From: Halobacterium wangiae
Lineage (GTDB): Archaea > Halobacteriota > Halobacteria > Halobacteriales > Halobacteriaceae
DNA: 64,000 nucleotides
Assembly: GCF_021249345.1 (NCBI RefSeq)
Contig: NZ_CP089588.1
Coordinates: forward strand, 1,798,001-1,862,000
Direction: 5' to 3'
Positions 1 through 64,000 of this stretch are shown piece after piece. Made by a program: the position numbers and the translations under genes. The notes beneath the pieces were generated by a model. It did not search any database, was not told where the DNA came from, and worked only from the letters and a program-made list of their open reading frames with translations. Positions within the stretch are counted from its first letter, which is position 1, and each line of letters begins with the position of its first letter.

Positions 1-350
1 AAATCAAGTTTTGTTTCCTCGAATTCCTCTCGAAAACGAGAACCCTCTGGATATAGTTCCTCGAATTCCTCTTGGGTGTACAACCAAGTATCCACGTACG
101 GTTCCTCAGGGAGTGCAAGTAGAGAACGTCGTAAATCAAACCGAACCCCGTTAAACGCCTCGGCCAACACGAAGAGATCGACATCGTCAGCCTCGATACC
201 CTGTTCAACGGCCGAACCAAAGAGGAATAGTCTGTCTGGTTGAATTGGAAGGATACCTTCAATGAGTTCCCTCAACAATTGCCTCGGAAGTGGAGACTGC
301 AGACTACCATCGTCGCAAAGTTTCACAGTATCTTCGTTGGTTGGGTCCAT
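1..350 (-). CDS. nucleotidyltransferase-fold protein, C-terminus cut by window edge
   Basis: The minus strand is open from an ATG at 348-350 to the left edge. About 116 residues are visible. Around residues 43-63 the sequence reads LFGSAVEQGIEADDVDLFVL, which fits the GSx(n)DxD metal-binding signature of the MNT/pol-beta nucleotidyltransferase fold, although the usual GS-x-A-R-G spacing is loosened. Such proteins act as antitoxins (MNT of HEPN-MNT pairs) or as stand-alone nucleotidyltransferases. The gene starts 68 nt after the stop of the 241-aa gene at 419-1144, so the two are probably co-transcribed. No HEPN protein is recognisable next door in the window; one could lie beyond the edge. 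Confidence 0.6.
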   Translation of the reverse strand, partial: MDPTNEDTVKLCDDGSLQSPLPRQLLRELIEGILPIQPDRLFLFGSAVEQGIEADDVDLFVLAEAFNGVRFDLRRSLLALPEEPYVDTWLYTQEEFEELYPEGSRFREEFEETKLD

Positions 351-418
351 AATTTAACAGCTCCCCAATAATGTATGGCCACTATCTCCTTGAAGGAGAC
401 ACGGTAAATTCGGTACAG

Positions 419-1144
419 TCATTCGAAGCTGATTTTCACGGCTGCGTTATTACGTATGGTTGGGTTTTCCGAAGGAATGGTAGCTAAGCCAAGAGCGTAT
501 TCTGTATCGATGTCATCGTATGAGCCATACGCACAGTAGAGAGGGTGTTCTGGAAGTTCTCTATTTAGATCAAGGGTCCTCGCCGGCAGCCAGTTCGATT
601 GATCTAACGGAAGACGGGTGCATTGGTTCATATGAATCCTGTCACTACAAATGGCGTAGCACGCTTTCTCAGCGCCATTCCGGTCATTGGCGTGCAATGA
701 GACACATTCGAGGTTGTCAAAGGCGGATACGGCGGTATTAATCGCTTCTCGTGCTTCTACGCTAAGGAATGGGTCTGACTGGGGAATGTAGATGTGGGTT
801 GGATTGAAGACTTCGGATAATCCCTCCAAGAGGTTGTTGTGAGTGACCTTTGAGAACTGCAAATCCGGGACCTTTTCTGATGAGTCGAGTTGCTCAAGTA
901 GGAACCATCGCTCTGCTTGGTGGAAACCAGCAATAACCGAAGATAAGTTGATTCTTGAGATGGCAGGGATTGAATCCCCCCTCAACCACTCGGAGGGAAT
1001 AGGCACTCGTTGGTGGAGCACCTTGAATGATTCTTGACCACGTTTTTCCGTACTCTCTCCTCGGACTTCTTCTCCGATTACCGCACCTTCCTCGTACTCA
1101 TCACGCAATTCTCGAAGAAGTTCCAGAGCGAGGTCATTATTCAT
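419..1144 (-). CDS. hypothetical protein, 241 aa
   Basis: This 241-aa acidic protein has no family I recognise. The N-terminus (residues 1-35) is predicted helical and charged; the rest alternates short strands and helices. There is no signal peptide or membrane segment. The ATG start at 1142-1144 is supported by a TATA-like element at 1167-1177, placed as in leaderless haloarchaeal transcripts. The gene is upstream of, and in line with, the nucleotidyltransferase-fold gene at the left edge, so they may be a functional pair. Base composition is lower in G+C than the metabolic genes of the window, which suits a mobile or defence gene. Confidence 0.6.
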   Translation of the reverse strand: MNNDLALELLRELRDEYEEGAVIGEEVRGESTEKRGQESFKVLHQRVPIPSEWLRGDSIPAISRINLSSVIAGFHQAERWFLLEQLDSSEKVPDLQFSKVTHNNLLEGLSEVFNPTHIYIPQSDPFLSVEAREAINTAVSAFDNLECVSLHANDRNGAEKACYAICSDRIHMNQCTRLPLDQSNWLPARTLDLNRELPEHPLYCAYGSYDDIDTEYALGLATIPSENPTIRNNAAVKISFE

Positions 1145-1166
1145 GGATATTTACCCGCAGCTTGGG

Positions 1167-1177
1167 CACTTTACTAT
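1167..1177 (-). promoter_or_regulatory. TATA-like core promoter of the 241-aa gene
   Basis: On the minus strand this reads ATAGTAAAGTG and lies 23-33 nt upstream of the start codon at 1144. That is the expected distance for a haloarchaeal TATA box driving a leaderless or nearly leaderless mRNA. The identical 11-mer occurs at exactly the same distance before brxA (42188-42198). Confidence 0.5.
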
Positions 1178-1454
1178 ATCCCCTACGCCAGTGTTCATAG
1201 ACAAGAGATTGGTTGATGCCATTGCTCCTCAATCATCCCCAACTTCTCTGTACTGGCCCAGCCTCAGGCCGTTGTTGGAGAAGGTTGGAACATTCGATGT
1301 TTCATTGGTGGTGAAGTTCATTCTATGGGGTTCCTCCATTTGAGGACACGCCAGAACCGGCAGAAACTATGGCCGCATACGTACGGGGACCCAGTGTGTG
1401 AGTAGGATTTCCGGGAACGACCTGGACATAATCTACAGGCGAGGAGATGGAGAA

Positions 1455-1650
1455 TCACAGGCCAGTGATCTCCCCGATCTCCACCTCATCTAAGTACTGA
1501 CAGTCTCCCTTGTAGATCGGCTTTCCCTCGTAGACCACCAGTGCATGCTGGAGTTCATCGATAGCAGTGGCGGCATCCTCTAAGACACGAGCTGCCTCTT
1601 TAGCAATATCAGCCAGGAGTCAAACGGGTAACTCTCGTCGACGACGCTCT
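1455..1650 (-). pseudogene. C-terminal remnant of an unknown gene, frameshifted
   Basis: The minus strand encodes an acidic, haloarchaeal-looking C-terminus of about 54 residues (ending GEITGL) that stops at 1455. Going upstream, this frame hits a stop near 1620, but an adjacent frame continues with a similar acidic stretch (VVDESYPFDS), as if one base had been lost or gained near 1616-1620. No start codon fits. I do not recognise the family. Confidence 0.3.
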
Positions 1651-1664
1651 CATTCTACGGCTGG

Positions 1665-1701
1665 AACCCGTTTCCGTCCTCCTGTGGAGGACGTCGTCCC
1701 G
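1665..1701. repeat. 37-nt hairpin motif, copy A
   Basis: It begins AACCCGTT and contains the inverted repeat GTCCTCC-TGT-GGAGGAC at 1676-1692. Copy B at 1931-1967 has the same length and is identical at 31 of 37 positions. The outer stem pair is G-C here and A-T in copy B, a compensatory change. Confidence 0.6.
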
Positions 1702-1930
1702 CAGATGCGAGAGATGGCACTCTAAGTTGCCTTCCTATCTGTGTGGGTAGGCCCTTGATTCAGGAAGGTCTGGTCACAGAGGACACGATGACCTGCGGTG
1801 AGAGAGCCTGTCTTGAAAACTGAGAGGCGATGACTCGTCGCGGGGTGGGTGCACCCGTGATTGTGCCACGATCCCCCAGAAGCCGAGCGAGAAACCCTCG
1901 TGGTTGACGTTTCTGGCGTATTTGGATCGT

Positions 1931-1967
1931 AACCCGTTCACATCCTCCTGTGGAGGATATCGTTCCG
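1931..1967. repeat. 37-nt hairpin motif, copy B
   Basis: Second copy of the motif at 1665-1701 in direct orientation, 266 bp away. The stem is ATCCTCC-TGT-GGAGGAT (1942-1958). It lies just before the GC-rich block. Confidence 0.6.
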
Positions 1968-2371
1968 TCTCGGGACGTGGGATATCACTCCGGGCATGCG
2001 GCCCCTCCTCGACTAGATGGAGTTCGGACGGCACGCACCGCTCGCCGCATTCCGCCCTCCGCGTCGCTCGCGACCGACCATTCCGGGCTGTCGCGGTCTC
2101 GTTCCTTCGTCACTCGACCGCGTTCCGGGCTAAAATGTATGTGCCCTCGACGCCAGCGGGTATCCCCGTCGGTTGCGCCCCTTGCGGGCTTTCGCGTTCC
2201 AGCGCTTTGAGCCGCCTGCGCTGTCGCGCGCCACACGGCGGCGCGCGTTCTCGACGACAGTCGCTCTGGACACGGTCCCGCACATCGGGCCGAACGCGAA
2301 CGGGCATATCCCGCTGGCCGCTCGCTCCGGGCGGGTCGACGCGCGCCACTGGCTGCGTATTTCCTCCTTGG

Positions 2372-2426
2372 GTGTGCGCCACTCGCGCCCCCGTGGGGCG
2401 CTCGTGAAGGCGCGAGCGGCGCACAC
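2372..2426. repeat. 18-bp inverted repeat, GC-rich
   Basis: The arms are 2372-2389 and 2409-2426 and pair at 17 of 18 positions around a 19-nt spacer. It lies about 100 bp upstream of the OB-fold gene. It could be a cruciform, a replication or regulatory site, or a terminator-like structure; it has no T-run. Confidence 0.6.
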
Positions 2427-2527
2427 ACTAATTGATGTAATGGTTGGACTCGGTGTCGTCGAAGAAACCACGAGTGATAGTCGTGGTTGTCGGGCGTCGC
2501 GATAACGCCTTCAGGTCCAGTAGACCA

Positions 2528-3400
2528 ATGAGTAGTAAGAATCCACGTGGTAGTAACGGTGTTGGACAGGCAGTTGAAACAACCAAACTCGGAGAAACAA
2601 GCGAGCGAGAAGCAGACTCGGAGTCGGACATAGCGGAGATTGAGGCTGTCGACGAGGTTCGGGTGCGTGAGGAGCGTCTGCGGGCGACGGTGGACATGGA
2701 GATTCGAGCGAGAATAGATTCAAACCACCCTGAAGCGATGGGGGCTGGGTTGACGCTTGCGGAGGAGGAGCGGGCGTTAGCGCGGGAGTGGGAGATTAAG
2801 CGCACACACCACCGGTTTGACCGCCGAGAAAGTTCTGACAGAGAGGCTCGTACTCGGGAGTACGTGAGTAAGCGGACGCCGAGTGAACTCTACGAAGCCC
2901 GGCCGGTTGACCCTCGGGAGGAGCTTGGGTGTGAGATGTTGGGTGAGGTGAATCGGGAAGCGATGCGCTTGGAATCGAAGTGCCGTGGATTCTCACGGGC
3001 AGCAACATCGAGAGTGCTTGCTGGGCGCGTCCAGCAGAATGGGGATGTGACGACGGGCGTGCTTGAGACTCTCGAGAAACTCGCATTAGGGCCCGGGCAG
3101 ATCATTCCATTCGGTGACCTCGAGCGGGTTGAACGTGATGAGGTGACGGTGGAGGGTTGGGTTGAGCGGTTGTTCGAGCCTTCGCATCCAGCGATCGCTC
3201 AAGTGGGTTTGCTGGAAGATGAGAGCGGTCGTTGCAAAGTGACGATTTGGAAACGGAGTAATCAGTCACTGGTTCGTGAGGGTGAACGAGTTCGTGTGAG
3301 TGGTGCGGCATTGAGCTTCTATGAGGGGCGACCGAGCCTGGCAGTCACGGGCTGGAGCACTCTCAGGTTCACTGAGCGAGAACGGTACTGGGAGGCCTAG
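2528..3400 (+). CDS. OB-fold nucleic-acid-binding protein
   Basis: A 290-aa protein from the ATG at 2528; an in-frame TTG at 2444 would add 28 residues but gives a basic, poorly haloarchaeal N-terminus, so the ATG is preferred. Residues 1-150 are highly charged and probably helical or coiled. The C-terminal 80 residues read like a replication-factor-A-type OB fold: VTVEGWVERLF, then VGLLEDESGRCKVTIW, then GERVRVSGAALSFYEGRPSL, giving five beta strands. RPA-like OB proteins of this kind are common on haloarchaeal plasmids and may bind single-stranded DNA. No partner gene is adjacent; a T-rich stretch follows the stop. Confidence 0.65.
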   Translation: MSSKNPRGSNGVGQAVETTKLGETSEREADSESDIAEIEAVDEVRVREERLRATVDMEIRARIDSNHPEAMGAGLTLAEEERALAREWEIKRTHHRFDRRESSDREARTREYVSKRTPSELYEARPVDPREELGCEMLGEVNREAMRLESKCRGFSRAATSRVLAGRVQQNGDVTTGVLETLEKLALGPGQIIPFGDLERVERDEVTVEGWVERLFEPSHPAIAQVGLLEDESGRCKVTIWKRSNQSLVREGERVRVSGAALSFYEGRPSLAVTGWSTLRFTERERYWEA

Positions 3401-3410
3401 GGTCTCTCCT

Positions 3411-3424
3411 CGGCTTTTTCTTTC
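3411..3424 (+). terminator. T-rich putative terminator after the OB-fold gene
   Basis: A run of T's interrupted by one C (CTTTTTCTTTCT) lies 10-25 nt after the stop at 3400. Archaeal intrinsic termination typically needs only such a T-rich stretch on the non-template strand. Confidence 0.4.
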
Positions 3425-3637
3425 TGCCAGCTTCCTCCCCAGCCGTCGTCCTCACGCTGGGTTCGGACGCCCCTCGCGCGTTCTCACTCCGTGATTCATC
3501 GCACGCCATGGCCAAGGTGTCCTTCTCAACTTCTACACCAATATTCAGCCTGTGTCTTGTTGGTTGTCTGTCCTTGTCGGGGATTTCATTAACCCCCGCC
3601 CCACACAGGTAGGTATCATTGGAGTGGTGTTTCTTTA

Positions 3638-6600
3638 ATGGATCAACAAACCCGTCTCACTGAAGACGATCTGAGCGAGGGTGAGCCCCAGGTCTTCATG
3701 ATGCCTGTCAACCGGAGTCGATGGCTCGATGAATTCAAGCGTACCGTCGACAATCGGATAACTTTCAACGACAGCCGTGACCTCCCTCGTGCTCTCGAGG
3801 AATTGGATTCAACGAGGATCTGGGGGACGCAGAGTGGGGAACGCAACGAATCGATGTGGGGGAAACTCACGCCGGGGGATATCATGTTGTTCTACTCTGA
3901 GGGCTGGTTTTTCGCTGCCGGCCGAATCAAGGATACCATCCGAAGCCCGGAAGCAGGCGACTATATCTGGGATAACGAGGATAGCGAATTCATCTATACG
4001 CTCACGGATTACACGCATCTCGCAATTACAAAGCCAACTGTCTGGGACTGGTTTGGTTACAAGGAAAACTTCACTCGCCGCGGCCTCGCACGGGTTTCCT
4101 CAGATCGCGTGGAATCCCTCCGGAGAGAAGTCGGTGATATTTGGGAACACATTCTGGGATTCGAGGTCGATGAGCCAATAGAGTCGATCCTCTCTGCAGA
4201 ACCCGGTTCCGCTACGTCGAATGGAGGGACGGATTCGTATTTCATCCTAAGAACTGGTGGTGGCGAGTACGAAGACAAACCTAGTGAAGAATACCACTTC
4301 AAGGAAGGTATCCCCGGTTCAAGACAGCTCCGTGAGGCTGTAGGGTCCGCGAAATTCGTCTGCCTCGAGGATGAGGAATTCTACGCAAAAGGTGCGATCA
4401 CGGACATCGCCTCAGAAACCCGCGACGGTACCACACACTACTTCGCCACCATTTCGGGTCACAACGAGATCAACCCCGTTTCCTTCGATGCAGTTCGGGA
4501 CGACCTTGAACCCAACTTCCCCATCCAGTATGGCATCATCAAAATCCCAGAATCGGACTACAATCGAATCGTCTCCCCAGAGGTTCCCCCATCAGTCACG
4601 TCGTATGACTCTGTGAGTGAGGCGACAGAAGATATTACGACTCGACTCACCCAGGTAAGTGAAAACCGAACTCAGTGGTTCACTGAGCAACTAGCCCGCT
4701 CGATTATTGAGGACTGGACAACGGCCTTCCGGAACTTCGGTCCTAATACCACTGTTGGGCCAGCTCAGGAAGCCGCCTTCGAACAAATTCGCGACCTCTT
4801 CGAGGAGTGCAAAACTGACCTGGAGGCCATTTCGGATGAGATCGGGAACGGCCGCCTTGACTCGCTCTCACCAGCTCAAACCCTCTTCATGGTGCTCTTG
4901 CGTCACCTTCAAACCCAGCATGGACTCCGAGCGAACGCAAATCACGTTAAACTCTCCTTGCTCTTCGAGCACAACTACGACCTCCGAACCGAATCTGGTC
5001 GAACCGCGTCTGTGGATCACGCGCTCTTCACGCATCTGAGTAAGCACGAGCACGCTGGTGTGTACCGGTTTTCTGCGCCGCCTGAGTACTGGCTCACCAG
5101 CATTGCTAGTGGCGCGATCTCCTTCGAAGCAGAGGACGAAGACGACTGGAGTCGCCTCAACCCCGATGACGTTGTACTCTTCTACTGCCAGCAAACCGAC
5201 CTCGATACGACCGGGGAATACGCGAGCGGATTCATCGGTGCCGGTGTCGTTGGCAATCTAACTCGGAAGCCCTCGACTGATCCGTGGTGGTGGGATGAAC
5301 ACCACAATAACGAGTCTTTCCCCCTTATCGCTAGCTTCAACGCGGTCTATCTCACGGGGAATGATGACGCTTTGCCCGATTCGAATCCAATAACGGAGTC
5401 GACGACGCCTAAGTCCCTGGAGTCTGCTTTCGAGGCGCTCACTGCGAACCTGCTTCAATACGATACTGCTGTTGACCTTTGTGAATCCAGGACTGGGCGT
5501 GGTCTGGCGGTCTCAGGGCGATTCTCACCGTTTCTCGACGAACAAAGCGAGCCTGATCATGAGCGGCCCCGTATTCTACTCGAAGCGATGGCCAAGAGCG
5601 GAACACTCACTCCTGTTCCCCCGATAGACCTGGTTCGAGATTTCGAAGGGGCCTTAGATCAGGCGACAATTCTCGATGGCCTGCATTTTGAGGGAGACCG
5701 GGGCCAAGAGTTAGTTTCACAAGTTGGTCAAGCCCTTCGGGCTGGAAAACACGTGATCTTTACTGGTCCACCTGGGACTGGGAAGACAGAGGTAGCTCGT
5801 CGAGTTGCGTCCTATCTTGTGGATTCAAGCCCGGATCTGTACACGGATTCACAGCTGACAACGGCAACGGCGGATTGGTCGACGTTCGATACCGTCGGAG
5901 GATACATGCCGGACGGCTCAGACTCGGATTCGGATGAACTAGAGTTCTCACCGGGCGTCGTTCTGAACCGATTCAAGGGTCGTCGTCCGGAGATGCAGCG
6001 CAACGAGCCGCTCATTATTGACGAGCTGAATCGCGCAGATATCGACAAAGCATTCGGGCAACTCTTCACTGTTCTCTCGGGTCAGTCTGTCCAGCTTCCA
6101 TACCTGAAGGATGGGCAGGAAGTTGAATTACAGAACGCGACTGGCCTCTCAGGGAAGCCAGCGTCCCATCAGTATGTGGTCCCGGAGTCCTGGCGGATCT
6201 TCGCGACGATGAACACGTACGATAAGACATCATTGTACGAGATGAGTTACGCCTTCATGCGGCGCTTCGCGTTCATCCGCGTCGAAGTCCCTGACCTCCC
6301 CGCCGACCCCGAGGAGTTAGATGCTCTGATTGCGCGGTACACGTCCGTTTGGGATGACCTGGACCCGGACGAGAATGAGCGGACTGCGGTCGGGCAAGTC
6401 TGGCGTGCAACCAACACAGCAGTCGAGAACCGCTCGATAGGGCCCGCAATCATTGAAGATATGCTCCGGTACGTGGCCCAAGGGAACGATCGCCTCACAA
6501 CCCATCTAACGCAGGCCGTCATCAGCTTCGTGTTCCCCCAGCTAGAGGGCGTCCCTGAGCGCCGGGATATCCTCAACGCGATTGCTCAAGTGAACACCAT

Positions 6601-6667
6601 TGATGGGAGTGAGATTGAGCGTGCGGCCCAGGATATGCTGCAGGTCGACTCCCTCGAGCATGCATAA
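3638..6667 (+). CDS. McrB-type AAA+ NTPase with several EVE-like domains
   Basis: A 1009-aa McrB-family protein. The AAA+ domain occupies about residues 690-960: Walker A GPPGTGKTE (about 709), Walker B LIIDELNRADIDKAFG (about 792) and the sensor FATMNTYDKTSL (about 857), all typical of McrB motor subunits. The long N-terminal part carries EVE/PUA-like modules that probably read modified bases: one at about residues 17-150 (KLTPGDIMLFY...GRI), one at about 470-570 (RLNPDDVVLFY...GAGVV), and a related-looking block at about 200-310 (YHFKEGIPGSRQL). The next gene overlaps by 8 nt and encodes the nuclease partner, so the pair should form a modification-dependent restriction complex. The base recognised cannot be told from sequence. 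Confidence 0.85.
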   Translation: MDQQTRLTEDDLSEGEPQVFMMPVNRSRWLDEFKRTVDNRITFNDSRDLPRALEELDSTRIWGTQSGERNESMWGKLTPGDIMLFYSEGWFFAAGRIKDTIRSPEAGDYIWDNEDSEFIYTLTDYTHLAITKPTVWDWFGYKENFTRRGLARVSSDRVESLRREVGDIWEHILGFEVDEPIESILSAEPGSATSNGGTDSYFILRTGGGEYEDKPSEEYHFKEGIPGSRQLREAVGSAKFVCLEDEEFYAKGAITDIASETRDGTTHYFATISGHNEINPVSFDAVRDDLEPNFPIQYGIIKIPESDYNRIVSPEVPPSVTSYDSVSEATEDITTRLTQVSENRTQWFTEQLARSIIEDWTTAFRNFGPNTTVGPAQEAAFEQIRDLFEECKTDLEAISDEIGNGRLDSLSPAQTLFMVLLRHLQTQHGLRANANHVKLSLLFEHNYDLRTESGRTASVDHALFTHLSKHEHAGVYRFSAPPEYWLTSIASGAISFEAEDEDDWSRLNPDDVVLFYCQQTDLDTTGEYASGFIGAGVVGNLTRKPSTDPWWWDEHHNNESFPLIASFNAVYLTGNDDALPDSNPITESTTPKSLESAFEALTANLLQYDTAVDLCESRTGRGLAVSGRFSPFLDEQSEPDHERPRILLEAMAKSGTLTPVPPIDLVRDFEGALDQATILDGLHFEGDRGQELVSQVGQALRAGKHVIFTGPPGTGKTEVARRVASYLVDSSPDLYTDSQLTTATADWSTFDTVGGYMPDGSDSDSDELEFSPGVVLNRFKGRRPEMQRNEPLIIDELNRADIDKAFGQLFTVLSGQSVQLPYLKDGQEVELQNATGLSGKPASHQYVVPESWRIFATMNTYDKTSLYEMSYAFMRRFAFIRVEVPDLPADPEELDALIARYTSVWDDLDPDENERTAVGQVWRATNTAVENRSIGPAIIEDMLRYVAQGNDRLTTHLTQAVISFVFPQLEGVPERRDILNAIAQVNTIDGSEIERAAQDMLQVDSLEHA

Positions 6668-8018
6668 AGACGACCTTCTCGATAGCCTCACCGAGGACAT
6701 CCTTGCGTACGCGATGCAGGGCGCATTTCCAGAGCGAGAAATTGCGGCTACACTCAAGCCAGATGAGTTAGATGACCGCTTTAAGGAATACGAATTGCTC
6801 CTGGATCTGCATTTCATCCTGCAGGACGATGTGACGTCATTCGTTCGTGAACTCCCGAAACACGTGCGCTCAATTCGGACGGAAACCCAGAATGTCTCAC
6901 ACACTACACGAGGTGCTGTGAATGGTCGAATCGACTGGTCGGCCACGACGAAAAAGCGGTATTCGGAGTACCCGAATGACCGCAGCATCTTCGTATGCGA
7001 GAACCGCTCTAAGAACTATGATATCCCTGAGAATCTTGTTCTGAAGCGTTTGCTTGCGGTAATTTATGAGACGCTTTCAGCGGCTGAGTCCTACCTCCGG
7101 TCCGACTATACATGGGTGGAGGAAACTTGGCGCGGTGACGAGGAACTCATTGATGAGCTCACGAACCTCGTCGAGCGGAACGTCCACGTGCGCCGTATTC
7201 GCGAGCCAGCCTCATATGAGCCAACCGAGCGAATGCTCACGCAGGCTGAAAGCTCACGGCAACCGGTCTATCGCCAGGCTGCACGCCTTCTTCGGAAGCG
7301 TCAACGCCTATTCGATGGCGATGAAGCACTACTCCGGGAGTTGCTAGCTGAGACAGCGGTAACACCGGATGACGAGGACGTGCTGTTCGAGCTATTCGTT
7401 CTCTTCCGGTTCATCTCAACGATCGATGCAATGCGGGAGGGTTCATTCACGCTCGAAACTATTGCGTCAGATCACCAGGAGGTCGCGCACTTTACCGGGG
7501 AAACGGAAGCAGAAACAGAAATCGCCATCTATCACGATAACTCTGCGCGAGACAGAGACCTCTCGTTTCGGGCTGGCGTTGACCGCGACTCAGATTCACT
7601 GTCTCGAACTGACCGCGTCCAACTTGTAGCTCAGGAGGTTGCCGATTCGTACTTTACGGACAGAGAGTTCCAGAATCATACTGGTCGTCCGGACATCATT
7701 GTGCTTGAGATCATCTCCGGGAATGGAACGTATGAGTACCTGATTACGGAGGTGAAGAACAGTACTCGCACGAAGACGATCAGGCAGGGGATCAAAGAGA
7801 CGCTCGAATACGTCGCGTTCCTCCGATTAGACGATGAATTCGTGTTCACCGACGAATCTGAAGATGTATTCGGAGACGGCTGGAACGGCCTGCTCGTCAT
7901 TCAGGACCTAGACTCTGAGACGGCTTCCTTTGAAGCACAAAAAGACAATGAGATCACGATCCTCCAAGCCTCAGAAATCGATGAACAACTCCAGCACGTC
8001 CTCGAGAACATTCTTTGA
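6660..8018 (+). CDS. McrC/DUF2357-like PD-(D/E)xK nuclease subunit
   Basis: A 452-aa protein; the ATG at 6660 overlaps the end of the McrB-type gene by 8 nt, the usual coupling in McrBC operons. The N-terminal half has the McrC/DUF2357 signature VNGRIDW (about residue 88) followed by ENLVLKRLLAVI. The C-terminal nuclease shows GRPDIIVLEI (about 341) and LITEVKNS (about 362), the D...ExK catalytic set. The role inferred is cleavage of DNA after loading by the partner NTPase. Length and arrangement differ from classical McrC (the second module at 12151 is closer), so this is a divergent type. Confidence 0.75.
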   Translation: MHKDDLLDSLTEDILAYAMQGAFPEREIAATLKPDELDDRFKEYELLLDLHFILQDDVTSFVRELPKHVRSIRTETQNVSHTTRGAVNGRIDWSATTKKRYSEYPNDRSIFVCENRSKNYDIPENLVLKRLLAVIYETLSAAESYLRSDYTWVEETWRGDEELIDELTNLVERNVHVRRIREPASYEPTERMLTQAESSRQPVYRQAARLLRKRQRLFDGDEALLRELLAETAVTPDDEDVLFELFVLFRFISTIDAMREGSFTLETIASDHQEVAHFTGETEAETEIAIYHDNSARDRDLSFRAGVDRDSDSLSRTDRVQLVAQEVADSYFTDREFQNHTGRPDIIVLEIISGNGTYEYLITEVKNSTRTKTIRQGIKETLEYVAFLRLDDEFVFTDESEDVFGDGWNGLLVIQDLDSETASFEAQKDNEITILQASEIDEQLQHVLENIL

Positions 8019-8240
8019 TCTCTCGGCCTTGAACCACTTCTAGGGGACCAAACGGATGCTCACTGGCTCCCGAGGCCATACTTCTTTATGCGTGCTGGGT
8101 AACCCAATCCGTGCCAATTTTTCTTGGAGGGATTGGCTTTCTGGCGTGACGACTGATGGTGGACTTCACCTATTGTTGAGGAATAGGATGGAACCTATGT
8201 CAGGTATTAAGGCGGTCTCCCTCCTGTTCTTCGAGTATCT

Positions 8241-8666
8241 ATGGCTGATATTGGCCTCGTCAGTTGTGTGAAGACGAAACGAAGTGAGCCGGCCATACCT
8301 AAGGACCTCTATACCTCCGATTACTTCCGTAAAATGCGAGCGTATGCCGAAAGATTCCACGATGACTGGTGGATACTTTCGGCGGAACACGGCCTTCTGA
8401 ATCCGGATGGGGCACAAATAGAGCCCTATGAAGAGACACTCACGGGCGCATCAGTGGCAAAGAAACGTGAGTGGAGCAACCGTGTAGCCGAGCAATTAAC
8501 CGAAGCTGGATTACTATCCGAAGATACTACTCTTGTCCTTCACGCCGGGAAGAATTACTACGAAGAGTTGCTACCTCTCATCAAGGACTCAGGAGTCGCA
8601 GTTGAGATCCCTACAGAGGGACTATACATTGGGGAGAAGAAAGCCTGGTACAAGGAGCGACTCTGA
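8241..8666 (+). CDS. DUF6884-like protein
   Basis: A 141-aa protein with the conserved pattern LVSCVKTK, LYTSDYFRKMRAYAE, WWILSAEHGLLNP and IEPYEETL, followed by VLHAGKNYYEELLP. This is the DUF6884 pattern. The same order of motifs (C..K, Y.S..F, LS..G, YD/YE) occurs in the domain attached to archaeosine synthase ArcS and related 7-deazapurine enzymes, so a link to modified nucleobases is possible but unproved. A TATTAA at 8205-8210 may be its promoter. It sits between two modification-dependent restriction modules. A divergent relative appears to be the 180-aa gene inside BREX (27399-27941). Confidence 0.7.
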   Translation: MADIGLVSCVKTKRSEPAIPKDLYTSDYFRKMRAYAERFHDDWWILSAEHGLLNPDGAQIEPYEETLTGASVAKKREWSNRVAEQLTEAGLLSEDTTLVLHAGKNYYEELLPLIKDSGVAVEIPTEGLYIGEKKAWYKERL

Positions 8667-8945
8667 CGGGGCTCGAAAATGTGTAGAACGGGGAATCACC
8701 CTACACCACTCAATCGAAGTAAGGCACCTGCATCCCGATCTACCCTGCTCTAATTGAGGGGTGTCCTCTGTTCCTGGTACACTTGCCGTATCTAGTAAAG
8801 TTTCGAGTGCAGCATTGTCGGAACTGAACTCCTCCTCAATCTCATCAGTCGTTCCTGAAGATGAGAGTGAGCCCCAGTCGAGTGGGTAGAAGCACACGAA
8901 GTCAAAGGTACTCTAGAGGGATCAACCACAATAGCATCCTCTCAA

Positions 8946-8961
8946 CGATATGTAAATATCG
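8946..8961. promoter_or_regulatory. perfect palindrome, candidate operator
   Basis: CGATAT-GTAA-ATATCG, a perfect 6-bp inverted repeat with a 4-nt centre. It lies about 20 bp upstream of the TATA-like box of the gene starting at 9012, a position suited to an activator or repressor dimer. Confidence 0.4.
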
Positions 8962-8981
8962 TCTGAAACCTAAGTGGCTGG

Positions 8982-8991
8982 TTTTATCTAA
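8982..8991 (+). promoter_or_regulatory. TATA-like box of the second McrB-type gene
   Basis: TTTTATCTAA lies 21-30 nt before the ATG at 9012, consistent with a leaderless transcript. Confidence 0.45.
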
Positions 8992-9011
8992 CATACGACC
9001 AACTGGTCACG

Positions 9012-12000
9012 ATGATGACCGGGTCTTACTTCATTCATACTAATCGACAACATGGCCATATAATTGATTTCGGTCGATTATTCGAGGATGTCAGCGTGGC
9101 CGCAACGTTTGACGATAGGTCGGACTACGGTGAACAGCTTCAGCCCTTGAGCGAGGGTGATCGGGTCCTGATGTACGATCAACCATCAGGCACCTACATT
9201 GGCGTTGGGACTATTTCGAAGCCGTGGAGTGGAGACGGTGTCACCGATCCTGAAAAGAAGGTGGCCCCAGAGGACGATGTTGAAGAGTTCCACGTTGGCG
9301 TCGATTGGGAGCATTGGCGTCACCCCAACAATGGCTACAATCGGGCGAAAGTCAACCGCATCCTAGAATATCCCGAGGCGCATGCACCTCGACAGTCAGT
9401 AATGCCGATTAGTAACCCCGACGAACAGGCGATTAACCGGGTGTACGGCATTATTAGCGATGGTAGTGAGTTACCCACGGTGTTGACTAACGAACAGCAG
9501 GAGGTTCTCGAAGAGTGGCGGGAAGTCGCGGTTAACCACACCGCTGGCGAGGAGTTTGATTTCGAGAAGCACGACCGGACGAAAGATATTCGAGAGCGAG
9601 CAAGCACTTTCATCGACGACCCCACACCGGAACGATTCAAGTTGATGTGGGACCGGATGCATGCCGCCATCCAACGTGGTAATGCCGAGAACATACTGTC
9701 CAAGTGGGACAGTTCGATTGATGATCTTGCAGACCTCATCAAAGAAATTCGCGATACTGACCACTACGACGATCGGTGGGAGTCCAAACTGGGTGGGAAG
9801 ACGACGGTTCGGGAGCTCTTCGGAAACTTTCACATCGAGGAGTATCCGATTATCAACGCCGCGACCGAGAGCGGACTAGCCTTCTTTGGCTACGAACAAC
9901 CAGGTTCCTACGCAGAAGGCGTCGAGGAGTTCGAAGATTTCCTTCAAACGTACGAGCAAGTAGTTGGTCATGCGACAGCCAAAGCCGATCATGAACTGAA
10001 AGTGCCGATCCATCTCGAGGTAGACCAACTCTTCAACGTCATCGACAAGGTTGACGAGTCGAGTATCAGGAACGAATCGTCTGATGCTGCAATCCGCCTC
10101 TACCGGACAGTCCTCGACGCCAAGACCGACACCGGTACTGATGGTGGCGAATCAGCAACGACGTTAAAGGAACTCGCTGGAACGGATGCCAACCCGTTCT
10201 GGGTCAATCAAGGCAACCAAGATGAAATCCGAGATGAATATCTGCGAGCCAAGGTCGACAACACCTGGCACCATGACCTCGAGCGAGTAGTAGAAGGAGA
10301 TGTCATCTTCCATAATTTCGATGATGAACTACTCGGCTACTCAATCGCTACGGGAGCTCACGAAACCTACTCATTCCACAACCAAGAGTACCAACGAAGC
10401 GACGTTGACTTCCACTGGTTCGACGAGCCACTGCCGGTCGACACCGAGCTGAAGGAAATGCTCGGCCAAGAAAAGTACCGAACAGAGGAATACTACCCGA
10501 TAAATTCGAACGACCACCTCGCACAAGCATATCTTGCAGATCTATCGGAGTCAGCCGCGAACTTCCTCCTCAGCAGAGTCGATGTCGATCCAGGTCAGGA
10601 TACATCGACCGATACCGTTGAACTCCCGGCCAAACCGGATAGTTCTGCAGAGATTGAACGCCAACTCATCCAGAACAAACAGGTGGTGTTCTATGGGCCT
10701 CCCGGAACCGGGAAGACCTTCGATGCGACGCGCTTCGCGAAACGGTGGGTTCACGAGAAAACTAAAGGTAAGCCCGAAGCGAACCAGATCAGGTCGGTCA
10801 CGTTCCATCCCTCCTTCTCCTACGAGGACTTCATCGAGGGACTGACCGCCAACGCGACGACGTCAGGAAATGTTACATACGACATCGAAGACGGCGTGTT
10901 GAAAGAAATCGTCGAGGACGCGACCGATGCTTTGGAGGCAACGCCAACGGGTGAGCGTCCACCACCGTTCATTCTAATTATCGACGAGATCAACCGTGGG
11001 AATCTCGCCCAGATCCTCGGGGAAATCATCACCCTCCTCGAGGCGGACAAACGAGGGAGCTACAAGGTCGATCTTGCTCATTCTGGCGATCCGTTCACAC
11101 TTCCCTCGAACCTATACATTATCGGAACGATGAATACTGCCGACCAGTCGATCTCGCTGGTCGATACCGCCCTCCGCCGCCGATTCCGGTTCATTGACTT
11201 TTCACCGAACCTCGACGTCGTCTTCGAACAATCCGACACTATCGACGCCAGTGCCGATCCTGAAGAATTGCTCAAAGCACCGCAGGGAACTATCTCTGAC
11301 CGGGACCGCCTCCTTGCAGCGAGTGTGCTGGCGGTGGACGAGCTAAACGAGCGTATTCTGGATGCACCACAGCTCGGGAAGGGCAAACAGCTCGGCCACA
11401 CATATCTCCTTGAACACGAGTCGCGGGCCGCAGTCGTCGACGCGTGGCGCTTCGACATTCTTCCCCAACTGGAGGAATACTACTTCGGGCAGTTCAATCG
11501 GCTGCGAGAGAACCTCCTCCACGGAACTGGCGAGACACTAGTCGAGTGGGATACTGAGCGTATTCAGCCATTCACTGCTGACGACCTCTATAGAGCGCTT
11601 TGTACGCTCAGTGGCATCGAGAACCCGGTTGGACTCTCCGGGTACGAGCATGAATTAACTGGAGGGCCGAGTGCTGACTCCGACGACGACGCATGGGGGA
11701 AGGGGGAACGAACACCTGAGGCGTTTCGTGAGCGGATTTTGTCAACACTTGATCCGGCGAACGCTGAAAAACTCGGTCAACTCATCGATGTCGGTGACGA
11801 GATCGCCCGGCTTGATCCCGGCGATGGTGACTACGCGAGTCTGATGGTGAAAGCGGAGGAAGTGAATCCTTCCGTCGGGATAGTCCAGATTGAGCAAGAC
11901 GGAACGATTGGCTTCCGGTGGGACTGGCTCCTCTCGAACGACGACAGCGAGGTCTCGCCGGCGTTCGTCGACGAGGCTGCACCGGTCTTCGAGTCGGTTA

Positions 12001-12158
12001 CTGGCTATCAACACGAGAGGAACCCAGCGGATGGGGAAGATGGTGACTTCGAAAGTCCTGAACTCGTTGTCCAAGATCTTTCCCAAGCAGATGTCGACGA
12101 CCTCATCGAGGGTCTTCGTGAGTTCGTTGATCGGGCACGCGAACACCAGCATGACTGA
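9012..12158 (+). CDS. McrB-type AAA+ NTPase with two EVE-like domains
   Basis: A 1048-aa second McrB-family protein, clearly different from the one at 3638. The AAA+ domain lies near residues 540-800: Walker A YGPPGTGKTFDATRF (about 560), Walker B LIIDEINRGNLAQILGE (about 654), sensor IGTMNTADQSIS (about 704) and the arginine-rich ALRRRFRF. The N-terminus (about 1-150) resembles an EVE domain (SYFIHTN, LSEGDRVLMYD, GVGTI). A second one lies at about 394-475 (FWVNQG, VVEGDVIFHNF, GYSIATG). The start is ATG-ATG at 9012/9015 with a well-placed TATA-like box. McrC follows with an 8-nt overlap. Together they are expected to be a type IV modification-dependent restriction system. Confidence 0.85.
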   Translation: MMTGSYFIHTNRQHGHIIDFGRLFEDVSVAATFDDRSDYGEQLQPLSEGDRVLMYDQPSGTYIGVGTISKPWSGDGVTDPEKKVAPEDDVEEFHVGVDWEHWRHPNNGYNRAKVNRILEYPEAHAPRQSVMPISNPDEQAINRVYGIISDGSELPTVLTNEQQEVLEEWREVAVNHTAGEEFDFEKHDRTKDIRERASTFIDDPTPERFKLMWDRMHAAIQRGNAENILSKWDSSIDDLADLIKEIRDTDHYDDRWESKLGGKTTVRELFGNFHIEEYPIINAATESGLAFFGYEQPGSYAEGVEEFEDFLQTYEQVVGHATAKADHELKVPIHLEVDQLFNVIDKVDESSIRNESSDAAIRLYRTVLDAKTDTGTDGGESATTLKELAGTDANPFWVNQGNQDEIRDEYLRAKVDNTWHHDLERVVEGDVIFHNFDDELLGYSIATGAHETYSFHNQEYQRSDVDFHWFDEPLPVDTELKEMLGQEKYRTEEYYPINSNDHLAQAYLADLSESAANFLLSRVDVDPGQDTSTDTVELPAKPDSSAEIERQLIQNKQVVFYGPPGTGKTFDATRFAKRWVHEKTKGKPEANQIRSVTFHPSFSYEDFIEGLTANATTSGNVTYDIEDGVLKEIVEDATDALEATPTGERPPPFILIIDEINRGNLAQILGEIITLLEADKRGSYKVDLAHSGDPFTLPSNLYIIGTMNTADQSISLVDTALRRRFRFIDFSPNLDVVFEQSDTIDASADPEELLKAPQGTISDRDRLLAASVLAVDELNERILDAPQLGKGKQLGHTYLLEHESRAAVVDAWRFDILPQLEEYYFGQFNRLRENLLHGTGETLVEWDTERIQPFTADDLYRALCTLSGIENPVGLSGYEHELTGGPSADSDDDAWGKGERTPEAFRERILSTLDPANAEKLGQLIDVGDEIARLDPGDGDYASLMVKAEEVNPSVGIVQIEQDGTIGFRWDWLLSNDDSEVSPAFVDEAAPVFESVTGYQHERNPADGEDGDFESPELVVQDLSQADVDDLIEGLREFVDRAREHQHD

Positions 12159-13467
12159 GCTCCTCCCACTCGGTGGGCTTGGTCCACGTATCGACGAGGC
12201 CGCAGGCACCGAGACTGAGCCTCCATCCGAGCCAATCTCGCTTGGGGAACATGAGACGACAGAGTCTTTCCCGGTCTCAGAGGCCGACGCCGAGTTTCTG
12301 GAGAGCATGGAGCAGCGGTTCGGGGCCGCGCCACTCGGGGTGTCCTTCGGGAGCGACGGACAGGTAACTCTATCTAGTGACTCGTTCGTGGGGGTGCTCA
12401 CGCTCCCGAGTGGGGTTCGCGTTGAAGTCACCCCGAAACGGACGGTTACCCGATTACTGTGGGCGCTCCAGTATGCGTTCGACACGCCGGTTGATTCGAC
12501 TGACCTGGAGACTGACTTCACGAGCGCATCGTCGTTTTTCGACGCGATTGGCATCCTATTTCGGACTGAACTCCGCTCGGTGTTGTCCCAGGGCCTCCAC
12601 CGGGATTATGTCCCCACGAGCAGTGTTGAGGAACGCGTAAAGGGTCGCATCGACGTCCAGCGACAACTCCAGCGCCCCTCACCCGTCACGACCGACTTCG
12701 CAGTCAATTACGAGGCGTTTACGGAAGATAACGACCTGAATCAGGCAGTATTAGCGGCACTTCGAGTGCTCATCAAGCTCGTGGGCGATGATGGCCTTAC
12801 AAGCCAACTCCGGGCACAGGAGCGACAACTCCGGGAGTTCGTTAGCGTGGCGTCAGTCCAGCCCGCGGCCGTTCGTCGTATTGAACTCTCGCGGCTGAAC
12901 AACCACTATGCGGCACTCCTCGAACTGGTGACGCTGGTGTTAGAGCGTGAGTTCTTCGAGGATATTCGTGCTGGAAACCAGCGCTCTCTGGCGTTGTTCG
13001 TGAATATGAACACTGTCTTTGAACGGATTATTGAACGAGCCTTTCGATCGGTCGCACGAGACCGAAGGGATCTTCGTGTCTACGGTCAGGCCGCGATTCC
13101 AGATCTTGTCGACGGGCCACATGCTGTTTCGATGCAGCCGGACGTGCTCGTCCGAACAACGGACGAGCGGCCGGTATTCGTCGCTGATGCGAAGTGGAAA
13201 ACGAACCCGCACTCGCCGTCGTCCAGAGACGTGTACCAACTGACGTCCTACATTCTCTCCCTCGAAGTTCCTGGCGTACTCGTCTACCCCGGTGGACGAG
13301 TGGGAATACCCCCCTCCACAGTCGGAGGGTATTCGCTGCACTCCTTCGCAGTGGCGACTGACTCGGATGCCAGTTCCTACGACGACTACGTTCAGGCTCT
13401 CGAAGGAAGTGTGGAAGAGCTGTTCGAGCAATTCCTTGTAGGGGGTTCCGGAACCGCTCTACGATAG
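12151..13467 (+). CDS. mcrC: McrC-type 5-methylcytosine restriction nuclease subunit
   Basis: A 438-aa protein; the ATG at 12151 overlaps the NTPase gene by 8 nt, so a longer open frame upstream is not used. The N-terminal part matches the McrC binding region (VKGRIDV near residue 163, VNYEAFTEDNDLNQAVLAAL). The C-terminal PD-(D/E)xK nuclease has QPDVLV (about 327) and VFVADAKWK (about 341), followed by DVYQLTSYI. McrC-type subunits stimulate NTP hydrolysis by McrB and cut DNA. It ends 24 nt from the convergent helicase gene. Confidence 0.85.
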   Translation: MTELLPLGGLGPRIDEAAGTETEPPSEPISLGEHETTESFPVSEADAEFLESMEQRFGAAPLGVSFGSDGQVTLSSDSFVGVLTLPSGVRVEVTPKRTVTRLLWALQYAFDTPVDSTDLETDFTSASSFFDAIGILFRTELRSVLSQGLHRDYVPTSSVEERVKGRIDVQRQLQRPSPVTTDFAVNYEAFTEDNDLNQAVLAALRVLIKLVGDDGLTSQLRAQERQLREFVSVASVQPAAVRRIELSRLNNHYAALLELVTLVLEREFFEDIRAGNQRSLALFVNMNTVFERIIERAFRSVARDRRDLRVYGQAAIPDLVDGPHAVSMQPDVLVRTTDERPVFVADAKWKTNPHSPSSRDVYQLTSYILSLEVPGVLVYPGGRVGIPPSTVGGYSLHSFAVATDSDASSYDDYVQALEGSVEELFEQFLVGGSGTALR

Positions 13468-13491
13468 TTGAAGCTCCTGCAGGATGCTACG

Positions 13492-16269
13492 TTACCGCTC
13501 CTCGCGGCTCTTGGATACGATTCCTTCACCGTCGTCGTTGAGCACAATGAGGCCGTTCTCATTTCGCTCGAAATACTCGAGCAGGGACTGGCGGAGATAG
13601 CTGTAGAGATCTGATCCAGAACTGTATCCCCAGAGTGAGCATAGTTCTGCGTTTTTCGTCGGCTGGACCTCATGAATGTCGTGGAGGCGCTGGAGGTCTT
13701 GCATCGATAGATCGTACTCTGCCCGGAGCTCGGCGTTTGGACGTTCCACCGCTGTCTCAGCAGTATCCTCCTCTTCGTCTGTATCATCATCTCTACTCAG
13801 CGCCCCGCCTGTCGTGTACTTCGCACCTGAGTCCGGGTCTTTCGAGATCGGGCCGTTGTCGTCAGTATCCGTTGAATCTGTGCTTGGCGAGGTAGATGAT
13901 TCTAAACCGGTCGTCTGTGAGGTGGTTATTTCGATCTCCTCTAAATCCGTCTGTTTCTCTCGAGCCGCTGTGAGAAGACGTTTCAGAGTTATCGGCTCGT
14001 CTTGGTAGATCGGATAGAGCCACCAGAGCTGTTGGAGGTCACTAGGTGAGAGAACCGACTGCTCGCGGACATACTGCATTGCTGTCTCCCACTGGCGTTC
14101 CGAGAGCCCACCGTCTTCGAAGTCGATGTACTCGAGGAATGCGTTGGCAACCGGGACCGTTACGGTATCGATGATCTCTTGGAGGTTAAGTGGCCCGTCG
14201 ATTGTTTCGACGGATTCCTCGTCGACGAGTTCCTCGGCCCAGAGTTCATTCCCTCGCCGCTTTGCACGAGCAACGACGGCCGGGTCGATTGCTGCCGACT
14301 CGAAATCGGGCTGCTGGCCGATTCGTTCCCCGAGCTCTCGGACCCAGTGAAGTTCCTGAGCGAATGCCTTCCCGTCGACGCCATCAAGATGCTGCTCGTC
14401 AGGAACGGCGACGTAGTGATGGAAGTGCGGTCGTTGATCGCCGTGTCGCCGGAGAATCCGCCCCATCCGTTGGATGAGTTGGAGCTCCGTTTTCGTTCCG
14501 GCGACGTTGATTCCGACTTCCGCATCCGGAACGTCGATACCCTCATCGAGTAGCTTCGGTGCGACCAACACGCCGTTATCGGCATCTTTGAAGCGGTCGA
14601 TGCGATTCCGGACGATCTGGTCTTTCTTCTTGGTAGACGATGCGACCTGACTGTGGACTGCGTACACGTCGTCACAGACACTGGAGAGTTGATCTTCGAT
14701 CTCGTCCACCATCGCGATGTTCATTGTGAACATTACGATTTTGATGCCCTCTCCCTCCGCAGTAAGGTAGTTCTCCGCAAGCCTGATTGCGGCGTCAAGT
14801 TTAGGGCGGGAGCGATGTCGAATCATGTTTCTGTCCATGATTGCGGCGTGGAGATTCTGCCACGAGTCCGGGACGGTGGCTTGCTCGATGTTCGCAGCCT
14901 TGTGTGCGCGGATGAAATCCCCCATGTCCTGGAACTCATTGAACGGTACATCGAGACGGCGCACGAGCGCCGTTGACTTATCGGAGTAGCGAACGGTCTT
15001 GAAGAGGTTCGTGATGCGGTTGGTCTTCTGTTCCCACTCATCGGCTTCAGAGGTTTCGAGGGCGGTTGGATGAACAGTCCACTCAAAGTCCGGAATGACG
15101 CCATCCTGCTGGGCATCTTCGACAGAGTACGTGTAGACGACCTCGCCGAGAAGAGATTCAAGCTCAGATCGCTTCTTCCCTCCTTCACGACCGAGCGTCG
15201 CTGAGAGCCCCAGCATCGCCTCGGTATCGACGTCGTCAAGGGCAGCTCCGAACCCACCCTCACCCGTGTTCGAGTAGTGATGGGCCTCGTCACAGATGAC
15301 GAGGTCATACGTCCTCTCGGGTGCGCCACCGTATCGAGGCTGTATTGAATGGATTGTATGGAAATCGACGGACCCAGTCGAGAATTCTAACGTCTCGGGT
15401 TGGCCACTGCGATCCGCACCGGAAATGTTCAGACCTAGGAGATCCCGGATTTCTCGCTCCCACTGGCTCAGAATCGCGTTCGAGTGCGCGATGACGGCGA
15501 TGGACGCGTCTTCTGTCCGTTCGGCTTGTTCCCAAACGTCGAAATTGTGGTTCGGGAGAACGCCACAGAGCTGCGCGATTGCCCCGATACCGGCGACCGT
15601 TTTTCCTGTAGCCGTCGCCATCTCCAAAACGCCGTGTCGGCCTGTAGACAGCCATGCTTCAAGGCCTTCGCGCTGGTTCTTCCAGAGTGAGACCATCAAC
15701 ACCGGGTACCGGAGGGAATCGACAAGCTCCTCGTGGTCTAACTCGTTGTACTTGTCGACCGCGCTCTGGAGTTTGGTTAGGAGATCCGCATCGCCGTGTA
15801 CCTCCTGTTGGAGTGCCGTCGCATAGAGCTCTAACAGATAGAGCGTTCCATCCCGGTTCATGTGGTCGAGCTCCATCTGGCTCGGGTCGAGGCCATTCCG
15901 TCGGAGATACTTGGTTAGGAGTCGCTCTGCCGATTCCGCAAGAACATCGAGCTCTCCGCTGTGATGGGTTCTCAGGGTCCGATTCAGGTCCGCGATTCCT
16001 TCTCTGAACTCGGCGAATCCCGCCCCATCGTCGGCTGCTTGCTCTCCTGTACCGAGTCGTTCACCGATGAACTCAGAGAAGAGTTCGTCGTACGCGTCCC
16101 GCATGAACTGTAGATCCGCCGGGTGTAATGGGCCAATATACCGGTCGAGATGAGCGTAGTTCGCGAGCTCACTATCCATCAGCAGCAGCTGTTCTAACGT
16201 ATCTTTCCCCGAGAGACGGTCTTCCTCGTACTCCTCGAAGTCCCGGTACTCCGAGCCCCTTGGTGCCAT
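13492..16269 (-). CDS. DEAD/DEAH-box superfamily II helicase
   Basis: A 925-aa SF2 helicase of the type III-restriction/XPB-like class. Motif I is EMATATGKTVAG (about residue 216), motif II LVICDEAHHYSN (about 325), motif III LGLSATLGR, and motif VI QLIQRMGRILRR (about 595). A long helical N-terminus (1-190) precedes the motor. The C-terminal 150 residues are acidic and low-complexity, then end in a small helical domain (LSMQDLQRLHDIHE, SLWGYSSGSDLYSYL) that looks like a winged-helix or HTH domain. It faces the McrBC module convergently. No methylase or nuclease is linked on its strand, so it may be a stand-alone defence helicase; its exact function is unknown. Confidence 0.8.
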   Translation of the reverse strand: MAPRGSEYRDFEEYEEDRLSGKDTLEQLLLMDSELANYAHLDRYIGPLHPADLQFMRDAYDELFSEFIGERLGTGEQAADDGAGFAEFREGIADLNRTLRTHHSGELDVLAESAERLLTKYLRRNGLDPSQMELDHMNRDGTLYLLELYATALQQEVHGDADLLTKLQSAVDKYNELDHEELVDSLRYPVLMVSLWKNQREGLEAWLSTGRHGVLEMATATGKTVAGIGAIAQLCGVLPNHNFDVWEQAERTEDASIAVIAHSNAILSQWEREIRDLLGLNISGADRSGQPETLEFSTGSVDFHTIHSIQPRYGGAPERTYDLVICDEAHHYSNTGEGGFGAALDDVDTEAMLGLSATLGREGGKKRSELESLLGEVVYTYSVEDAQQDGVIPDFEWTVHPTALETSEADEWEQKTNRITNLFKTVRYSDKSTALVRRLDVPFNEFQDMGDFIRAHKAANIEQATVPDSWQNLHAAIMDRNMIRHRSRPKLDAAIRLAENYLTAEGEGIKIVMFTMNIAMVDEIEDQLSSVCDDVYAVHSQVASSTKKKDQIVRNRIDRFKDADNGVLVAPKLLDEGIDVPDAEVGINVAGTKTELQLIQRMGRILRRHGDQRPHFHHYVAVPDEQHLDGVDGKAFAQELHWVRELGERIGQQPDFESAAIDPAVVARAKRRGNELWAEELVDEESVETIDGPLNLQEIIDTVTVPVANAFLEYIDFEDGGLSERQWETAMQYVREQSVLSPSDLQQLWWLYPIYQDEPITLKRLLTAAREKQTDLEEIEITTSQTTGLESSTSPSTDSTDTDDNGPISKDPDSGAKYTTGGALSRDDDTDEEEDTAETAVERPNAELRAEYDLSMQDLQRLHDIHEVQPTKNAELCSLWGYSSGSDLYSYLRQSLLEYFERNENGLIVLNDDGEGIVSKSREER

Positions 16270-16667
16270 CTCTCAAGAACGAATACATACAACCAGATAA
16301 CACTTTTTACGCACTATACCATTACCTGGATGCTACGAGCATGAGAACCGTCCCGGTCTTAATTCATTTAAGACAATACTGATAGGATGGCTGCATTTCA
16401 CTTTGGGCGGCTTCTGGAATGTCTCGGTGGCGACGAGTACTCTCGTGCATGACGTTACTTGCGACTAATATACCCCTTTTACAACCGGGCGTCTAGATGG
16501 CTCTCTCCTGATTCGGAAGCACGCAAGGAACGTGTGTCGTCCGTCCCTAGAGGGCGATTGGGGTGTCTACGATGCATGTTCCCTCCGGTGCCAGCGGTTC
16601 TCCTCTTTGGTCCCGGATTCCATAGACGCTCCCCTGTCTCCGCCCCGAGAGACAGCTTACCTCACCA
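16270..16667. other. intergenic region, 398 bp
   Basis: No gene seen. Near the left end a T/A-rich stretch (CACTTTTTAC at 16301-16310, read on the minus strand as a TATA-like GTAAAAAGTG) can serve the helicase gene starting at 16269. A second AT-rich patch lies at about 16468-16482. Confidence 0.4.
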
Positions 16668-17042
16668 CTATACGAACGTTGGATAGCTTCGTCCGCCTTG
16701 CCGGGAGTAGGCCTCCTCAACGATGTCGTCGATTTCCGTTGTGGTGAAGACGTCTTGCATTGCGGTCTGCTTGAACAGCCGTCGAACCTGGCTGAACCGA
16801 TAGTCGGCGTAGAAGCTCAGGTCGAAGACGAGCGCCCGGGCTGCGTCTTCAGATGTCTTGTACGAGCGGGTTGATGACTCCCAGTCTCCCTCCACGATCG
16901 GCATGATTCGGGCGCTGTTTGCGGCCGTCTGGAGCATCGTCCAGATCTGGTTGTCACTGAGTGGTTGTTCAAACCGGGGCGTCGGGCCGGTCGTCTGTTC
17001 ATCGGTCGTGTCCGTCGTGTGGACGTTGCGTTGCGATCTCAT
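16668..17042 (-). CDS. C-terminal fragment of a plasmid primase-like protein
   Basis: A 124-aa product from the ATG at 17042; a start further upstream would translate a GC-rich hairpin and is not credible. The core DNQIWTMLQTA, VEGDWES, YKTSEDAARALVFDLSFYAD, RFSQVRRLFKQTAM follows the pattern G-D-W...S-x-S-E-A-D...L..F...D...I..LF..S seen at the C-terminal part of NrS-1/P4-type primase-polymerases of haloarchaeal plasmids and viruses. No catalytic primase domain is present, so it is either a truncated gene or a stand-alone domain. It follows the plasmid-type helicase at 17491-19425 on the same strand. Confidence 0.5.
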   Translation of the reverse strand: MRSQRNVHTTDTTDEQTTGPTPRFEQPLSDNQIWTMLQTAANSARIMPIVEGDWESSTRSYKTSEDAARALVFDLSFYADYRFSQVRRLFKQTAMQDVFTTTEIDDIVEEAYSRQGGRSYPTFV

Positions 17043-17490
17043 TGTCGGTGGCCGCGCGCCCCGTCGCAACCTCGCGACGGGCGCGCTCCACCTTCGGTGA
17101 GGCGCGCCCCCGCGCCGGCCCGCCTCGCGATAGTCCGATGACCCCGGGAAATTCACCGACGGAATAGATATCGATTACAACGATGGAAGCCCAAGTGCCG
17201 TTTAGAAAGGGACAGGGAGAAGTCATAGTGAATCGTTTAGAGACTAGTTCTGCTGGAAAAGAGGGGGAAAGTAAGGGAGTCTGAGGTAGGACGTATAGAG
17301 TTCTATACGGAGTGGCTCAGTTTGGAGGAGGGGAACCAGCGCTGTCCGGACGTAGAGGGGTAGGTTCAGCGTTTGAGATGGGAAATACGGATAGTGTGAA
17401 ACAGACGCGAGGCGGGCCGTCGCGAGCTGCTCGTGAATCCACGGAAAACCAACCGGTAGCAGACTGGGGGATTGATAAGAATTTCGCCCA
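17043..17490. other. intergenic region with GC-rich hairpin, 448 bp
   Basis: Between the helicase stop and the primase-like fragment. It contains a strong hairpin at 17054-17086 and no supported gene. The missing N-terminal part of the primase is not detectable here. Confidence 0.5.
17054..17086. repeat. strong GC hairpin
   Basis: The arms GCGCGCCCCGTCGC (17054-17067) and GCGACGGGCGCGC (17074-17086) are complementary except for one bulged C, around a 6-nt loop. It lies just before the start of the primase-like fragment on the minus strand. Confidence 0.6.
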
Positions 17491-19425
17491 CTATTCGGAT
17501 TCAAGAAGGCGTACGCAGGCCGTATGCGGAGCGTCGGCCAGACCGTCGGGACCCCAGGTGTATGGTTGTGAATCATCACGGGAAACATATCCTTCGGACT
17601 GGAGTCGCTTCAGCCAATCCCGGGTTTGCTTCTCACCGATTGAAACCTCCTCTCGATTCGCGATCTCGGCAGCTGTCCCCGGACCATCATCTAGGAGCGC
17701 TCGAATTACGCCGCGCTGTCCCTCGGAGCGTTCTTCGATCACGGCCGTCTCCGGTCCGTCCGTGACCATCTCGGCTAACCACTCCGGAAGGACGCTTGTG
17801 TGGATGTAGACCGTTGCAGCCGTCGTTCGACCGAACCGGAGGATGGCTTGGGCAATCTTGTGTTCGCGATAGTGCCGGAGAAACGGTCGCTCAGGAATCC
17901 CGTAGTCGAGGTCTGTCCCTTTCCTCTCGTCGTCTCTTACTGCCGTATAGCCTTCTAGTGCGGCAGTGATCTGGAGTGGTCTGTCGCCTGGATGTGGGGA
18001 GCCGAGTACGATCCCAACCTCTGTTCCCGTGAAGTCGTTGCTACTCCGGAGCGCGCCGTAATGTTTGACTTCCCGGATTCGGTCAGTCACTCGCTCGATG
18101 TTGATGAACGGCTCACTCGGTGGTTCCTCGAAGAGGCGTTTAGCTGCACTCTTGGTTGTGATGACGCCTGGTGTTGTCCCGTGCCGATTTGCAACCGCCT
18201 CGATCACCCCGAAGTCAGCCCGCCGATTGACGTATTCACCACTACTGTATGGCTTGACGTGCGAGGTCGTCTGTACGAATTTGTAGCCGATGACGTCGCG
18301 GAGATACTTGGCCCGGCAATCGTCGCAGAGAATTCGCCAACTCTCGATTTTGTCGACGCCGAGCCGTCCGCGCCAGAGCTCTTCGACGGGCGTTCCGTCG
18401 AGTCCAACTACCGCGTGGGCATCGTCAAGAGCTGGCGGTCGTCGTATGACGACCCGTGATTCGGCGTGATCGTAGACTACCTGTGATCCGTCTGGAAGGT
18501 CGACATAATCAAGTCCTGCTTCTTCCCGAAGCTGATCGTCCCAATCATACTCCGCTGGTGTTGTGTCGCCAATAATCGGTCCGCCGAGTTCGAGCATCGC
18601 GAGTGCCGCAGTCGGCGCCTCGGCATGGCCATCAGTATCGTCGACTGCCTCCGTTGGGCGTGCAATAGAGGTGTTATCTGAGAGTCCGTCACGAATCCTG
18701 TCTCTTATCGCTTCCATCCCCTCATTTGTTGCAGCTGCGATCAACCCGAAGTGGTTGTCAATGGGTAAGTCGTCGTTCTTGTTGAGGAATGTTGAAACCG
18801 CTGCTGAGAGCTCATTCGCGTCGAATTCTGTACGGTAGGCATCCCCTGGATCTTCATCGAAAATGACAACGCGATCCTCGATCACACGTTCCAGGGCGGC
18901 GTGGGCTGGACCGCCGACGATGACGTCGGCCGCCTCGACCGCGTCCCAGCGTCTGAGGTACGGACAGTCCCCGTCCTGCATACACGGCAGCGTATCCTGC
19001 AGATAGTAGTGAAGGTACGTCGGTGAGGCACCTCGCGACCTATAGTCGTTGATTCGCTCGGCCCACTCAGATCCGTGCTCTCCTTTTCGGGTTGGACAGC
19101 TTCGGTCGAGCGTCGGGACCTCAACAACCACTTTATCATGCTCGGCAGCGAGATCAAGGTGTTCGTCCCTCGTCTCGTACCGGTGAGTGAGGATTGCAGC
19201 CGGGACGTCTAGATCGAACGCGATCTCTGTCGCGTGTCGTGTTTTCCCAATCGTGGGCAGGCCGTCGATGATTACTGGCGGTGCCTGCTCGTCGTCGAGT
19301 TGTGCCTTGATTGCATCGTGAATTCCGTCTCGGCATGCCTCCCAGACAGTCGATTGAGCGAATTCGCCCTGTTGAGCTGCTACGCGGGAGCCCCGACAGC
19401 ATTCATCTATATCAGCACCAACCAT
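17491..19425 (-). CDS. plasmid/virus-type P-loop helicase-like protein with C-terminal HTH
   Basis: A 644-aa protein. An atypical Walker A (GLPTIGKTRHA, about residues 54-64) is followed by a Walker B-like VVIFDEDPGDAYR (about 184) and a cysteine-bearing stretch near 140-155 (C...C...C pattern). Near residue 540, KIAQAILRFGRT resembles helicase motif VI. Residues about 570-640 form a winged helix (AEIANREEVSIGEKQTRDWL, LQSEGYVSRDD). Proteins of this layout accompany primases on haloarchaeal plasmids and proviruses, and a primase-like fragment follows here. A role in replication of a former mobile element is inferred. The ATG at 19425 is the natural start. Confidence 0.6.
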   Translation of the reverse strand: MVGADIDECCRGSRVAAQQGEFAQSTVWEACRDGIHDAIKAQLDDEQAPPVIIDGLPTIGKTRHATEIAFDLDVPAAILTHRYETRDEHLDLAAEHDKVVVEVPTLDRSCPTRKGEHGSEWAERINDYRSRGASPTYLHYYLQDTLPCMQDGDCPYLRRWDAVEAADVIVGGPAHAALERVIEDRVVIFDEDPGDAYRTEFDANELSAAVSTFLNKNDDLPIDNHFGLIAAATNEGMEAIRDRIRDGLSDNTSIARPTEAVDDTDGHAEAPTAALAMLELGGPIIGDTTPAEYDWDDQLREEAGLDYVDLPDGSQVVYDHAESRVVIRRPPALDDAHAVVGLDGTPVEELWRGRLGVDKIESWRILCDDCRAKYLRDVIGYKFVQTTSHVKPYSSGEYVNRRADFGVIEAVANRHGTTPGVITTKSAAKRLFEEPPSEPFINIERVTDRIREVKHYGALRSSNDFTGTEVGIVLGSPHPGDRPLQITAALEGYTAVRDDERKGTDLDYGIPERPFLRHYREHKIAQAILRFGRTTAATVYIHTSVLPEWLAEMVTDGPETAVIEERSEGQRGVIRALLDDGPGTAAEIANREEVSIGEKQTRDWLKRLQSEGYVSRDDSQPYTWGPDGLADAPHTACVRLLESE

Positions 19426-19746
19426 CTATTCAATTGTAGAGTGATGGGAAGTTAATCATCACGCTTATTCGACCCGTAAGCAACGAAGCACCTCATTCAA
19501 GGGATTGGCCGGGTTTGGCGTTCCACGAAAGCAGTCAGGCGACAATGCCCACTATCACGTTGTTCAGGATTCATCGAACCGTACTGCAGTAGCTTGTGAC
19601 CCGCTATTCGAAGATTACCTCACCAGATAGTACGACTCACCCTCGCTGGAACTCCGTAGGGATGCCCAACAACTTGGGATGCCTATCGGAGGTAGCGATT
19701 CGAACGTGACCACACTCCTTCAACTAGTGCCCCGTCATTCTCATTC
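19426..19746. other. intergenic region, 321 bp
   Basis: Holds the promoter region of the helicase on its left (AT-rich GTTAATCATC at 19451-19460). No gene seen. A short tandem repeat (three copies of GAGAAT on the minus strand, 19735-19752) overlaps the 3' end of the membrane-protein gene. Confidence 0.4.
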
Positions 19747-21471
19747 TCATTCTCGTTCTCGGAGCTCCTCCATTCGCTCGTATACGTCTTTCTCGAGCTC
19801 AACGAGCCACTTCTCGAAAGGGGTGTCCTCCTCTCCAGTGCTGAAGAACCGTTCAAAGAATCCCTCATCAGTATCTGTCGACGCCAGGTTAACGGTCCGA
19901 ACCGAGATATTTTGGCCCTCTGGCTGTTTGCCTGCCTTCAGAAGTTCGAATGCCCTGTCGACGATGGCTGGATCGTAGTCTAGTCTGAGTCGAGCAAGGT
20001 TGCTGGTCCACATCCCAAGGCGACCGTCCTCGAGCTGGTCGACACGGTAAGCAAGCTGAATCGTCGTAATGCAGCATAGGGTTGCCAGATCATCGATTCC
20101 ACTGTTGGCAGCACGCTTTGCAAACTGTCGCCAGCCATCATCGATCGAGCCTTCAACAAACGGGTACTCCTCTTCTGAGACGCGATACCGCAGAACTGTT
20201 TCTGTGAAGCTGGCATATTCCCGCCAGAAGTGTCTGAGGGGCTTCGCCTCATCAGGAAGAGTCCACTTTCGCTCTTTGGTAGGGGAAATCCAATTGATTT
20301 CCTGGTCTCGCACAGCAGGCCCGTACCGGTCGACGAGAACCTCGAATATCTCGACTATTTCTCGGCTATAATAGTCTCCGACGAGACTGTGCGTGACGTT
20401 TGTATCTGGTCTGCGTCGCAAGAGAACCGTCATTTGCATATCCAACGGATGGAAGACGTCTCGAAACGCCGGGTAGTTGGCATCTCTCGCTGCGGCTTTT
20501 GTTAGCTCAAGTAGCGACTCTTTGACCGGGTCTCGAAGCCGATTCCCCTCCCACGTCAAGGGCGCCGTATCAAATGCATCTCCGAGCCCCTCAGCAGCAT
20601 CCTTAGTGACGTTAGTGAAGCCGCGGTCAAGCCCGTCGAGAGCGACCGCCTCCACATTGCCGACTGCGCCTGAAACCAGGTCGTATTGTTCGTGGGTGTA
20701 TGACTGCTCCAAGATCGGCGGGATATACTCCGTGAGGACCTCGGTCGAAACGACCGTAGCATACTGGGCAGCCTCCTCCTTTGAGCACTCGCTCTCGAGG
20801 TACCCGTAGGTCCGAAGGAGTACCGCCTGAAGCCCGTCGATTCCCTGTTCTGCGGTTTGATATTCCCCTAGCTCAATTGCCCGAGTAATAGTTCGGTGCA
20901 GGGGGCGGATCGGATGTACCTCGATTTCGTGGAACTCCGCAACGGTCTCTGGGAGGTATTCATGGGGTGCAAGCTCTCGTTCAACTAATACGGAAATGAG
21001 GTCATCTGGCGAGCTGCGCTGGATCATCAACAGGATGAATCGGTAGAGTGCAAACGTCGAAACGGCAGCCAGCGCAAAGGCGATCCCAACGGACGCGTTC
21101 ACTAGGCGGCTATTCTGTATCGGGAGTAGATAGACAGCGAGCAGGTTGAACGCTATTGCGCCAACGAAGAGCGCGAATGTTGTGCGGAACAGAGGCTCCT
21201 TGACGAAGAGTGAGGTGAGACGGGCGGAATACCGCGTCACAACAAGTTGCAGGGCGACGACGGTCACGGAGAATACGATCGCCAGAACCGAGGCTTCTGC
21301 CGTAGCCAAGGTTGTCAGCAACGCTGTGATATTCTCGTTCTCGACAGCTGGATTTAGAAGAACGGTTAGCGTCGCGAAGACCATAGCCGTGGAAATGGAT
21401 AGGGCAACATATCGGACGATTAGAGGTTCGAATCGCCCCCGAAGTAGTCGCCGCCAGTTTAGTTCACTCAT
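19747..21471 (-). CDS. DUF2254-like membrane protein
   Basis: A 574-aa protein with four predicted membrane helices in the first 150 residues (about 22-40, 52-78, 94-115 and 122-150) and a long soluble, mostly helical C-terminal part. The segment AEASVLAIVFSVTVVALQL followed by RYSARL matches the conserved core of the DUF2254 membrane family, whose function is unknown. It lies 180 nt after the BREX helicase on the same strand and probably has its own promoter (AT-rich patch about 21505-21525). Whether it belongs to the BREX unit is uncertain; membrane effectors do occur at the edges of defence islands. Confidence 0.7.
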   Translation of the reverse strand: MSELNWRRLLRGRFEPLIVRYVALSISTAMVFATLTVLLNPAVENENITALLTTLATAEASVLAIVFSVTVVALQLVVTRYSARLTSLFVKEPLFRTTFALFVGAIAFNLLAVYLLPIQNSRLVNASVGIAFALAAVSTFALYRFILLMIQRSSPDDLISVLVERELAPHEYLPETVAEFHEIEVHPIRPLHRTITRAIELGEYQTAEQGIDGLQAVLLRTYGYLESECSKEEAAQYATVVSTEVLTEYIPPILEQSYTHEQYDLVSGAVGNVEAVALDGLDRGFTNVTKDAAEGLGDAFDTAPLTWEGNRLRDPVKESLLELTKAAARDANYPAFRDVFHPLDMQMTVLLRRRPDTNVTHSLVGDYYSREIVEIFEVLVDRYGPAVRDQEINWISPTKERKWTLPDEAKPLRHFWREYASFTETVLRYRVSEEEYPFVEGSIDDGWRQFAKRAANSGIDDLATLCCITTIQLAYRVDQLEDGRLGMWTSNLARLRLDYDPAIVDRAFELLKAGKQPEGQNISVRTVNLASTDTDEGFFERFFSTGEEDTPFEKWLVELEKDVYERMEELRERE

Positions 21472-21651
21472 GCACAGTCCTCATATGGACTTCTTCACCA
21501 CCACCACATAATTGTATGATATGAAGATAACCGCGGAACTCCCTATTACTGCGTGAAAATTCATAAATCAAATACTGGTGGTAACGTTCCCAACCGCCTT
21601 GGTGATCTGGCGGGGCAAATGGCGGCGTTCTCGCCCACTTACTAGAGTCGA

Positions 21652-24633
21652 TTAGACCGGGAGAGCAAAGCAAACGTTCTCTACCTCTGGCGCAAGTGAG
21701 ATGACCTGAGCCTTCCGCTGCAGTTCTTGGCGACGGTCTTCGATACGCTGCTCAAGTTTGTTGAGCCGTTCTTGTTGACCCCGGATCGCGATGTCCATAT
21801 TCGACCCAGCCTCTGCTTTCCGCTCATAGTTCTCGATGAACTCCTCGATCCGCTGTCGTTCAGCCTCCGCATACTCCTCAAGGTCATCCAGTTCTTGCTG
21901 GGTCTCCTCTCGGCGGCGTTCGTGTAGTTCCTCTCTTAAGGAAGTGACCTGCTGGCTGATGTACCGGTCCGCGGCTTCTCGTAGCTGGTCCTGGCTCTGT
22001 ATCAGCGATCGCACACGGTCCGCATCGGGCGACCCTTTGATACTGTCACCCTGAACAACACGCTGACCCATCCGCTGCCGGGGGTCTTGATGGCGGGCAT
22101 CGACATACACAGGGATCATATCTTCCCGGATGACCTCGCCCGTCCCGTCCTCGAACGTCACGCGGTAGTTGTATGCAATCCCCGGTTCGTCGACGAACGG
22201 GAGGAGCTTTAGCCCAACATCTCCGTGCTCACTATCCAGGATTTGCTGCATTAGCCGCTGGACCAGATCATCATCGGGTGAGACGTAGTCGATACCATCG
22301 TGGTCCATCGCGAAGTCTCGGCTGAACGTGAACGGCCCGTACTCCTCGTCCGTTCCTTGCCGTAGAGAGCGTGGCAGCTGGGCCCTGTAGAGATTGCTCC
22401 CGGCTTTCTCGACGTCGCCACCGAGCGCCTCGACGCCGCGTTCGACGAACTCGTGGATGTCGGCCTCCGTCCCGTAGACATCCTCAGACTCGTCCATCAC
22501 CTCCTGGATCTTCTCCCGGCTCTCCTGGTCAAACGTGCTCGTGTCGATGAGGCTGCGTTCGTACCACTCCTGGAGCGTGCGTTGACGCTCGTCGATGAGC
22601 TCCTCGAGTTCCTCCTTGGTTGCACTCGCCGGTTCGTCGTTCTGGATGGACTCCATGATGAGCGAGTCGACGTTGATGTCGTCGAGCATCCCCAACACGT
22701 CAGCCGTGTTGCCGAGTTTGCCGCGGATGTTCTCGACCTTGTTCTGGAGCATGTCGAAGATCTCGCCCTCGCGCGTATCCTCGAACGTGAAGTTCCAGAC
22801 TTTGACCTCCTTGTCCTGGCCGTAGCGGTGGAGCCGGCCGATGCGCTGCTCGAGGCGGTTCGGGTTCCACGGCAGCTCGTAGTTCACCATGATGTGGCAG
22901 CTGTGCTGGAGGTCGATGCCCTCGCTGGCTGCGTCGGTCGCAAACAGCAATCGGGACTGGCCGTGGTTGAACTCCTCCTCGATGCGGGCACGTTCCTCCT
23001 TGTCGACGTTACCGTGGATGACGAGGATCTCGTCGGCCCAGGGTTCGTCCTTGACGAGGTCGAGGAGGTAGTCCAGTGTGTCGCGATACTCGGTGAACAG
23101 CAGGAGTTTCTCGTCGGGTTGCTCCTCTAGCAGCTGCTGGATGTACCGACGCACCTTCTGGGCCTTCGAGTCGACGGAGATGCCCTCAGCGAGCGAGACG
23201 AGGTCGCGGAGCGTTTCAATCTCTTCTTCGAGTTGCGCATCGCTCTCGGTGACGGTCAGCGCGGAGAGTTCTTCCTCAGCTCGTTGTTTGTCCTCTTCGT
23301 CGAGGTCCTCGCCGTCGAGATACGCGGACGCCTCCTCCGAGAGGCTCGTGGAGGTCGACTGCTCATCGACGAGGTCGCCCAAGCGACGCCTCAGCGTCGC
23401 TTGGATGGCGCCGATGCTGCTGACAAGGCGTTTCTGCATCAGTGCCATAGCGAACCCGACCGCTGGCTCATTCAGCTTCTCGGAGCGGTTGTAGACGTTC
23501 TGGACGTAGTCAGTAACCGCGCGGTAGAACTGTCGCTCGTCGTGAGTCATCTCCACGGAAACGGTGTTGACCTCACGGTCGGGGAAAATGCGTTCGCCGT
23601 CATCGTCGTACAGCGCTTGCTTCCCGCGACGAATCATTACGCGGTCGACGGCCTCCTTCGAGAGACCCTGGTCCTCGGAGACGAGGAACGGGTCGATGTA
23701 CTCGACGAGCGAACGGAACGCCTCACCCTTGCCGTCGTGTGGCGTCGCGCTGAGGAGCAGCAGGGAGTCAGAGTTACCAGTTACCCGTTCGACCATCTTC
23801 GACGTCTCGCTTGGCGACTCACCACGCTTGGCGGCCTTGTGGGCCTCGTCGACTATTACGACGTCCCAGAACGCTTCCTCGAGGGCAGGCTGGAACTCGT
23901 CCTGTCGGAGGAAGGCCTGACTCGTGACCATCTGCTGGTGGTCTTGGTCCCAGATGTTGGCCTCGTCGCCGAGTCGGCGGCGTTCGCCTTCAACCCACTG
24001 TCGGTCGGCCGGCGTGAGGTCGATGTCGAAGAAGCGGTCCATATCACGAATCCACTTCTTCTGGAGATGGGCAGGGACGACGAACATGACGCGGTCGGCA
24101 CGATTCCGGGCGGTGAGCTCTTTGAGGATGAGCCCCGCCTCGATGGTCTTCCCAAGGCCGACGTCGTCGGCGATGAGCGCACGTTGGCGCAGCTTCTGCA
24201 TCACCCAGTTGACTGCGGCGAGCTGATACGGTTCGAGGCGGACCAGCGAATTCGAGATACTCAGCAGCTGCCCCTGCTCGTGGGCGATTTGAAGTTGGAG
24301 CGCCTGCGAACGTAGGTCGAACCACTCGGCCGAGACCGACTCGTGGTCGGGATGTAGCTGTTCGGCTGACGCCGAGCGCAGTTCCCCAAGCTGACCGCGT
24401 TTGGGTTCGACCTTGACGTCGTCGATACAGACGGTTTTCACGCCGGCGTCTTCGACGTAGGCCCGGAGATAGTCGAGATCGCCGACGGAGTAGGTCTTAA
24501 TGACCTCGGCGGCACTATCGTTGAGGAGGATCGTGTCGCCAGGGGCGAGGTCAATAGACATTAATGCTTTAGTCTTGATAGGGATAGTTACAAATGCTTC
24601 GCGGTCAGCGGATCGAATCCTTGGATTCTGCAC
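21652..24633 (-). CDS. brxHII: BREX helicase, BrxHII/SNF2-type
   Basis: A 993-aa SF2 helicase. Motif I is LIADDVGLGKTIEAGL (about residue 153), motif II VVIVDEAHKAAKRG (about 255), motif III LLLLSATPHDG, motif V ATDAASEGIDLQ and motif VI RLEQRIGRLHRYGQ. These are the features of RapA/SNF2-like helicases found in BREX types with brxHII. The C-terminal 150 residues form a long coiled coil (about 860-960). The start could be the GTG at 24633 or the ATG at 24561; a TATAAA at the right distance before the GTG supports the former. In BREX it is expected to remodel or translocate on DNA together with PglX and PglZ. Confidence 0.8.
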   Translation of the reverse strand: MQNPRIRSADREAFVTIPIKTKALMSIDLAPGDTILLNDSAAEVIKTYSVGDLDYLRAYVEDAGVKTVCIDDVKVEPKRGQLGELRSASAEQLHPDHESVSAEWFDLRSQALQLQIAHEQGQLLSISNSLVRLEPYQLAAVNWVMQKLRQRALIADDVGLGKTIEAGLILKELTARNRADRVMFVVPAHLQKKWIRDMDRFFDIDLTPADRQWVEGERRRLGDEANIWDQDHQQMVTSQAFLRQDEFQPALEEAFWDVVIVDEAHKAAKRGESPSETSKMVERVTGNSDSLLLLSATPHDGKGEAFRSLVEYIDPFLVSEDQGLSKEAVDRVMIRRGKQALYDDDGERIFPDREVNTVSVEMTHDERQFYRAVTDYVQNVYNRSEKLNEPAVGFAMALMQKRLVSSIGAIQATLRRRLGDLVDEQSTSTSLSEEASAYLDGEDLDEEDKQRAEEELSALTVTESDAQLEEEIETLRDLVSLAEGISVDSKAQKVRRYIQQLLEEQPDEKLLLFTEYRDTLDYLLDLVKDEPWADEILVIHGNVDKEERARIEEEFNHGQSRLLFATDAASEGIDLQHSCHIMVNYELPWNPNRLEQRIGRLHRYGQDKEVKVWNFTFEDTREGEIFDMLQNKVENIRGKLGNTADVLGMLDDINVDSLIMESIQNDEPASATKEELEELIDERQRTLQEWYERSLIDTSTFDQESREKIQEVMDESEDVYGTEADIHEFVERGVEALGGDVEKAGSNLYRAQLPRSLRQGTDEEYGPFTFSRDFAMDHDGIDYVSPDDDLVQRLMQQILDSEHGDVGLKLLPFVDEPGIAYNYRVTFEDGTGEVIREDMIPVYVDARHQDPRQRMGQRVVQGDSIKGSPDADRVRSLIQSQDQLREAADRYISQQVTSLREELHERRREETQQELDDLEEYAEAERQRIEEFIENYERKAEAGSNMDIAIRGQQERLNKLEQRIEDRRQELQRKAQVISLAPEVENVCFALPV

Positions 24634-24647
24634 TGAATAGGGTCCTC

Positions 24648-24663
24648 CCTTATCATTTATATG
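24648..24663 (-). promoter_or_regulatory. TATA box of the BREX helicase, overlapping the tbp start codon
   Basis: On the minus strand the sequence is GACATATAAATGATAA. The TATAAA core covers 24656-24661, which is 23-28 nt before the helicase GTG at 24633. The same bases include the A of the tbp ATG at 24661 on the plus strand. Confidence 0.5.
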
Positions 24664-25227
24664 TCATCGTTTAAAGTAAACGAACAGGAGCTGTCGTCGG
24701 CTGGAATCGAGATTACGAATATAGTGGCAAAGCTGGATCTTGATATAGAATTTGACTTGTCCTATTTATCGACACAAATACCTAATTCAACGTATGAACC
24801 TGAACAATACCCTAGTCTAATATTCCGGCCAGAAAAACTCCCAACTGTATTAGTCACCCGTTCAGGAATACTCCTGTTTACTGGTGGAAATTCAATTGAT
24901 GGCCTGAAAGATTCATATCAGTGTATTTCGGATGAGTTGGAGGAGATTGGCGTGAGTGATGTTGGGGAAACAGAAAACATCGAGATTGTGAATATTGTCT
25001 CATCCTTCGAACTAAGTTCAGAGGTCGACTTGAACTATCTCTCAGTCAGTCTTGGACTGGAAAATATAGAGTATGAGCCTGAACAATTCCCAGGATTAGT
25101 TTATAGAATCGAGAAAGGACCAGTCGTACTTATTTTCGCCTCTGGTAAGATAGTGATTACTGGTGCAGAAACCACAGCAGAAATTTTGAACGCAGCCGAT
25201 ACAATACGCGAGCTAATCCCGAACTGA
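24661..25227 (+). CDS. tbp: TATA-binding protein (TBP) paralogue inside BREX
   Basis: A 188-aa protein with the two direct repeats of the TBP saddle: residues about 16-98 and 107-188. Repeat 2 is classical (YEPEQFPGLVYR, then LIFASGKIVITGA). Repeat 1 is degenerate (YEPEQYPSLIFR, then VLVTRSGILLFTGG): the two intercalating phenylalanines are Tyr50 and Thr66 instead, whereas repeat 2 keeps Phe143 and Phe159. TBP recognises the promoter TATA box and recruits TFB and RNA polymerase. The gene is on the plus strand in an otherwise minus-strand BREX operon, 27 nt from the helicase start and 3 nt from the pglZ stop. It is clearly AT-rich (about 40% G+C by eye), which suggests transfer. Haloarchaeal plasmids often carry extra TBPs, but placement inside BREX is striking. 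Confidence 0.93.
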   Translation: MSSFKVNEQELSSAGIEITNIVAKLDLDIEFDLSYLSTQIPNSTYEPEQYPSLIFRPEKLPTVLVTRSGILLFTGGNSIDGLKDSYQCISDELEEIGVSDVGETENIEIVNIVSSFELSSEVDLNYLSVSLGLENIEYEPEQFPGLVYRIEKGPVVLIFASGKIVITGAETTAEILNAADTIRELIPN

Positions 25228-25230
25228 CCT

Positions 25231-27396
25231 CTACTCTCGGGTTACTGTCACAAAGTTCAATATGAACTCCTGAGGTAGGACACCACCATGGTAGAAGCGT
25301 GCGTCCGGTAGTCCTTGGTTGCGGAAGCGTTGAATCGGATCCGCGAGGACACTGATTTTCGTGTCGTCGTCGAGATAGCCGAGATGAGTGTTCTCGTCGA
25401 GGAGGACGCCAGGTGCATCCTCGTCGATGTCTGTTCCGGCTACCCAACGGCGCGTCACTTGCTTCGCCTCGTCCGGTGGATAGATGCCATCAAGGTCGAT
25501 GTTCTGGGGAAGGGAGACAAAGCCGTGGTCGGCGAGTATGTATGCGCGGTCCCACTCCCCTTGGTCGAGCTTCTCACAGATGATGTCCGAGATTTTCTCG
25601 ATGCGGTCGCTGAATAGCGCCTCGAAGTCGGTCAGTTCTTCTTCACCAGCTTTGTCGAGGTCGTTCCAGTAGTACGCGACGCGGGTGTTGCTCCACCCCG
25701 ACTCGTCGTCCTCGCTCTGCATGATGTAACTCCAGCCATCGTCCTTCAGCATCTTCTCGCGCTGGTAGTTAGTGATCACGCGGCCGTTGCGTTCCGGAAC
25801 GAGTTCCCCGTCGTCGAGTTCGATGTTGAAGCTGAACTTACTGCCGGGCGTGAGCGCTGCTTTTCCGAACTCGGTGTCCGAGGGAAGTGTTCCGACCCAA
25901 GCAGTCTCGTCAACTTCGAGGCTGGGAAGTTCACGACGGACGGACTCCGCAAGTTCATGGGCAAGGTCGAAGCGCAGCGCGTCGATGATGAACAACGCGA
26001 CGCTCTGGCCACTCTGGAGGTGTTCTTGCTCTTGGTCGAAGAACTGGTGGGCGTAGTTTTCGCCGACAAACGGTGAGCCTGCCTCGATCTGGTCGACGAC
26101 CAGGTTGCCGAGATCGCAGAGGTAGTCGAGGTAGCGTGACTCAGTCAGCGACGTGCGCAGGTCGTCGAGACTCGCCGTCGCGGGATGCTCCTCGGGGAGC
26201 ACGCGCTCGGGCTCGCCCGAGATGATGAGGTTGAAGACGGCGTTGTCGATCTGCCAGGTCCCATTGTCGACGTCACCGTAGAGGTCGACGACATCGGTCG
26301 TATCGCCACGCTCCTCCCACGTTTCGAGTTCGTGTGCGAGTTTGGCAACCTCGACGGCCTGGTTCCAGACGCTCGTCCACGGGACATCGCCGTAGGTCGT
26401 TTCGAGACGCTGGTAGCGTGTGGCCGCTCGGGTTGTACACGTCTCGTACTCGCCGTCGTGAAATGCTTGTAGCCACTCGTTCCAGAGCTCGTGTTCGAGC
26501 GAGGCGTCGACAGGACAGTCGGCCAATTCCCACGGTTCGTCGTAGGACCGAAGGATGTCGTGCCAGAACTGGGCGTCCGGATCGAGGTACACGTGCGCCA
26601 GCTCTTCGGCACGTTCTGGGTCGACTTTGCTCAGTAGCGACTGGAGTTCAGGTCGGGAGATCCCGAGTCCCGAACTGGACTCGGGTCGGTATTCGGCGTC
26701 GAGCAGCGACGTATCGAGCCCCGCCTCGACGAGCCACTCGGCGACCGCCCAACGCCGTGTACGCGTCACGAGCACGTCCTCGTCGGTGACGCCGTCGACA
26801 GCTGCGACGCCGTTGTCGACCAACAGATCGCGAATCTGTAGCAGATCGCCGGTCTCGTCGGGAAGATTCTCGGCGCCGTGTTCGAGAACGAACTGAACCG
26901 GGTCCTCGTGGCCATCGAGGACGATCTTCGTCTGGAGGCCCTGGAGCGTCGGGAGGCCACCCTCGCCGTTGAGCTCCTGGAAGAGCGTCTTGGCGACCTG
27001 TTCGCGGTCACTTTCGCCGACGTCCTCGTAGGCCGTGCGGATCGAAGCCGCCTGGATACGGTCGTTCTCGAAGCAGCGTGCGGCGAGCTTACCGATATGC
27101 GCTTCAACGACGCCACCGGTGTTCTCGACATCCTTGAACCAGTCCACGTCGTCGCTGTGGGCCTGTGGTACGTACCAGACGGTTCGGTCGCGGGGTGCGT
27201 CGGCACGCAACTCGAGTGGTGTCTGCTCGGCCGCGTGGAATTCACAGCCCAGAGAGTGACTCACACTTTCGATAATATCGTAAAGGTAACCACCGTCGTC
27301 CCACCAGAGTACGACCGGATCGTCATCGGCCGCCTCATCGGTGGCAGTCTCGATGGCGTCTTCAGCGCATCGTGGAAGGGTTTTCGTGGCGGGCAT
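25231..27396 (-). CDS. pglZ: BREX phosphatase-superfamily protein PglZ
   Basis: A 721-aa PglZ, the hallmark BREX protein of the alkaline-phosphatase superfamily. The metal/nucleophile region reads ALFIIDALRFDLAHELAE (about residue 468) and the second metal site YILADHGFVSLP (about 618). The C-terminal FYHGGVLPQEFILNFV is characteristic of PglZ. The N-terminal 400 residues are helical and acidic. PglZ is required for BREX methylation and defence and is thought to bind PglX. It starts 2 nt after the 180-aa gene, so it is translated from the same mRNA. Confidence 0.92.
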   Translation of the reverse strand: MPATKTLPRCAEDAIETATDEAADDDPVVLWWDDGGYLYDIIESVSHSLGCEFHAAEQTPLELRADAPRDRTVWYVPQAHSDDVDWFKDVENTGGVVEAHIGKLAARCFENDRIQAASIRTAYEDVGESDREQVAKTLFQELNGEGGLPTLQGLQTKIVLDGHEDPVQFVLEHGAENLPDETGDLLQIRDLLVDNGVAAVDGVTDEDVLVTRTRRWAVAEWLVEAGLDTSLLDAEYRPESSSGLGISRPELQSLLSKVDPERAEELAHVYLDPDAQFWHDILRSYDEPWELADCPVDASLEHELWNEWLQAFHDGEYETCTTRAATRYQRLETTYGDVPWTSVWNQAVEVAKLAHELETWEERGDTTDVVDLYGDVDNGTWQIDNAVFNLIISGEPERVLPEEHPATASLDDLRTSLTESRYLDYLCDLGNLVVDQIEAGSPFVGENYAHQFFDQEQEHLQSGQSVALFIIDALRFDLAHELAESVRRELPSLEVDETAWVGTLPSDTEFGKAALTPGSKFSFNIELDDGELVPERNGRVITNYQREKMLKDDGWSYIMQSEDDESGWSNTRVAYYWNDLDKAGEEELTDFEALFSDRIEKISDIICEKLDQGEWDRAYILADHGFVSLPQNIDLDGIYPPDEAKQVTRRWVAGTDIDEDAPGVLLDENTHLGYLDDDTKISVLADPIQRFRNQGLPDARFYHGGVLPQEFILNFVTVTRE

Positions 27397-27398
27397 GG

Positions 27399-27941
27399 TT
27401 ATTGTGAACCTTTCCGTTTCACGGCTTCAAGTAGTTCCTCACGTGTGTCAGAACCAATCCGCGCGACACCAACACGCTGATAGGTGAGGACAGTACAGCC
27501 CTTCGCCTCCAACTCTTCAAAGTCAAGTCCATCGAGCGAACTTCGAGCGGCGCCGAGACACCAGATTGATTCCGGCTTGGCTGCCTCAACGAGTTCATCC
27601 CATACCTCTTCAACTGTCTTTTGAAAAACGCCAGCTGACAGGAGAATCACCATTACATCTGCATCGGGCGTGGCATCAAGAAGTTCGGCTCTCGCTTGCT
27701 CGGCCATACCGTCACTCCCAACAAGCCCTTGCTCACCTGTATACACAACAGACATTCTTTCTTCGCCTCTGGCCACACCATATTCTTCCGACAGAACGTG
27801 TAGGCGGGCATCTGTCATCTCTACAAGCTCGTCGTACAGGCCTGCGACCATGCCGAAGAGCCCTTCATAGTACTCCTTGACCGGCTGGTCGCGATCCTCG
27901 CCTGTCGTATTTGATCCTTCTGCGAAGATGTGTGCCTGCAT
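27399..27941 (-). CDS. small BREX accessory protein, DUF6884-like
   Basis: A 180-aa protein between pglX (1-nt overlap, TAATG) and pglZ (2-nt gap), so clearly part of the operon. Motif order matches the DUF6884-like protein at 8241-8666: LHVLSEEYGVARGEE (compare WWILSAEHGLLNP), DVMVILLSAGVFQKTVEEVW (compare TTLVLHAGKNYYEELLP), then G-V-x-x-IG. The N-terminal C..K motif of the family is absent (it has EGSNTTGEDRDQP instead), so any catalytic chemistry may be lost or changed. Its role in BREX is unknown. The relation is by eye and needs a profile search. Confidence 0.65.
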   Translation of the reverse strand: MQAHIFAEGSNTTGEDRDQPVKEYYEGLFGMVAGLYDELVEMTDARLHVLSEEYGVARGEERMSVVYTGEQGLVGSDGMAEQARAELLDATPDADVMVILLSAGVFQKTVEEVWDELVEAAKPESIWCLGAARSSLDGLDFEELEAKGCTVLTYQRVGVARIGSDTREELLEAVKRKGSQ

Positions 27942-30900
27942 TAGATCACCTTGTTATCAACTGTTTCTGGGACAATCTCAGCTTCGACGAGTGGGGTGAT
28001 GTTGATTACTACACCGTGTTTTCGATTCGGTTGATAACCGACGGTCGTGATTTCCGAAAGCGCACGGTCGGACCAGTTCGAGGATGTGCGTTTATCGAGC
28101 TCTTGGCAGCGGTCATCGATCTCCTTAGCCAGCGCCTTGAATTCGGCTAGAGGCGGGAGGTCTTCAATCTCTTCGACCCCCTCGTCCTCAGCTATCTCTC
28201 CTAGGTATTTCTCGTCGACAATTGAGGAGTCATCGATCCCTGTCGCGAGCGAGGCAAGGAGGCGTTCATCTTCGGCCAGATTTTTGAACGGGCGGCCGTC
28301 ATCATTGAGTAGGTCGGCACCTTCGCGTTCAAAGTAGTAGGTCATGAACAGAATTCCCGTACTAGAGTAGTGGTCTGATCCTTTGAGCCGCCGTGTAAAG
28401 TACCCAAACAAATCAGCTAGGTGAGCATCGACGGGTTCGTCCACTGGCTTGGCGTACTCCTCGCAGGCGTGTTCGAGTTCTTCGAGCGTTTCGATCCACT
28501 CATTGTGCCACTCCTCGATGGTGTTCCAGAAGTTGTCCGAGAAGGTGTCTTGGAACCACTCCTCGCTGTTGCGGTCGCGCAGCTTTGCCAGCGTCTCGAC
28601 GCGCTGACGGGTCTCCTTACGGAAAGCTGTAACCTTCGGAGCTAATACCTCGACGCGCTCGCGTCCCTCATCGCTGAAGTCTCTCGTATCGGTGCTTCCA
28701 AGGTCCTGAAGTATGTCCTCGAAAATACTGATTTGGTCGAGCCCGTTCGCGCAACGCTCGTACTCTTCGGCGGCCTCAGCCTGCTCGCTAGCGGAGAGTG
28801 AATCCTCATTCCGGCGACGGTTTGCAGCACTACGGTTCTCTCGCAATTCGGCTTTTCGGGGTTCGAGATATTGGTTTGCGAGCCGGTCAAACAGACCTGC
28901 GTCCAGGCTTTGGTAATCGACAAAGCATGCGAAGCCCTCACCTTTCGAATCAGCGATCAGGCGATCCGTGGTGAACCGCCAGATGATTGGCGTGTTCTCC
29001 ATCGTGTCAACATGATAGTCAAATAGATCCTCCTCTATGAACGACCGGAGATTGGGATATGCCTCCTCCGATGCAGATTTGGAGCCTAGGATGTCGTTGA
29101 TTTCGATCAGCCGTTCTTTGGCGTACTCTCCGTAAGTATCCTCAAAGCGCTCAATGATGCGGTCGAGCATCGTGGCCTGGTTGGCGCCCCCGTGTAGGGG
29201 TATAATCCCATCTGATTCCTCGCGGACAGCCATCATCGCAAAATGGTGAACAAGGTCTAAACAGTGGTCACGTATCTCGTTTTTCGGGAACAAGTCGCCC
29301 GACGATTTAGAGCCCCGCACCTGGATCTCTGTCTCAATTGCGTTCTTAGTTTCTTCAGAGACATCGAACAGATCGTAAACGAGCTCGTCGGATGCCTCGG
29401 CGGACGAACTAATTTCGGTCTCCCGGGATCTGGTTCGCTCGTTGGTTATATCGACAGCCTGTGAGATTGAAGTTTCGGGTGAGATATTCCCTTCACCGAT
29501 GTTCGCCTTTCCAGTCGGCGCCTGAGATATGTGTGGATGCTGACCATACACGAACGAATCAGTTTGTTCGTCTGGGAGGATGCGTGGTCCTACGTAGTAG
29601 GGGCTGGTGGGATCTCCCTGCCTTTGAGATACAAATATTTCATACTGGGATTTCGCTTGCTCTTCCAATTGCTTGGTCTCGATTTTCGATGGGTCGTACG
29701 GAATCCGACCGACATCTCCCGGATTCCACTCCCGATCTGGAGTCAAGGAGAGAAACAGTCCATGATAGAGTTCGGAATTGAGCACAATTTGCATTGCCCA
29801 AGCCGAATGTGTATGGGGAAATACCATCGGGCCTTTCTGATCGAAAATGCCGCCTTCGGGATAGTAGCCGAATCGGCGCCCGGTTTCTTTGATATAAGTC
29901 CAAGTCAGCCCCTCACGAAAGTAGTAGTCGGTGTTCTGTGGTCGGGATGAGGAGAGCCGCTTAATTTCGGCCCCGTCGTTGTCCCACCAGACCGTCTTGA
30001 CGGTCTTTGGAAGCGTCCAGGCGTCGGTACCCCCTTTCGCGAAGGGATAGAACGGCTCATCGAACGAGACTTCCCAATGGTCCCGAACGAATCGTGGGTT
30101 GTTCCCTGTTTGAAGGCCTGTTTTCACGTCAGCGACCGAATCACCGTCGATCTGTGCGACATCCGCATCGACGAATGGCGAACCTTCGAACAGCGCCCTC
30201 GCTTCGTCCATCGTCCAGTAACTCATCGGCGACTTCGGGAGACGACTGAATTCCGAGAGTTCGACGCGATAGAGCCGCCGGACATCTCCCGATGTGCCGC
30301 CTAACACCTCAGTCGTGAACACGCTCTCCTTCAAATCCGCACTCGGATCTTCGAGGCGAATAAAGGTCCCATGCTCCTGCGTGTGTTCTCCGGATCGGAG
30401 CACTGTCCCAACTGTTCGAACGGTAGCGTTATCGAGTATCCCCAGCCCGAACTCTGCGAGAAAGTCGAACGAACCAATCTTCCCTAGGAAGTCCTTCCTG
30501 AAGTCTTCAAAACTCCGCTTGAACATAAAGGAACGTGGGATAAGCATCCCGATTCTTCCGTTTGAAGTGCAGAGGTTGTTACAGACCTCCACAAAATTGA
30601 CGTAGAATTCTGGATAGTACGTGTATGTTTTCTCAACGTATTCCTGCACGGGATTCGGCATTCGACCTTTGGCACCGTATGGTGGATTCATCAACGCCAC
30701 ATCGTAATCCTGCGCCAGAATATCCAGCAGCCGAACGAAGCTTCGCAGGTCCTGTGCGAGAAACGAATCCGTTTCTCGGTGTTCCTCCACGGCCTCGCGC
30801 AGACTGTGGAGGACTTGTCCGAGCGTGTGGCTTTCTCGGGGGTCATCACCTAAGGTGATCTGCACACCCCCAACTTCGCTATCATCCTCGAACAGGTCGC

Positions 30901-32239
30901 CGAGTGTCCCGCGTACGTCGAGTAGGCTCCCGAGGCCATGGACTTCCTCGAAGGCGTCCAGAATTTGCCGCAATGCATTCTCGACCTCTTCGTCGTCGCC
31001 AGCGACCTCTTCGAACACAGCCTCAACGCCATCGACCTCAGCGATTGTCGCGTCAGCACAGACGATGCCGACTTCTGGCATATCGAAACCATCGGCGCCC
31101 TCGGCCTCGGCTCGAGTTCGGCCTTTCAGGTAGAGATTAAACGTAGCGAGCTGACAGGCCCGCATATCCAGATCGACACCGTAGAGGTTGTACTGGAGGA
31201 TCTTCTGTGGGATCTCTTCATAAGGCAGGTCTGTCTCGGCGCGCCAGATACGCTCCAACACGTCGAAGGCATATAGAAGGAAGTGGCCGCTTCCACAAGC
31301 GGGGTCGATGACCCGAAGCTCTTCAGGGTGATCGAAGTCGGTGGGTTCACCCTCGTCTTCCGAAGGGACCAGATAGGTACAGAAGTCAGCAATATTGGGA
31401 GTCTCGTCGGGTGAAAGGGGTCGGTTTTTCCTTTCATCGGGGGAGAACTCCTCCTGCGCTTCGACAACATCCTCTAACTCCCCGGTATGTTCGAGATAGA
31501 GTTTTCCGAGCGAGTTGTCAGTGAGCATCCTGACGACCCAGTGGGGGGTGTAGAACTGGTTTGCCGGGGGGACGTCCTCGGGTTCGAGCCCTTCGCGGTC
31601 TCCTTTGCGACGCAGATCGTCGAGTAGTTTGACGTTGTAGTATTCATAGACCCACCCAAGGACATCATCGGCGCGCCAGACTTCGTCGTCGACGCTGTCG
31701 AGCATCCGGCAGAGTTCCTCTAAGGTGTCGTCGTCGGGATCGATGAGGCTGTACGCCGAGGAGCGATCGAATAGGATCTCGATTTCTTCGGCGAGATCGT
31801 CACAGGCGTTGTGATACGCCTCTAGAATGGCTTCGTCCTCCAGCAGGAACTCTTCACGGACGAGGGTCTCGGCGGCGGGCGTCAGGCCGTTATCCTTGAA
31901 GACGGTGACCTCCTCGTCGATGAACCCTCGCACTTCCATGCAGCGCAGCGCGGCCAGACGATTGACGATCGTATAGCCCACGCCAGTCACATACTGATCG
32001 ACGGCTTCCGACCAAGTTTCGCCGTCGACAGCTTCGAGTTCGATCGCCTCTACGAGCTGTTGGGTATCCTCGTCCAGCGAGTCGATGTCCTCAGGCTCGT
32101 CGTCGAGCCCTCTTTGCGTAAGCTGGAATTCGACGTTGTCCTCGACGCGATCCCGCATCTCGGTGACGATGTCTTCGAGGTGTTCACGTTCTTTTTTGTC
32201 CAATTGAGCCTTCCGCTGGGAGAGAGAATCGGTTTCCAT
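27941..32239 (-). CDS. pglX: BREX adenine-specific DNA methyltransferase PglX
   Basis: A 1432-aa class I methyltransferase. Before the catalytic core, NQFYTPHWVVRMLTD (about residue 228) is the usual entry motif. The SAM-binding motif is VIDPACGSGHFLLYAFDVL (about 311) and the catalytic motif ALMNPPYGAKG (about 513), the NPPY of N6-adenine methylases. The long C-terminal part combines target recognition and helical regions. PglX marks host DNA at a non-palindromic site and is also needed for phage exclusion. There are 126 nt between this start and the preceding gene, so an internal promoter is possible (ACATTAAAGG-like box about 32277-32287 on the minus strand). Confidence 0.92.
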   Translation of the reverse strand: METDSLSQRKAQLDKKEREHLEDIVTEMRDRVEDNVEFQLTQRGLDDEPEDIDSLDEDTQQLVEAIELEAVDGETWSEAVDQYVTGVGYTIVNRLAALRCMEVRGFIDEEVTVFKDNGLTPAAETLVREEFLLEDEAILEAYHNACDDLAEEIEILFDRSSAYSLIDPDDDTLEELCRMLDSVDDEVWRADDVLGWVYEYYNVKLLDDLRRKGDREGLEPEDVPPANQFYTPHWVVRMLTDNSLGKLYLEHTGELEDVVEAQEEFSPDERKNRPLSPDETPNIADFCTYLVPSEDEGEPTDFDHPEELRVIDPACGSGHFLLYAFDVLERIWRAETDLPYEEIPQKILQYNLYGVDLDMRACQLATFNLYLKGRTRAEAEGADGFDMPEVGIVCADATIAEVDGVEAVFEEVAGDDEEVENALRQILDAFEEVHGLGSLLDVRGTLGDLFEDDSEVGGVQITLGDDPRESHTLGQVLHSLREAVEEHRETDSFLAQDLRSFVRLLDILAQDYDVALMNPPYGAKGRMPNPVQEYVEKTYTYYPEFYVNFVEVCNNLCTSNGRIGMLIPRSFMFKRSFEDFRKDFLGKIGSFDFLAEFGLGILDNATVRTVGTVLRSGEHTQEHGTFIRLEDPSADLKESVFTTEVLGGTSGDVRRLYRVELSEFSRLPKSPMSYWTMDEARALFEGSPFVDADVAQIDGDSVADVKTGLQTGNNPRFVRDHWEVSFDEPFYPFAKGGTDAWTLPKTVKTVWWDNDGAEIKRLSSSRPQNTDYYFREGLTWTYIKETGRRFGYYPEGGIFDQKGPMVFPHTHSAWAMQIVLNSELYHGLFLSLTPDREWNPGDVGRIPYDPSKIETKQLEEQAKSQYEIFVSQRQGDPTSPYYVGPRILPDEQTDSFVYGQHPHISQAPTGKANIGEGNISPETSISQAVDITNERTRSRETEISSSAEASDELVYDLFDVSEETKNAIETEIQVRGSKSSGDLFPKNEIRDHCLDLVHHFAMMAVREESDGIIPLHGGANQATMLDRIIERFEDTYGEYAKERLIEINDILGSKSASEEAYPNLRSFIEEDLFDYHVDTMENTPIIWRFTTDRLIADSKGEGFACFVDYQSLDAGLFDRLANQYLEPRKAELRENRSAANRRRNEDSLSASEQAEAAEEYERCANGLDQISIFEDILQDLGSTDTRDFSDEGRERVEVLAPKVTAFRKETRQRVETLAKLRDRNSEEWFQDTFSDNFWNTIEEWHNEWIETLEELEHACEEYAKPVDEPVDAHLADLFGYFTRRLKGSDHYSSTGILFMTYYFEREGADLLNDDGRPFKNLAEDERLLASLATGIDDSSIVDEKYLGEIAEDEGVEEIEDLPPLAEFKALAKEIDDRCQELDKRTSSNWSDRALSEITTVGYQPNRKHGVVINITPLVEAEIVPETVDNKVI

Positions 32240-32365
32240 AGGAGGTAATGTGTATGCTATGTCCGAATCACACGACCACCTTTAATGTTGCTGGGATGGT
32301 TGCTCAGTCCGCTCCATTCGGACATCACTCACTTTCGATCTTGTAGAAGGCGTAAAGAGCCTCGT

Positions 32366-33046
32366 CTAGCAATTTCGTTGGGGCATCTTTTTCTCCTGAA
32401 CTACAGGGCACGGCCTGATGTCTTCCAACATCTGTTTGCAGTATCTGGGGAAAATAACGTAGTCTTCGGCATTCTTTCCGTAGTCTATACTATTACTACT
32501 CAATGAGTACCCAGACTCTTTCAAGTAGAAGTAGACGCCACGATCCGGACGTTTAGTCCCCTTTGGGTTATCCTGCTTTCGCCGCTGCCGGGTGCGAATA
32601 TCTTCGTCCCACATGACGAAGAGGTCGGGGTTCAGCAGACTGAGAACCTTCGATGCACCCGTTTGTCCGAAATGGTCCTTCAGGTCTCCCCAGACCTCCT
32701 GAATGACCTGTCGAGTGTCACCGGTCTCGGATATATCCACGTCGTCTAAGGATCGGTCCTGAACGCTTTCGATAGTTTCGTGATACCTTTCGAGAATACG
32801 TTTTACCTCTTCGCCGTCCATCGATTTGGTTTCTCGAGCTGCGAAATTCCAAGTGTACATCAGGAGCATCAAACCTCCAAAGACGAGATCGTCAGAATGG
32901 TACCAATCAGGGCGTTCAGATTCTCTTTCTACCGTCTCCAGCGCTTCGTGATAGTAGTAATTACGCTGCTCTTCGTCCTCGAACAACTCAATTAGTTCTC
33001 GGAACCGATCACAGTCTTCGATTCCACCAGGATACGTTGACGACAC
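32366..33046 (-). CDS. hypothetical 226-aa protein in the BREX operon
   Basis: A predicted soluble, mostly helical protein that starts with GTG at 33046; no upstream ATG fits. The most distinctive stretch is TGASKVLSLLNPDLFVMWDE near residues 128-147, a pattern seen in small uncharacterised proteins that place a conserved K..L..L.P..F..WD in a helical bundle. I cannot assign a function. It lies 86 nt after the second brxC/pglY and 126 nt before pglX, so the spacing is looser than elsewhere in the operon and it may be a later insertion (accessory cargo). Confidence 0.6.
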   Translation of the reverse strand: MSSTYPGGIEDCDRFRELIELFEDEEQRNYYYHEALETVERESERPDWYHSDDLVFGGLMLLMYTWNFAARETKSMDGEEVKRILERYHETIESVQDRSLDDVDISETGDTRQVIQEVWGDLKDHFGQTGASKVLSLLNPDLFVMWDEDIRTRQRRKQDNPKGTKRPDRGVYFYLKESGYSLSSNSIDYGKNAEDYVIFPRYCKQMLEDIRPCPVVQEKKMPQRNC

Positions 33047-33132
33047 AGATGAACCACTGACAGCAGTTAGTTAGGTGGGATAGATTAAACCCCGGCCACT
33101 ATCGGAGGCAGGGAGGGCACCCAGTGCTCAGT

Positions 33133-36100
33133 TCAGTCCTCGAGTAGTACGATACTCCCTTCCTCCAACCCGTCAAGTCGCTCTTTCACAGCTTGGATAC
33201 GCTCCAGCACCTTCTTCGACTCTGAAAGTAGCTCGTTCACACGTTCTTCACTCGGCCGACTTTCGGCATCAACAGCTGACGTAACTTCATCGGTCACGTC
33301 GGCGTTCGGAAGCTCCTGGCGCAACTCTTCAGCGACCATCTGAAGTTCGCCCCACGCATCGTCGTCCGCACTTGGCGGCCTCGGGTCCTTTGCACGCTCG
33401 ATGAGCTGGCGCACACGTCGCTTCGAGGATGGACGTGAAGCGGCGAGCGTAGTCTCGACGGACTCTGTCGTCGGTGAACCTGGGTGCTCCTCACGCAGGT
33501 CTTCGCCTACTGCCCGTAGCTGCGACCAAAGAGCCGAACCGTCAGTGTCGTCGAGGAGGTCACGAACCTGCTCGTACGTTTCGGCCTGCTGGACCACGGT
33601 GGAGTCAACGATATCAGTCTCCGATAGTTCTCCACCGCTCCAGGCAGTCTCGAACACGTCCTCCAGGTCGCCGAGTACGACATCGTCGAACTCATCAGTA
33701 GCACTATCGACAATTCCTCGAACGTCGTCCTCGTTCGACCGTAGCCACGCGCTCAGATCGGCACAGATGGCTTCCGGGCCAGAGTCAGCGGCGGTCTCCC
33801 CTGTGATCCGCCGGTACTGAGCCGACGTTTCGTCGACGCGATGTCCTTTCGCGTCCTCGAGCCGTGACTTGACCGTCGAAACGCTGGGGACAGTATCGCC
33901 TTCCGCTGTCGCTCGCATACTGGCAGTGATCGACGCGTTCGGATAGAGCGAGGTCATCGTGTCGAGCTCGTCGCTGAAGCGTTCCCAGAGTGTCGTTTCG
34001 TCTTCTCTGGCGCCGAAGAGTTCACGAGCGTTCGTGAAGGTTTTCGCCTCCTCAAGTACTGTTTCGAGGTCATCCTCACTTCCGAGGTCGGACGTGGAAA
34101 GCTCGCCCCCGCCGAGGGCTGGGTCGACCGTTGCCTCGAAGGCGCTGAGCGGCACATCGAATTCACGGCTGGCGCCTTTCAGCGTCCGCTTGACAGTCGC
34201 ACTGTTCTCGTTGACCCATTGGCCGAGCTCGCCCAGCCATTCGTCTGGTCCGTCACCAGACGGCTGTTCGCCGAGGACCGTCGTAACGAGCTCTCGTACT
34301 GTCTTCGGGTCGATAATCTCGACGCCGAAGCGGACCTGGAGTGAGGTCAGTCCCCCTTTAGTCCGCACTTGTCGGCCGATAGCGACGGGATCAGACACGT
34401 ACTCCGTATTCTGCTTGAGCGCGACCGACTCGTTGGAGGTCGCAAGTGTGATGAGCAGCGCCGCAATCGACTCCTGTGGCGTCCCGCGGTAGTCCCCGTT
34501 GGCAGTCTGTGTTTGTTGCAGCAGTGTCTCGACGTCGACGGATTTCTGTGCCTCGTACGTATCGATAAACTCGCGACACCAGCCCGTCTCGGCGACTTCC
34601 GAGGTGGCGGTGTCGACGCCAAGCATTGCGGCGTCCGCGTCCGAAAGGGGCCAGTCACCGCTCCCGCGGAAGAACTTCGCTATCGCCTTTGCGTCGTCGA
34701 CCTCGACGAGCGGCCGTGAGAGCGTCTTTCGAGACGAGCCGAAGACAGCGTTGACCTGGTCTTCGACGACGCTGTCAAGCACGCTCGAGCGCGCACCACG
34801 GTGTTCGTGTACCGTGTACACCGACGCATCTTCGAGTATCTCCGTCACCGATGATTCGAGGCGGCGTTTGTCGGCACGGTGTTCGCGTTCGAGTTCCTCG
34901 TGAGATTCTGTCTCTTCGTCCAACACCTGTCCCATCCCGATGACGTTCCGAATCCGCTCCAGCATCGTCTCCGGAACGTCGACAGTGATCAGGATGTGCT
35001 CGCCACCATCCCGGCCGTTGTTCACGTCCTGCCACATCTCGATCTGCTCCGAGACAGTATTGTGATCATCGGCCAGCACACGAACGCGAAGCGCGTCATA
35101 CTCGGGCGACGGCGCTCGGTCGACCGGTTCGAGGATGGAGTACTCGTACCGCAGTGGGACGAGGCGCACGTCGCCGACATCGACCTCGTGGCGGCTGCCG
35201 TCACTCCTGAAGAACGCGTCGTTCTCCCGCAGCCGCGTTTCCACCCACGCCGACAGCTGATGCGGCGAGATCTTCGCGGCCTTGTCCTGGGCGCGACTGA
35301 GGATGCTCTCCTGTTCCTCGGAGACGAGCGTGTAGACCTCGTCGCCTTGGTCGTTCGTCTCGGTGAGTGCCTTCTGCTTGTCGACGAGCGTCTCCAGTCC
35401 CGATTCGGTTCGCTCGACGACGTCGTCGACGGACGCCGTGACGTCGTCGACCATCAACCGCCCGAGGTTCTCTGGCGTCGACGGGACAGCGGGCGTCTGG
35501 TTCAGAAGGTAGAGTCCTTTCGCGAGGCGGACTTCCCACGCATCCTCGTCACCGTCGAACGTCGGGACGAGCGTGTTGTCGATCATCTCCTGGACCCACA
35601 GCGGGAGGTACGTGGTCTCCTCGACCAACAGGTCGAACAGAACGTCCCACGTGACGAGCGAGCCCTCCTCCTTCGACGCCCACCCGAACTTCGTGAACAG
35701 GGACCGAACGAGGACGAGCAGTGCTCGACCCTGAATGTAGTCGCGATCGGTCGACCGACCCTGCGTGATGAGCTCCTGCATCACTGCCCGCAGGAGCGAC
35801 AGGTCGTACTCGCGGAACGGATAGGACTCGACTGGGTCCGGATCCGCGCTCGTCACCGACGAGTACGTGTCGAGTGAGAGACCGGGCATCGACGCCACTA
35901 GCGACTCGACACGTTCGCGTCCCTCGGGGTCCGACTTCTGGAGCCACCGCTTCCGGACGATGATCTCGGTGTCCGCTCCTTCAAGCCGTACCTGTTGATG
36001 CGTCCAGTGATCTTCGGGCGGCTCACCGATGAGACTCTCCCGTGTATCCGGGAGGGAGTACTGCCCGGTGGTGACCACGACCGGGTTCGGCCCACGCTGC

Positions 36101-36966
36101 AGTGCCTCCATCGTCTCCTCGAACTCACGATAGCGATGGCGACTGTCGCCGACGAAGAGCGCCACCTCGTCTAAGCCGAGCAGCAATTCGGTCCGTTTGC
36201 TGCCGTCGTTGAGAGCCTCCGTTGCAGTCTCGACCCGTGAGACGAGGTCCTCGGGATCGAATTCTTCTGGATCGACATCCGCTTCTGCGGTCTCGATGGA
36301 GGCTTTCACGCCCGAACGACTGTTGAGTTCCGTACCGGATGTCTCTTCCATCGCCGGTAACACCTCGTAGAGCCAGCTGCGGAGGGACGCCCGTTCAGCG
36401 AGTACGTCATCGAATGTCTTCCCGTCATGCTCGAACGCTTGGAGGGCTTCCCAGACCCCATCGTACTCCATGTCTAGCGTCCAAGCCCACTCGAGCAGCC
36501 AATTCGGGTCGGTCGGATATCCGAGATCCCGACCAATCGCCTCGAAGATGAGGAACGGCAGCGGCGGCTCTTTCGACGCATCGCGGTCAAGCAGGTTGAG
36601 GAAAACTGGCTTGAGGCGGTTGACGTGAGAGTCCGTGATTGACTGTTGGAGTTCATCGAACCCCGGCCACTGCTCGGCCAGCCGGTCACCCAGGTAGGCG
36701 AACTCGGATTCGTCGTCGGCGAGGAGACCGACCAGCTTCAGGAGGTGGGTCTTCCCCGACCCGAACGTCGCGTGGATGTAGAGGAACCGCGCGGCTTCAT
36801 CGGGATAGGTCTGGATAGCTTCGCCGAGCGTTTCGAGGACCTGCTCGGCACTGTCGGTTTCGTAGAACTCTCTCACGTCGGTCTCGGCTCGTTCGCGAGC
36901 GTTGACTTTCTGTACTTCTTCGAGCTGTCGCGTCGGATCGCTGTGGAAGAGTTCGTCGATAGTCAT
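33133..36966 (-). CDS. brxC: BREX P-loop ATPase BrxC/PglY, second copy
   Basis: A 1277-aa ATPase. Walker A is ATFGSGKTHLLKLVG (about residues 67-77) and Walker B LLLGLDEVALFVGD (about 262). The rest is long and helical, with a low-conservation C-terminus ending in coiled-coil-like heptads. BrxC/PglY proteins are AAA-type ATPases essential for BREX. The ATG overlaps the brxB stop by 4 nt (ATGA). It differs widely from the other copy at 37580-41329, so it is an old paralogue rather than a recent duplicate; the two may form a hetero-complex. Confidence 0.9.
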   Translation of the reverse strand: MTIDELFHSDPTRQLEEVQKVNARERAETDVREFYETDSAEQVLETLGEAIQTYPDEAARFLYIHATFGSGKTHLLKLVGLLADDESEFAYLGDRLAEQWPGFDELQQSITDSHVNRLKPVFLNLLDRDASKEPPLPFLIFEAIGRDLGYPTDPNWLLEWAWTLDMEYDGVWEALQAFEHDGKTFDDVLAERASLRSWLYEVLPAMEETSGTELNSRSGVKASIETAEADVDPEEFDPEDLVSRVETATEALNDGSKRTELLLGLDEVALFVGDSRHRYREFEETMEALQRGPNPVVVTTGQYSLPDTRESLIGEPPEDHWTHQQVRLEGADTEIIVRKRWLQKSDPEGRERVESLVASMPGLSLDTYSSVTSADPDPVESYPFREYDLSLLRAVMQELITQGRSTDRDYIQGRALLVLVRSLFTKFGWASKEEGSLVTWDVLFDLLVEETTYLPLWVQEMIDNTLVPTFDGDEDAWEVRLAKGLYLLNQTPAVPSTPENLGRLMVDDVTASVDDVVERTESGLETLVDKQKALTETNDQGDEVYTLVSEEQESILSRAQDKAAKISPHQLSAWVETRLRENDAFFRSDGSRHEVDVGDVRLVPLRYEYSILEPVDRAPSPEYDALRVRVLADDHNTVSEQIEMWQDVNNGRDGGEHILITVDVPETMLERIRNVIGMGQVLDEETESHEELEREHRADKRRLESSVTEILEDASVYTVHEHRGARSSVLDSVVEDQVNAVFGSSRKTLSRPLVEVDDAKAIAKFFRGSGDWPLSDADAAMLGVDTATSEVAETGWCREFIDTYEAQKSVDVETLLQQTQTANGDYRGTPQESIAALLITLATSNESVALKQNTEYVSDPVAIGRQVRTKGGLTSLQVRFGVEIIDPKTVRELVTTVLGEQPSGDGPDEWLGELGQWVNENSATVKRTLKGASREFDVPLSAFEATVDPALGGGELSTSDLGSEDDLETVLEEAKTFTNARELFGAREDETTLWERFSDELDTMTSLYPNASITASMRATAEGDTVPSVSTVKSRLEDAKGHRVDETSAQYRRITGETAADSGPEAICADLSAWLRSNEDDVRGIVDSATDEFDDVVLGDLEDVFETAWSGGELSETDIVDSTVVQQAETYEQVRDLLDDTDGSALWSQLRAVGEDLREEHPGSPTTESVETTLAASRPSSKRRVRQLIERAKDPRPPSADDDAWGELQMVAEELRQELPNADVTDEVTSAVDAESRPSEERVNELLSESKKVLERIQAVKERLDGLEEGSIVLLED

Positions 36967-37583
36967 TGGAGATGCACCCCCTGGATCTGCCCGTCAATCT
37001 GGTGGGCGGGGTAGTAATGTCGCGATTCCCCCCCGAAGAAGCTCAGCTTCCCGCCGACGACGTCCCCCGGGAACGGGATTCCGATCGTGGACTTCATGTT
37101 CCGACGGTCAAGCTCGTCCAGTAGTTCCGATGCACGTGTGAACGGATACAGACTGCCGAGATTGAGCAGGAGGACCACATGGCTCTGTGTCTCCAGCTGG
37201 GCTTCGCTGAGCTCGTGTTCGATCATTTGCTGAACGAGTTCTTCGGCGAGCCGGTCCTGCATCGTCTCCTCGATACGCTCACCTGGCGACGTATCGCCCT
37301 CGAGTTCAGCCAGGGGTTCGCCCAGGTCAACGAGGAGTTTGTACACATCGGTCCGTGGAAGGAGTTCGTCAAGCCAGATCGGCTGTACGGTTACGTTGTC
37401 TGGGATCGCTGGGGCTTCCTTTCGTCCATCGGTCCAGGTTGCAAGCCTATCTGCGACCCGATGCTCGACTGCTGGGTCGACAGCAGCGATGACAAACGGG
37501 TTACGAATCCCGTGTTGCCCCTGCGCGAACATCCGTAATTTTTCCTTGAATTCACGATACGGCGACGAACTCGTCTGGCTCAT
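36963..37583 (-). CDS. brxB: BREX protein BrxB (DUF1788)
   Basis: A 206-aa BrxB. The C-terminal signature is VVLLLNLGSLYPFTRASELL, followed by GIPFPGDVVGGKLSFFGG and RHYYPAHQI, matching the family pattern of L..LGSLYPF.R, PG..... L.FFG and YY.A. The function is unknown but it is a core gene of BREX types 1, 3, 5 and 6. It overlaps both neighbours by 4 nt, so it is translationally coupled between the two BrxC/PglY genes. Confidence 0.88.
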   Translation of the reverse strand: MSQTSSSPYREFKEKLRMFAQGQHGIRNPFVIAAVDPAVEHRVADRLATWTDGRKEAPAIPDNVTVQPIWLDELLPRTDVYKLLVDLGEPLAELEGDTSPGERIEETMQDRLAEELVQQMIEHELSEAQLETQSHVVLLLNLGSLYPFTRASELLDELDRRNMKSTIGIPFPGDVVGGKLSFFGGESRHYYPAHQIDGQIQGVHLQ

Positions 37584-40500
37584 CGAATAATCACCCCTTC
37601 GTCAGTCTCCTCGATCTCAAGATCGTGCTGTTCCACGAGACGCTCCAACCGGCGATTCAGTTTCTGCCGATCGTCAGGAACGATGCCGATTTGATCGACG
37701 TCGTCCGGTGTTCGATCGCCAACGATTGACGACAGTTCATCGAGCTGGCTATCCAGTTCACTCGGGCTGTACTCGATGGCATCGGCTAGTGGCTCTAACT
37801 GCGCTAGGTCGTCCGTTACCTCGACGATCTCATCTGTATCCACATCACTCGATAGCGTTGTGATCGCGTTCTCGATCGTTTCGTACCACTGCTGGAGCTG
37901 ACGCATCGGCGTGATGTATCTGCGCTCGAAGGCGGCGTGGAGAACGCCTGTCGGGAGGTCAGTTGCGGAGCGTACCCATAGATGCTCCTCAATCTGAGTG
38001 ACCAGTTCAGGTAGGCCACGCTCTTCAACGAACGCGTTCCACGATCTCTCAAGTTCGGGTGTGAGGTTGGGAACTAATTCTCCGGAGAGTGTACTCCACC
38101 CGTCGGTCGTCCACCACTCGCCGTCAAACGCTGAGGCCGCAGATGAGCGGGACTCGATGGAAGCTTGAGCGTCCTTGTCAACCCAGTCGAACTGGCGGTT
38201 TCGAACCGTTAGTACCGCGTCGAGCTGTTGTAGTGTCGAAAGACGCCGGTTCCAGACGTCGGTTACCTCTTCGACCCACTCTTGGGCCTCGTTGGTCTCG
38301 TCGATGACATCCTCGATGCCGTCATCTTGTGACTTGACGGTTGAGATGCGATTTTTGGTAGTATTGATTCGTTCCGCCAGCTCATCAGTAAACGCATTGA
38401 GTAAGCCAGCGACTTCGTCGGTTCGCACGTCGGTGTCGACGACTAGCGTAACGTCTTCGCGAAGTCCGGTCAGCTTCGAGCGAATCTGCTGGTTCGCTTC
38501 TTGGAGATGGATGAGACCATCCGCGACCGTTTCAGTCGTCTCCTTGAATCCACCCTCTCCCAGCAGCTTGCTCAAGTTTGTGCGTGGAAGGAGTTTCAAC
38601 CTCGTCGTCGAGAAGCTGTCGAGGTCGAGGACAGCTTCATCCTCCAGCGTGTTCCCGTCTTCGTCGATTGGCAGTAGTCTTCCCTCCCGACAGAATCCCC
38701 AGATGATCGCACAGAGAGCAGGCCGGGCGTCGTCGTAGAATGGCTTCTCCTCGACGATCCCGTCGAGAACGGTGTTCATATTGAGTCCCTCGTCGCGGCC
38801 TTTTAGCTGCCGGCCGGTGAGGGACATTACGTTTCGTTGAATCGTCTGTTTACCCTGCCCACTATTCTGGTTCGACGAGGGGACTTGGATTGTTCGTGCC
38901 CACGGCGGGAGCGGTGCATCGCTGTCGAGTTCGCGTAGTTCTCGCAGTCGACTTTCGTCGACCTGGAGCATCATCGGGTGGAAGTCGTCGGGATAGGCGA
39001 CATCGACAGTGGCTTGGATCGCCTTCGAGAGACCGCCGATGTCCGTCCGATCTTTCACGGTATAGGCGCCACTCATCATTGCGCTCGTCAGCTTACTTCG
39101 GACGGCGTTGGCACGCTGTTCGAGGTCACGCTCGACGGCTGGTGGGGCGTCACGCGTCGCAATTGCGTCGCGAAGCGCCCACCACTCAATCATTCGTTTG
39201 CGAAGATCTTGGAGGCCATCTGTGTCGATCTCCCAGTAGAGCGTGTCCTCGTCGGTTTGCTCTGGTTCTATGTCTGGGCGGACGCCCTGCACATCGACGT
39301 CGATGTTCAGCCCACCTTCGGCTTCAATACTGCTCTCGAATGTTGTCCCGTCGAGTCCGAAGTGATACGAAACAGGGTACTCGTCACTAGATTCTCCGTA
39401 CGGGACTGACTCTGGTAGTGACAGGTCCTGGGTGATGCGATTCCAGAGATGTTCATCCAAGGTGTCAACGACATCGTCCCAGTCGGGGTTGGCTTCATTC
39501 TCTTCGGTCTCGTCGTAGATGAGGCGTTCTTCCTGTGTCGCAAACCGGTAGCGAGGCCCACTTTCGTCCTGCGTCGGTCGAATGAACTTCTGTAGTCGAT
39601 CCAGTGATTCCTCGACGCGATTGGTCGTGCTAATCCACGATTGGCCGTTCAGGTCGTCCATGACGGCGACCGCGATGTTCCCTTCGTTCAGGGGAACGAT
39701 TTCGTGGACGTGCTGGAGCAGGAGTACGGCCTTCGCAACGTCGAGGTCGAACTCTTGAAGCTCACTTTCGTCGTCGGCTACCTCGTCAGCGATGCCGGTC
39801 GTCTCTTCGGCGCCCTCGACGACCCGCATATCCTGCGGTAAGATCTCACGGAGTTCAGGCTCAATCAACTCGAAGAAGTCGACCAGCGAGACGATATGGT
39901 CTTCCTTGCCCTCGTCGACCCAGTCGTCGAGCAACCCGTGCATTAATGCGAGGATGGCACGGGCAGTCCCCGAGAAGATCGATTTGGCCGGGTCGTTCGC
40001 CTCCCGACGGAGGTTGAACAGGATTTCGAGGAACAGCGGCGCGTGATACGGCAAGAAGGGGTAGAACTCCACGAGTTCCTCATCATCAATCGCATCGAGT
40101 GGCGGCTTCGTGTTCTGTTTGATTTCGTTGTACACAAGCGACTCAGCCGGTTTCACGTCGGCGTCGTCAAGGACTCGCCGAACCGCGTCATCGCCCGTCT
40201 CCGACTTCTGGAAGAGCCGGCGTTTGGCGATGTCCCCGACGTGCTTGCTCGGGAGCTGATACCGGTGCGGGAACCGGTCTTTGACGATACTGAAATCGGC
40301 CCCGTGGGCCGCGAATTTGGGTTGGACGTCTTCGATTTTTGCCTGCGCCGTCGCGACGAGCTGAATATCGCCGTCTCCGATGTCGTCGACGTTTTCCGCG
40401 AGTGTCTGCAGTTCGGTGAGCCGCTCGAAGTCGGTCCCGATGAAGAGGCTCACCTCGTCGAGCAGGAGGACGAGCTTGACTGGTTGCTCAAGCTCCGCTT

Positions 40501-41329
40501 CACGTTCCTGGCGCAGTGATTCCAGTCGACTGACAACCTCTTCCGGGTCAATATCCGAGGGTTGGAGGTCGGTGTAGCCATCGCGTGTCCCCGTGACGCC
40601 CTCGAACAGCTTCGGAAGCACAACATCAGACAGCGCACTATACTCTTGGACGTCGGTCCAGAGGCCGTCAGTTCCCCACTCGTATCGCGGTTGGTCCGGT
40701 GTCACCCCCTCGACGACTGATGCAGCTCGATCCTCTCGTTCTGGCCAGGCGTCGGTCGTTTGATACCAGTCTTCGAAGTATGCGACGTCAAGCTGGGAGG
40801 ACAATCCAGTCGAGACCCCGTTATTGACGCCCGTGAGAATCGGATTCTGGTGGGCGTGCCGGAGAACGATTTCACTAAAGCTGCGTTGCTTCTGACCCTG
40901 ATACTTCAGCAGGTTCACTGAGACAGGGATAACGTGATATTCGGAATGAACGGATTCCCACTGGGTCCGGAGCGTATCGAGGTCCCCGCTCGCTGACGCA
41001 TCCGGGACGAGGTTTCTCCAAACCTCGTCGGAGCGGTCTTGGAGCCACTGAGTATCCATCAGCCCATCCAGAACTGTTAGGAGGTGGCTCTTTCCGCTCC
41101 CGTAGTAACCGTAGAGCCAGTAGTTCGACCCAGTACGCATATCCTCTGCTTCGCCGAGCAGTCGTTTGACGAAGTCTTCGAGGAACCGCTGGGAGTCAGC
41201 TGTAACGTGATATGACTCGATCGCTTGTTTCCGGTGGCGTTTCTCGTCTGCAGATTGGTCCTCGCGGTCGATGCGTACCGATTCCTCGAAGTCCTCCGGT
41301 AGGTCCTCAAACCACGTTGTGTCAACCAT
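37580..41329 (-). CDS. brxC: BREX P-loop ATPase BrxC/PglY, first copy
   Basis: A 1249-aa ATPase with Walker A WLYGYYGSGKSHLLTVLDG (about residues 71-89) and Walker B LVLLLDEVSLFIGTD (about 297). Long helical stretches follow, with a coiled-coil tendency near 1000-1100. It overlaps brxA by 1 nt (TAATG) and brxB by 4 nt. Duplication of brxC/pglY is one of the traits that defines type 5 BREX in Halobacteria. Confidence 0.9.
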   Translation of the reverse strand: MVDTTWFEDLPEDFEESVRIDREDQSADEKRHRKQAIESYHVTADSQRFLEDFVKRLLGEAEDMRTGSNYWLYGYYGSGKSHLLTVLDGLMDTQWLQDRSDEVWRNLVPDASASGDLDTLRTQWESVHSEYHVIPVSVNLLKYQGQKQRSFSEIVLRHAHQNPILTGVNNGVSTGLSSQLDVAYFEDWYQTTDAWPEREDRAASVVEGVTPDQPRYEWGTDGLWTDVQEYSALSDVVLPKLFEGVTGTRDGYTDLQPSDIDPEEVVSRLESLRQEREAELEQPVKLVLLLDEVSLFIGTDFERLTELQTLAENVDDIGDGDIQLVATAQAKIEDVQPKFAAHGADFSIVKDRFPHRYQLPSKHVGDIAKRRLFQKSETGDDAVRRVLDDADVKPAESLVYNEIKQNTKPPLDAIDDEELVEFYPFLPYHAPLFLEILFNLRREANDPAKSIFSGTARAILALMHGLLDDWVDEGKEDHIVSLVDFFELIEPELREILPQDMRVVEGAEETTGIADEVADDESELQEFDLDVAKAVLLLQHVHEIVPLNEGNIAVAVMDDLNGQSWISTTNRVEESLDRLQKFIRPTQDESGPRYRFATQEERLIYDETEENEANPDWDDVVDTLDEHLWNRITQDLSLPESVPYGESSDEYPVSYHFGLDGTTFESSIEAEGGLNIDVDVQGVRPDIEPEQTDEDTLYWEIDTDGLQDLRKRMIEWWALRDAIATRDAPPAVERDLEQRANAVRSKLTSAMMSGAYTVKDRTDIGGLSKAIQATVDVAYPDDFHPMMLQVDESRLRELRELDSDAPLPPWARTIQVPSSNQNSGQGKQTIQRNVMSLTGRQLKGRDEGLNMNTVLDGIVEEKPFYDDARPALCAIIWGFCREGRLLPIDEDGNTLEDEAVLDLDSFSTTRLKLLPRTNLSKLLGEGGFKETTETVADGLIHLQEANQQIRSKLTGLREDVTLVVDTDVRTDEVAGLLNAFTDELAERINTTKNRISTVKSQDDGIEDVIDETNEAQEWVEEVTDVWNRRLSTLQQLDAVLTVRNRQFDWVDKDAQASIESRSSAASAFDGEWWTTDGWSTLSGELVPNLTPELERSWNAFVEERGLPELVTQIEEHLWVRSATDLPTGVLHAAFERRYITPMRQLQQWYETIENAITTLSSDVDTDEIVEVTDDLAQLEPLADAIEYSPSELDSQLDELSSIVGDRTPDDVDQIGIVPDDRQKLNRRLERLVEQHDLEIEETDEGVIIR

Positions 41330-42165
41330 TATTCGGCTCCCTCACTCGTAATCGATGAGTACGGCTCGTCGGTCGGCCGCAGTTGAAGACTTCCATGGAG
41401 TTCGACAAACTCCCACGCCTCCGTCTCTGCTGCTCGATTGTAGAGTTCCTCCCAACGCGTACCCGGCTGGAATAGGTACTGGAGCCCAGTTGGTGATTCG
41501 AACCACTCTTCGTCGCCTTCCTCATACGAGTAGCCCATTGCGGCGAGGAGTGGCGTATCTCCTAGTGATGGTGGATCACCGACGACCGTTTGCTGATTCT
41601 CCAGGACGCCGATTTCGCGCATAACCGAACGCAGCCCTTCGCACCATCTCTCTGTCGTTGAGTCCGCATAGTCGAACGGTGTCTCGTCAGTGTATTCGAA
41701 CTGATTCAGGACAGATGTGAGTGTCTCGTTAGAGAAGTCAAGGGGTTCGGGAACGTCCTCAGCAAGGCGCCGGGCATATTCATGGACGGCATATCGAACG
41801 AGTGCGTCATCGGTGACCAGATAGAGGTAGAGCACTTGGGCTTTGTCTCGCGATGACGAACAGGCATCTAAAACGGCGGGAAGATCACTTGGATTAGGGA
41901 GAGTTGCAGGTGCGTTTTTGAATCGAGATGAGAGAACGCGGTATATCTTCTGGGAACTCCCTTTCGTACTGCGGTTCGCACGTCGTTCCTCAAACCAGAT
42001 ATCCTTGACCTGGTTCCAGTTCCCGTGTTCACGGTACAACCGAGCGACCTCTTCTGCTCGATCAGGTAAGAGGCCGCACATGGTCAAATCCATGTTGACC
42101 TCGTCGGGAGAGAATGTACGGGAAAGAGACGGCGGTCCGTTATCGCCGTCCGGTAGAGTATTCAT
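41329..42165 (-). CDS. brxA: BREX protein BrxA (DUF1819)
   Basis: A 278-aa protein at the 5' end of the BREX operon. Residues about 25-95 fit BrxA: DRAEEVARLYREHGNWNQVK, then RSTKGSSQKIYRVLSSRFKN, the helical region with the R-S-T and I-x-R-x-L-x-x-R pattern. BrxA is a small DNA-binding protein of unknown detailed role. The ATG at 42165 is preceded at the right distance by a TATA-like element (42188-42198), so this is probably the operon's main start. Confidence 0.8.
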   Translation of the reverse strand: MNTLPDGDNGPPSLSRTFSPDEVNMDLTMCGLLPDRAEEVARLYREHGNWNQVKDIWFEERRANRSTKGSSQKIYRVLSSRFKNAPATLPNPSDLPAVLDACSSSRDKAQVLYLYLVTDDALVRYAVHEYARRLAEDVPEPLDFSNETLTSVLNQFEYTDETPFDYADSTTERWCEGLRSVMREIGVLENQQTVVGDPPSLGDTPLLAAMGYSYEEGDEEWFESPTGLQYLFQPGTRWEELYNRAAETEAWEFVELHGSLQLRPTDEPYSSITSEGAE

Positions 42166-42187
42166 ACGATGGTGGAGTCAACCAACC

Positions 42188-42198
42188 CACTTTACTAT
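42188..42198 (-). promoter_or_regulatory. TATA-like core promoter of the BREX operon
   Basis: ATAGTAAAGTG on the minus strand, 23-33 nt before the brxA ATG. It is identical in sequence and spacing to the element before the 241-aa gene at 1167-1177. Confidence 0.55.
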
Positions 42199-42422
42199 TT
42201 GTCATTGCTGGATATCTATCCCGTCGAGGTCAGAAAAGCCGAAAGAACCGATAATATCGTCCTTCAGGCCGCTGTTCAACAGTGTCGCGAGTGGAAAACC
42301 GGGACGTCACACCACGTTTCACATCGATTGCGTGGTCGAGTATGTCGATTATCATGAGTATGGGGAATAGTGTACTTCCTTCTCAAGCTCTGAAATATTA
42401 TATCGGCTCCTTCTTCATTCAC

Positions 42423-45293
42423 CTACGAAGGCTGGCCAGCTTCCGCAACAACATTCTCGAGTATTGCTATCGATAGCGGTTCGATCGACTGTCGCTTCCC
42501 CTCCTCGGTGTAGAAGATACTAGTCGTGACCTGGCGGTCCGAATACACCGCTTTGACAACGTGATAGTAGACACTCAGTTGCTTGCGGTATTCGGGTTCC
42601 CCATGGCGGCCGCGGTCGGTCTTGTAGTCGACAATCTCCACAGCATCCGGCGTGACGTGAATGAGGTCCACGATACCCGAGACCGTCACCTGCGTGCCGT
42701 CGACAGTCAGTGGAAGCGAAGCGTCCTCCTCGACCAATAGCTCCCCATCCAGACTATCCAGGAATGTCGCGACTCGGCGTTCGTCGTCGTTCGACGGCAT
42801 TACCTCCTCGCCAAGTGCGTATGCTTCGGCGAAGTCGTGGACCTGATTGCCGAATTCGGTTCCACGGCCACCGTCGACGCCTTCGAAGACATCGTCACGC
42901 ATCAGCGTGTGCGGCGTGTGGCCTACTGGGCCGTCGGGCGTCGGGACAGTGACGTCGAGGGTCGTCTGCTCCGTCTCGGTCGCCGTAATCTCGCCGAGAT
43001 CAGGCGTGACCGAGTCGATGTCCACGGGAAGCCCCTCTAGGAACGTATTCGGGTCTTCGCCGGCGGTGAAGACAACGTGGCTCTCGGCGCGCGTGATAGC
43101 AACGTACAGCAGGCGGCGTTCCTCGTGGTAGTTCCGGGGGAGACACGCTTGGAGGACATCCGTTCGCCAGTTGTCGTAGATGTGGGGGTGGCCGTGGGCG
43201 TCCGCAGAGTACACCTCGTGTTGGCGCAGTCCAACCGGATCGTCGTACGTGATGGTACTCCCGCCACCGCTAGATGGCGGGAAGCGACCACTGTTCATGT
43301 TCGCGAGAACCACGATAGGATACTCAAGCCCCTTCGTGGCGTGGATGGTCTGGACGGTCACCGAATTCGTCCCTGTCCCAGTATGAACCTCGTGGGTGCT
43401 CCCGGCCTCGATACTCCGTTCGATGAACCGGATTAGGTCGCCCCGCGTCAGGGTAGTCGTATCGTGGATGGATTGGATGGTGTGGAGGACGACGTCGGCG
43501 GTCGCACCGTCGTAGCCGTACCGCTGGAAGACACACCGGGCAACACCACCGAGCGTCTCCATCCCCCGGAGGCTCTCGCGGAACGAACGCATGCTCCCGG
43601 GACAGTCGCCGGTCTCGAGGATGTCGTTGACCTCGTCATAGGTGTAGCCGGCGTCTTCGAGGACGACCGCCCAGCCACGATCGGCATCGTCCTCGAGGAT
43701 ACGGAGCCACGCCAGGAGGAGTTTCGCCTGGTCGGTACGGAACAACTCGATACCGCCCTCGTACGCCATCGGGAGGCCGTACTCCTCGGCGGTCTGGAGG
43801 AGATCACGACCAAAGTCACGCGTCCGAGTGACGACCGCGATATCCTCATAACGGGGCGCCCGGAGCCCACCACCCTCAGCATCATCGTCTGCTCCGGCCT
43901 CGATCTGGTAGTCGTCGTTGCCGGCGATCTCTTCGATCTTCGCGAGAACTGCCTCGTGCTCGTCCTCGCTCTGAAGCGCCTCAATCCTCGTGTTCTCGTG
44001 GGCCGCGTTCGAATCCAGTGAGACGACCCGGTCCTGGACCTCGCCCTTATCAACGGTGTCACTGCTCGCCGCGGGCGTTACAAGAGCTTGCTCGGAGAAG
44101 TCGAGAATCGCTTGCGTGGACCGGTAGTTCTCGGTCAACTCGATAGGCGTGACCGAGTCGGTCGAGAAGCCAACTCGCTCGTGGTCTGTGTTGAGCTCCT
44201 GGGCGAACTGTTTGAGGCGTTCGTTGAAGTGTACGATGTTGTCGACGTCGGCGTACTGGAAGCTGTAGATGCTCTGTTTCCAGTCGCCAACGACGCAGAT
44301 GTTGTCGGTGTCGGCGAGCAGGAGCGCGAGCTTGAATTGGATCTCACTGGAGTCCTGGAACTCATCAATCATCACGTACTCGAACGCCACCTCGTCCCTG
44401 AGACGGTGGTTCTCGCACAGCAGGACGTACGCGAACAACTGGAGGAATCCGAAATTCAGGTAGTTACGCTGCAGAGCAAACACCAAGTACTCGTAGTAGA
44501 CGTCGTGGACGAACGCTTTGAGCCCTGATCGGTCTTCCTCGAAGACGGAGTGCGCGAGCACCTCAGGAACCTGTTTACCTTCCCCACGGATTTCGTGCTT
44601 CTCAGGGGCCTCGGGGAGATAGCACGCGTTCCGCCCGTACCGATTAAGCTTCGACCGGAGCTTGGACTGCTTGCGACCATCGTTCCTTGGCTCGTTCTCC
44701 TCCTCGAACAGCGCCTCAAACACTTCGAAATCGCCGTCAAGGTGGCGCTCACCATCCCGGTACCACCCCTCCGCATCCGGGAAGACGCCCTTTGCTGCCA
44801 GTTGTTTCACGAGGCCCAGTAACTCGACGGGGCCCGAAACTGCACGGAGAATGTCGTCGTACTCCGGGTGGTTGTCGCTGAACCGGTTGATGAACTGCTG
44901 GAACAACGCCTCCTCGACGAGCTCGTCCTCAACCAGTCTCGTCGACCCTGTGATGCGGTCGTCGATACCGAGATGGGTTGGCGCAGCGTGGCCGTGCTCT
45001 TCGAGGAGGTCATGGCACAGCGAATGGAACGTCTGAATGGGGGCGTCCCCGAGTTCGCGCATCCCGTAGTGGCAGTGCTCGACGATGCGCTCACGCATCT
45101 CCGCAGCGGCGTTGTTAGTGAACGTCACCAATAACACGTCCTCAGGGGTGACATCGTCTTGCTGGACGATGTTGGCGTACCGCCGTGTGACCGTGAACGT
45201 CTTGCCTGTGCCTGCGCCGGCGTCGACGCGGTAGATGCCGTCCGTGCTGTCGATGAGTTCCTGCTGTCGCGGGTTCGGTTCGTGGTCAGTCAT
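42423..45293 (-). CDS. AddA/UvrD-like helicase with C-terminal RecB-type nuclease
   Basis: A 956-aa protein from the ATG at 45293, which overlaps the upstream gene by 8 nt; an open frame beyond that is ignored. SF1 motifs: Q-motif NPRQQELIDS, motif I VDAGAGTGKTFTVTRRY (about residue 23), Ia LLVTFTNNAAAEMRER, motif II VMIDEFQDSS (about 320), motif IV GDWKQSIYSF, motif V VQTIHATKGLEYPIV and motif VI LLYVAITRAESHVVF. The C-terminus is a PD-(D/E)xK domain: SGIVDLIH then VEIVDYKTD (about 895). This is the layout of AddA: a 3'-5' helicase with nuclease activity. The BREX operon begins 257 nt downstream on the same strand. Confidence 0.85.
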   Translation of the reverse strand: MTDHEPNPRQQELIDSTDGIYRVDAGAGTGKTFTVTRRYANIVQQDDVTPEDVLLVTFTNNAAAEMRERIVEHCHYGMRELGDAPIQTFHSLCHDLLEEHGHAAPTHLGIDDRITGSTRLVEDELVEEALFQQFINRFSDNHPEYDDILRAVSGPVELLGLVKQLAAKGVFPDAEGWYRDGERHLDGDFEVFEALFEEENEPRNDGRKQSKLRSKLNRYGRNACYLPEAPEKHEIRGEGKQVPEVLAHSVFEEDRSGLKAFVHDVYYEYLVFALQRNYLNFGFLQLFAYVLLCENHRLRDEVAFEYVMIDEFQDSSEIQFKLALLLADTDNICVVGDWKQSIYSFQYADVDNIVHFNERLKQFAQELNTDHERVGFSTDSVTPIELTENYRSTQAILDFSEQALVTPAASSDTVDKGEVQDRVVSLDSNAAHENTRIEALQSEDEHEAVLAKIEEIAGNDDYQIEAGADDDAEGGGLRAPRYEDIAVVTRTRDFGRDLLQTAEEYGLPMAYEGGIELFRTDQAKLLLAWLRILEDDADRGWAVVLEDAGYTYDEVNDILETGDCPGSMRSFRESLRGMETLGGVARCVFQRYGYDGATADVVLHTIQSIHDTTTLTRGDLIRFIERSIEAGSTHEVHTGTGTNSVTVQTIHATKGLEYPIVVLANMNSGRFPPSSGGGSTITYDDPVGLRQHEVYSADAHGHPHIYDNWRTDVLQACLPRNYHEERRLLYVAITRAESHVVFTAGEDPNTFLEGLPVDIDSVTPDLGEITATETEQTTLDVTVPTPDGPVGHTPHTLMRDDVFEGVDGGRGTEFGNQVHDFAEAYALGEEVMPSNDDERRVATFLDSLDGELLVEEDASLPLTVDGTQVTVSGIVDLIHVTPDAVEIVDYKTDRGRHGEPEYRKQLSVYYHVVKAVYSDRQVTTSIFYTEEGKRQSIEPLSIAILENVVAEAGQPS

Positions 45294-47874
45294 GGCGGCC
45301 CTCCAGGAGGAGGTCGCGGTTGTCCACGTAGCGGTAGTTCGGCTCTCCACCGAGGCCGTCGACGGGGAAGCGTTCCTCGCCAGCGCGGCGCCGGTTCATC
45401 TCCGAGATGCGCTCGTTAACGAACTCCTCGAAGGCGTCGACTTCGTCCTTGAAGAAGTTCCGTCCTGCAGTGCGTGCGAGTTGCCGGAGCGCTTGCTCGC
45501 ATCCAGAGGTGACGTACTTGTACTCGCCGACTACCGACTGCATCTCGTTGATGAGACAGTCGGCGAACACGGAGTCCAATAGCGCGCTTTTGTCTGTCGT
45601 ATCCGGGAATGGTGCTGATTCGAAGACCCCGCGGTAGTCTTCATAGGTGGCCTTCGAGAAGGTCTTCTGGCAGTTGTTCGCGCCCTCCTCAATGAGTCGG
45701 TCGTACGCCTGCCTGGACTGCGCGAACGTCGCGAATGACTTGGGGTAGTAGGTAACGGTCGTCAGGGCGTCCTCGATGGCGGCTTCACTGGTGACGGCGT
45801 CATCCAACGGTTCGAGGAAGTGGAAGAACGTGAATGTCAATTCCTCACCAGGGTTGGTCGAGCGCCAGTGTGCGAGGTACGCAAGCGCCTGGAAGTTCGG
45901 GCGGTCGCTCGGCGGATCAATAGCCGCTCCATTCACTACTTGGGCGGCACGCTTGCGGCTACTGCTCTTGTGGTCGACGAGCGAGGTCGGCCCACTTACA
46001 AGGTCGATTTTCCCTTTTAGGCCGAGGTCGTGGTTTTCGAACCACCGCTCGGTGAATGAAGAGTCGACTGGTCGACCGAAATGCTCGGCGACCGTGTTCG
46101 TCCCCCACCCACTGGTCGCTGTCAGGAACGAGTCGTTCTCAGGAAGCGCCTCATCGAGGTACTCGGTGATGGTTTCAAGTCCGAAGCGATATCTCGTACG
46201 CCTCGTTGGTTCGTCGACAGACCGAGTGAACGGCCGTGTTTCTTCGATCATCAGGTCGACCGTTGCTTCGATCGTGTCCTCGTTGACGGCGTCGGGGTGG
46301 TTGACGTAGTATTCGGCGAAGTCGTGGAAGAGATTGCCCTGCCGGAAGTACTCCTTATCGGGCGAGTCCACGAGTCGGGAGAAGAAGTGGTCCCGGGGAC
46401 TGTTGACGTACGTGCTCAGGCTAGACTGACTGACCGTCCGGACGGTCGTTGGCTCAACATCCCGAGTTTCTCTATTGAAACCGTTCTCACTCTGACTCCG
46501 TGAGGTCGTGTGGTGGACGGCATCTAAATCGCTGAACTGGTCGAAATTCTCCTCGAGGAGTTCTTCGAAGTACAGACATGGCGTGACCGGGGAACCCCCC
46601 TTTGCGTCCTGGACGAGGTAGTACTGGGTAGCGCCACTCTGCAGGAGGAGTTGGAATTGCTGGATATTCCGCGTGTACTGCGCGTCTTCGTCCACCCACG
46701 GGCGCTGTGGCGCGCTGTGAGTCCAGCCCTCATCGAGACCAAGGTGGAAGACAAGTGGCCGGTCGACGTACGCGGCGGACTTCGCGTCTGCGAGGAGTAC
46801 GCCCTCGTTCTCGCGGTCGACCGGCACCTCATAGGTCTGTAAGTAGAACTCCAAGCGGTCAACGCCAGCCTCAGTAACCTGGTCCTCAGCGATGCCGAGC
46901 GCGTCCAGTTCGTCTTGGAAGGATTCCAGTTCACAGTCCGCTTCCGTCTCGAAGGCACCCAGCGCTTCCGCAAACGTGTAGTCGGTGATACTGGTGCAGA
47001 ACTCGACTACCCACGAGACCGCGTCATGGTCGAGGTCGTGAAGGCGCTTCTCGTCGTGTTCGATACCCGGTGCACAATCGAGGCGGGTAAGCACTGACCG
47101 AACTTCTTCGACACAGGTGTCGGTTCCCGCGTGAGCAGTGCGGAGCAGGCGGAGGAAGGCGCGGTGGTCGGGGTGGTCTGCGAATCCGGGGCCGCCGTAG
47201 AAGGGGATATCAGCGGCTTCCAGACCGGATTCGATAAGGGGGGAGTACTCGCTGGCGCTGTCCAGAACTATCGCGATGTCATCGGCGTTCTCAGCTGTGA
47301 CCGTATCGAGGACAGTATTGATGATCTCGTTAGCAGACTCGAAGATGTGGAAGTCGGGGTGGTCGAATGCGTCGGTAGTGAACGGACTGTAGGTATCGTA
47401 GTCGGCGGGGAGAATCGACCGTTCCAGGGCGGTTAATTGGTCGTATCCAACTACCGCGACGTCCTGGTCAGTGTTGATCTCAAAGTCAGTAATTGCTCTT
47501 GAGGTGATGTCCAGTTCGCGGATGGTCTGGACAGCCTGCTGGGTGGTTTTGCCGGCGTAATCGTCGTAGTCGAGTATGCTGTCGGCGCTGGCTTGGTGCT
47601 CCCAACACTGCAGGATGTTCCCGATAGCGTAGGCAGCTGCCTTCCAGTCTAACTCGGTGTGTTTTACGAGTTCTAGGAAGGCGAGTCGGTCCTCGGCTTC
47701 CTCGCGGCGCCCGGCCGCGAGTCGCCGGGGCGTCATGGCGAATGAACCGAGATGAGGCCGGTGGAGTCGGCGGTTCAGGGCGCTGGCGAGTGGTGCGTCG
47801 GGGACGACGACAAGGTCGTAGTCGGCGACGTCCTCGTAGAGGGTATCGATTGGCTTTGCCAGCTGGAATGACAC
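45286..47874 (-). CDS. AddB-like nuclease subunit
   Basis: An 862-aa protein with a GTG start at 47874, preceded by a purine-rich GGGGGAG. The N-terminal half looks like a degenerate helicase without Walker A (DLVVVPDAPLASALNRRL), as in AddB/RecC-type partners. The C-terminal nuclease domain has QGNLFHDFAEYY (about residue 510), GLKGKIDLVSG then LVDHKSSS (about 640), the G..H...D...ExK-like set, with DHK in place of the usual DxK/ExK pair. The C-x2-C-x5-C iron-sulfur signature of bacterial AddB is not evident. It is translated first and coupled to the AddA-like gene; together they should form a dual-nuclease helicase complex acting on DNA ends. Confidence 0.75.
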   Translation of the reverse strand: MSFQLAKPIDTLYEDVADYDLVVVPDAPLASALNRRLHRPHLGSFAMTPRRLAAGRREEAEDRLAFLELVKHTELDWKAAAYAIGNILQCWEHQASADSILDYDDYAGKTTQQAVQTIRELDITSRAITDFEINTDQDVAVVGYDQLTALERSILPADYDTYSPFTTDAFDHPDFHIFESANEIINTVLDTVTAENADDIAIVLDSASEYSPLIESGLEAADIPFYGGPGFADHPDHRAFLRLLRTAHAGTDTCVEEVRSVLTRLDCAPGIEHDEKRLHDLDHDAVSWVVEFCTSITDYTFAEALGAFETEADCELESFQDELDALGIAEDQVTEAGVDRLEFYLQTYEVPVDRENEGVLLADAKSAAYVDRPLVFHLGLDEGWTHSAPQRPWVDEDAQYTRNIQQFQLLLQSGATQYYLVQDAKGGSPVTPCLYFEELLEENFDQFSDLDAVHHTTSRSQSENGFNRETRDVEPTTVRTVSQSSLSTYVNSPRDHFFSRLVDSPDKEYFRQGNLFHDFAEYYVNHPDAVNEDTIEATVDLMIEETRPFTRSVDEPTRRTRYRFGLETITEYLDEALPENDSFLTATSGWGTNTVAEHFGRPVDSSFTERWFENHDLGLKGKIDLVSGPTSLVDHKSSSRKRAAQVVNGAAIDPPSDRPNFQALAYLAHWRSTNPGEELTFTFFHFLEPLDDAVTSEAAIEDALTTVTYYPKSFATFAQSRQAYDRLIEEGANNCQKTFSKATYEDYRGVFESAPFPDTTDKSALLDSVFADCLINEMQSVVGEYKYVTSGCEQALRQLARTAGRNFFKDEVDAFEEFVNERISEMNRRRAGEERFPVDGLGGEPNYRYVDNRDLLLEGRHD

Positions 47875-47935
47875 GTCTCCCCCAATTGGAAGTCGTCACC
47901 AAAAGCTCGGGGGTAACCGAGTAGGGAATCGCGTT

Positions 47936-47967
47936 GGTTTTTTCGCCCCCTTCTGGGGTGCGGGGGC
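47936..47967 (+). promoter_or_regulatory. conserved T-run/GC-hairpin leader
   Basis: GGTTTTTTCGCCCCC, TTCT, GGGGTGCGGGGGC. It can fold as a hairpin and lies 30-60 nt before the ATG at 47997. A near-identical block (61434-61466) precedes the SWIM-protein gene. It also lies in the divergent promoter region of the AddB-like gene. Confidence 0.5.
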
Positions 47968-47996
47968 ATCCAAGAACGGTGTTCCCGTACTCTAGT

Positions 47997-48629
47997 ATGG
48001 GACATCGAGCACTCATCGCCTACGAGCGACCAGACGAGTTGTACAACCTCCACTACACGCACTGGGGTGGGTTGAAACTCCGCCTCAAAACCACACTCTC
48101 CCCACAAACATCCTACGGTGAGACTGAACCAATCACGGGGAATCGACAAGTCTTCGGACGATTCCTCGAAGAATCGAACCCGGAGTCAGTCCCCCTTGAG
48201 GAGACGGACTCTCAGTATACTGACGTGGATATCACGCCACTCGATACCCGAGTAACCCTAGAGGTAATCCTCAGTGAGCATCTCGACTATGAGGTGCATG
48301 AAGCCCTCTACGTAGTCAACCTCGACTTCGAGGTGGAAGCATACCGGACGTTCGCGCTGGGATTCGGAGATTTCGCCACGAGCGTAGACAGTAGTTCCCG
48401 GCGTGGACATGGGGTTGTGAGTACGGTGCGGTGGTATGATGGTGAGCCAGTCGGGGACGCGTACATTCGGGGGTGGTTCGCTGGCGCCCGCGAACTCACT
48501 GGCGTAATGATCGATCGCGACGTCTTCACTGAGCGGCAAGCCACGACGTTCCTGGTTCAACGACTACTCTCGAAACTCCGGGATCAGACCACACACGTGC
48601 GTCGGGCGGACCAACCCACCCACGCCTAA
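47997..48629 (+). CDS. DUF6735-like haloarchaeal protein
   Basis: A 210-aa protein from the ATG at 47997. The N-terminus MGHRALIAYERPDELYNLHY followed by THWGGLKLRL is the hallmark of a haloarchaea-restricted family (I recall it as DUF6735) often found on plasmids. The rest is acidic and beta-rich, with no membrane segment. The function is unknown. A longer frame starting at 47934 would translate the GC-rich hairpin leader and is not preferred. It is transcribed divergently from the AddAB-like pair. Confidence 0.65.
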   Translation: MGHRALIAYERPDELYNLHYTHWGGLKLRLKTTLSPQTSYGETEPITGNRQVFGRFLEESNPESVPLEETDSQYTDVDITPLDTRVTLEVILSEHLDYEVHEALYVVNLDFEVEAYRTFALGFGDFATSVDSSSRRGHGVVSTVRWYDGEPVGDAYIRGWFAGARELTGVMIDRDVFTERQATTFLVQRLLSKLRDQTTHVRRADQPTHA

Positions 48630-48703
48630 CCCAGTCCTCCACTCCGAGCGCCAGCTCAAGCGTGTAACTAGACAGTCTCGCTGAGAATACTGTAAGTACC
48701 CGC

Positions 48704-48718
48704 AGACTATTGTAGTCT
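48704..48718. promoter_or_regulatory. inverted repeat before the peptide-transporter operon
   Basis: AGACTA-TTG-TAGTCT, a perfect 6-bp inverted repeat 20-35 nt upstream of the first permease ATG (48739). A GGAGGG about 10 nt before the ATG (about 48725-48730) is a good ribosome-binding site, so this mRNA has a leader. The palindrome could be an operator for a dimeric regulator. Confidence 0.45.
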
Positions 48719-48738
48719 ACTGGATTGGAGGGTACTGT

Positions 48739-49773
48739 ATGAAGTTCCGGTACTACGTGACGCGCCGACTGCTGTTAACGGTAGTCGTCCTCTGGGGAGT
48801 CTCTATCATTACCTTCCTACTGACACACGCGGTGCCGAGCGACCCAGCCGCGCTCTGGGCGGGATCGCACGCGACTGCGGAACAAATCGAACAGGCCCGC
48901 CAGACACTCGGACTCAACAGGCCACTGCACATTCAGTACGTCGACTTCCTGACGGGCCTGTTCCGGGGCGACCTCGGTATGAGCATTCGGACGGAGCAGC
49001 CGGTGATGCGGGACCTCGTGGCGTTTTTCCCAGCAACCGTCGAGCTGGTCTTCGCCAGTATGTTCTTCGCGATCGGGTTCGGCATCCCACTCGGCATCAT
49101 CTCCGCGAAGTACCACAACACCGCGCCCGACCACGCCTCACGCGTCATCTCCATGAGCGGCGTGAGCCTCCCGGTGTTCTGGCTCGGGATGCTCCTCCAG
49201 CTACTACTGTACGGGTGGCTCGGTGTCCTCCCACTCGAGGGCCGGGTCGCGACGGAGGTCGTTCAGGCGAATCCGCTGAGCGAAATCTCCGGGATGTTAC
49301 TGTTCGACTCGCTGGTCCAGTTGAACGTCCCGGTGTTTCTCAGCGCGGTCGAACATATCGTCCTGCCGGCCTTCACGCTCTCGTTCGCGTCGATGGCCAT
49401 CATCACTCGAATGACGCGCTCGTCGATGCTCGAAACCATGCAAGAGGAGTACGTCGACGTCCACGAGGGCTTCGGATTGAGCGAGCGGACCATCGTCTAC
49501 AAGTACGCGCTGAAGAACTCGATGAACAGCGTCCTCACGGTCATCGGCCTGTCGTTCGGCTACCTCCTGGGCGGTAGCATCCTGGTCGAGAGTATCTTCT
49601 CGTGGCCTGGCCTCGGCAGGTACATCGTCAACTCCATCTACGCCACCGACTACCCCGCCGTGATGGGGGTCACGCTCCTGTTCGCGACGTCATACATCCT
49701 CATCAACCTCCTCGTTGACCTCACCTACGCCTACCTGAATCCGAAGCTGCGGGCCTCCGGGGGTGGGAGCTGA
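48739..49773 (+). CDS. dppB: peptide ABC transporter permease, DppB/OppB type
   Basis: A 344-aa inner-membrane permease with six predicted membrane helices; the first covers about residues 10-30 (LLLTVVVLWGVSIITFLLTH). The cytoplasmic EAA loop GFGLSERTIVYKYALKNSMN (about 246-265) and C-terminal GRYIVNSIYATDYPAVMGV are typical of the DppB/OppB subfamily. It forms a channel with DppC, energised by DppD and DppF. It starts the operon and overlaps dppC by 1 nt. Peptide specificity cannot be assigned from the permease. Confidence 0.92.
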   Translation: MKFRYYVTRRLLLTVVVLWGVSIITFLLTHAVPSDPAALWAGSHATAEQIEQARQTLGLNRPLHIQYVDFLTGLFRGDLGMSIRTEQPVMRDLVAFFPATVELVFASMFFAIGFGIPLGIISAKYHNTAPDHASRVISMSGVSLPVFWLGMLLQLLLYGWLGVLPLEGRVATEVVQANPLSEISGMLLFDSLVQLNVPVFLSAVEHIVLPAFTLSFASMAIITRMTRSSMLETMQEEYVDVHEGFGLSERTIVYKYALKNSMNSVLTVIGLSFGYLLGGSILVESIFSWPGLGRYIVNSIYATDYPAVMGVTLLFATSYILINLLVDLTYAYLNPKLRASGGGS

Positions 49774-50693
49774 TGGCCGAACGCCAGGAGTCAATCGGGA
49801 CCAGTCTCCGCGAAACGTACGATGGTTGGCGGACCGAACACGCCGCCCAGATTAGTGAGGTGAAGCTTCGTGCCTCCCAGATTCGAAGTAATCCGGTGAG
49901 TCTGGCGGGATTGGGCATCATCTGTCTGTTCTTGCTGGTCGCCGCGCTCGCGCCATATATCGCGCCCTACAGTCCAATGGCGACGGACATCGCAAACACG
50001 TACGCGCAGCCGTCCCTCGAACACCCCTTTGGCACCGACAGCCTCGGACGCGACGTGTTTTCCCGAGTCATCTTCGGGACTCAATCGTCGCTCCGGGTCG
50101 CAGCGATTGTCCTTGCGGTGTCCTTCTCGATCGGCGTCCCGACGGGGCTCGTCGCTGGGTACCTCGGCGGCAAGGTCGAAGAGGCCATCATGCGCATCAC
50201 CGACATGTTCCTCGGATTCCCACCACTTCTGTTACCCCTCGCAGTGAGCCTCTCGCTCGGAGGCGGACTCGACATGGCGGCGATCGCCATCGGCCTCACG
50301 TGGTGGCCGTGGTACGCTCGCATCGGGCGAAGCCAGGCGATCAACGTGCGCGAGGAGGAGTACGTCACGGCCGCCGAGAGTATCGGCGTCACCTCGCCGC
50401 GAATCGTGGCTCGCCACGTATTCCCGAACAGTCTCTCGCCGATTCTCGTGCAGGCGAGCATGGACGTGGGGTACGCCATCCTGATGACGAGCTCGCTGTC
50501 ATTCATCGGGGCCGGCGCGAACCCGCCGGCCGCCGAGTGGGGTCTGATGATCGCAACCGCCCGAGAGGGCTTCATCACCTACTGGTGGACCGTCACGTTC
50601 CCCGGGATCGCCATCTTCGTCACCGTCATCGGGTTCAACCTGTTCGGCGACGGGCTGCGCGACATTCTCGACCCGAAGCTCTCACGGAGGTAA
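49773..50693 (+). CDS. dppC: peptide ABC transporter permease, DppC/OppC type
   Basis: A 306-aa permease. The N-terminal OppC-type segment has one helix (about 46-68), then FGTDSLGRDVFSRVIFGTQ, the diagnostic DppC/OppC motif. The EAA loop is AAESIGVTSPRIVARHVFPN (about 205-224). The C-terminus GFNLFGDGLRDILDPKLSRR is the standard family ending. It pairs with DppB; start and stop codons overlap with dppB. Confidence 0.92.
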   Translation: MAERQESIGTSLRETYDGWRTEHAAQISEVKLRASQIRSNPVSLAGLGIICLFLLVAALAPYIAPYSPMATDIANTYAQPSLEHPFGTDSLGRDVFSRVIFGTQSSLRVAAIVLAVSFSIGVPTGLVAGYLGGKVEEAIMRITDMFLGFPPLLLPLAVSLSLGGGLDMAAIAIGLTWWPWYARIGRSQAINVREEEYVTAAESIGVTSPRIVARHVFPNSLSPILVQASMDVGYAILMTSSLSFIGAGANPPAAEWGLMIATAREGFITYWWTVTFPGIAIFVTVIGFNLFGDGLRDILDPKLSRR

Positions 50694-50695
50694 TC

Positions 50696-51739
50696 ATGAC
50701 TGGAACTCACTCTTCGACCGGCGAACCGACCCCGACCGACGACGACGTCCTGCTTTCGATGCGGGACCTGCACGTCGAGTTCGAGACCTACGATGGGACG
50801 GTGTACGCTCTCGACGGCGTCGACCTCGACGTCAAGCGCGGACGCACGACCGGCCTCGTAGGCGAGACCGGGTGCGGGAAGACCGTGACCGCACGGAGCA
50901 TACTCCAGCTCGTCGACGACCCCGGCCGGATCTCGGCCGGAGAGATACTCTACAAGGGACGGAACCTGCTCGACCTCTCGCCGGAGGAGATGCGGAACGT
51001 CCGCGGGAACGAGATCGCGATGATCTTCCAGGAGCCGATGAAGTCGCTCAACCCGAGCTTCACGATACGCGACCAGCTGACGACGGTCATCCAGCATCAC
51101 ACCGACCGCGACTCCAAGGCGGCCGCCGACCGCGCGCTATCGATACTGGAGGAACTCGAGTTCCCGGACCCCGAGGCAGTGCTGTCGTCGTACCCCCACG
51201 AACTCTCTGGGGGTATGGCTCAGCGAGTGCTCATCGCCCTCGCGCTCTCATGCGAGCCGGACCTGCTGCTCGCGGACGAACCGACCACGGCACTGGACGT
51301 GACCATCCAGGCACAGATCCTCGAACTGCTCGACCGAATCCAGGAGGAGTTCGGAACGAGTATCCTCCTTATCACCCACAATCTGGGCGTCGTGGACCGG
51401 GTTGCAGACGACGTAAACGTGATGTACGCCGGGAAGGTTGTCGAGACGGGACCGACTGACCGAGTGTTCGAAGACCCGAAGCACCCCTACACGCTCGGAC
51501 TATTGCGGTCGCTCCCCGAACGGGACGTCGAGGAGATGTACGCGATGGAGGGCGACGTGCCGGACCTGCGGAACCCGCCCGAAGGCTGCCGGTTCGCCCC
51601 ACGCTGTCCAGTGGCAAAACCAGAGTGCGAGACGTACGACCCACCGGAGACATCCGTCGGGTCGGAGCGGACGGTCCGGTGTCTCCACTACGAACCGGAC
51701 GCGCCGGGCTCGCCCGAAGAGGTGCACGATGGCGTCTAA
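50696..51739 (+). CDS. dppD: peptide ABC transporter ATP-binding protein, DppD type
   Basis: A 347-aa ATPase from the ATG at 50696, 2 nt after dppC; a much longer upstream frame is only an overlap with dppC. Walker [14 protein letters not shown], signature [12 protein letters not shown], Walker [13 protein letters not shown], and the C-terminal oligopeptide-type cysteine motif [14 protein letters not shown]. It energises the peptide permease. It overlaps dppF by 11 nt. Confidence 0.92.
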
Positions 51740-52823
51740 GGAGACCCTCGACGCGATGGGAGAGAGCAACGAGGAACCCCTGCTGTCAGTCCGGAACCTC
51801 AAGACGTACTACCCGGTCACCGGCGGACTGCTAAACCGGAAACAGGACGACGTGAAGGCCGTCGACGGCGTCTCCTTCGACATCAACCGTGGAGAAACCG
51901 TCGGGCTGGCCGGCGAGTCCGGGTGCGGGAAGACCACGGTCGCGAAGACGATACTGGGGCTCGTCGAGGAGACGGCAGGCGAGGTAGTCTACGACGGACA
52001 GGACCTGACGGAACTCAATGACGGCGAACTCCGGGAGGTCAGGGAGGACATCGGCGTCGTGTTCCAGGACCCATTCAGTAGCCTCAATCCCCGAATGACT
52101 GTCCGAAAGCTCGTCGCCGAGCCGCTCGTCACACACCGGGACATGACCGACAGGGAACGCAACGAGAGGGTCGCCCACCTGCTCGAACGCGTCGGACTGA
52201 GTGAAGAGCACATGCGTCGGTACCCTCACGAGTTCTCGGGCGGCCAGCGTCAGCGCATCGCTATCGCGCGGGCACTGGCGCTGGAGCCGTCGTTCGTCAT
52301 CCTCGACGAACCGACCAGCGCACTCGACGTCTCCGTGCAGGCCCGCACCCTCAAACTACTGGACGAACTTCAGGAGGAACTCGACCTGACGTACCTGCTC
52401 ATCACTCACGACCTGAACGTGATGCGTCGCATCGCGGACCGGCTACTCGTCATGTACCTCGGACGCGTCATGGAGCACGGGCCCGCGAATACGCTGTTCG
52501 AGGCCCCCCACCACCCCTACACGGAGGCGCTGCTGTCGGCGGTACCCCGCGTCGGGATTGAGAGCGACCCGATCCTACTAGAGGGCGATGTGCCGTCCCC
52601 TCGTAACCCGCCCACCGGGTGTCGGTTCCACACGAGGTGTCCCTACGCGACCGAGGACTGCGAGGGAGAGGAACCCGCGCTCAACGCCGTCAGGGAAGCG
52701 GGACGAGCGGCGGCGGGACTGGGCGAGCAGGGGTGGAACAGTGACGTCGTCGATGCAGTGCAGGAGTCGCGCTGTCGGTACCGCGACCCCCGGTCTGATC
52801 CTCCAGAGGATTTCGACCAGTAG
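51729..52823 (+). CDS. dppF: peptide ABC transporter ATP-binding protein, DppF type
   Basis: A 364-aa ATPase from the ATG at 51729. Walker A GESGCGKTTVAKT, signature FSGGQRQRIAIARALA, Walker B FVILDEPTSALDVS and H-loop LLITHDLNVM. The C-terminal CRFHTRCPYATEDC motif is shared with DppD, as usual in Opp/Dpp families. It is the second ATPase of the transporter. Confidence 0.92.
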   Translation: MASKETLDAMGESNEEPLLSVRNLKTYYPVTGGLLNRKQDDVKAVDGVSFDINRGETVGLAGESGCGKTTVAKTILGLVEETAGEVVYDGQDLTELNDGELREVREDIGVVFQDPFSSLNPRMTVRKLVAEPLVTHRDMTDRERNERVAHLLERVGLSEEHMRRYPHEFSGGQRQRIAIARALALEPSFVILDEPTSALDVSVQARTLKLLDELQEELDLTYLLITHDLNVMRRIADRLLVMYLGRVMEHGPANTLFEAPHHPYTEALLSAVPRVGIESDPILLEGDVPSPRNPPTGCRFHTRCPYATEDCEGEEPALNAVREAGRAAAGLGEQGWNSDVVDAVQESRCRYRDPRSDPPEDFDQ

Positions 52824-52900
52824 GCCGGGGTGAGCTACCCAATATTGCCAGTTAGACGAATGTTTTGTAGGGCATACTCCTTGCATACGAAAGAATCCAA

Positions 52901-54604
52901 ATGGCTGAAGAAAGGCGGCTAAAATCGGGCAGGCGGCGGTTCCTGTACGCACTCGGATCGGGTGCGGCGGTCACAGGACTAGCGGGATGTACCGACGGTG
53001 GCGGCGACGGTGGTGACGGCTACGGCGGTGACGACGACGACAATGGCAGCGACGACAGCGGCAACGACGACAGCGGTAGTGACGACGATAACAGTGGTGA
53101 TGGTTCAAACGATCTCGGGACAGTCATCTACACGGTCAACGCGGAACTGACCGAGTACGACCCGAGCACCAACTTCGACGTGACCAGCCTCGCGCTCTCG
53201 AACGTGTACGAACCGCTCGTCTGGCACAACCTCGACGGGAACCAGGAGACCCACCCCGGTCTGGCGAAGGACTGGTCCGTCTCCGAGGACGGCCTGGACT
53301 GGACGTTCGACCTGCGCGAGGGCGTTACATTCCACAACGGCGGCGAGATGACCGCAGAGGACGTGAAGTTCTCCCTCGAGCGCACGATGGAGATGGGGCA
53401 GGGCCCAGCGTTCATCTGGGGGCCGGTCGACAAGATTGAAGTCGACGACGACTACACGGTCTCGATCTCCCTCTCCTCGAAGGCACCACTCGACCTGATC
53501 GCCTCCAGCCAGTACGGCGCATGGATCTTCTCCAAAGAGGAGGTCGAATCTCACGGCGACACCCCCGAGGCGCAGGCTGAGTGGTTCCAGCAGGGTAACG
53601 AGGCTGGAACCGGACCCTACACTATTGGAAACTGGGAACGCTCCTCGCAGCTCGAACTCTCGAAGTTCGACGACTACTGGGGCGGCTGGGAGGGCGACCA
53701 CTACTCGGGAGCCCAGCTGAAGATCGTCAACGAGGCCAGCACCAACATCCAGTTGCTGCAAAACGGTGACGTCGACATTCTCCGCAATGCGCCCTACTCG
53801 CAGCTGTCGTCGCTGGAGAACGACGACGCCATCGATATCACCCAGGACACGTCGTTCATGCAGCTGTACGGGCTGATGCACGTCGAGAAGGAGCCGACGG
53901 ACGACATCCACGTCCGGAAGGCGATTCGTCACGCGTTCCCCTACGAGCAGGGCGTCGAGAACATCCTCGCGGGGTACGGCGAGACCAACGGCTCGGTCAT
54001 CCCGAACAACATGTGGGGGGACAACACCGATCTGGAGGTTCCGGAATTCGACCTCGACGTGGCGCGGGACCACCTCGAACAGTCGAAGTACGACCCGAGC
54101 GAGATGTCGCTCCAGTTCAACTTCTCGTCCGGCCACAACACGTGGCGGCGCGCCCTCCTGTTCCTCCAGGAGAACCTCAAGGAGATCGGCGTGGGCGAAG
54201 TCAACGTCGACAGCCTCCCGTCGAGCACCTACTTCGAGCAGGCGCGGAACATCGACACGGCTCCGAACATGACGCTGTTCTGGTGGTGGCCGACGTACGT
54301 CACCCCCTACGACTACCTCTACAGCATGTTCCACTGTGCCGGCGAGAACCCGATCTACTCCCTCTCGTACTGGTGTAACGAGGACTTCGACGCGAAGATC
54401 AACGAGGGACGGCAGCTCTCCGCGACCGACCGGGACCAGGCGATCGAGCTGTTCCAGGAGGCACAGGCGACGATCGAGGAGGAGGCCCTCGCGGTCAACT
54501 TCTGGCAGCTCCAGACGGTCAAGCCCCACCTCGCGGACCTCTCGGGGTACGACCCGAACCCGTCGTACACTGACGTCGTGTTCTTCCGGGACCTCGACGC
54601 TTAG
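52901..54604 (+). CDS. dppA: peptide-binding lipoprotein, SBP family 5
   Basis: A 567-aa extracellular substrate-binding protein. The N-terminus carries a twin-arginine signal (RRRFLYALGS) and a lipobox LAGC with Cys30, so it is a Tat-exported lipoprotein as is common in haloarchaea. A Gly/Asp/Ser-rich linker (residues about 34-68) follows. The family-5 fold is shown by YEPLVWHNLDGN, GLAKDWSVSEDGLDWTFDLR and VRKAIRHAFP. It lies 77 nt after dppF at the end of the operon, possibly with its own promoter. Its stop overlaps that of the convergent dehydrogenase by 3 bases. Confidence 0.92.
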   Translation: MAEERRLKSGRRRFLYALGSGAAVTGLAGCTDGGGDGGDGYGGDDDDNGSDDSGNDDSGSDDDNSGDGSNDLGTVIYTVNAELTEYDPSTNFDVTSLALSNVYEPLVWHNLDGNQETHPGLAKDWSVSEDGLDWTFDLREGVTFHNGGEMTAEDVKFSLERTMEMGQGPAFIWGPVDKIEVDDDYTVSISLSSKAPLDLIASSQYGAWIFSKEEVESHGDTPEAQAEWFQQGNEAGTGPYTIGNWERSSQLELSKFDDYWGGWEGDHYSGAQLKIVNEASTNIQLLQNGDVDILRNAPYSQLSSLENDDAIDITQDTSFMQLYGLMHVEKEPTDDIHVRKAIRHAFPYEQGVENILAGYGETNGSVIPNNMWGDNTDLEVPEFDLDVARDHLEQSKYDPSEMSLQFNFSSGHNTWRRALLFLQENLKEIGVGEVNVDSLPSSTYFEQARNIDTAPNMTLFWWWPTYVTPYDYLYSMFHCAGENPIYSLSYWCNEDFDAKINEGRQLSATDRDQAIELFQEAQATIEEEALAVNFWQLQTVKPHLADLSGYDPNPSYTDVVFFRDLDA

Positions 54605-55626
54605 GGCTCGACGACCACTTTTCCGACAACCGCTCGCTCCTCTAGGAGTCGGTGTCCCTCGGCGACGTCCTCGAGCGGGAGCGTCGCGTGGATGAGGGGC
54701 TCGACGGCACCCTCGAACACCAGACGTCCGACGGCACGGAAGTCACTCTTTGAACCCATGGGGGCCCCGACGATCCGTCTGTGGGACTGATAGACCGAGC
54801 GGACGTCTACCTCCGCGTCGCTGCCGCTGGTCGCGCCGCAGATCGTCATTCTGCCGCCGGGCGCGAGGCTGTCGACGCTCGACTGCCAGGTCTCCTTGCC
54901 CACGTGGTCGACCACCAAGTCGACACCGCGGCCGTCGGTGTGGTCCCGGACTGCTTCGGCGAAGTCCACTTCGGTGTAGTCGATGACGTGGTCGGCCCAC
55001 GGGTCCAATTGGCGCGCCTTCTCGTCGCTGGAGGTCGCCGCGAAGGTGGTTGCCCCTACGTGGTCGGCGAGCTGGAGCGCGGCGTTGCCCACGCCGCCTG
55101 AGGCTCCTAGAACGAGTGCTCGTTCCCCGGGGCCGAGGTCGCCGGCGCTGACCACCAGTCGCCACGCCGTTGTGAACGCGATGGGCCAGGCGGCCGCCCG
55201 CGTCGCCGGGAATCCCTCGGGGACGGGTAGGCAGTTCTTCGCGGGGACCACGACCGCCTCGGCGAGGCCACCCGGTCGTCCTTCGCCGATGGCGTCTGCT
55301 CGCGGACACATCGTTGCCTCCCCTCGGTCGCACCACTCGCATTCGTCGCAGCCGATCTCGGGGTAGACGACGACCCGTTGGCCGACTTCGATGGTCGCGT
55401 CTGGCCCGACGGCCTCGACTCGGCCAGCGACGTCGCCTCCGGTGATCACTGGGTAGTCGGGCGTCCAGTCGCCCTCGGGGCGCCTGGCGAATACGTCGAA
55501 GTGGTTGAGGGCGCAGGCCTCGACGGCTAATCGGACCTCGCCGCGACCCGGGACGGGGCGGTCTACGTCAGTCAGTTCGATGACCTCGTCGGGTGGCCCC
55601 GGCCGGGTGATTCGTGCAGCACGCAT
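54601..55626 (-). CDS. zinc-type alcohol dehydrogenase/quinone oxidoreductase family
   Basis: A 341-aa medium-chain dehydrogenase from the ATG at 55626. The structural-zinc cysteines are GCDECEWCDRGEATMC (about residues 92-107) and the nucleotide-binding motif is GASGGVGNAALQLA (about 165). The catalytic-zinc position is CALNHFDVFAR with Cys at about 38 and GGDVAGRVEAVG around 60. It probably oxidises or reduces an alcohol, aldehyde or enone with NAD(P); the substrate is unknown. It is convergent with the binding protein and divergent from the M28 peptidase. Confidence 0.8.
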   Translation of the reverse strand: MRAARITRPGPPDEVIELTDVDRPVPGRGEVRLAVEACALNHFDVFARRPEGDWTPDYPVITGGDVAGRVEAVGPDATIEVGQRVVVYPEIGCDECEWCDRGEATMCPRADAIGEGRPGGLAEAVVVPAKNCLPVPEGFPATRAAAWPIAFTTAWRLVVSAGDLGPGERALVLGASGGVGNAALQLADHVGATTFAATSSDEKARQLDPWADHVIDYTEVDFAEAVRDHTDGRGVDLVVDHVGKETWQSSVDSLAPGGRMTICGATSGSDAEVDVRSVYQSHRRIVGAPMGSKSDFRAVGRLVFEGAVEPLIHATLPLEDVAEGHRLLEERAVVGKVVVEP

Positions 55627-55829
55627 ACCGACCTCTGGAGGTGGGGTTCCGTAACTGTCTCGGTGAGGCAATGAGGGGGTTGTCGGGGTGGACTGCGAGT
55701 GGCGCGCTGCGATTCTGGGGTTTGGGAGTACAAAAAAGAGCTCGCCGTGAGCTTGGAATTCCAAGGCGGTCGCGGGCGAAAGTGACCTGCTACCAAAGCC
55801 TTTTGCGCGTACTCGCTGAGGGAAGAGCC

Positions 55830-57629
55830 ATGTCGATGAGTGACTATCCTCTCTACGAGTTCGATCGAAGCGACCCTAATCTCGACGGCGTTGAGCGCGG
55901 CCTCTACGACGAGATATCGGCTGAGGAACCCTGGGACCTCGTCGAGGAGTTCTCCCGTCTCGAACGTGTCTCCGGCTCCGAGGACGAGAAACGAGCGGCG
56001 GAGTACCTCGTCGAGCGACTGGACGCGCTCGGCGTCTCCCACGAGCGCTACGACCCCGAACTCTGGATCAGCATCCCGAACGACGCATCGCTGCGGACCG
56101 TCGCCCCCGAGGGCGAGTCCTTCGAGTCGGCCAAGACTGTCTCTTTCTCCGCCGACGAGACGATCACGGGCGAAGTCGTTCACGTCGAGGGCGATGGCCC
56201 CCAGGACGTCGACGAGGTGCTCCAAGGTGCACTGGACAGCGTGGACGTCGACGTCGAGGGGAAGATCGTCGCGATGGAGGGATTGCTCCCCATCGAGGCG
56301 GTGTCCCAACTCGAGGACGAGGGCGCAATCGGCTTCGTCGGCGTCCACCCCCACGAGACCGAACCCCACGAGGGCATCGCGACCCCCGTGTGGGGCGGCA
56401 TCCCGGCCCCCGGCGAGGAGGACCGTGTCCCCGACGTCCCGATAGTCAATCTCTCGAAGCGTGACGGCGAGCGATTGCTGGGACTGCTCGAGGATGGGTC
56501 CGTAGAGGTGGAACTGACCGCCGACGTGACCACCGACTGGTTCGAGTGTCCCGTCGTCGTCGCTGACGTCCCTGGTAAGGCTGACCCTGAGGACGACGAC
56601 TTCGTGCTGTTGCACGGCCACTACGACTCCTGGCACTTCGGCGTCACCGACAACGCGACCGGTGACGCGGGACTACTCGAGTGTGCACGAGTATTCAATG
56701 AGTTCAGTGAGGACCTGTCCCGGGACCTCCGGGTCGCGTGGTGGCCGGCTCACTCGACCGGCCGGTACGGCGGGAGTACGTGGTTCGCCGACGAATTCGC
56801 GAACGAGTTGGCTGAGAACTGCGTCGCACAGGTCGACATGGACTCGCCGGGCACCGAGGACGCCACCGAGTTCGAGTACATGGTAGAGTGGATGCCGGAG
56901 GCGAACGACCTCGCGAAGGGCGCCATCGCCGACGTCTGCGGTAAGGAGGCGACCGAAACCCGGCCGGCGCGGGCCGGCGACTACTCGTTCAACAACCTCG
57001 GCGTCACCGGCGTGTACATGCTCTCCTCGAACATCCCGCGAGCGGTCCAGGAAGAGCGCGGCTACCACCCCGTCGGGGGATGCGGGGGTAACTCGAACGC
57101 CTGGCACCTGACGACCGACACGCTCGACACGGCCGATCCAGACGTGCTGGTGCGAGACATCCGCGTGTACGCCATCACGGTCGCACGACTGCTGCGGGAG
57201 ACGGTCGTCCCCCTTGACCACGAACGGAACGTCCGTCGTCACCGAGAAATCATCGACGAATACGACGCGGCTGCTGGTGACCACTTCGACCTCGAGCCGG
57301 TTGATGAGGAACTCGCGGCGCTCGAGGAACGAGTGGCAGCGTTCTACAACGCCGTTGACCAGGGCGACGTCGACCCCGCGACGGCCAACGACGTCGTATT
57401 GCGTCTCTCGCGCCGACTCACCCGCCTAAACTTCTGTACGGAAGGACAGTTCGAGCACGACCCGGCGACCGACCGTCCACCGTACCCGGGGCTCGAACCG
57501 GCGGCCGACCTGCCCGAGCGCTCCGGCGACGCCTACGGCTTCCTGAAGACCGACCTCCGACGGAAGCGCAGCGCCGCAATCAACGAACTCCGCAGGGCGA
57601 GGGCCACCGTCGAGCAGGCACTGGACTGA
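55830..57629 (+). CDS. M28-type metallopeptidase with PA domain
   Basis: A 599-aa protein from the ATG at 55830 (a second ATG at 55836 is possible). A PA-domain-like insert lies at about residues 110-235 (VEGKIVAMEGLLPIEAV). The M28 zinc site begins with LLHGHYDSWHFG (about 260) and DNATGDAGLLE. Where most M28 enzymes have a Glu-Glu pair, this one reads WWPAHSTGRYGGSTWFAD. Later ligands are QVDMDSP and NAWHLTTDTLD. No signal peptide, so it is probably cytoplasmic. The adjacent dehydrogenase is divergent; the epimerase gene starts 3 nt after its stop, so they are co-transcribed. It likely releases amino acids from imported peptides or removes N-acyl groups. Confidence 0.82.
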   Translation: MSMSDYPLYEFDRSDPNLDGVERGLYDEISAEEPWDLVEEFSRLERVSGSEDEKRAAEYLVERLDALGVSHERYDPELWISIPNDASLRTVAPEGESFESAKTVSFSADETITGEVVHVEGDGPQDVDEVLQGALDSVDVDVEGKIVAMEGLLPIEAVSQLEDEGAIGFVGVHPHETEPHEGIATPVWGGIPAPGEEDRVPDVPIVNLSKRDGERLLGLLEDGSVEVELTADVTTDWFECPVVVADVPGKADPEDDDFVLLHGHYDSWHFGVTDNATGDAGLLECARVFNEFSEDLSRDLRVAWWPAHSTGRYGGSTWFADEFANELAENCVAQVDMDSPGTEDATEFEYMVEWMPEANDLAKGAIADVCGKEATETRPARAGDYSFNNLGVTGVYMLSSNIPRAVQEERGYHPVGGCGGNSNAWHLTTDTLDTADPDVLVRDIRVYAITVARLLRETVVPLDHERNVRRHREIIDEYDAAAGDHFDLEPVDEELAALEERVAAFYNAVDQGDVDPATANDVVLRLSRRLTRLNFCTEGQFEHDPATDRPPYPGLEPAADLPERSGDAYGFLKTDLRRKRSAAINELRRARATVEQALD

Positions 57630-57632
57630 CTA

Positions 57633-58718
57633 ATGGAGATCACGGACGTCGACGTCGTCGGACGACGCATCCCGTTCAGTCGGTCGTTCCCCGTCAGCTA
57701 CGAGGCCCACACTCACACCGAACACGCGTTCGTCCGAGTTCAGGGCGATAACGGAACCGAAGGGTTCGGCGAGGGAACTGCCCTCCCCTGGTTCACCGGC
57801 GAGACCACCGCCGGGATGGTAGAGACCCTGCGCGAACGCATCGCGCCAACGCTCGTCGGCGCGTCGCTCCCTGACGCGGCGGCGGCCCTCGACGAGTTCG
57901 CGAACGCGTTCACCGGGAGCCCCGGTGCGACCTCGGCCGCGGAGACGGCGTTACTGGACCTCCGAGCGAAGGAGGCCGGAGTCTCGGTCCGGGAGTTACT
58001 CGGGCCAACGTTCCGGACTGAGGCCGCCGAAGTGTATCCAATCCCAGGGCTCGCACCGGAGGAGGCGGCGACCGTCGCCGGCGAGGCAGCGAACGAGGGA
58101 TATCGACGGTTCAAGGTGAAAGCGACCGGCGACGTCAACGCCGACGTCAACCGTATCAACGCCGTCCTGGACGCCATTCCGGGCGATGCCACCGCTCGCG
58201 TAGACCCCAACACCTCCTGGGAAACGGCTGCCACAGCCGTCGACGCCGTCGGACGCCTCGACGACCCGGATCGCATCGAGTACCTCGAACAACCGGTCGC
58301 TCCGGACCGCGAGGACGGACTTCGCCGAGTCTGGGAGGAGACGGGAATCCCCACCTTCGCGGACGAGGCGGTCCACACCCCTGACGACGTCGAACGCCTG
58401 GGCCGGAAGGGGACCGTCGCAGGGGTGTGCCTGAAGCTCGCGAAGCTCGGCACCCCGTCACGCCTCTATCGAGCGGGCCGGCGCGCTGCCGACCACGGAC
58501 TCGACGTCACCGTCGTCAGCGCGTTCGGAACGTCACTCGAGGCCGCAGTAAACCTCCACTTGCTCGCGGCGCTCCCATCGCTGTCGTCCGGCTGTGAGGT
58601 CGCGCCGATGTTCCTCGAATCAGACCCCGTCGCGGAGTCGCTGCCGCCCGCACCAACAATGACCGTCCCCGATGGGCCAGGGCTCGGCGTCTCGCTCGCT
58701 GCCGAACTCTTCGAGTGA
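57633..58718 (+). CDS. enolase-superfamily epimerase (dipeptide epimerase/muconate-lactonizing-like)
   Basis: A 361-aa protein of the MLE subgroup of the enolase superfamily. Catalytic lysines lie in FKVKAT (about 161-163) and CLKLAK (about 268). Metal ligands are Asp in ARVDPN (about 190), Glu in YLEQP (about 218) and Asp in FADEAV (about 243). This K-x-K...K arrangement is that of L-Ala-D/L-Glu epimerases, N-succinyl-amino-acid racemases and related enzymes. The context of a peptide importer and a peptidase favours a dipeptide or N-acyl amino acid substrate. Translationally linked to the peptidase. Confidence 0.85.
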   Translation: MEITDVDVVGRRIPFSRSFPVSYEAHTHTEHAFVRVQGDNGTEGFGEGTALPWFTGETTAGMVETLRERIAPTLVGASLPDAAAALDEFANAFTGSPGATSAAETALLDLRAKEAGVSVRELLGPTFRTEAAEVYPIPGLAPEEAATVAGEAANEGYRRFKVKATGDVNADVNRINAVLDAIPGDATARVDPNTSWETAATAVDAVGRLDDPDRIEYLEQPVAPDREDGLRRVWEETGIPTFADEAVHTPDDVERLGRKGTVAGVCLKLAKLGTPSRLYRAGRRAADHGLDVTVVSAFGTSLEAAVNLHLLAALPSLSSGCEVAPMFLESDPVAESLPPAPTMTVPDGPGLGVSLAAELFE

Positions 58719-58750
58719 GGGTGCCGGCGCAATTTCGTGCAACCCGCGGG

Positions 58751-58760
58751 TTTTAGATAG
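58751..58760 (+). promoter_or_regulatory. TATA-like box of the racemase-amidase unit
   Basis: TTTTAGATAG lies 21-30 nt before the ATG at 58781. The gap to the epimerase is 62 nt, so the last two genes may be expressed from their own leaderless promoter as well. Confidence 0.45.
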
Positions 58761-58780
58761 CACGTGCGGTATCGACTCAC

Positions 58781-59527
58781 ATGGTTTCCATAGCCTACCT
58801 CGTTCCGGGGACGGGACTCCCCGACGAGGAGAAGCAACGCCGTGAGACGGTCGCGAACGACCTCGTTCCAGCGGACGTCTCCGTCATCGCGGCCGAGGAC
58901 GGACCGAAATCAATCGAGAGCACAATCGAAGAGGAGTGGGCGGTCACCGGTCTCGCTCGCCTCGTCGACCGCCATGAGGACGAATTCGACGGGTTCGTCA
59001 TCGGGTGTTTCGGCGACCCGGGTCTGGCCTCGCTTCGAGAACTGACTCGGACGCCAGTCGTCGGCCCGGCCGAGACGGCGTTCCATACAGCCGCCCAGGT
59101 CGCAGACACGTTCGCCTGCCTAGACATCCTCGATGCGACCGAACCCCAGACCCACAGGATGCTCCGCGAGTACGGCCTGAGCGACCGCGCCAGCGTCCGA
59201 GTCGTCGACGCGCCCGTCGGCGACATCGATCACGACTCCTCGGATCTCATCGACCGCATGATTCGCATCGGGCGGGTCGCCGTCGAAGAGGACGGTGCCG
59301 ACGCTCTCGTCCCGGGGTGCATGAGTCTCGCGTTCATGCAGGCAGGCGACGAGATCGGTGAGGAACTTGGCGTGCCGTTCGTGGACCCGGTCGCCATCTC
59401 GCTAGAGACGGCAACCACGTGGGCCAGACACGGCCTGACTCACAGTCCGACGACCTACCACCCGGCCCCGCGGGAGAAGTTGGGCGGGTTACTGGACCGG
59501 TCGCCCCCCGTCGACGCCGACGACTGA
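58781..59527 (+). CDS. Asp/Glu/hydantoin racemase family protein
   Basis: A 248-aa protein. The two catalytic cysteines of the family are visible: VIGCFGDPGL (Cys about 76) and VPGCMSLAF (Cys about 180). The middle part VGPAETAFHTAAQ binds the substrate carboxylate in relatives. Such enzymes racemise aspartate, glutamate or hydantoins without cofactor. The stop codon overlaps the amidase ATG (TGATG), so they are coupled. Confidence 0.85.
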   Translation: MVSIAYLVPGTGLPDEEKQRRETVANDLVPADVSVIAAEDGPKSIESTIEEEWAVTGLARLVDRHEDEFDGFVIGCFGDPGLASLRELTRTPVVGPAETAFHTAAQVADTFACLDILDATEPQTHRMLREYGLSDRASVRVVDAPVGDIDHDSSDLIDRMIRIGRVAVEEDGADALVPGCMSLAFMQAGDEIGEELGVPFVDPVAISLETATTWARHGLTHSPTTYHPAPREKLGGLLDRSPPVDADD

Positions 59528-60984
59528 TGAGCGACCCTGGCGCAGGCCTCGTGGACGAGTTATCGGCCCTCGCAGCACAATTCGGGTTCACCCTCGACGA
59601 CCCCAAGGGTGCCGCACGGGCGGCGCAGGACAGCGAGTCATTACTGGAGCGTCTCGACGACGTCGACGACCCGGACCCGCCCGAGCGCGACCACTGGGAC
59701 CCAGAATCGGACCCGCTCGGTGCGTGGCTCACGAGATGCGAGGTGAGGCGGTCGTCGGAGGGCCGCCTCGCGGGCTGTGACGTTGGGATCAAGGACAACA
59801 TCGCGGTCGCTGGCGTCCCGCTGACCTGTGGGTCGAGGCTGCTGGAGACGCACGTCGCACACCGGGACGCGACCGTCGTCGAGCGGTTGCTCGACGCGGG
59901 TGCGACCGTCACTGGGAAGACGAACATGGACGAGTTCGCGGTAGGCGAGGACGAACGCGCGATGCGATTCACGCTCGCGCGGAATCCGCACGACCCCGAC
60001 CGCCAGCCGGGCGGGTCCTCGTCGGGGAGCGGGGTCGCGGTCGCGACCGGCGCTGTCGACGCCGCACTCGGGAGCGATACCGCAGGATCGGTCCGGTATC
60101 CAGCGTCGTGGTCCGGCGTCGTCGGGTTGAAACCGACGCGTGGACTGGTCCCGACTAGTGGATTCGTCCACTTCGCGCCGACGCTGGACACTATCGGAGT
60201 GCTGGCCGACAATATCGAGACGGTTGCCGATGTCCTCGTGAGTATCGCCAACGACGAATGGGGAACAGCGGACGTCAGTCCGGATGACGTAATCGCTGCT
60301 GCCGACGGTGCGACGACCCCTGACCCATCGGCATTGACCGTTGGAGTCCCTGACGCCCTGTTCGGGCGCGGTGGCGAGGTCGACGACGTCGTTCGTGCGG
60401 CCCTCGAGGAACTGGCGGACGCGGGCGCGGTCGTCCAATCGGTGTCGATTCCCGACTTCGACCTCGCGATTCCAGCCTGGCACGCTATCGGGACGGTCGA
60501 GTTCGGCGCGTACATCGGCGGAGCTGCCACGGGGTGCGGCCTCGATGTCGACCCGATGCCGGCGCTCTGGGACGCGCTGGCGACGGCGCTCGATGAGCGA
60601 CCGAATGACCTCGGACCGGTCGTCCGCGAGCAACTGATGGGGGCAGCGTACCATCGGAGCGAGCACCGCGGTCGGTACTACGCGAAGGCACAGCTGGCGC
60701 GCCGACGCGTCGCCGAGGGCGTGGCGGCGACGCTGTCCGACGTGGACGTACTGGCAGGTCCAACCGTTCCGAACCTGCCTCCCAAGTGGGGCGAGGACGT
60801 GGCACCACTGACCGAGGCGGTGGTCAACACTGCCCCGTTCAATCTCACCGGACACCCCGCAGTCAGCGTCCCGTGTGGTGCGGTCGATGGTCTCCCCGTC
60901 GGACTCCAGTTCATCGCCCCGCGATTCCGGGAAGACGTCGCACTCACCGCGGCCGGCGCGTGGACCAGCGTCCGAGACACGTAA
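59527..60984 (+). CDS. amidase-signature hydrolase
   Basis: A 485-aa amidase from the ATG at 59527. The Ser-cisSer-Lys triad is seen as Lys in GIKDNIAVAG (about 89), cis-Ser in GGSSSGSGVAVA (about 163) and the nucleophile Ser in GSDTAGSVRYPAS (about 187). The family includes aliphatic amidases, N-carbamoyl-amino-acid hydrolases and GatA; no GatB/C partner is nearby, so a catabolic amidase is favoured. It would hydrolyse an amide or N-acyl/N-carbamoyl amino acid whose isomer is supplied by the racemase upstream. Confidence 0.88.
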   Translation: MSDPGAGLVDELSALAAQFGFTLDDPKGAARAAQDSESLLERLDDVDDPDPPERDHWDPESDPLGAWLTRCEVRRSSEGRLAGCDVGIKDNIAVAGVPLTCGSRLLETHVAHRDATVVERLLDAGATVTGKTNMDEFAVGEDERAMRFTLARNPHDPDRQPGGSSSGSGVAVATGAVDAALGSDTAGSVRYPASWSGVVGLKPTRGLVPTSGFVHFAPTLDTIGVLADNIETVADVLVSIANDEWGTADVSPDDVIAAADGATTPDPSALTVGVPDALFGRGGEVDDVVRAALEELADAGAVVQSVSIPDFDLAIPAWHAIGTVEFGAYIGGAATGCGLDVDPMPALWDALATALDERPNDLGPVVREQLMGAAYHRSEHRGRYYAKAQLARRRVAEGVAATLSDVDVLAGPTVPNLPPKWGEDVAPLTEAVVNTAPFNLTGHPAVSVPCGAVDGLPVGLQFIAPRFREDVALTAAGAWTSVRDT

Positions 60985-61491
60985 TAAGGCGCCCGCGACC
61001 GCCTGCTCCACTCGCCGCCCACCGCATCGTCCTCGACGTGGCGTCGCTACCGGTCTCCCAATAACAGCGAGGATACCTGCTGACGCCTGGAGCGCATGCA
61101 TTTCCCGGCAGCCTGCTCGCTACTGCAGGCAGGCAGACCGGAATGATTGGTCGCGAGCGCCGCGGAGGAAGCATACGAGGAACGTGGTGTCCAGCGAGTC
61201 CTTGAGACCGATGATGGGTGCCGTATCGCTGTCTTCAATCAGCAAGTGATCGATGACTGGTTCTCTCTGAGGGGATTCGCCAGCGGAGCGAATGGTATCT
61301 CGATTCGGGGAATCCTGTGGTCGAACTCGTGAGCCCAGAAGATATCTTCCTGTTCTGAGCGGTTGCCGAACTAGACCGTATCTGATTGTCGGGGGTTCCT
61401 AGGATTCCGGGAGTTCGCCTCTGCGTCCACGGTGGGTTTTTCTCGCCCCTACGGGGTGCGGGGCGCACTGTTGTGTGTCGCGTTGAATGAA
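60985..61491. other. intergenic region, 507 bp, possible small remnant
   Basis: Nothing firm. A plus-strand frame at 61147-61332 encodes 61 residues with an acidic, haloarchaeal look (RVLETDDGCRIAVF) but ends abruptly; it may be a gene fragment. A short inverted repeat CCTGC/GCAGG lies near 61114-61131. The right end carries the conserved T-run/hairpin leader (61434-61466). Confidence 0.35.
61434..61466 (+). promoter_or_regulatory. conserved T-run/GC-hairpin leader, second copy
   Basis: GGGTTTTTCTCGCCCC, TAC, GGGGTGCGGGGCGC, 26-58 nt before the ATG at 61492. Closely similar to 47936-47967 before the DUF6735-like gene. Confidence 0.5.
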
Positions 61492-61920
61492 ATGACTATA
61501 GGAGACGAACTCCAGAGGCTTGGAATCACTGCATCGAATCGCGTGCTGAAGCGGGCTCAATACGAGGCCTTCGAATTCTCCCTCTTCGAAGGCGATATCA
61601 TCGTTCGGAATGCGAGCCACGCGAACCCGAGCGAGCACGAATACCGCATCACCATCCAGGATGGCCGTCCGATTCGGTGTTCATGCCCAGCTGATGCGCA
61701 CTACAAGGGCGCGTGCAAGCACCGAGTAGGAGTGGCGCTCCGGCGTCCAATCCTTGAGGCTGCGAGCGAAATGCGCGTACTCACGGATGGCGGACAACCC
61801 CCAGTCTCTCAATTCGATGCACCCGAACTCGATAATGAAGAGTGTGCGTGCGCTGACCTCCACGAGGACATCCCGTGCTGGGAGTGCGTGCGCACTGGCA
61901 AGCGCAGCCTCCCCGAGTGA
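61492..61920 (+). CDS. SWIM zinc-finger protein
   Basis: A 142-aa protein from the ATG at 61492; a longer frame would translate the leader hairpin. The SWIM motif CSCPADAHYKGACKH (CxC...CxH, about residues 64-78) binds zinc and mediates DNA or protein contacts. A second cysteine cluster lies near the C-terminus (CACADLHEDIPCWEC). Small SWIM proteins are common and often multi-copy on haloarchaeal plasmids. It precedes the putative secretion/pilus genes. Confidence 0.8.
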   Translation: MTIGDELQRLGITASNRVLKRAQYEAFEFSLFEGDIIVRNASHANPSEHEYRITIQDGRPIRCSCPADAHYKGACKHRVGVALRRPILEAASEMRVLTDGGQPPVSQFDAPELDNEECACADLHEDIPCWECVRTGKRSLPE

Positions 61921-62134
61921 CACCGAAACTGGGTAGGACTGTCCTGCTTCGTGCGATTTGTCGTCGCGGGATTGAGTAGCAAGTGGTCCACAGGTGGTTC
62001 GTATCGCCTCACATCTGGTAGCTACATTTAATCTGGACTGCCGGAAGGTGGACGTGATAATCTGGCCGGTCTCGCCCTCAGTGGTCTATCTGGCAGGGGC
62101 CGAGAACCAGCAGCCAGCAAGCACTACCGATCAC

Positions 62135-62560
62135 ATGGATTCCGCCAACAACACACCAACCACTCAGGACGACTCAAACCCAGTCCCGCTCTCGAATCAA
62201 CTACTGCTCTCGAATCAACTCACGCGCTCACTCGGCTTCACCGCCCTCGGAATCATCGTATTCTCTCAGCCGGTGCTCGCCCAGGATGTCGGGGCGGCGT
62301 TCTGTCAGACGAGTCTCGCTCAAACCATCAAGAACGTCTTCACACTCATCCAGTTCGGCGGCCCACTCGTCGGCGGCGTCGTCGCACTCGGCGCAGCCGT
62401 CCTGACACCAGTCGTGAGTCGGGTTGACCTGAAGAAGGAACTCAAGGAAACGCGTAACCAAGCTCTCGTCTGGGGTGTTCTAGTTGCACCACTGGGCACG
62501 GCACTCCTGCAATTCCTCCTGAATAACGTCGTCGCGGGTGGCGCAAGTTGCACCTTCTAA
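62135..62560 (+). CDS. small membrane protein, VirB2-pilin-like
   Basis: A 141-aa protein from the ATG at 62135. Residues about 32-50 form a hydrophobic segment ending VFSQPVLAQ, which looks like a cleavable signal peptide. Two membrane helices follow (about 66-92, LIQFGGPLVGGVVALGAAVL, and 108-130), separated by a short charged loop (RVDLKKELKETRNQ). This size and layout resemble VirB2/TrbC-type pilins of type IV secretion, but sequence identity is not evident. The next gene overlaps its 3' end by 13 nt. A role in a conjugation-like apparatus is an inference. Confidence 0.5.
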   Translation: MDSANNTPTTQDDSNPVPLSNQLLLSNQLTRSLGFTALGIIVFSQPVLAQDVGAAFCQTSLAQTIKNVFTLIQFGGPLVGGVVALGAAVLTPVVSRVDLKKELKETRNQALVWGVLVAPLGTALLQFLLNNVVAGGASCTF

Positions 62561-64000
62561 CCCATCGCATAGTCATACTCCTCGTCCTCGCCCTCACCGT
62601 CATCTCGACGACAGCCAGCGCTACAACCATCCGAGTAAGTCCTCACAACCCGGAGGCAACCAACGCGGACGCCTCTGGGTTGGATACTTTCGGTCAGTCC
62701 CCTACTCCGCGAGAACTGGATTCACTAGGACCTCCGGTTCCGGATCCGGAGTACGGGATCGAGAACGAGACGTTCTACGCGCTCTGGTCAGGGGACACCG
62801 ACAACACTGAGAATGAGGATGTGAGTGGACTGGGTTTTGATTTCGAGGAGAACATGCGGGAGCTCGCGTCACGGACGGACATTCCATTCGATGCGCCACC
62901 CCCTGCTGTCGAGGTCTGGAATACTGGTGAACACCAAGCCTTCGATGGCCGGGACCCCACGCAGTCACTGTACCCCCGGGGAGTCGAACGCGAGCACGGC
63001 CAGTACGTTCGCGACGCCTACGTCGAACTCTTCACGATTACGCCATCGACACGCGTCATCGAAGGTACCGAACAAACACTCCTCGTCCCTCTATCGGGGA
63101 GTGTTCGGGGAATCATCGATTACCGAGTTCGCTTACCTTCACGAGTTTCGACGAACACGACCAGACGGAGGGCACGCCTCCTCGGCCACGAAATCAACTC
63201 GACACAACTGCTCGTCGACGGCACCCCAGTCGCGAATACAACGAGAACACATCGACCCAGCTTCTCCTACACAGGCCTCGACGACCCAACCAGACAATCA
63301 AATCGGCATGTCATCGGGCTGAGCGCGCGTATCTCGGCGCTCGTTGAAGTCCGTGAGTCGACATGCATAGCGTCGAATTCGAGTGGAGCCTGTACTAGCT
63401 GGGCGACGAATACGAGCACGAAACGCGAATCCATCATCGTCAGCACTAGCAAGGAGGTCGAAGTTTCAACACCCCGTGTAGTCGGTGAGCGTGCTCGCTT
63501 CCCGGACGACACGCAGGGTTTCAGTCTCGAAATCAGTGAGCCGTGGGCGGCGATCGAATCACCAACGGGCGTGATTCGGAGTCGCTGGAAATTCTTCACC
63601 ATGCGTCCACCCAACTGGACGTCGTTCACGCAAGCAACCACGAGTGGACGCGAGCACATTGACGCACCCGTCCAGCCACTCAACACGTACGCGTACCCGA
63701 GTACACGAGGCGCACGCTCAACAGAGGAATGGAGTGGGCCAAGCCTCGAAGCGATTAGTGGCCCAGAACTCAACTCACCGAGTCTCCCTGTGAATGCCGC
63801 GTTTGGAGTGCCAACAGAGGCCTATACGCGCGCCGACCACGTCGTACTCAACTCGGAGTCACCCAGAGAATTCGAGGGCAGTATCCGGACGCTCATCGCG
63901 AACGAATCACTCCCCATTCACACCGAGGACCTCCCAGTACGCGAGATCCAGGAGACGACCCTCCAAATACATGTAGTGGAGCACACGGCCACAGAGACAA
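62548..64000 (+). CDS. large secreted/surface protein, TTG start, runs off the right edge
   Basis: An uninterrupted frame of 484 codons to the window edge. No ATG or GTG is available near its 5' end; a TTG at 62548, overlapping the preceding gene by 13 nt, gives the best start. It yields a typical signal peptide (RIVILLVLALTVISTTASA). The mature part is rich in Thr, Ser, Pro and acidic residues and beta-strand-like, with two Cys about 14 apart near residues 273-285 (STCIASN...SGACTSW), consistent with an extracellular protein. I do not recognise the family. The coupling to a pilin-like gene suggests an archaeal conjugation or surface structure. Confidence 0.75.
   Translation, partial: MHLLTHRIVILLVLALTVISTTASATTIRVSPHNPEATNADASGLDTFGQSPTPRELDSLGPPVPDPEYGIENETFYALWSGDTDNTENEDVSGLGFDFEENMRELASRTDIPFDAPPPAVEVWNTGEHQAFDGRDPTQSLYPRGVEREHGQYVRDAYVELFTITPSTRVIEGTEQTLLVPLSGSVRGIIDYRVRLPSRVSTNTTRRRARLLGHEINSTQLLVDGTPVANTTRTHRPSFSYTGLDDPTRQSNRHVIGLSARISALVEVRESTCIASNSSGACTSWATNTSTKRESIIVSTSKEVEVSTPRVVGERARFPDDTQGFSLEISEPWAAIESPTGVIRSRWKFFTMRPPNWTSFTQATTSGREHIDAPVQPLNTYAYPSTRGARSTEEWSGPSLEAISGPELNSPSLPVNAAFGVPTEAYTRADHVVLNSESPREFEGSIRTLIANESLPIHTEDLPVREIQETTLQIHVVEHTATET

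Follow-up and report, generated by a model that had tools for sequence, protein, structure and literature searches.

Why should a gene for a TATA-binding protein (TBP) lie inside an antiviral operon? To our knowledge, the control of costly antiviral systems in archaea is largely unknown. In bacteria, such systems are controlled by BrxR/WYL regulators and by controller (C) proteins, not by archaeal basal factors. The question is raised here by a stretch of 64,000 nucleotides from Halobacterium wangiae (the window), in which a TBP gene separates two genes of a BREX operon.

The TBP gene and its slot in the BREX operon

The features of the locus are the following.

21652..24561, minus strand: brxHII, SNF2/RapA-like helicase (Pfam, PADLOC; start corrected to ATG 24561)
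24562..24660, no strand: divergent intergenic region of tbp and brxHII, 99 nt, putative promoter region
24661..25227, plus strand: TBP gene (tbp), 188 aa, ATG start, two TBP repeats
25231..27396, minus strand: pglZ, convergent with tbp (Pfam, PADLOC)
27399..27941, minus strand: 180-aa protein of no known family, conserved in related BREX loci
27941..32239, minus strand: pglX, N6-adenine DNA methyltransferase (Pfam, PADLOC)
32366..33046, minus strand: 226-aa protein of no known family in the variable brxC2-pglX slot, found in one other locus only
33133..36966, minus strand: brxC/pglY copy 2 (PADLOC)
36963..37583, minus strand: brxB (PADLOC)
37580..41329, minus strand: brxC/pglY copy 1 (PADLOC)
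41329..42165, minus strand: brxA, first gene of the operon (PADLOC)

The product of tbp contains two PF00352 repeats (E=4e-41, Pfam search), and its closest PDB matches are archaeal and eukaryotic TBPs. The gene is convergent with pglZ and divergent from brxHII, both of which belong to the minus-strand, type-5-like BREX operon. Coordinates, Pfam and PADLOC agree on this placement, as it had been described in the first-pass annotation, and the distance of 3 nt between the stop codons of tbp and pglZ had also been given correctly. However, the gap of 27 nt to the helicase gene had been counted from an upstream GTG at 24633. The PADLOC BrxHII model begins at about residue 28 of the GTG 24633 frame and the homologues begin at the equivalent methionine. 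Therefore, the likely start of brxHII is the ATG at 24561 and the gap is 99 nt. This region is the sole non-coding space for the promoters of tbp and brxHII. The gene is far more AT-rich than its neighbours, as had been noticed before, with a GC content of 41.1% (GC3 38%) against 60.3% for brxHII and 60.5% for pglZ.

PADLOC and Pfam found brxA, brxB, two brxC, pglX, pglZ and brxHII in this one locus, the gene set of type 5 BREX. The PADLOC scores were 421 bits for BrxA, 1972 and 2034 for the two BrxC, 324 for BrxB, 2244 for PglX, 1145 for PglZ and 1941 for BrxHII, and the run on the locus gave no match for the window TBP. The source genome (3.11 Mb, one contig) has a single TBP gene besides tbp, a canonical one. 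It also has five complete TFB genes and one fragment, all outside the window; a TFB partner encoded at the locus was thus rejected. Among the loci compared, only L150 has a homologue of the 226-aa protein, 89% identical.

The same slot is occupied in Halobellus captivus, a member of another family (L035/L155), where the TBP is 95% identical. The comparison of the two genes gave dN 0.025, dS 0.26 and dN/dS 0.094. Therefore, the protein is kept by selection. The 99-nt region differs between the two at about nine positions. A TBP in exactly this slot is common only to these two loci, and other BREX TBPs lie elsewhere. In the closest BREX loci that lack a TBP (L150 and L152; pglZ 95% and brxHII 97% identical) the slot is empty. 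In all three of L150, L152 and L161, the distance from the pglZ stop to the start of brxHII is about 7 nt. Since the relatives are compact, tbp is an insertion into an older arrangement. In L148 and L149 the slot is filled by a short nuclease-like gene, and PDDEXK_5 is the most frequent family among the same-strand slot genes. Haloarchaeal BREX operons (L115-L177) have variable slots between brxC2 and pglX, between pglX and pglZ, and between pglZ and brxHII. The slots contain PDDEXK and GmrSD nucleases, OLD-like ATPases, KwaB-like genes, HTH regulators, transposases and TBPs, many of them in reverse orientation to the operon.

Recurrence of TBPs at BREX and other methyltransferase loci

A search of 391 Halobacteria genomes yielded 64 pglZ loci of this family. 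TBP genes or remnants numbered 12 in 1.49 Mb within 12.5 kb of pglZ and 6 in 7.04 Mb at 12.5-100 kb, a rate ratio of 9.4 (p=5e-6) from lists that leave weak scores out and in which the near match in G242 comes from a later profile only. A TBP is present in no more than about 17% of these BREX loci; BREX therefore works without it. The positions are varied. The TBP is found on the opposite strand upstream of pglX (G016, G317, G387 and one of two in G337), on the same strand between pglX and pglZ (G087), downstream of pglZ (G335, G007 and a remnant in G242), between pglX and brxA (G394), and divergent from brxA (G074). A profile built from five BREX-locus TBPs (A3) was then applied across the class. 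Seven places scored at least 260 bits and the next match 201 bits. Together with an 82-aa remnant in G242 they form a clade in which eight of eight members stand at BREX loci and two of the eight (G337, G242) are decayed. The window TBP fell below the limit of this search (E 1e-40) and is not in the BREX-only clade.

As a result, the linkage of TBPs to BREX that the first-pass annotation had envisaged is upheld by the local enrichment and by the BREX-only clade, but the slot between pglZ and brxHII is shared by Halobellus captivus alone. The link is real without being specific to BREX, as related TBPs accompany type I restriction-modification (R-M) systems and operons of a methyltransferase and an SNF2 helicase. 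The chance insertion confined to this one locus, which that annotation had named as the finding that would count against it, is ruled out by the recurrence at BREX and methyltransferase loci, by the twin slot of Halobellus captivus and by purifying selection.

Beyond BREX, 40 further relatives were picked by profile score only, and 20 control accessory TBPs were drawn, blind to context, from the A4 list. A methyltransferase, HsdR, helicase or BREX gene lies within 5 kb of 38 of the 40 relatives and of none of the 20 controls, a contrast given without a p value because the members are not phylogenetically independent, and one in which 'none' may be under-called, as the local context models were seeded from loci of this analysis and leave N4-C methyltransferases out. 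The contexts include hsdR-hsdM-hsdS type I systems, lone methyltransferases, and a pglX-TBP-pglZ order (L300, L301). Another type is a conserved operon that combines an Eco57I/DrmMI-type methyltransferase and an SNF2 helicase (about 33% identity to BrxHII) with a TBP, or with two in some copies, all on the same strand. Many of its examples (L185, L245-L254, L327) have a GmrSD/DUF262 gene next to them, and no PglZ or BrxC was seen near them. This operon may be a defence system that has yet to be described. Long additional regions occur in some TBPs of the defence side (L126 7987-8919, L256 8968-9951). The N-terminal one of the L126 TBP resembles a winged helix and is a possible sensor or partner domain.

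Could the TBP then be mere cargo? A TBP of a mobile element may have landed in a slot that collects genes and then been carried along when the locus moved as a whole, without serving BREX in any way. The low GC content of tbp marks it as foreign, the slots of other loci are occupied by the nucleases, ATPases, HTH regulators and transposases named above, and two BREX-linked copies (G337, G242) have decayed. Nevertheless, the recurrence at BREX and methyltransferase systems is far above background, the accessory controls show no such company (0/20 with models that omit N4-C methyltransferases), and purifying selection acts on the window gene. We consider this explanation quite unlikely.

The phylogeny separates the two kinds of TBP. 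In a tree of 136 rows, the 45 canonical/regulon TBPs all form one group, in which no member of known context is defence-linked. On the other side, 77 of the 84 with known context are defence-linked, in addition to five viral ones. The window TBP pairs with its Halobellus twin (support 100). Nine TBPs, this pair included, form a group (support 89) that also contains the BREX TBPs of G087 and G337 and one linked to a type I R-M system. The grouping with G353, G087 and G337 had SH-aLRT values of 89-91. The branch of the window TBP is long. In a thinned tree the canonical clade had a support of 96 with the window TBP outside, a placement for which the alternative of the window pair on the canonical side was not rejected (p-AU 0.40). 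The tree requires no fewer than three separate origins of the BREX association and places the window gene in a group other than the BREX-only clade. Thus a single BREX-specific clade that includes the window gene was rejected: of the clade foreseen in the first-pass annotation, the BREX-only group of eight exists, but the TBP that prompted it is not a member. Overall, a haloarchaeal set of TBPs looks to travel with defence based on DNA methyltransferases, and the window gene looks to belong with it.

Viruses also carry such genes. The haloviruses HRTV-9 and HJTV-2 have their own TBPs, and that of HJTV-2 is the sister of two BREX TBPs, those of G394 and G287. In HJTV-2, gp41-gp46 (L325 4001-7242) cluster the TBP with a winged HTH protein, an N4-cytosine methyltransferase and an Eco29kI-type endonuclease as an R-M cassette. 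A viral origin of the window TBP was rejected: no IMG/VR contig encoding a relative was found with the P0001 query, and matches in phage records were just 36-39% identical.

The main rival to a regulatory role sees the TBP as a physical part of the defence itself. The TBP would be a minor-groove clamp that acts with an SNF2 helicase (BrxHII and its relatives) in a Mot1-like manner, locating or stripping promoter complexes on invader DNA. Mot1 is a eukaryotic SNF2 ATPase that works on TBP. The case is strongest for the methyltransferase/helicase operon. Among relatives of the G352 SNF2 helicase (at least 75% identity), a TBP gene abuts or overlaps on the same strand in about 19 of 32 loci, counted with neighbourhood sequence read for part of them. 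On pHLAC01 of H. lacusprofundi, where this operon is HLAC_RS16000-RS16010, the helicase and TBP genes overlap by 4 nt, and the window TBP also adjoins brxHII. On the other hand, helicase operons without an adjacent TBP exist, and the same count led us to reject this operon as an obligate TBP user. Many TBPs accompany type I R-M systems without this helicase, and a clamp would have no need of the TFB contact residues, yet these are conserved. In BREX loci the TBP frequently lies on the other strand and occupies different slots; such varied strand and position suit a regulator better than a stoichiometric subunit. On the whole, this reading is unlikely. A wider version of it seems distinctly improbable: TBP would be a general module of haloarchaeal methyltransferase-based immunity (BREX, type I R-M, methyltransferase/SNF2-helicase operons and the viral R-M cassette), and its helicase-linked form would be a promoter-DNA clamp that loads, or is driven by, the SNF2 translocase, as a prokaryotic counterpart of Mot1-TBP against invader DNA.

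Contact residues, promoters and a possible mechanism

For the understanding of the TBP at the residue level, its DNA and TFB contacts were compared with those of the other TBPs. Phe99 and Phe116 (yeast numbering) kink the downstream half of the TATA element in TBP-DNA structures. Each site is Phe in 44 of the 45 canonical/regulon TBPs. In the defence-linked TBPs, Tyr is found at position 99 in 49 of 63 and at position 116 in 53 of 63. The window TBP has Tyr in place of Phe99 (Tyr50), Thr in place of Phe116 (Thr66), and Ile in place of Lys120. It keeps the central pair Asn69/Asn159 and the C-terminal Phe190 and Phe207. The TFB stirrup (E-x-E-Q/L) is also kept as E186, E188 and Q189, and the Glu pair of the stirrup is invariant in 45 of 45 canonical TBPs. 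The window protein is thus a TBP by homology and, as far as its residues indicate, a divergent one by DNA contacts, with a standard TFB side and one altered DNA half. Intact TFB contacts with half of the kinking residues changed would fit a specialised transcription factor.

The same residues suggest another possibility, in which the TBP is directed at the invader. Its bending half being damaged and its TFB surface normal, it would compete with viral or host TBP for TFB and so damp viral transcription. The loss of the N-terminal Phe pair beside an intact TFB surface is in line with this, as are the TBPs of HRTV-9 and HJTV-2. However, DNA binding is probably retained, since the central minor-groove Asn pair and the C-terminal Phe pair are kept, and a constitutive TFB trap would harm the host. 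The linkage specifically to methyltransferase systems also speaks against it. We regard this possibility as quite unlikely.

The promoters were inspected as well. Most loci of this BREX type (L115-L191) show a well conserved TATA-like element, ACATTAAAG / TCTTCAAG, in the pglX promoter, some 50 nt ahead of the start. This promoter (ACATTAAAG, at about -50) is equally conserved in loci with and without a TBP. A TBP-dependent pglX promoter was therefore rejected, and the conservation gives no help to the proposal of an island-wide switch. The sequences upstream of tbp and brxHII showed no distinctive TATA motif. An unusual TATA motif shared upstream of the defence TBPs was sought by eye and nothing convincing appeared.

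The reading that we prefer, and to which we give an even chance, is that the window TBP is a promoter-selective TBP that gives its defence locus private control. It would bind the host TFB through the unchanged C-terminal repeat. With the N-terminal Phe wedge gone, it may read a different TATA element, which is probably weakly bent. The defence locus would thereby gain its own transcription control. In the relatives that lack a TBP, brxHII lies 7 nt past pglZ and is presumably co-transcribed with it, a link that the insertion of tbp would cut. Parted from pglZ, brxHII would therefore need a promoter in or beside the shared 99 nt. We infer that the best candidate target in the locus is this region common to tbp and brxHII, through which the TBP may control the helicase gene and itself.

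Relation to known systems and to the surrounding island

BrxR/WYL-domain regulators act on BREX and other defence islands in bacteria, and 48% of BrxR homologues co-localise with defence (PMC9122589, PMC9122601). The window TBP resembles BrxR as a putative dedicated transcription factor encoded with BREX and other defence systems. Whereas BrxR is a bacterial WYL-domain repressor, the window gene encodes a homologue of an archaeal basal factor, without a WYL domain, whose regulatory role is putative. Controller proteins of type II R-M systems are small HTH regulators that time R-M expression. They too are regulators carried by a modification-based defence unit, as the window TBP putatively is, but the latter would work through TFB and RNA polymerase.

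TBP genes also occur in the TOTE and TALON conflict systems of bacteria (PMC12458937), which are the nearest precedent for the recruitment of a TBP gene to a defence operon. TOTE and TALON have TPR and OB/cold-shock partners and an effector, whereas no TPR or OB/cold-shock domain was found in the scanned neighbours of the window TBP. Their description (PMC12458937) makes no link to haloarchaeal BREX or to R-M methyltransferases. In the open-licence literature, TOTE/TALON was the only case found of a TBP with BREX, R-M or archaeal defence. A 2026 survey of archaeal immunity (PMC12988326) does not mention TBP. The 2026 BREX survey, which groups types 5 and 6 with type 1, mentions neither TBP nor TATA (PMC12839542), in agreement with the earlier remark that TBP is not among the known BREX parts. 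The window locus matches type 5 BREX of the original classification in brxA, brxB, two brxC/pglY, pglX, pglZ and brxHII, and differs from its part lists in having a TBP.

Multiple TBPs of Halobacterium, such as TbpD, drive subsets of genes (PMC2121645). The window TBP is likewise a haloarchaeal paralogue. Unlike TbpD-type TBPs, it lacks the Phe pair of nearly all canonical/regulon TBPs and is encoded in a defence locus. If the proposal is true, some haloarchaeal TBP copies long taken as regulon factors are immune regulators or parts of immune systems. The defence-tied set, with its own residue signature, would also be a marker for finding archaeal defence systems.

The BREX operon lies in a broader defence island, as indicated by two McrB-like AAA_5 proteins (3638-6667 and 9012-12158, both plus strand) and a PbeA-like helicase (13492-16269, minus strand). 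Abutting the operon at 42423-47874 (minus strand), a UvrD-type helicase and a PD-(D/E)XK protein form an AddAB-like pair, and homologues of this pair, 56-70% identical, flank BREX in L122, L126, L157, L167 and L169.
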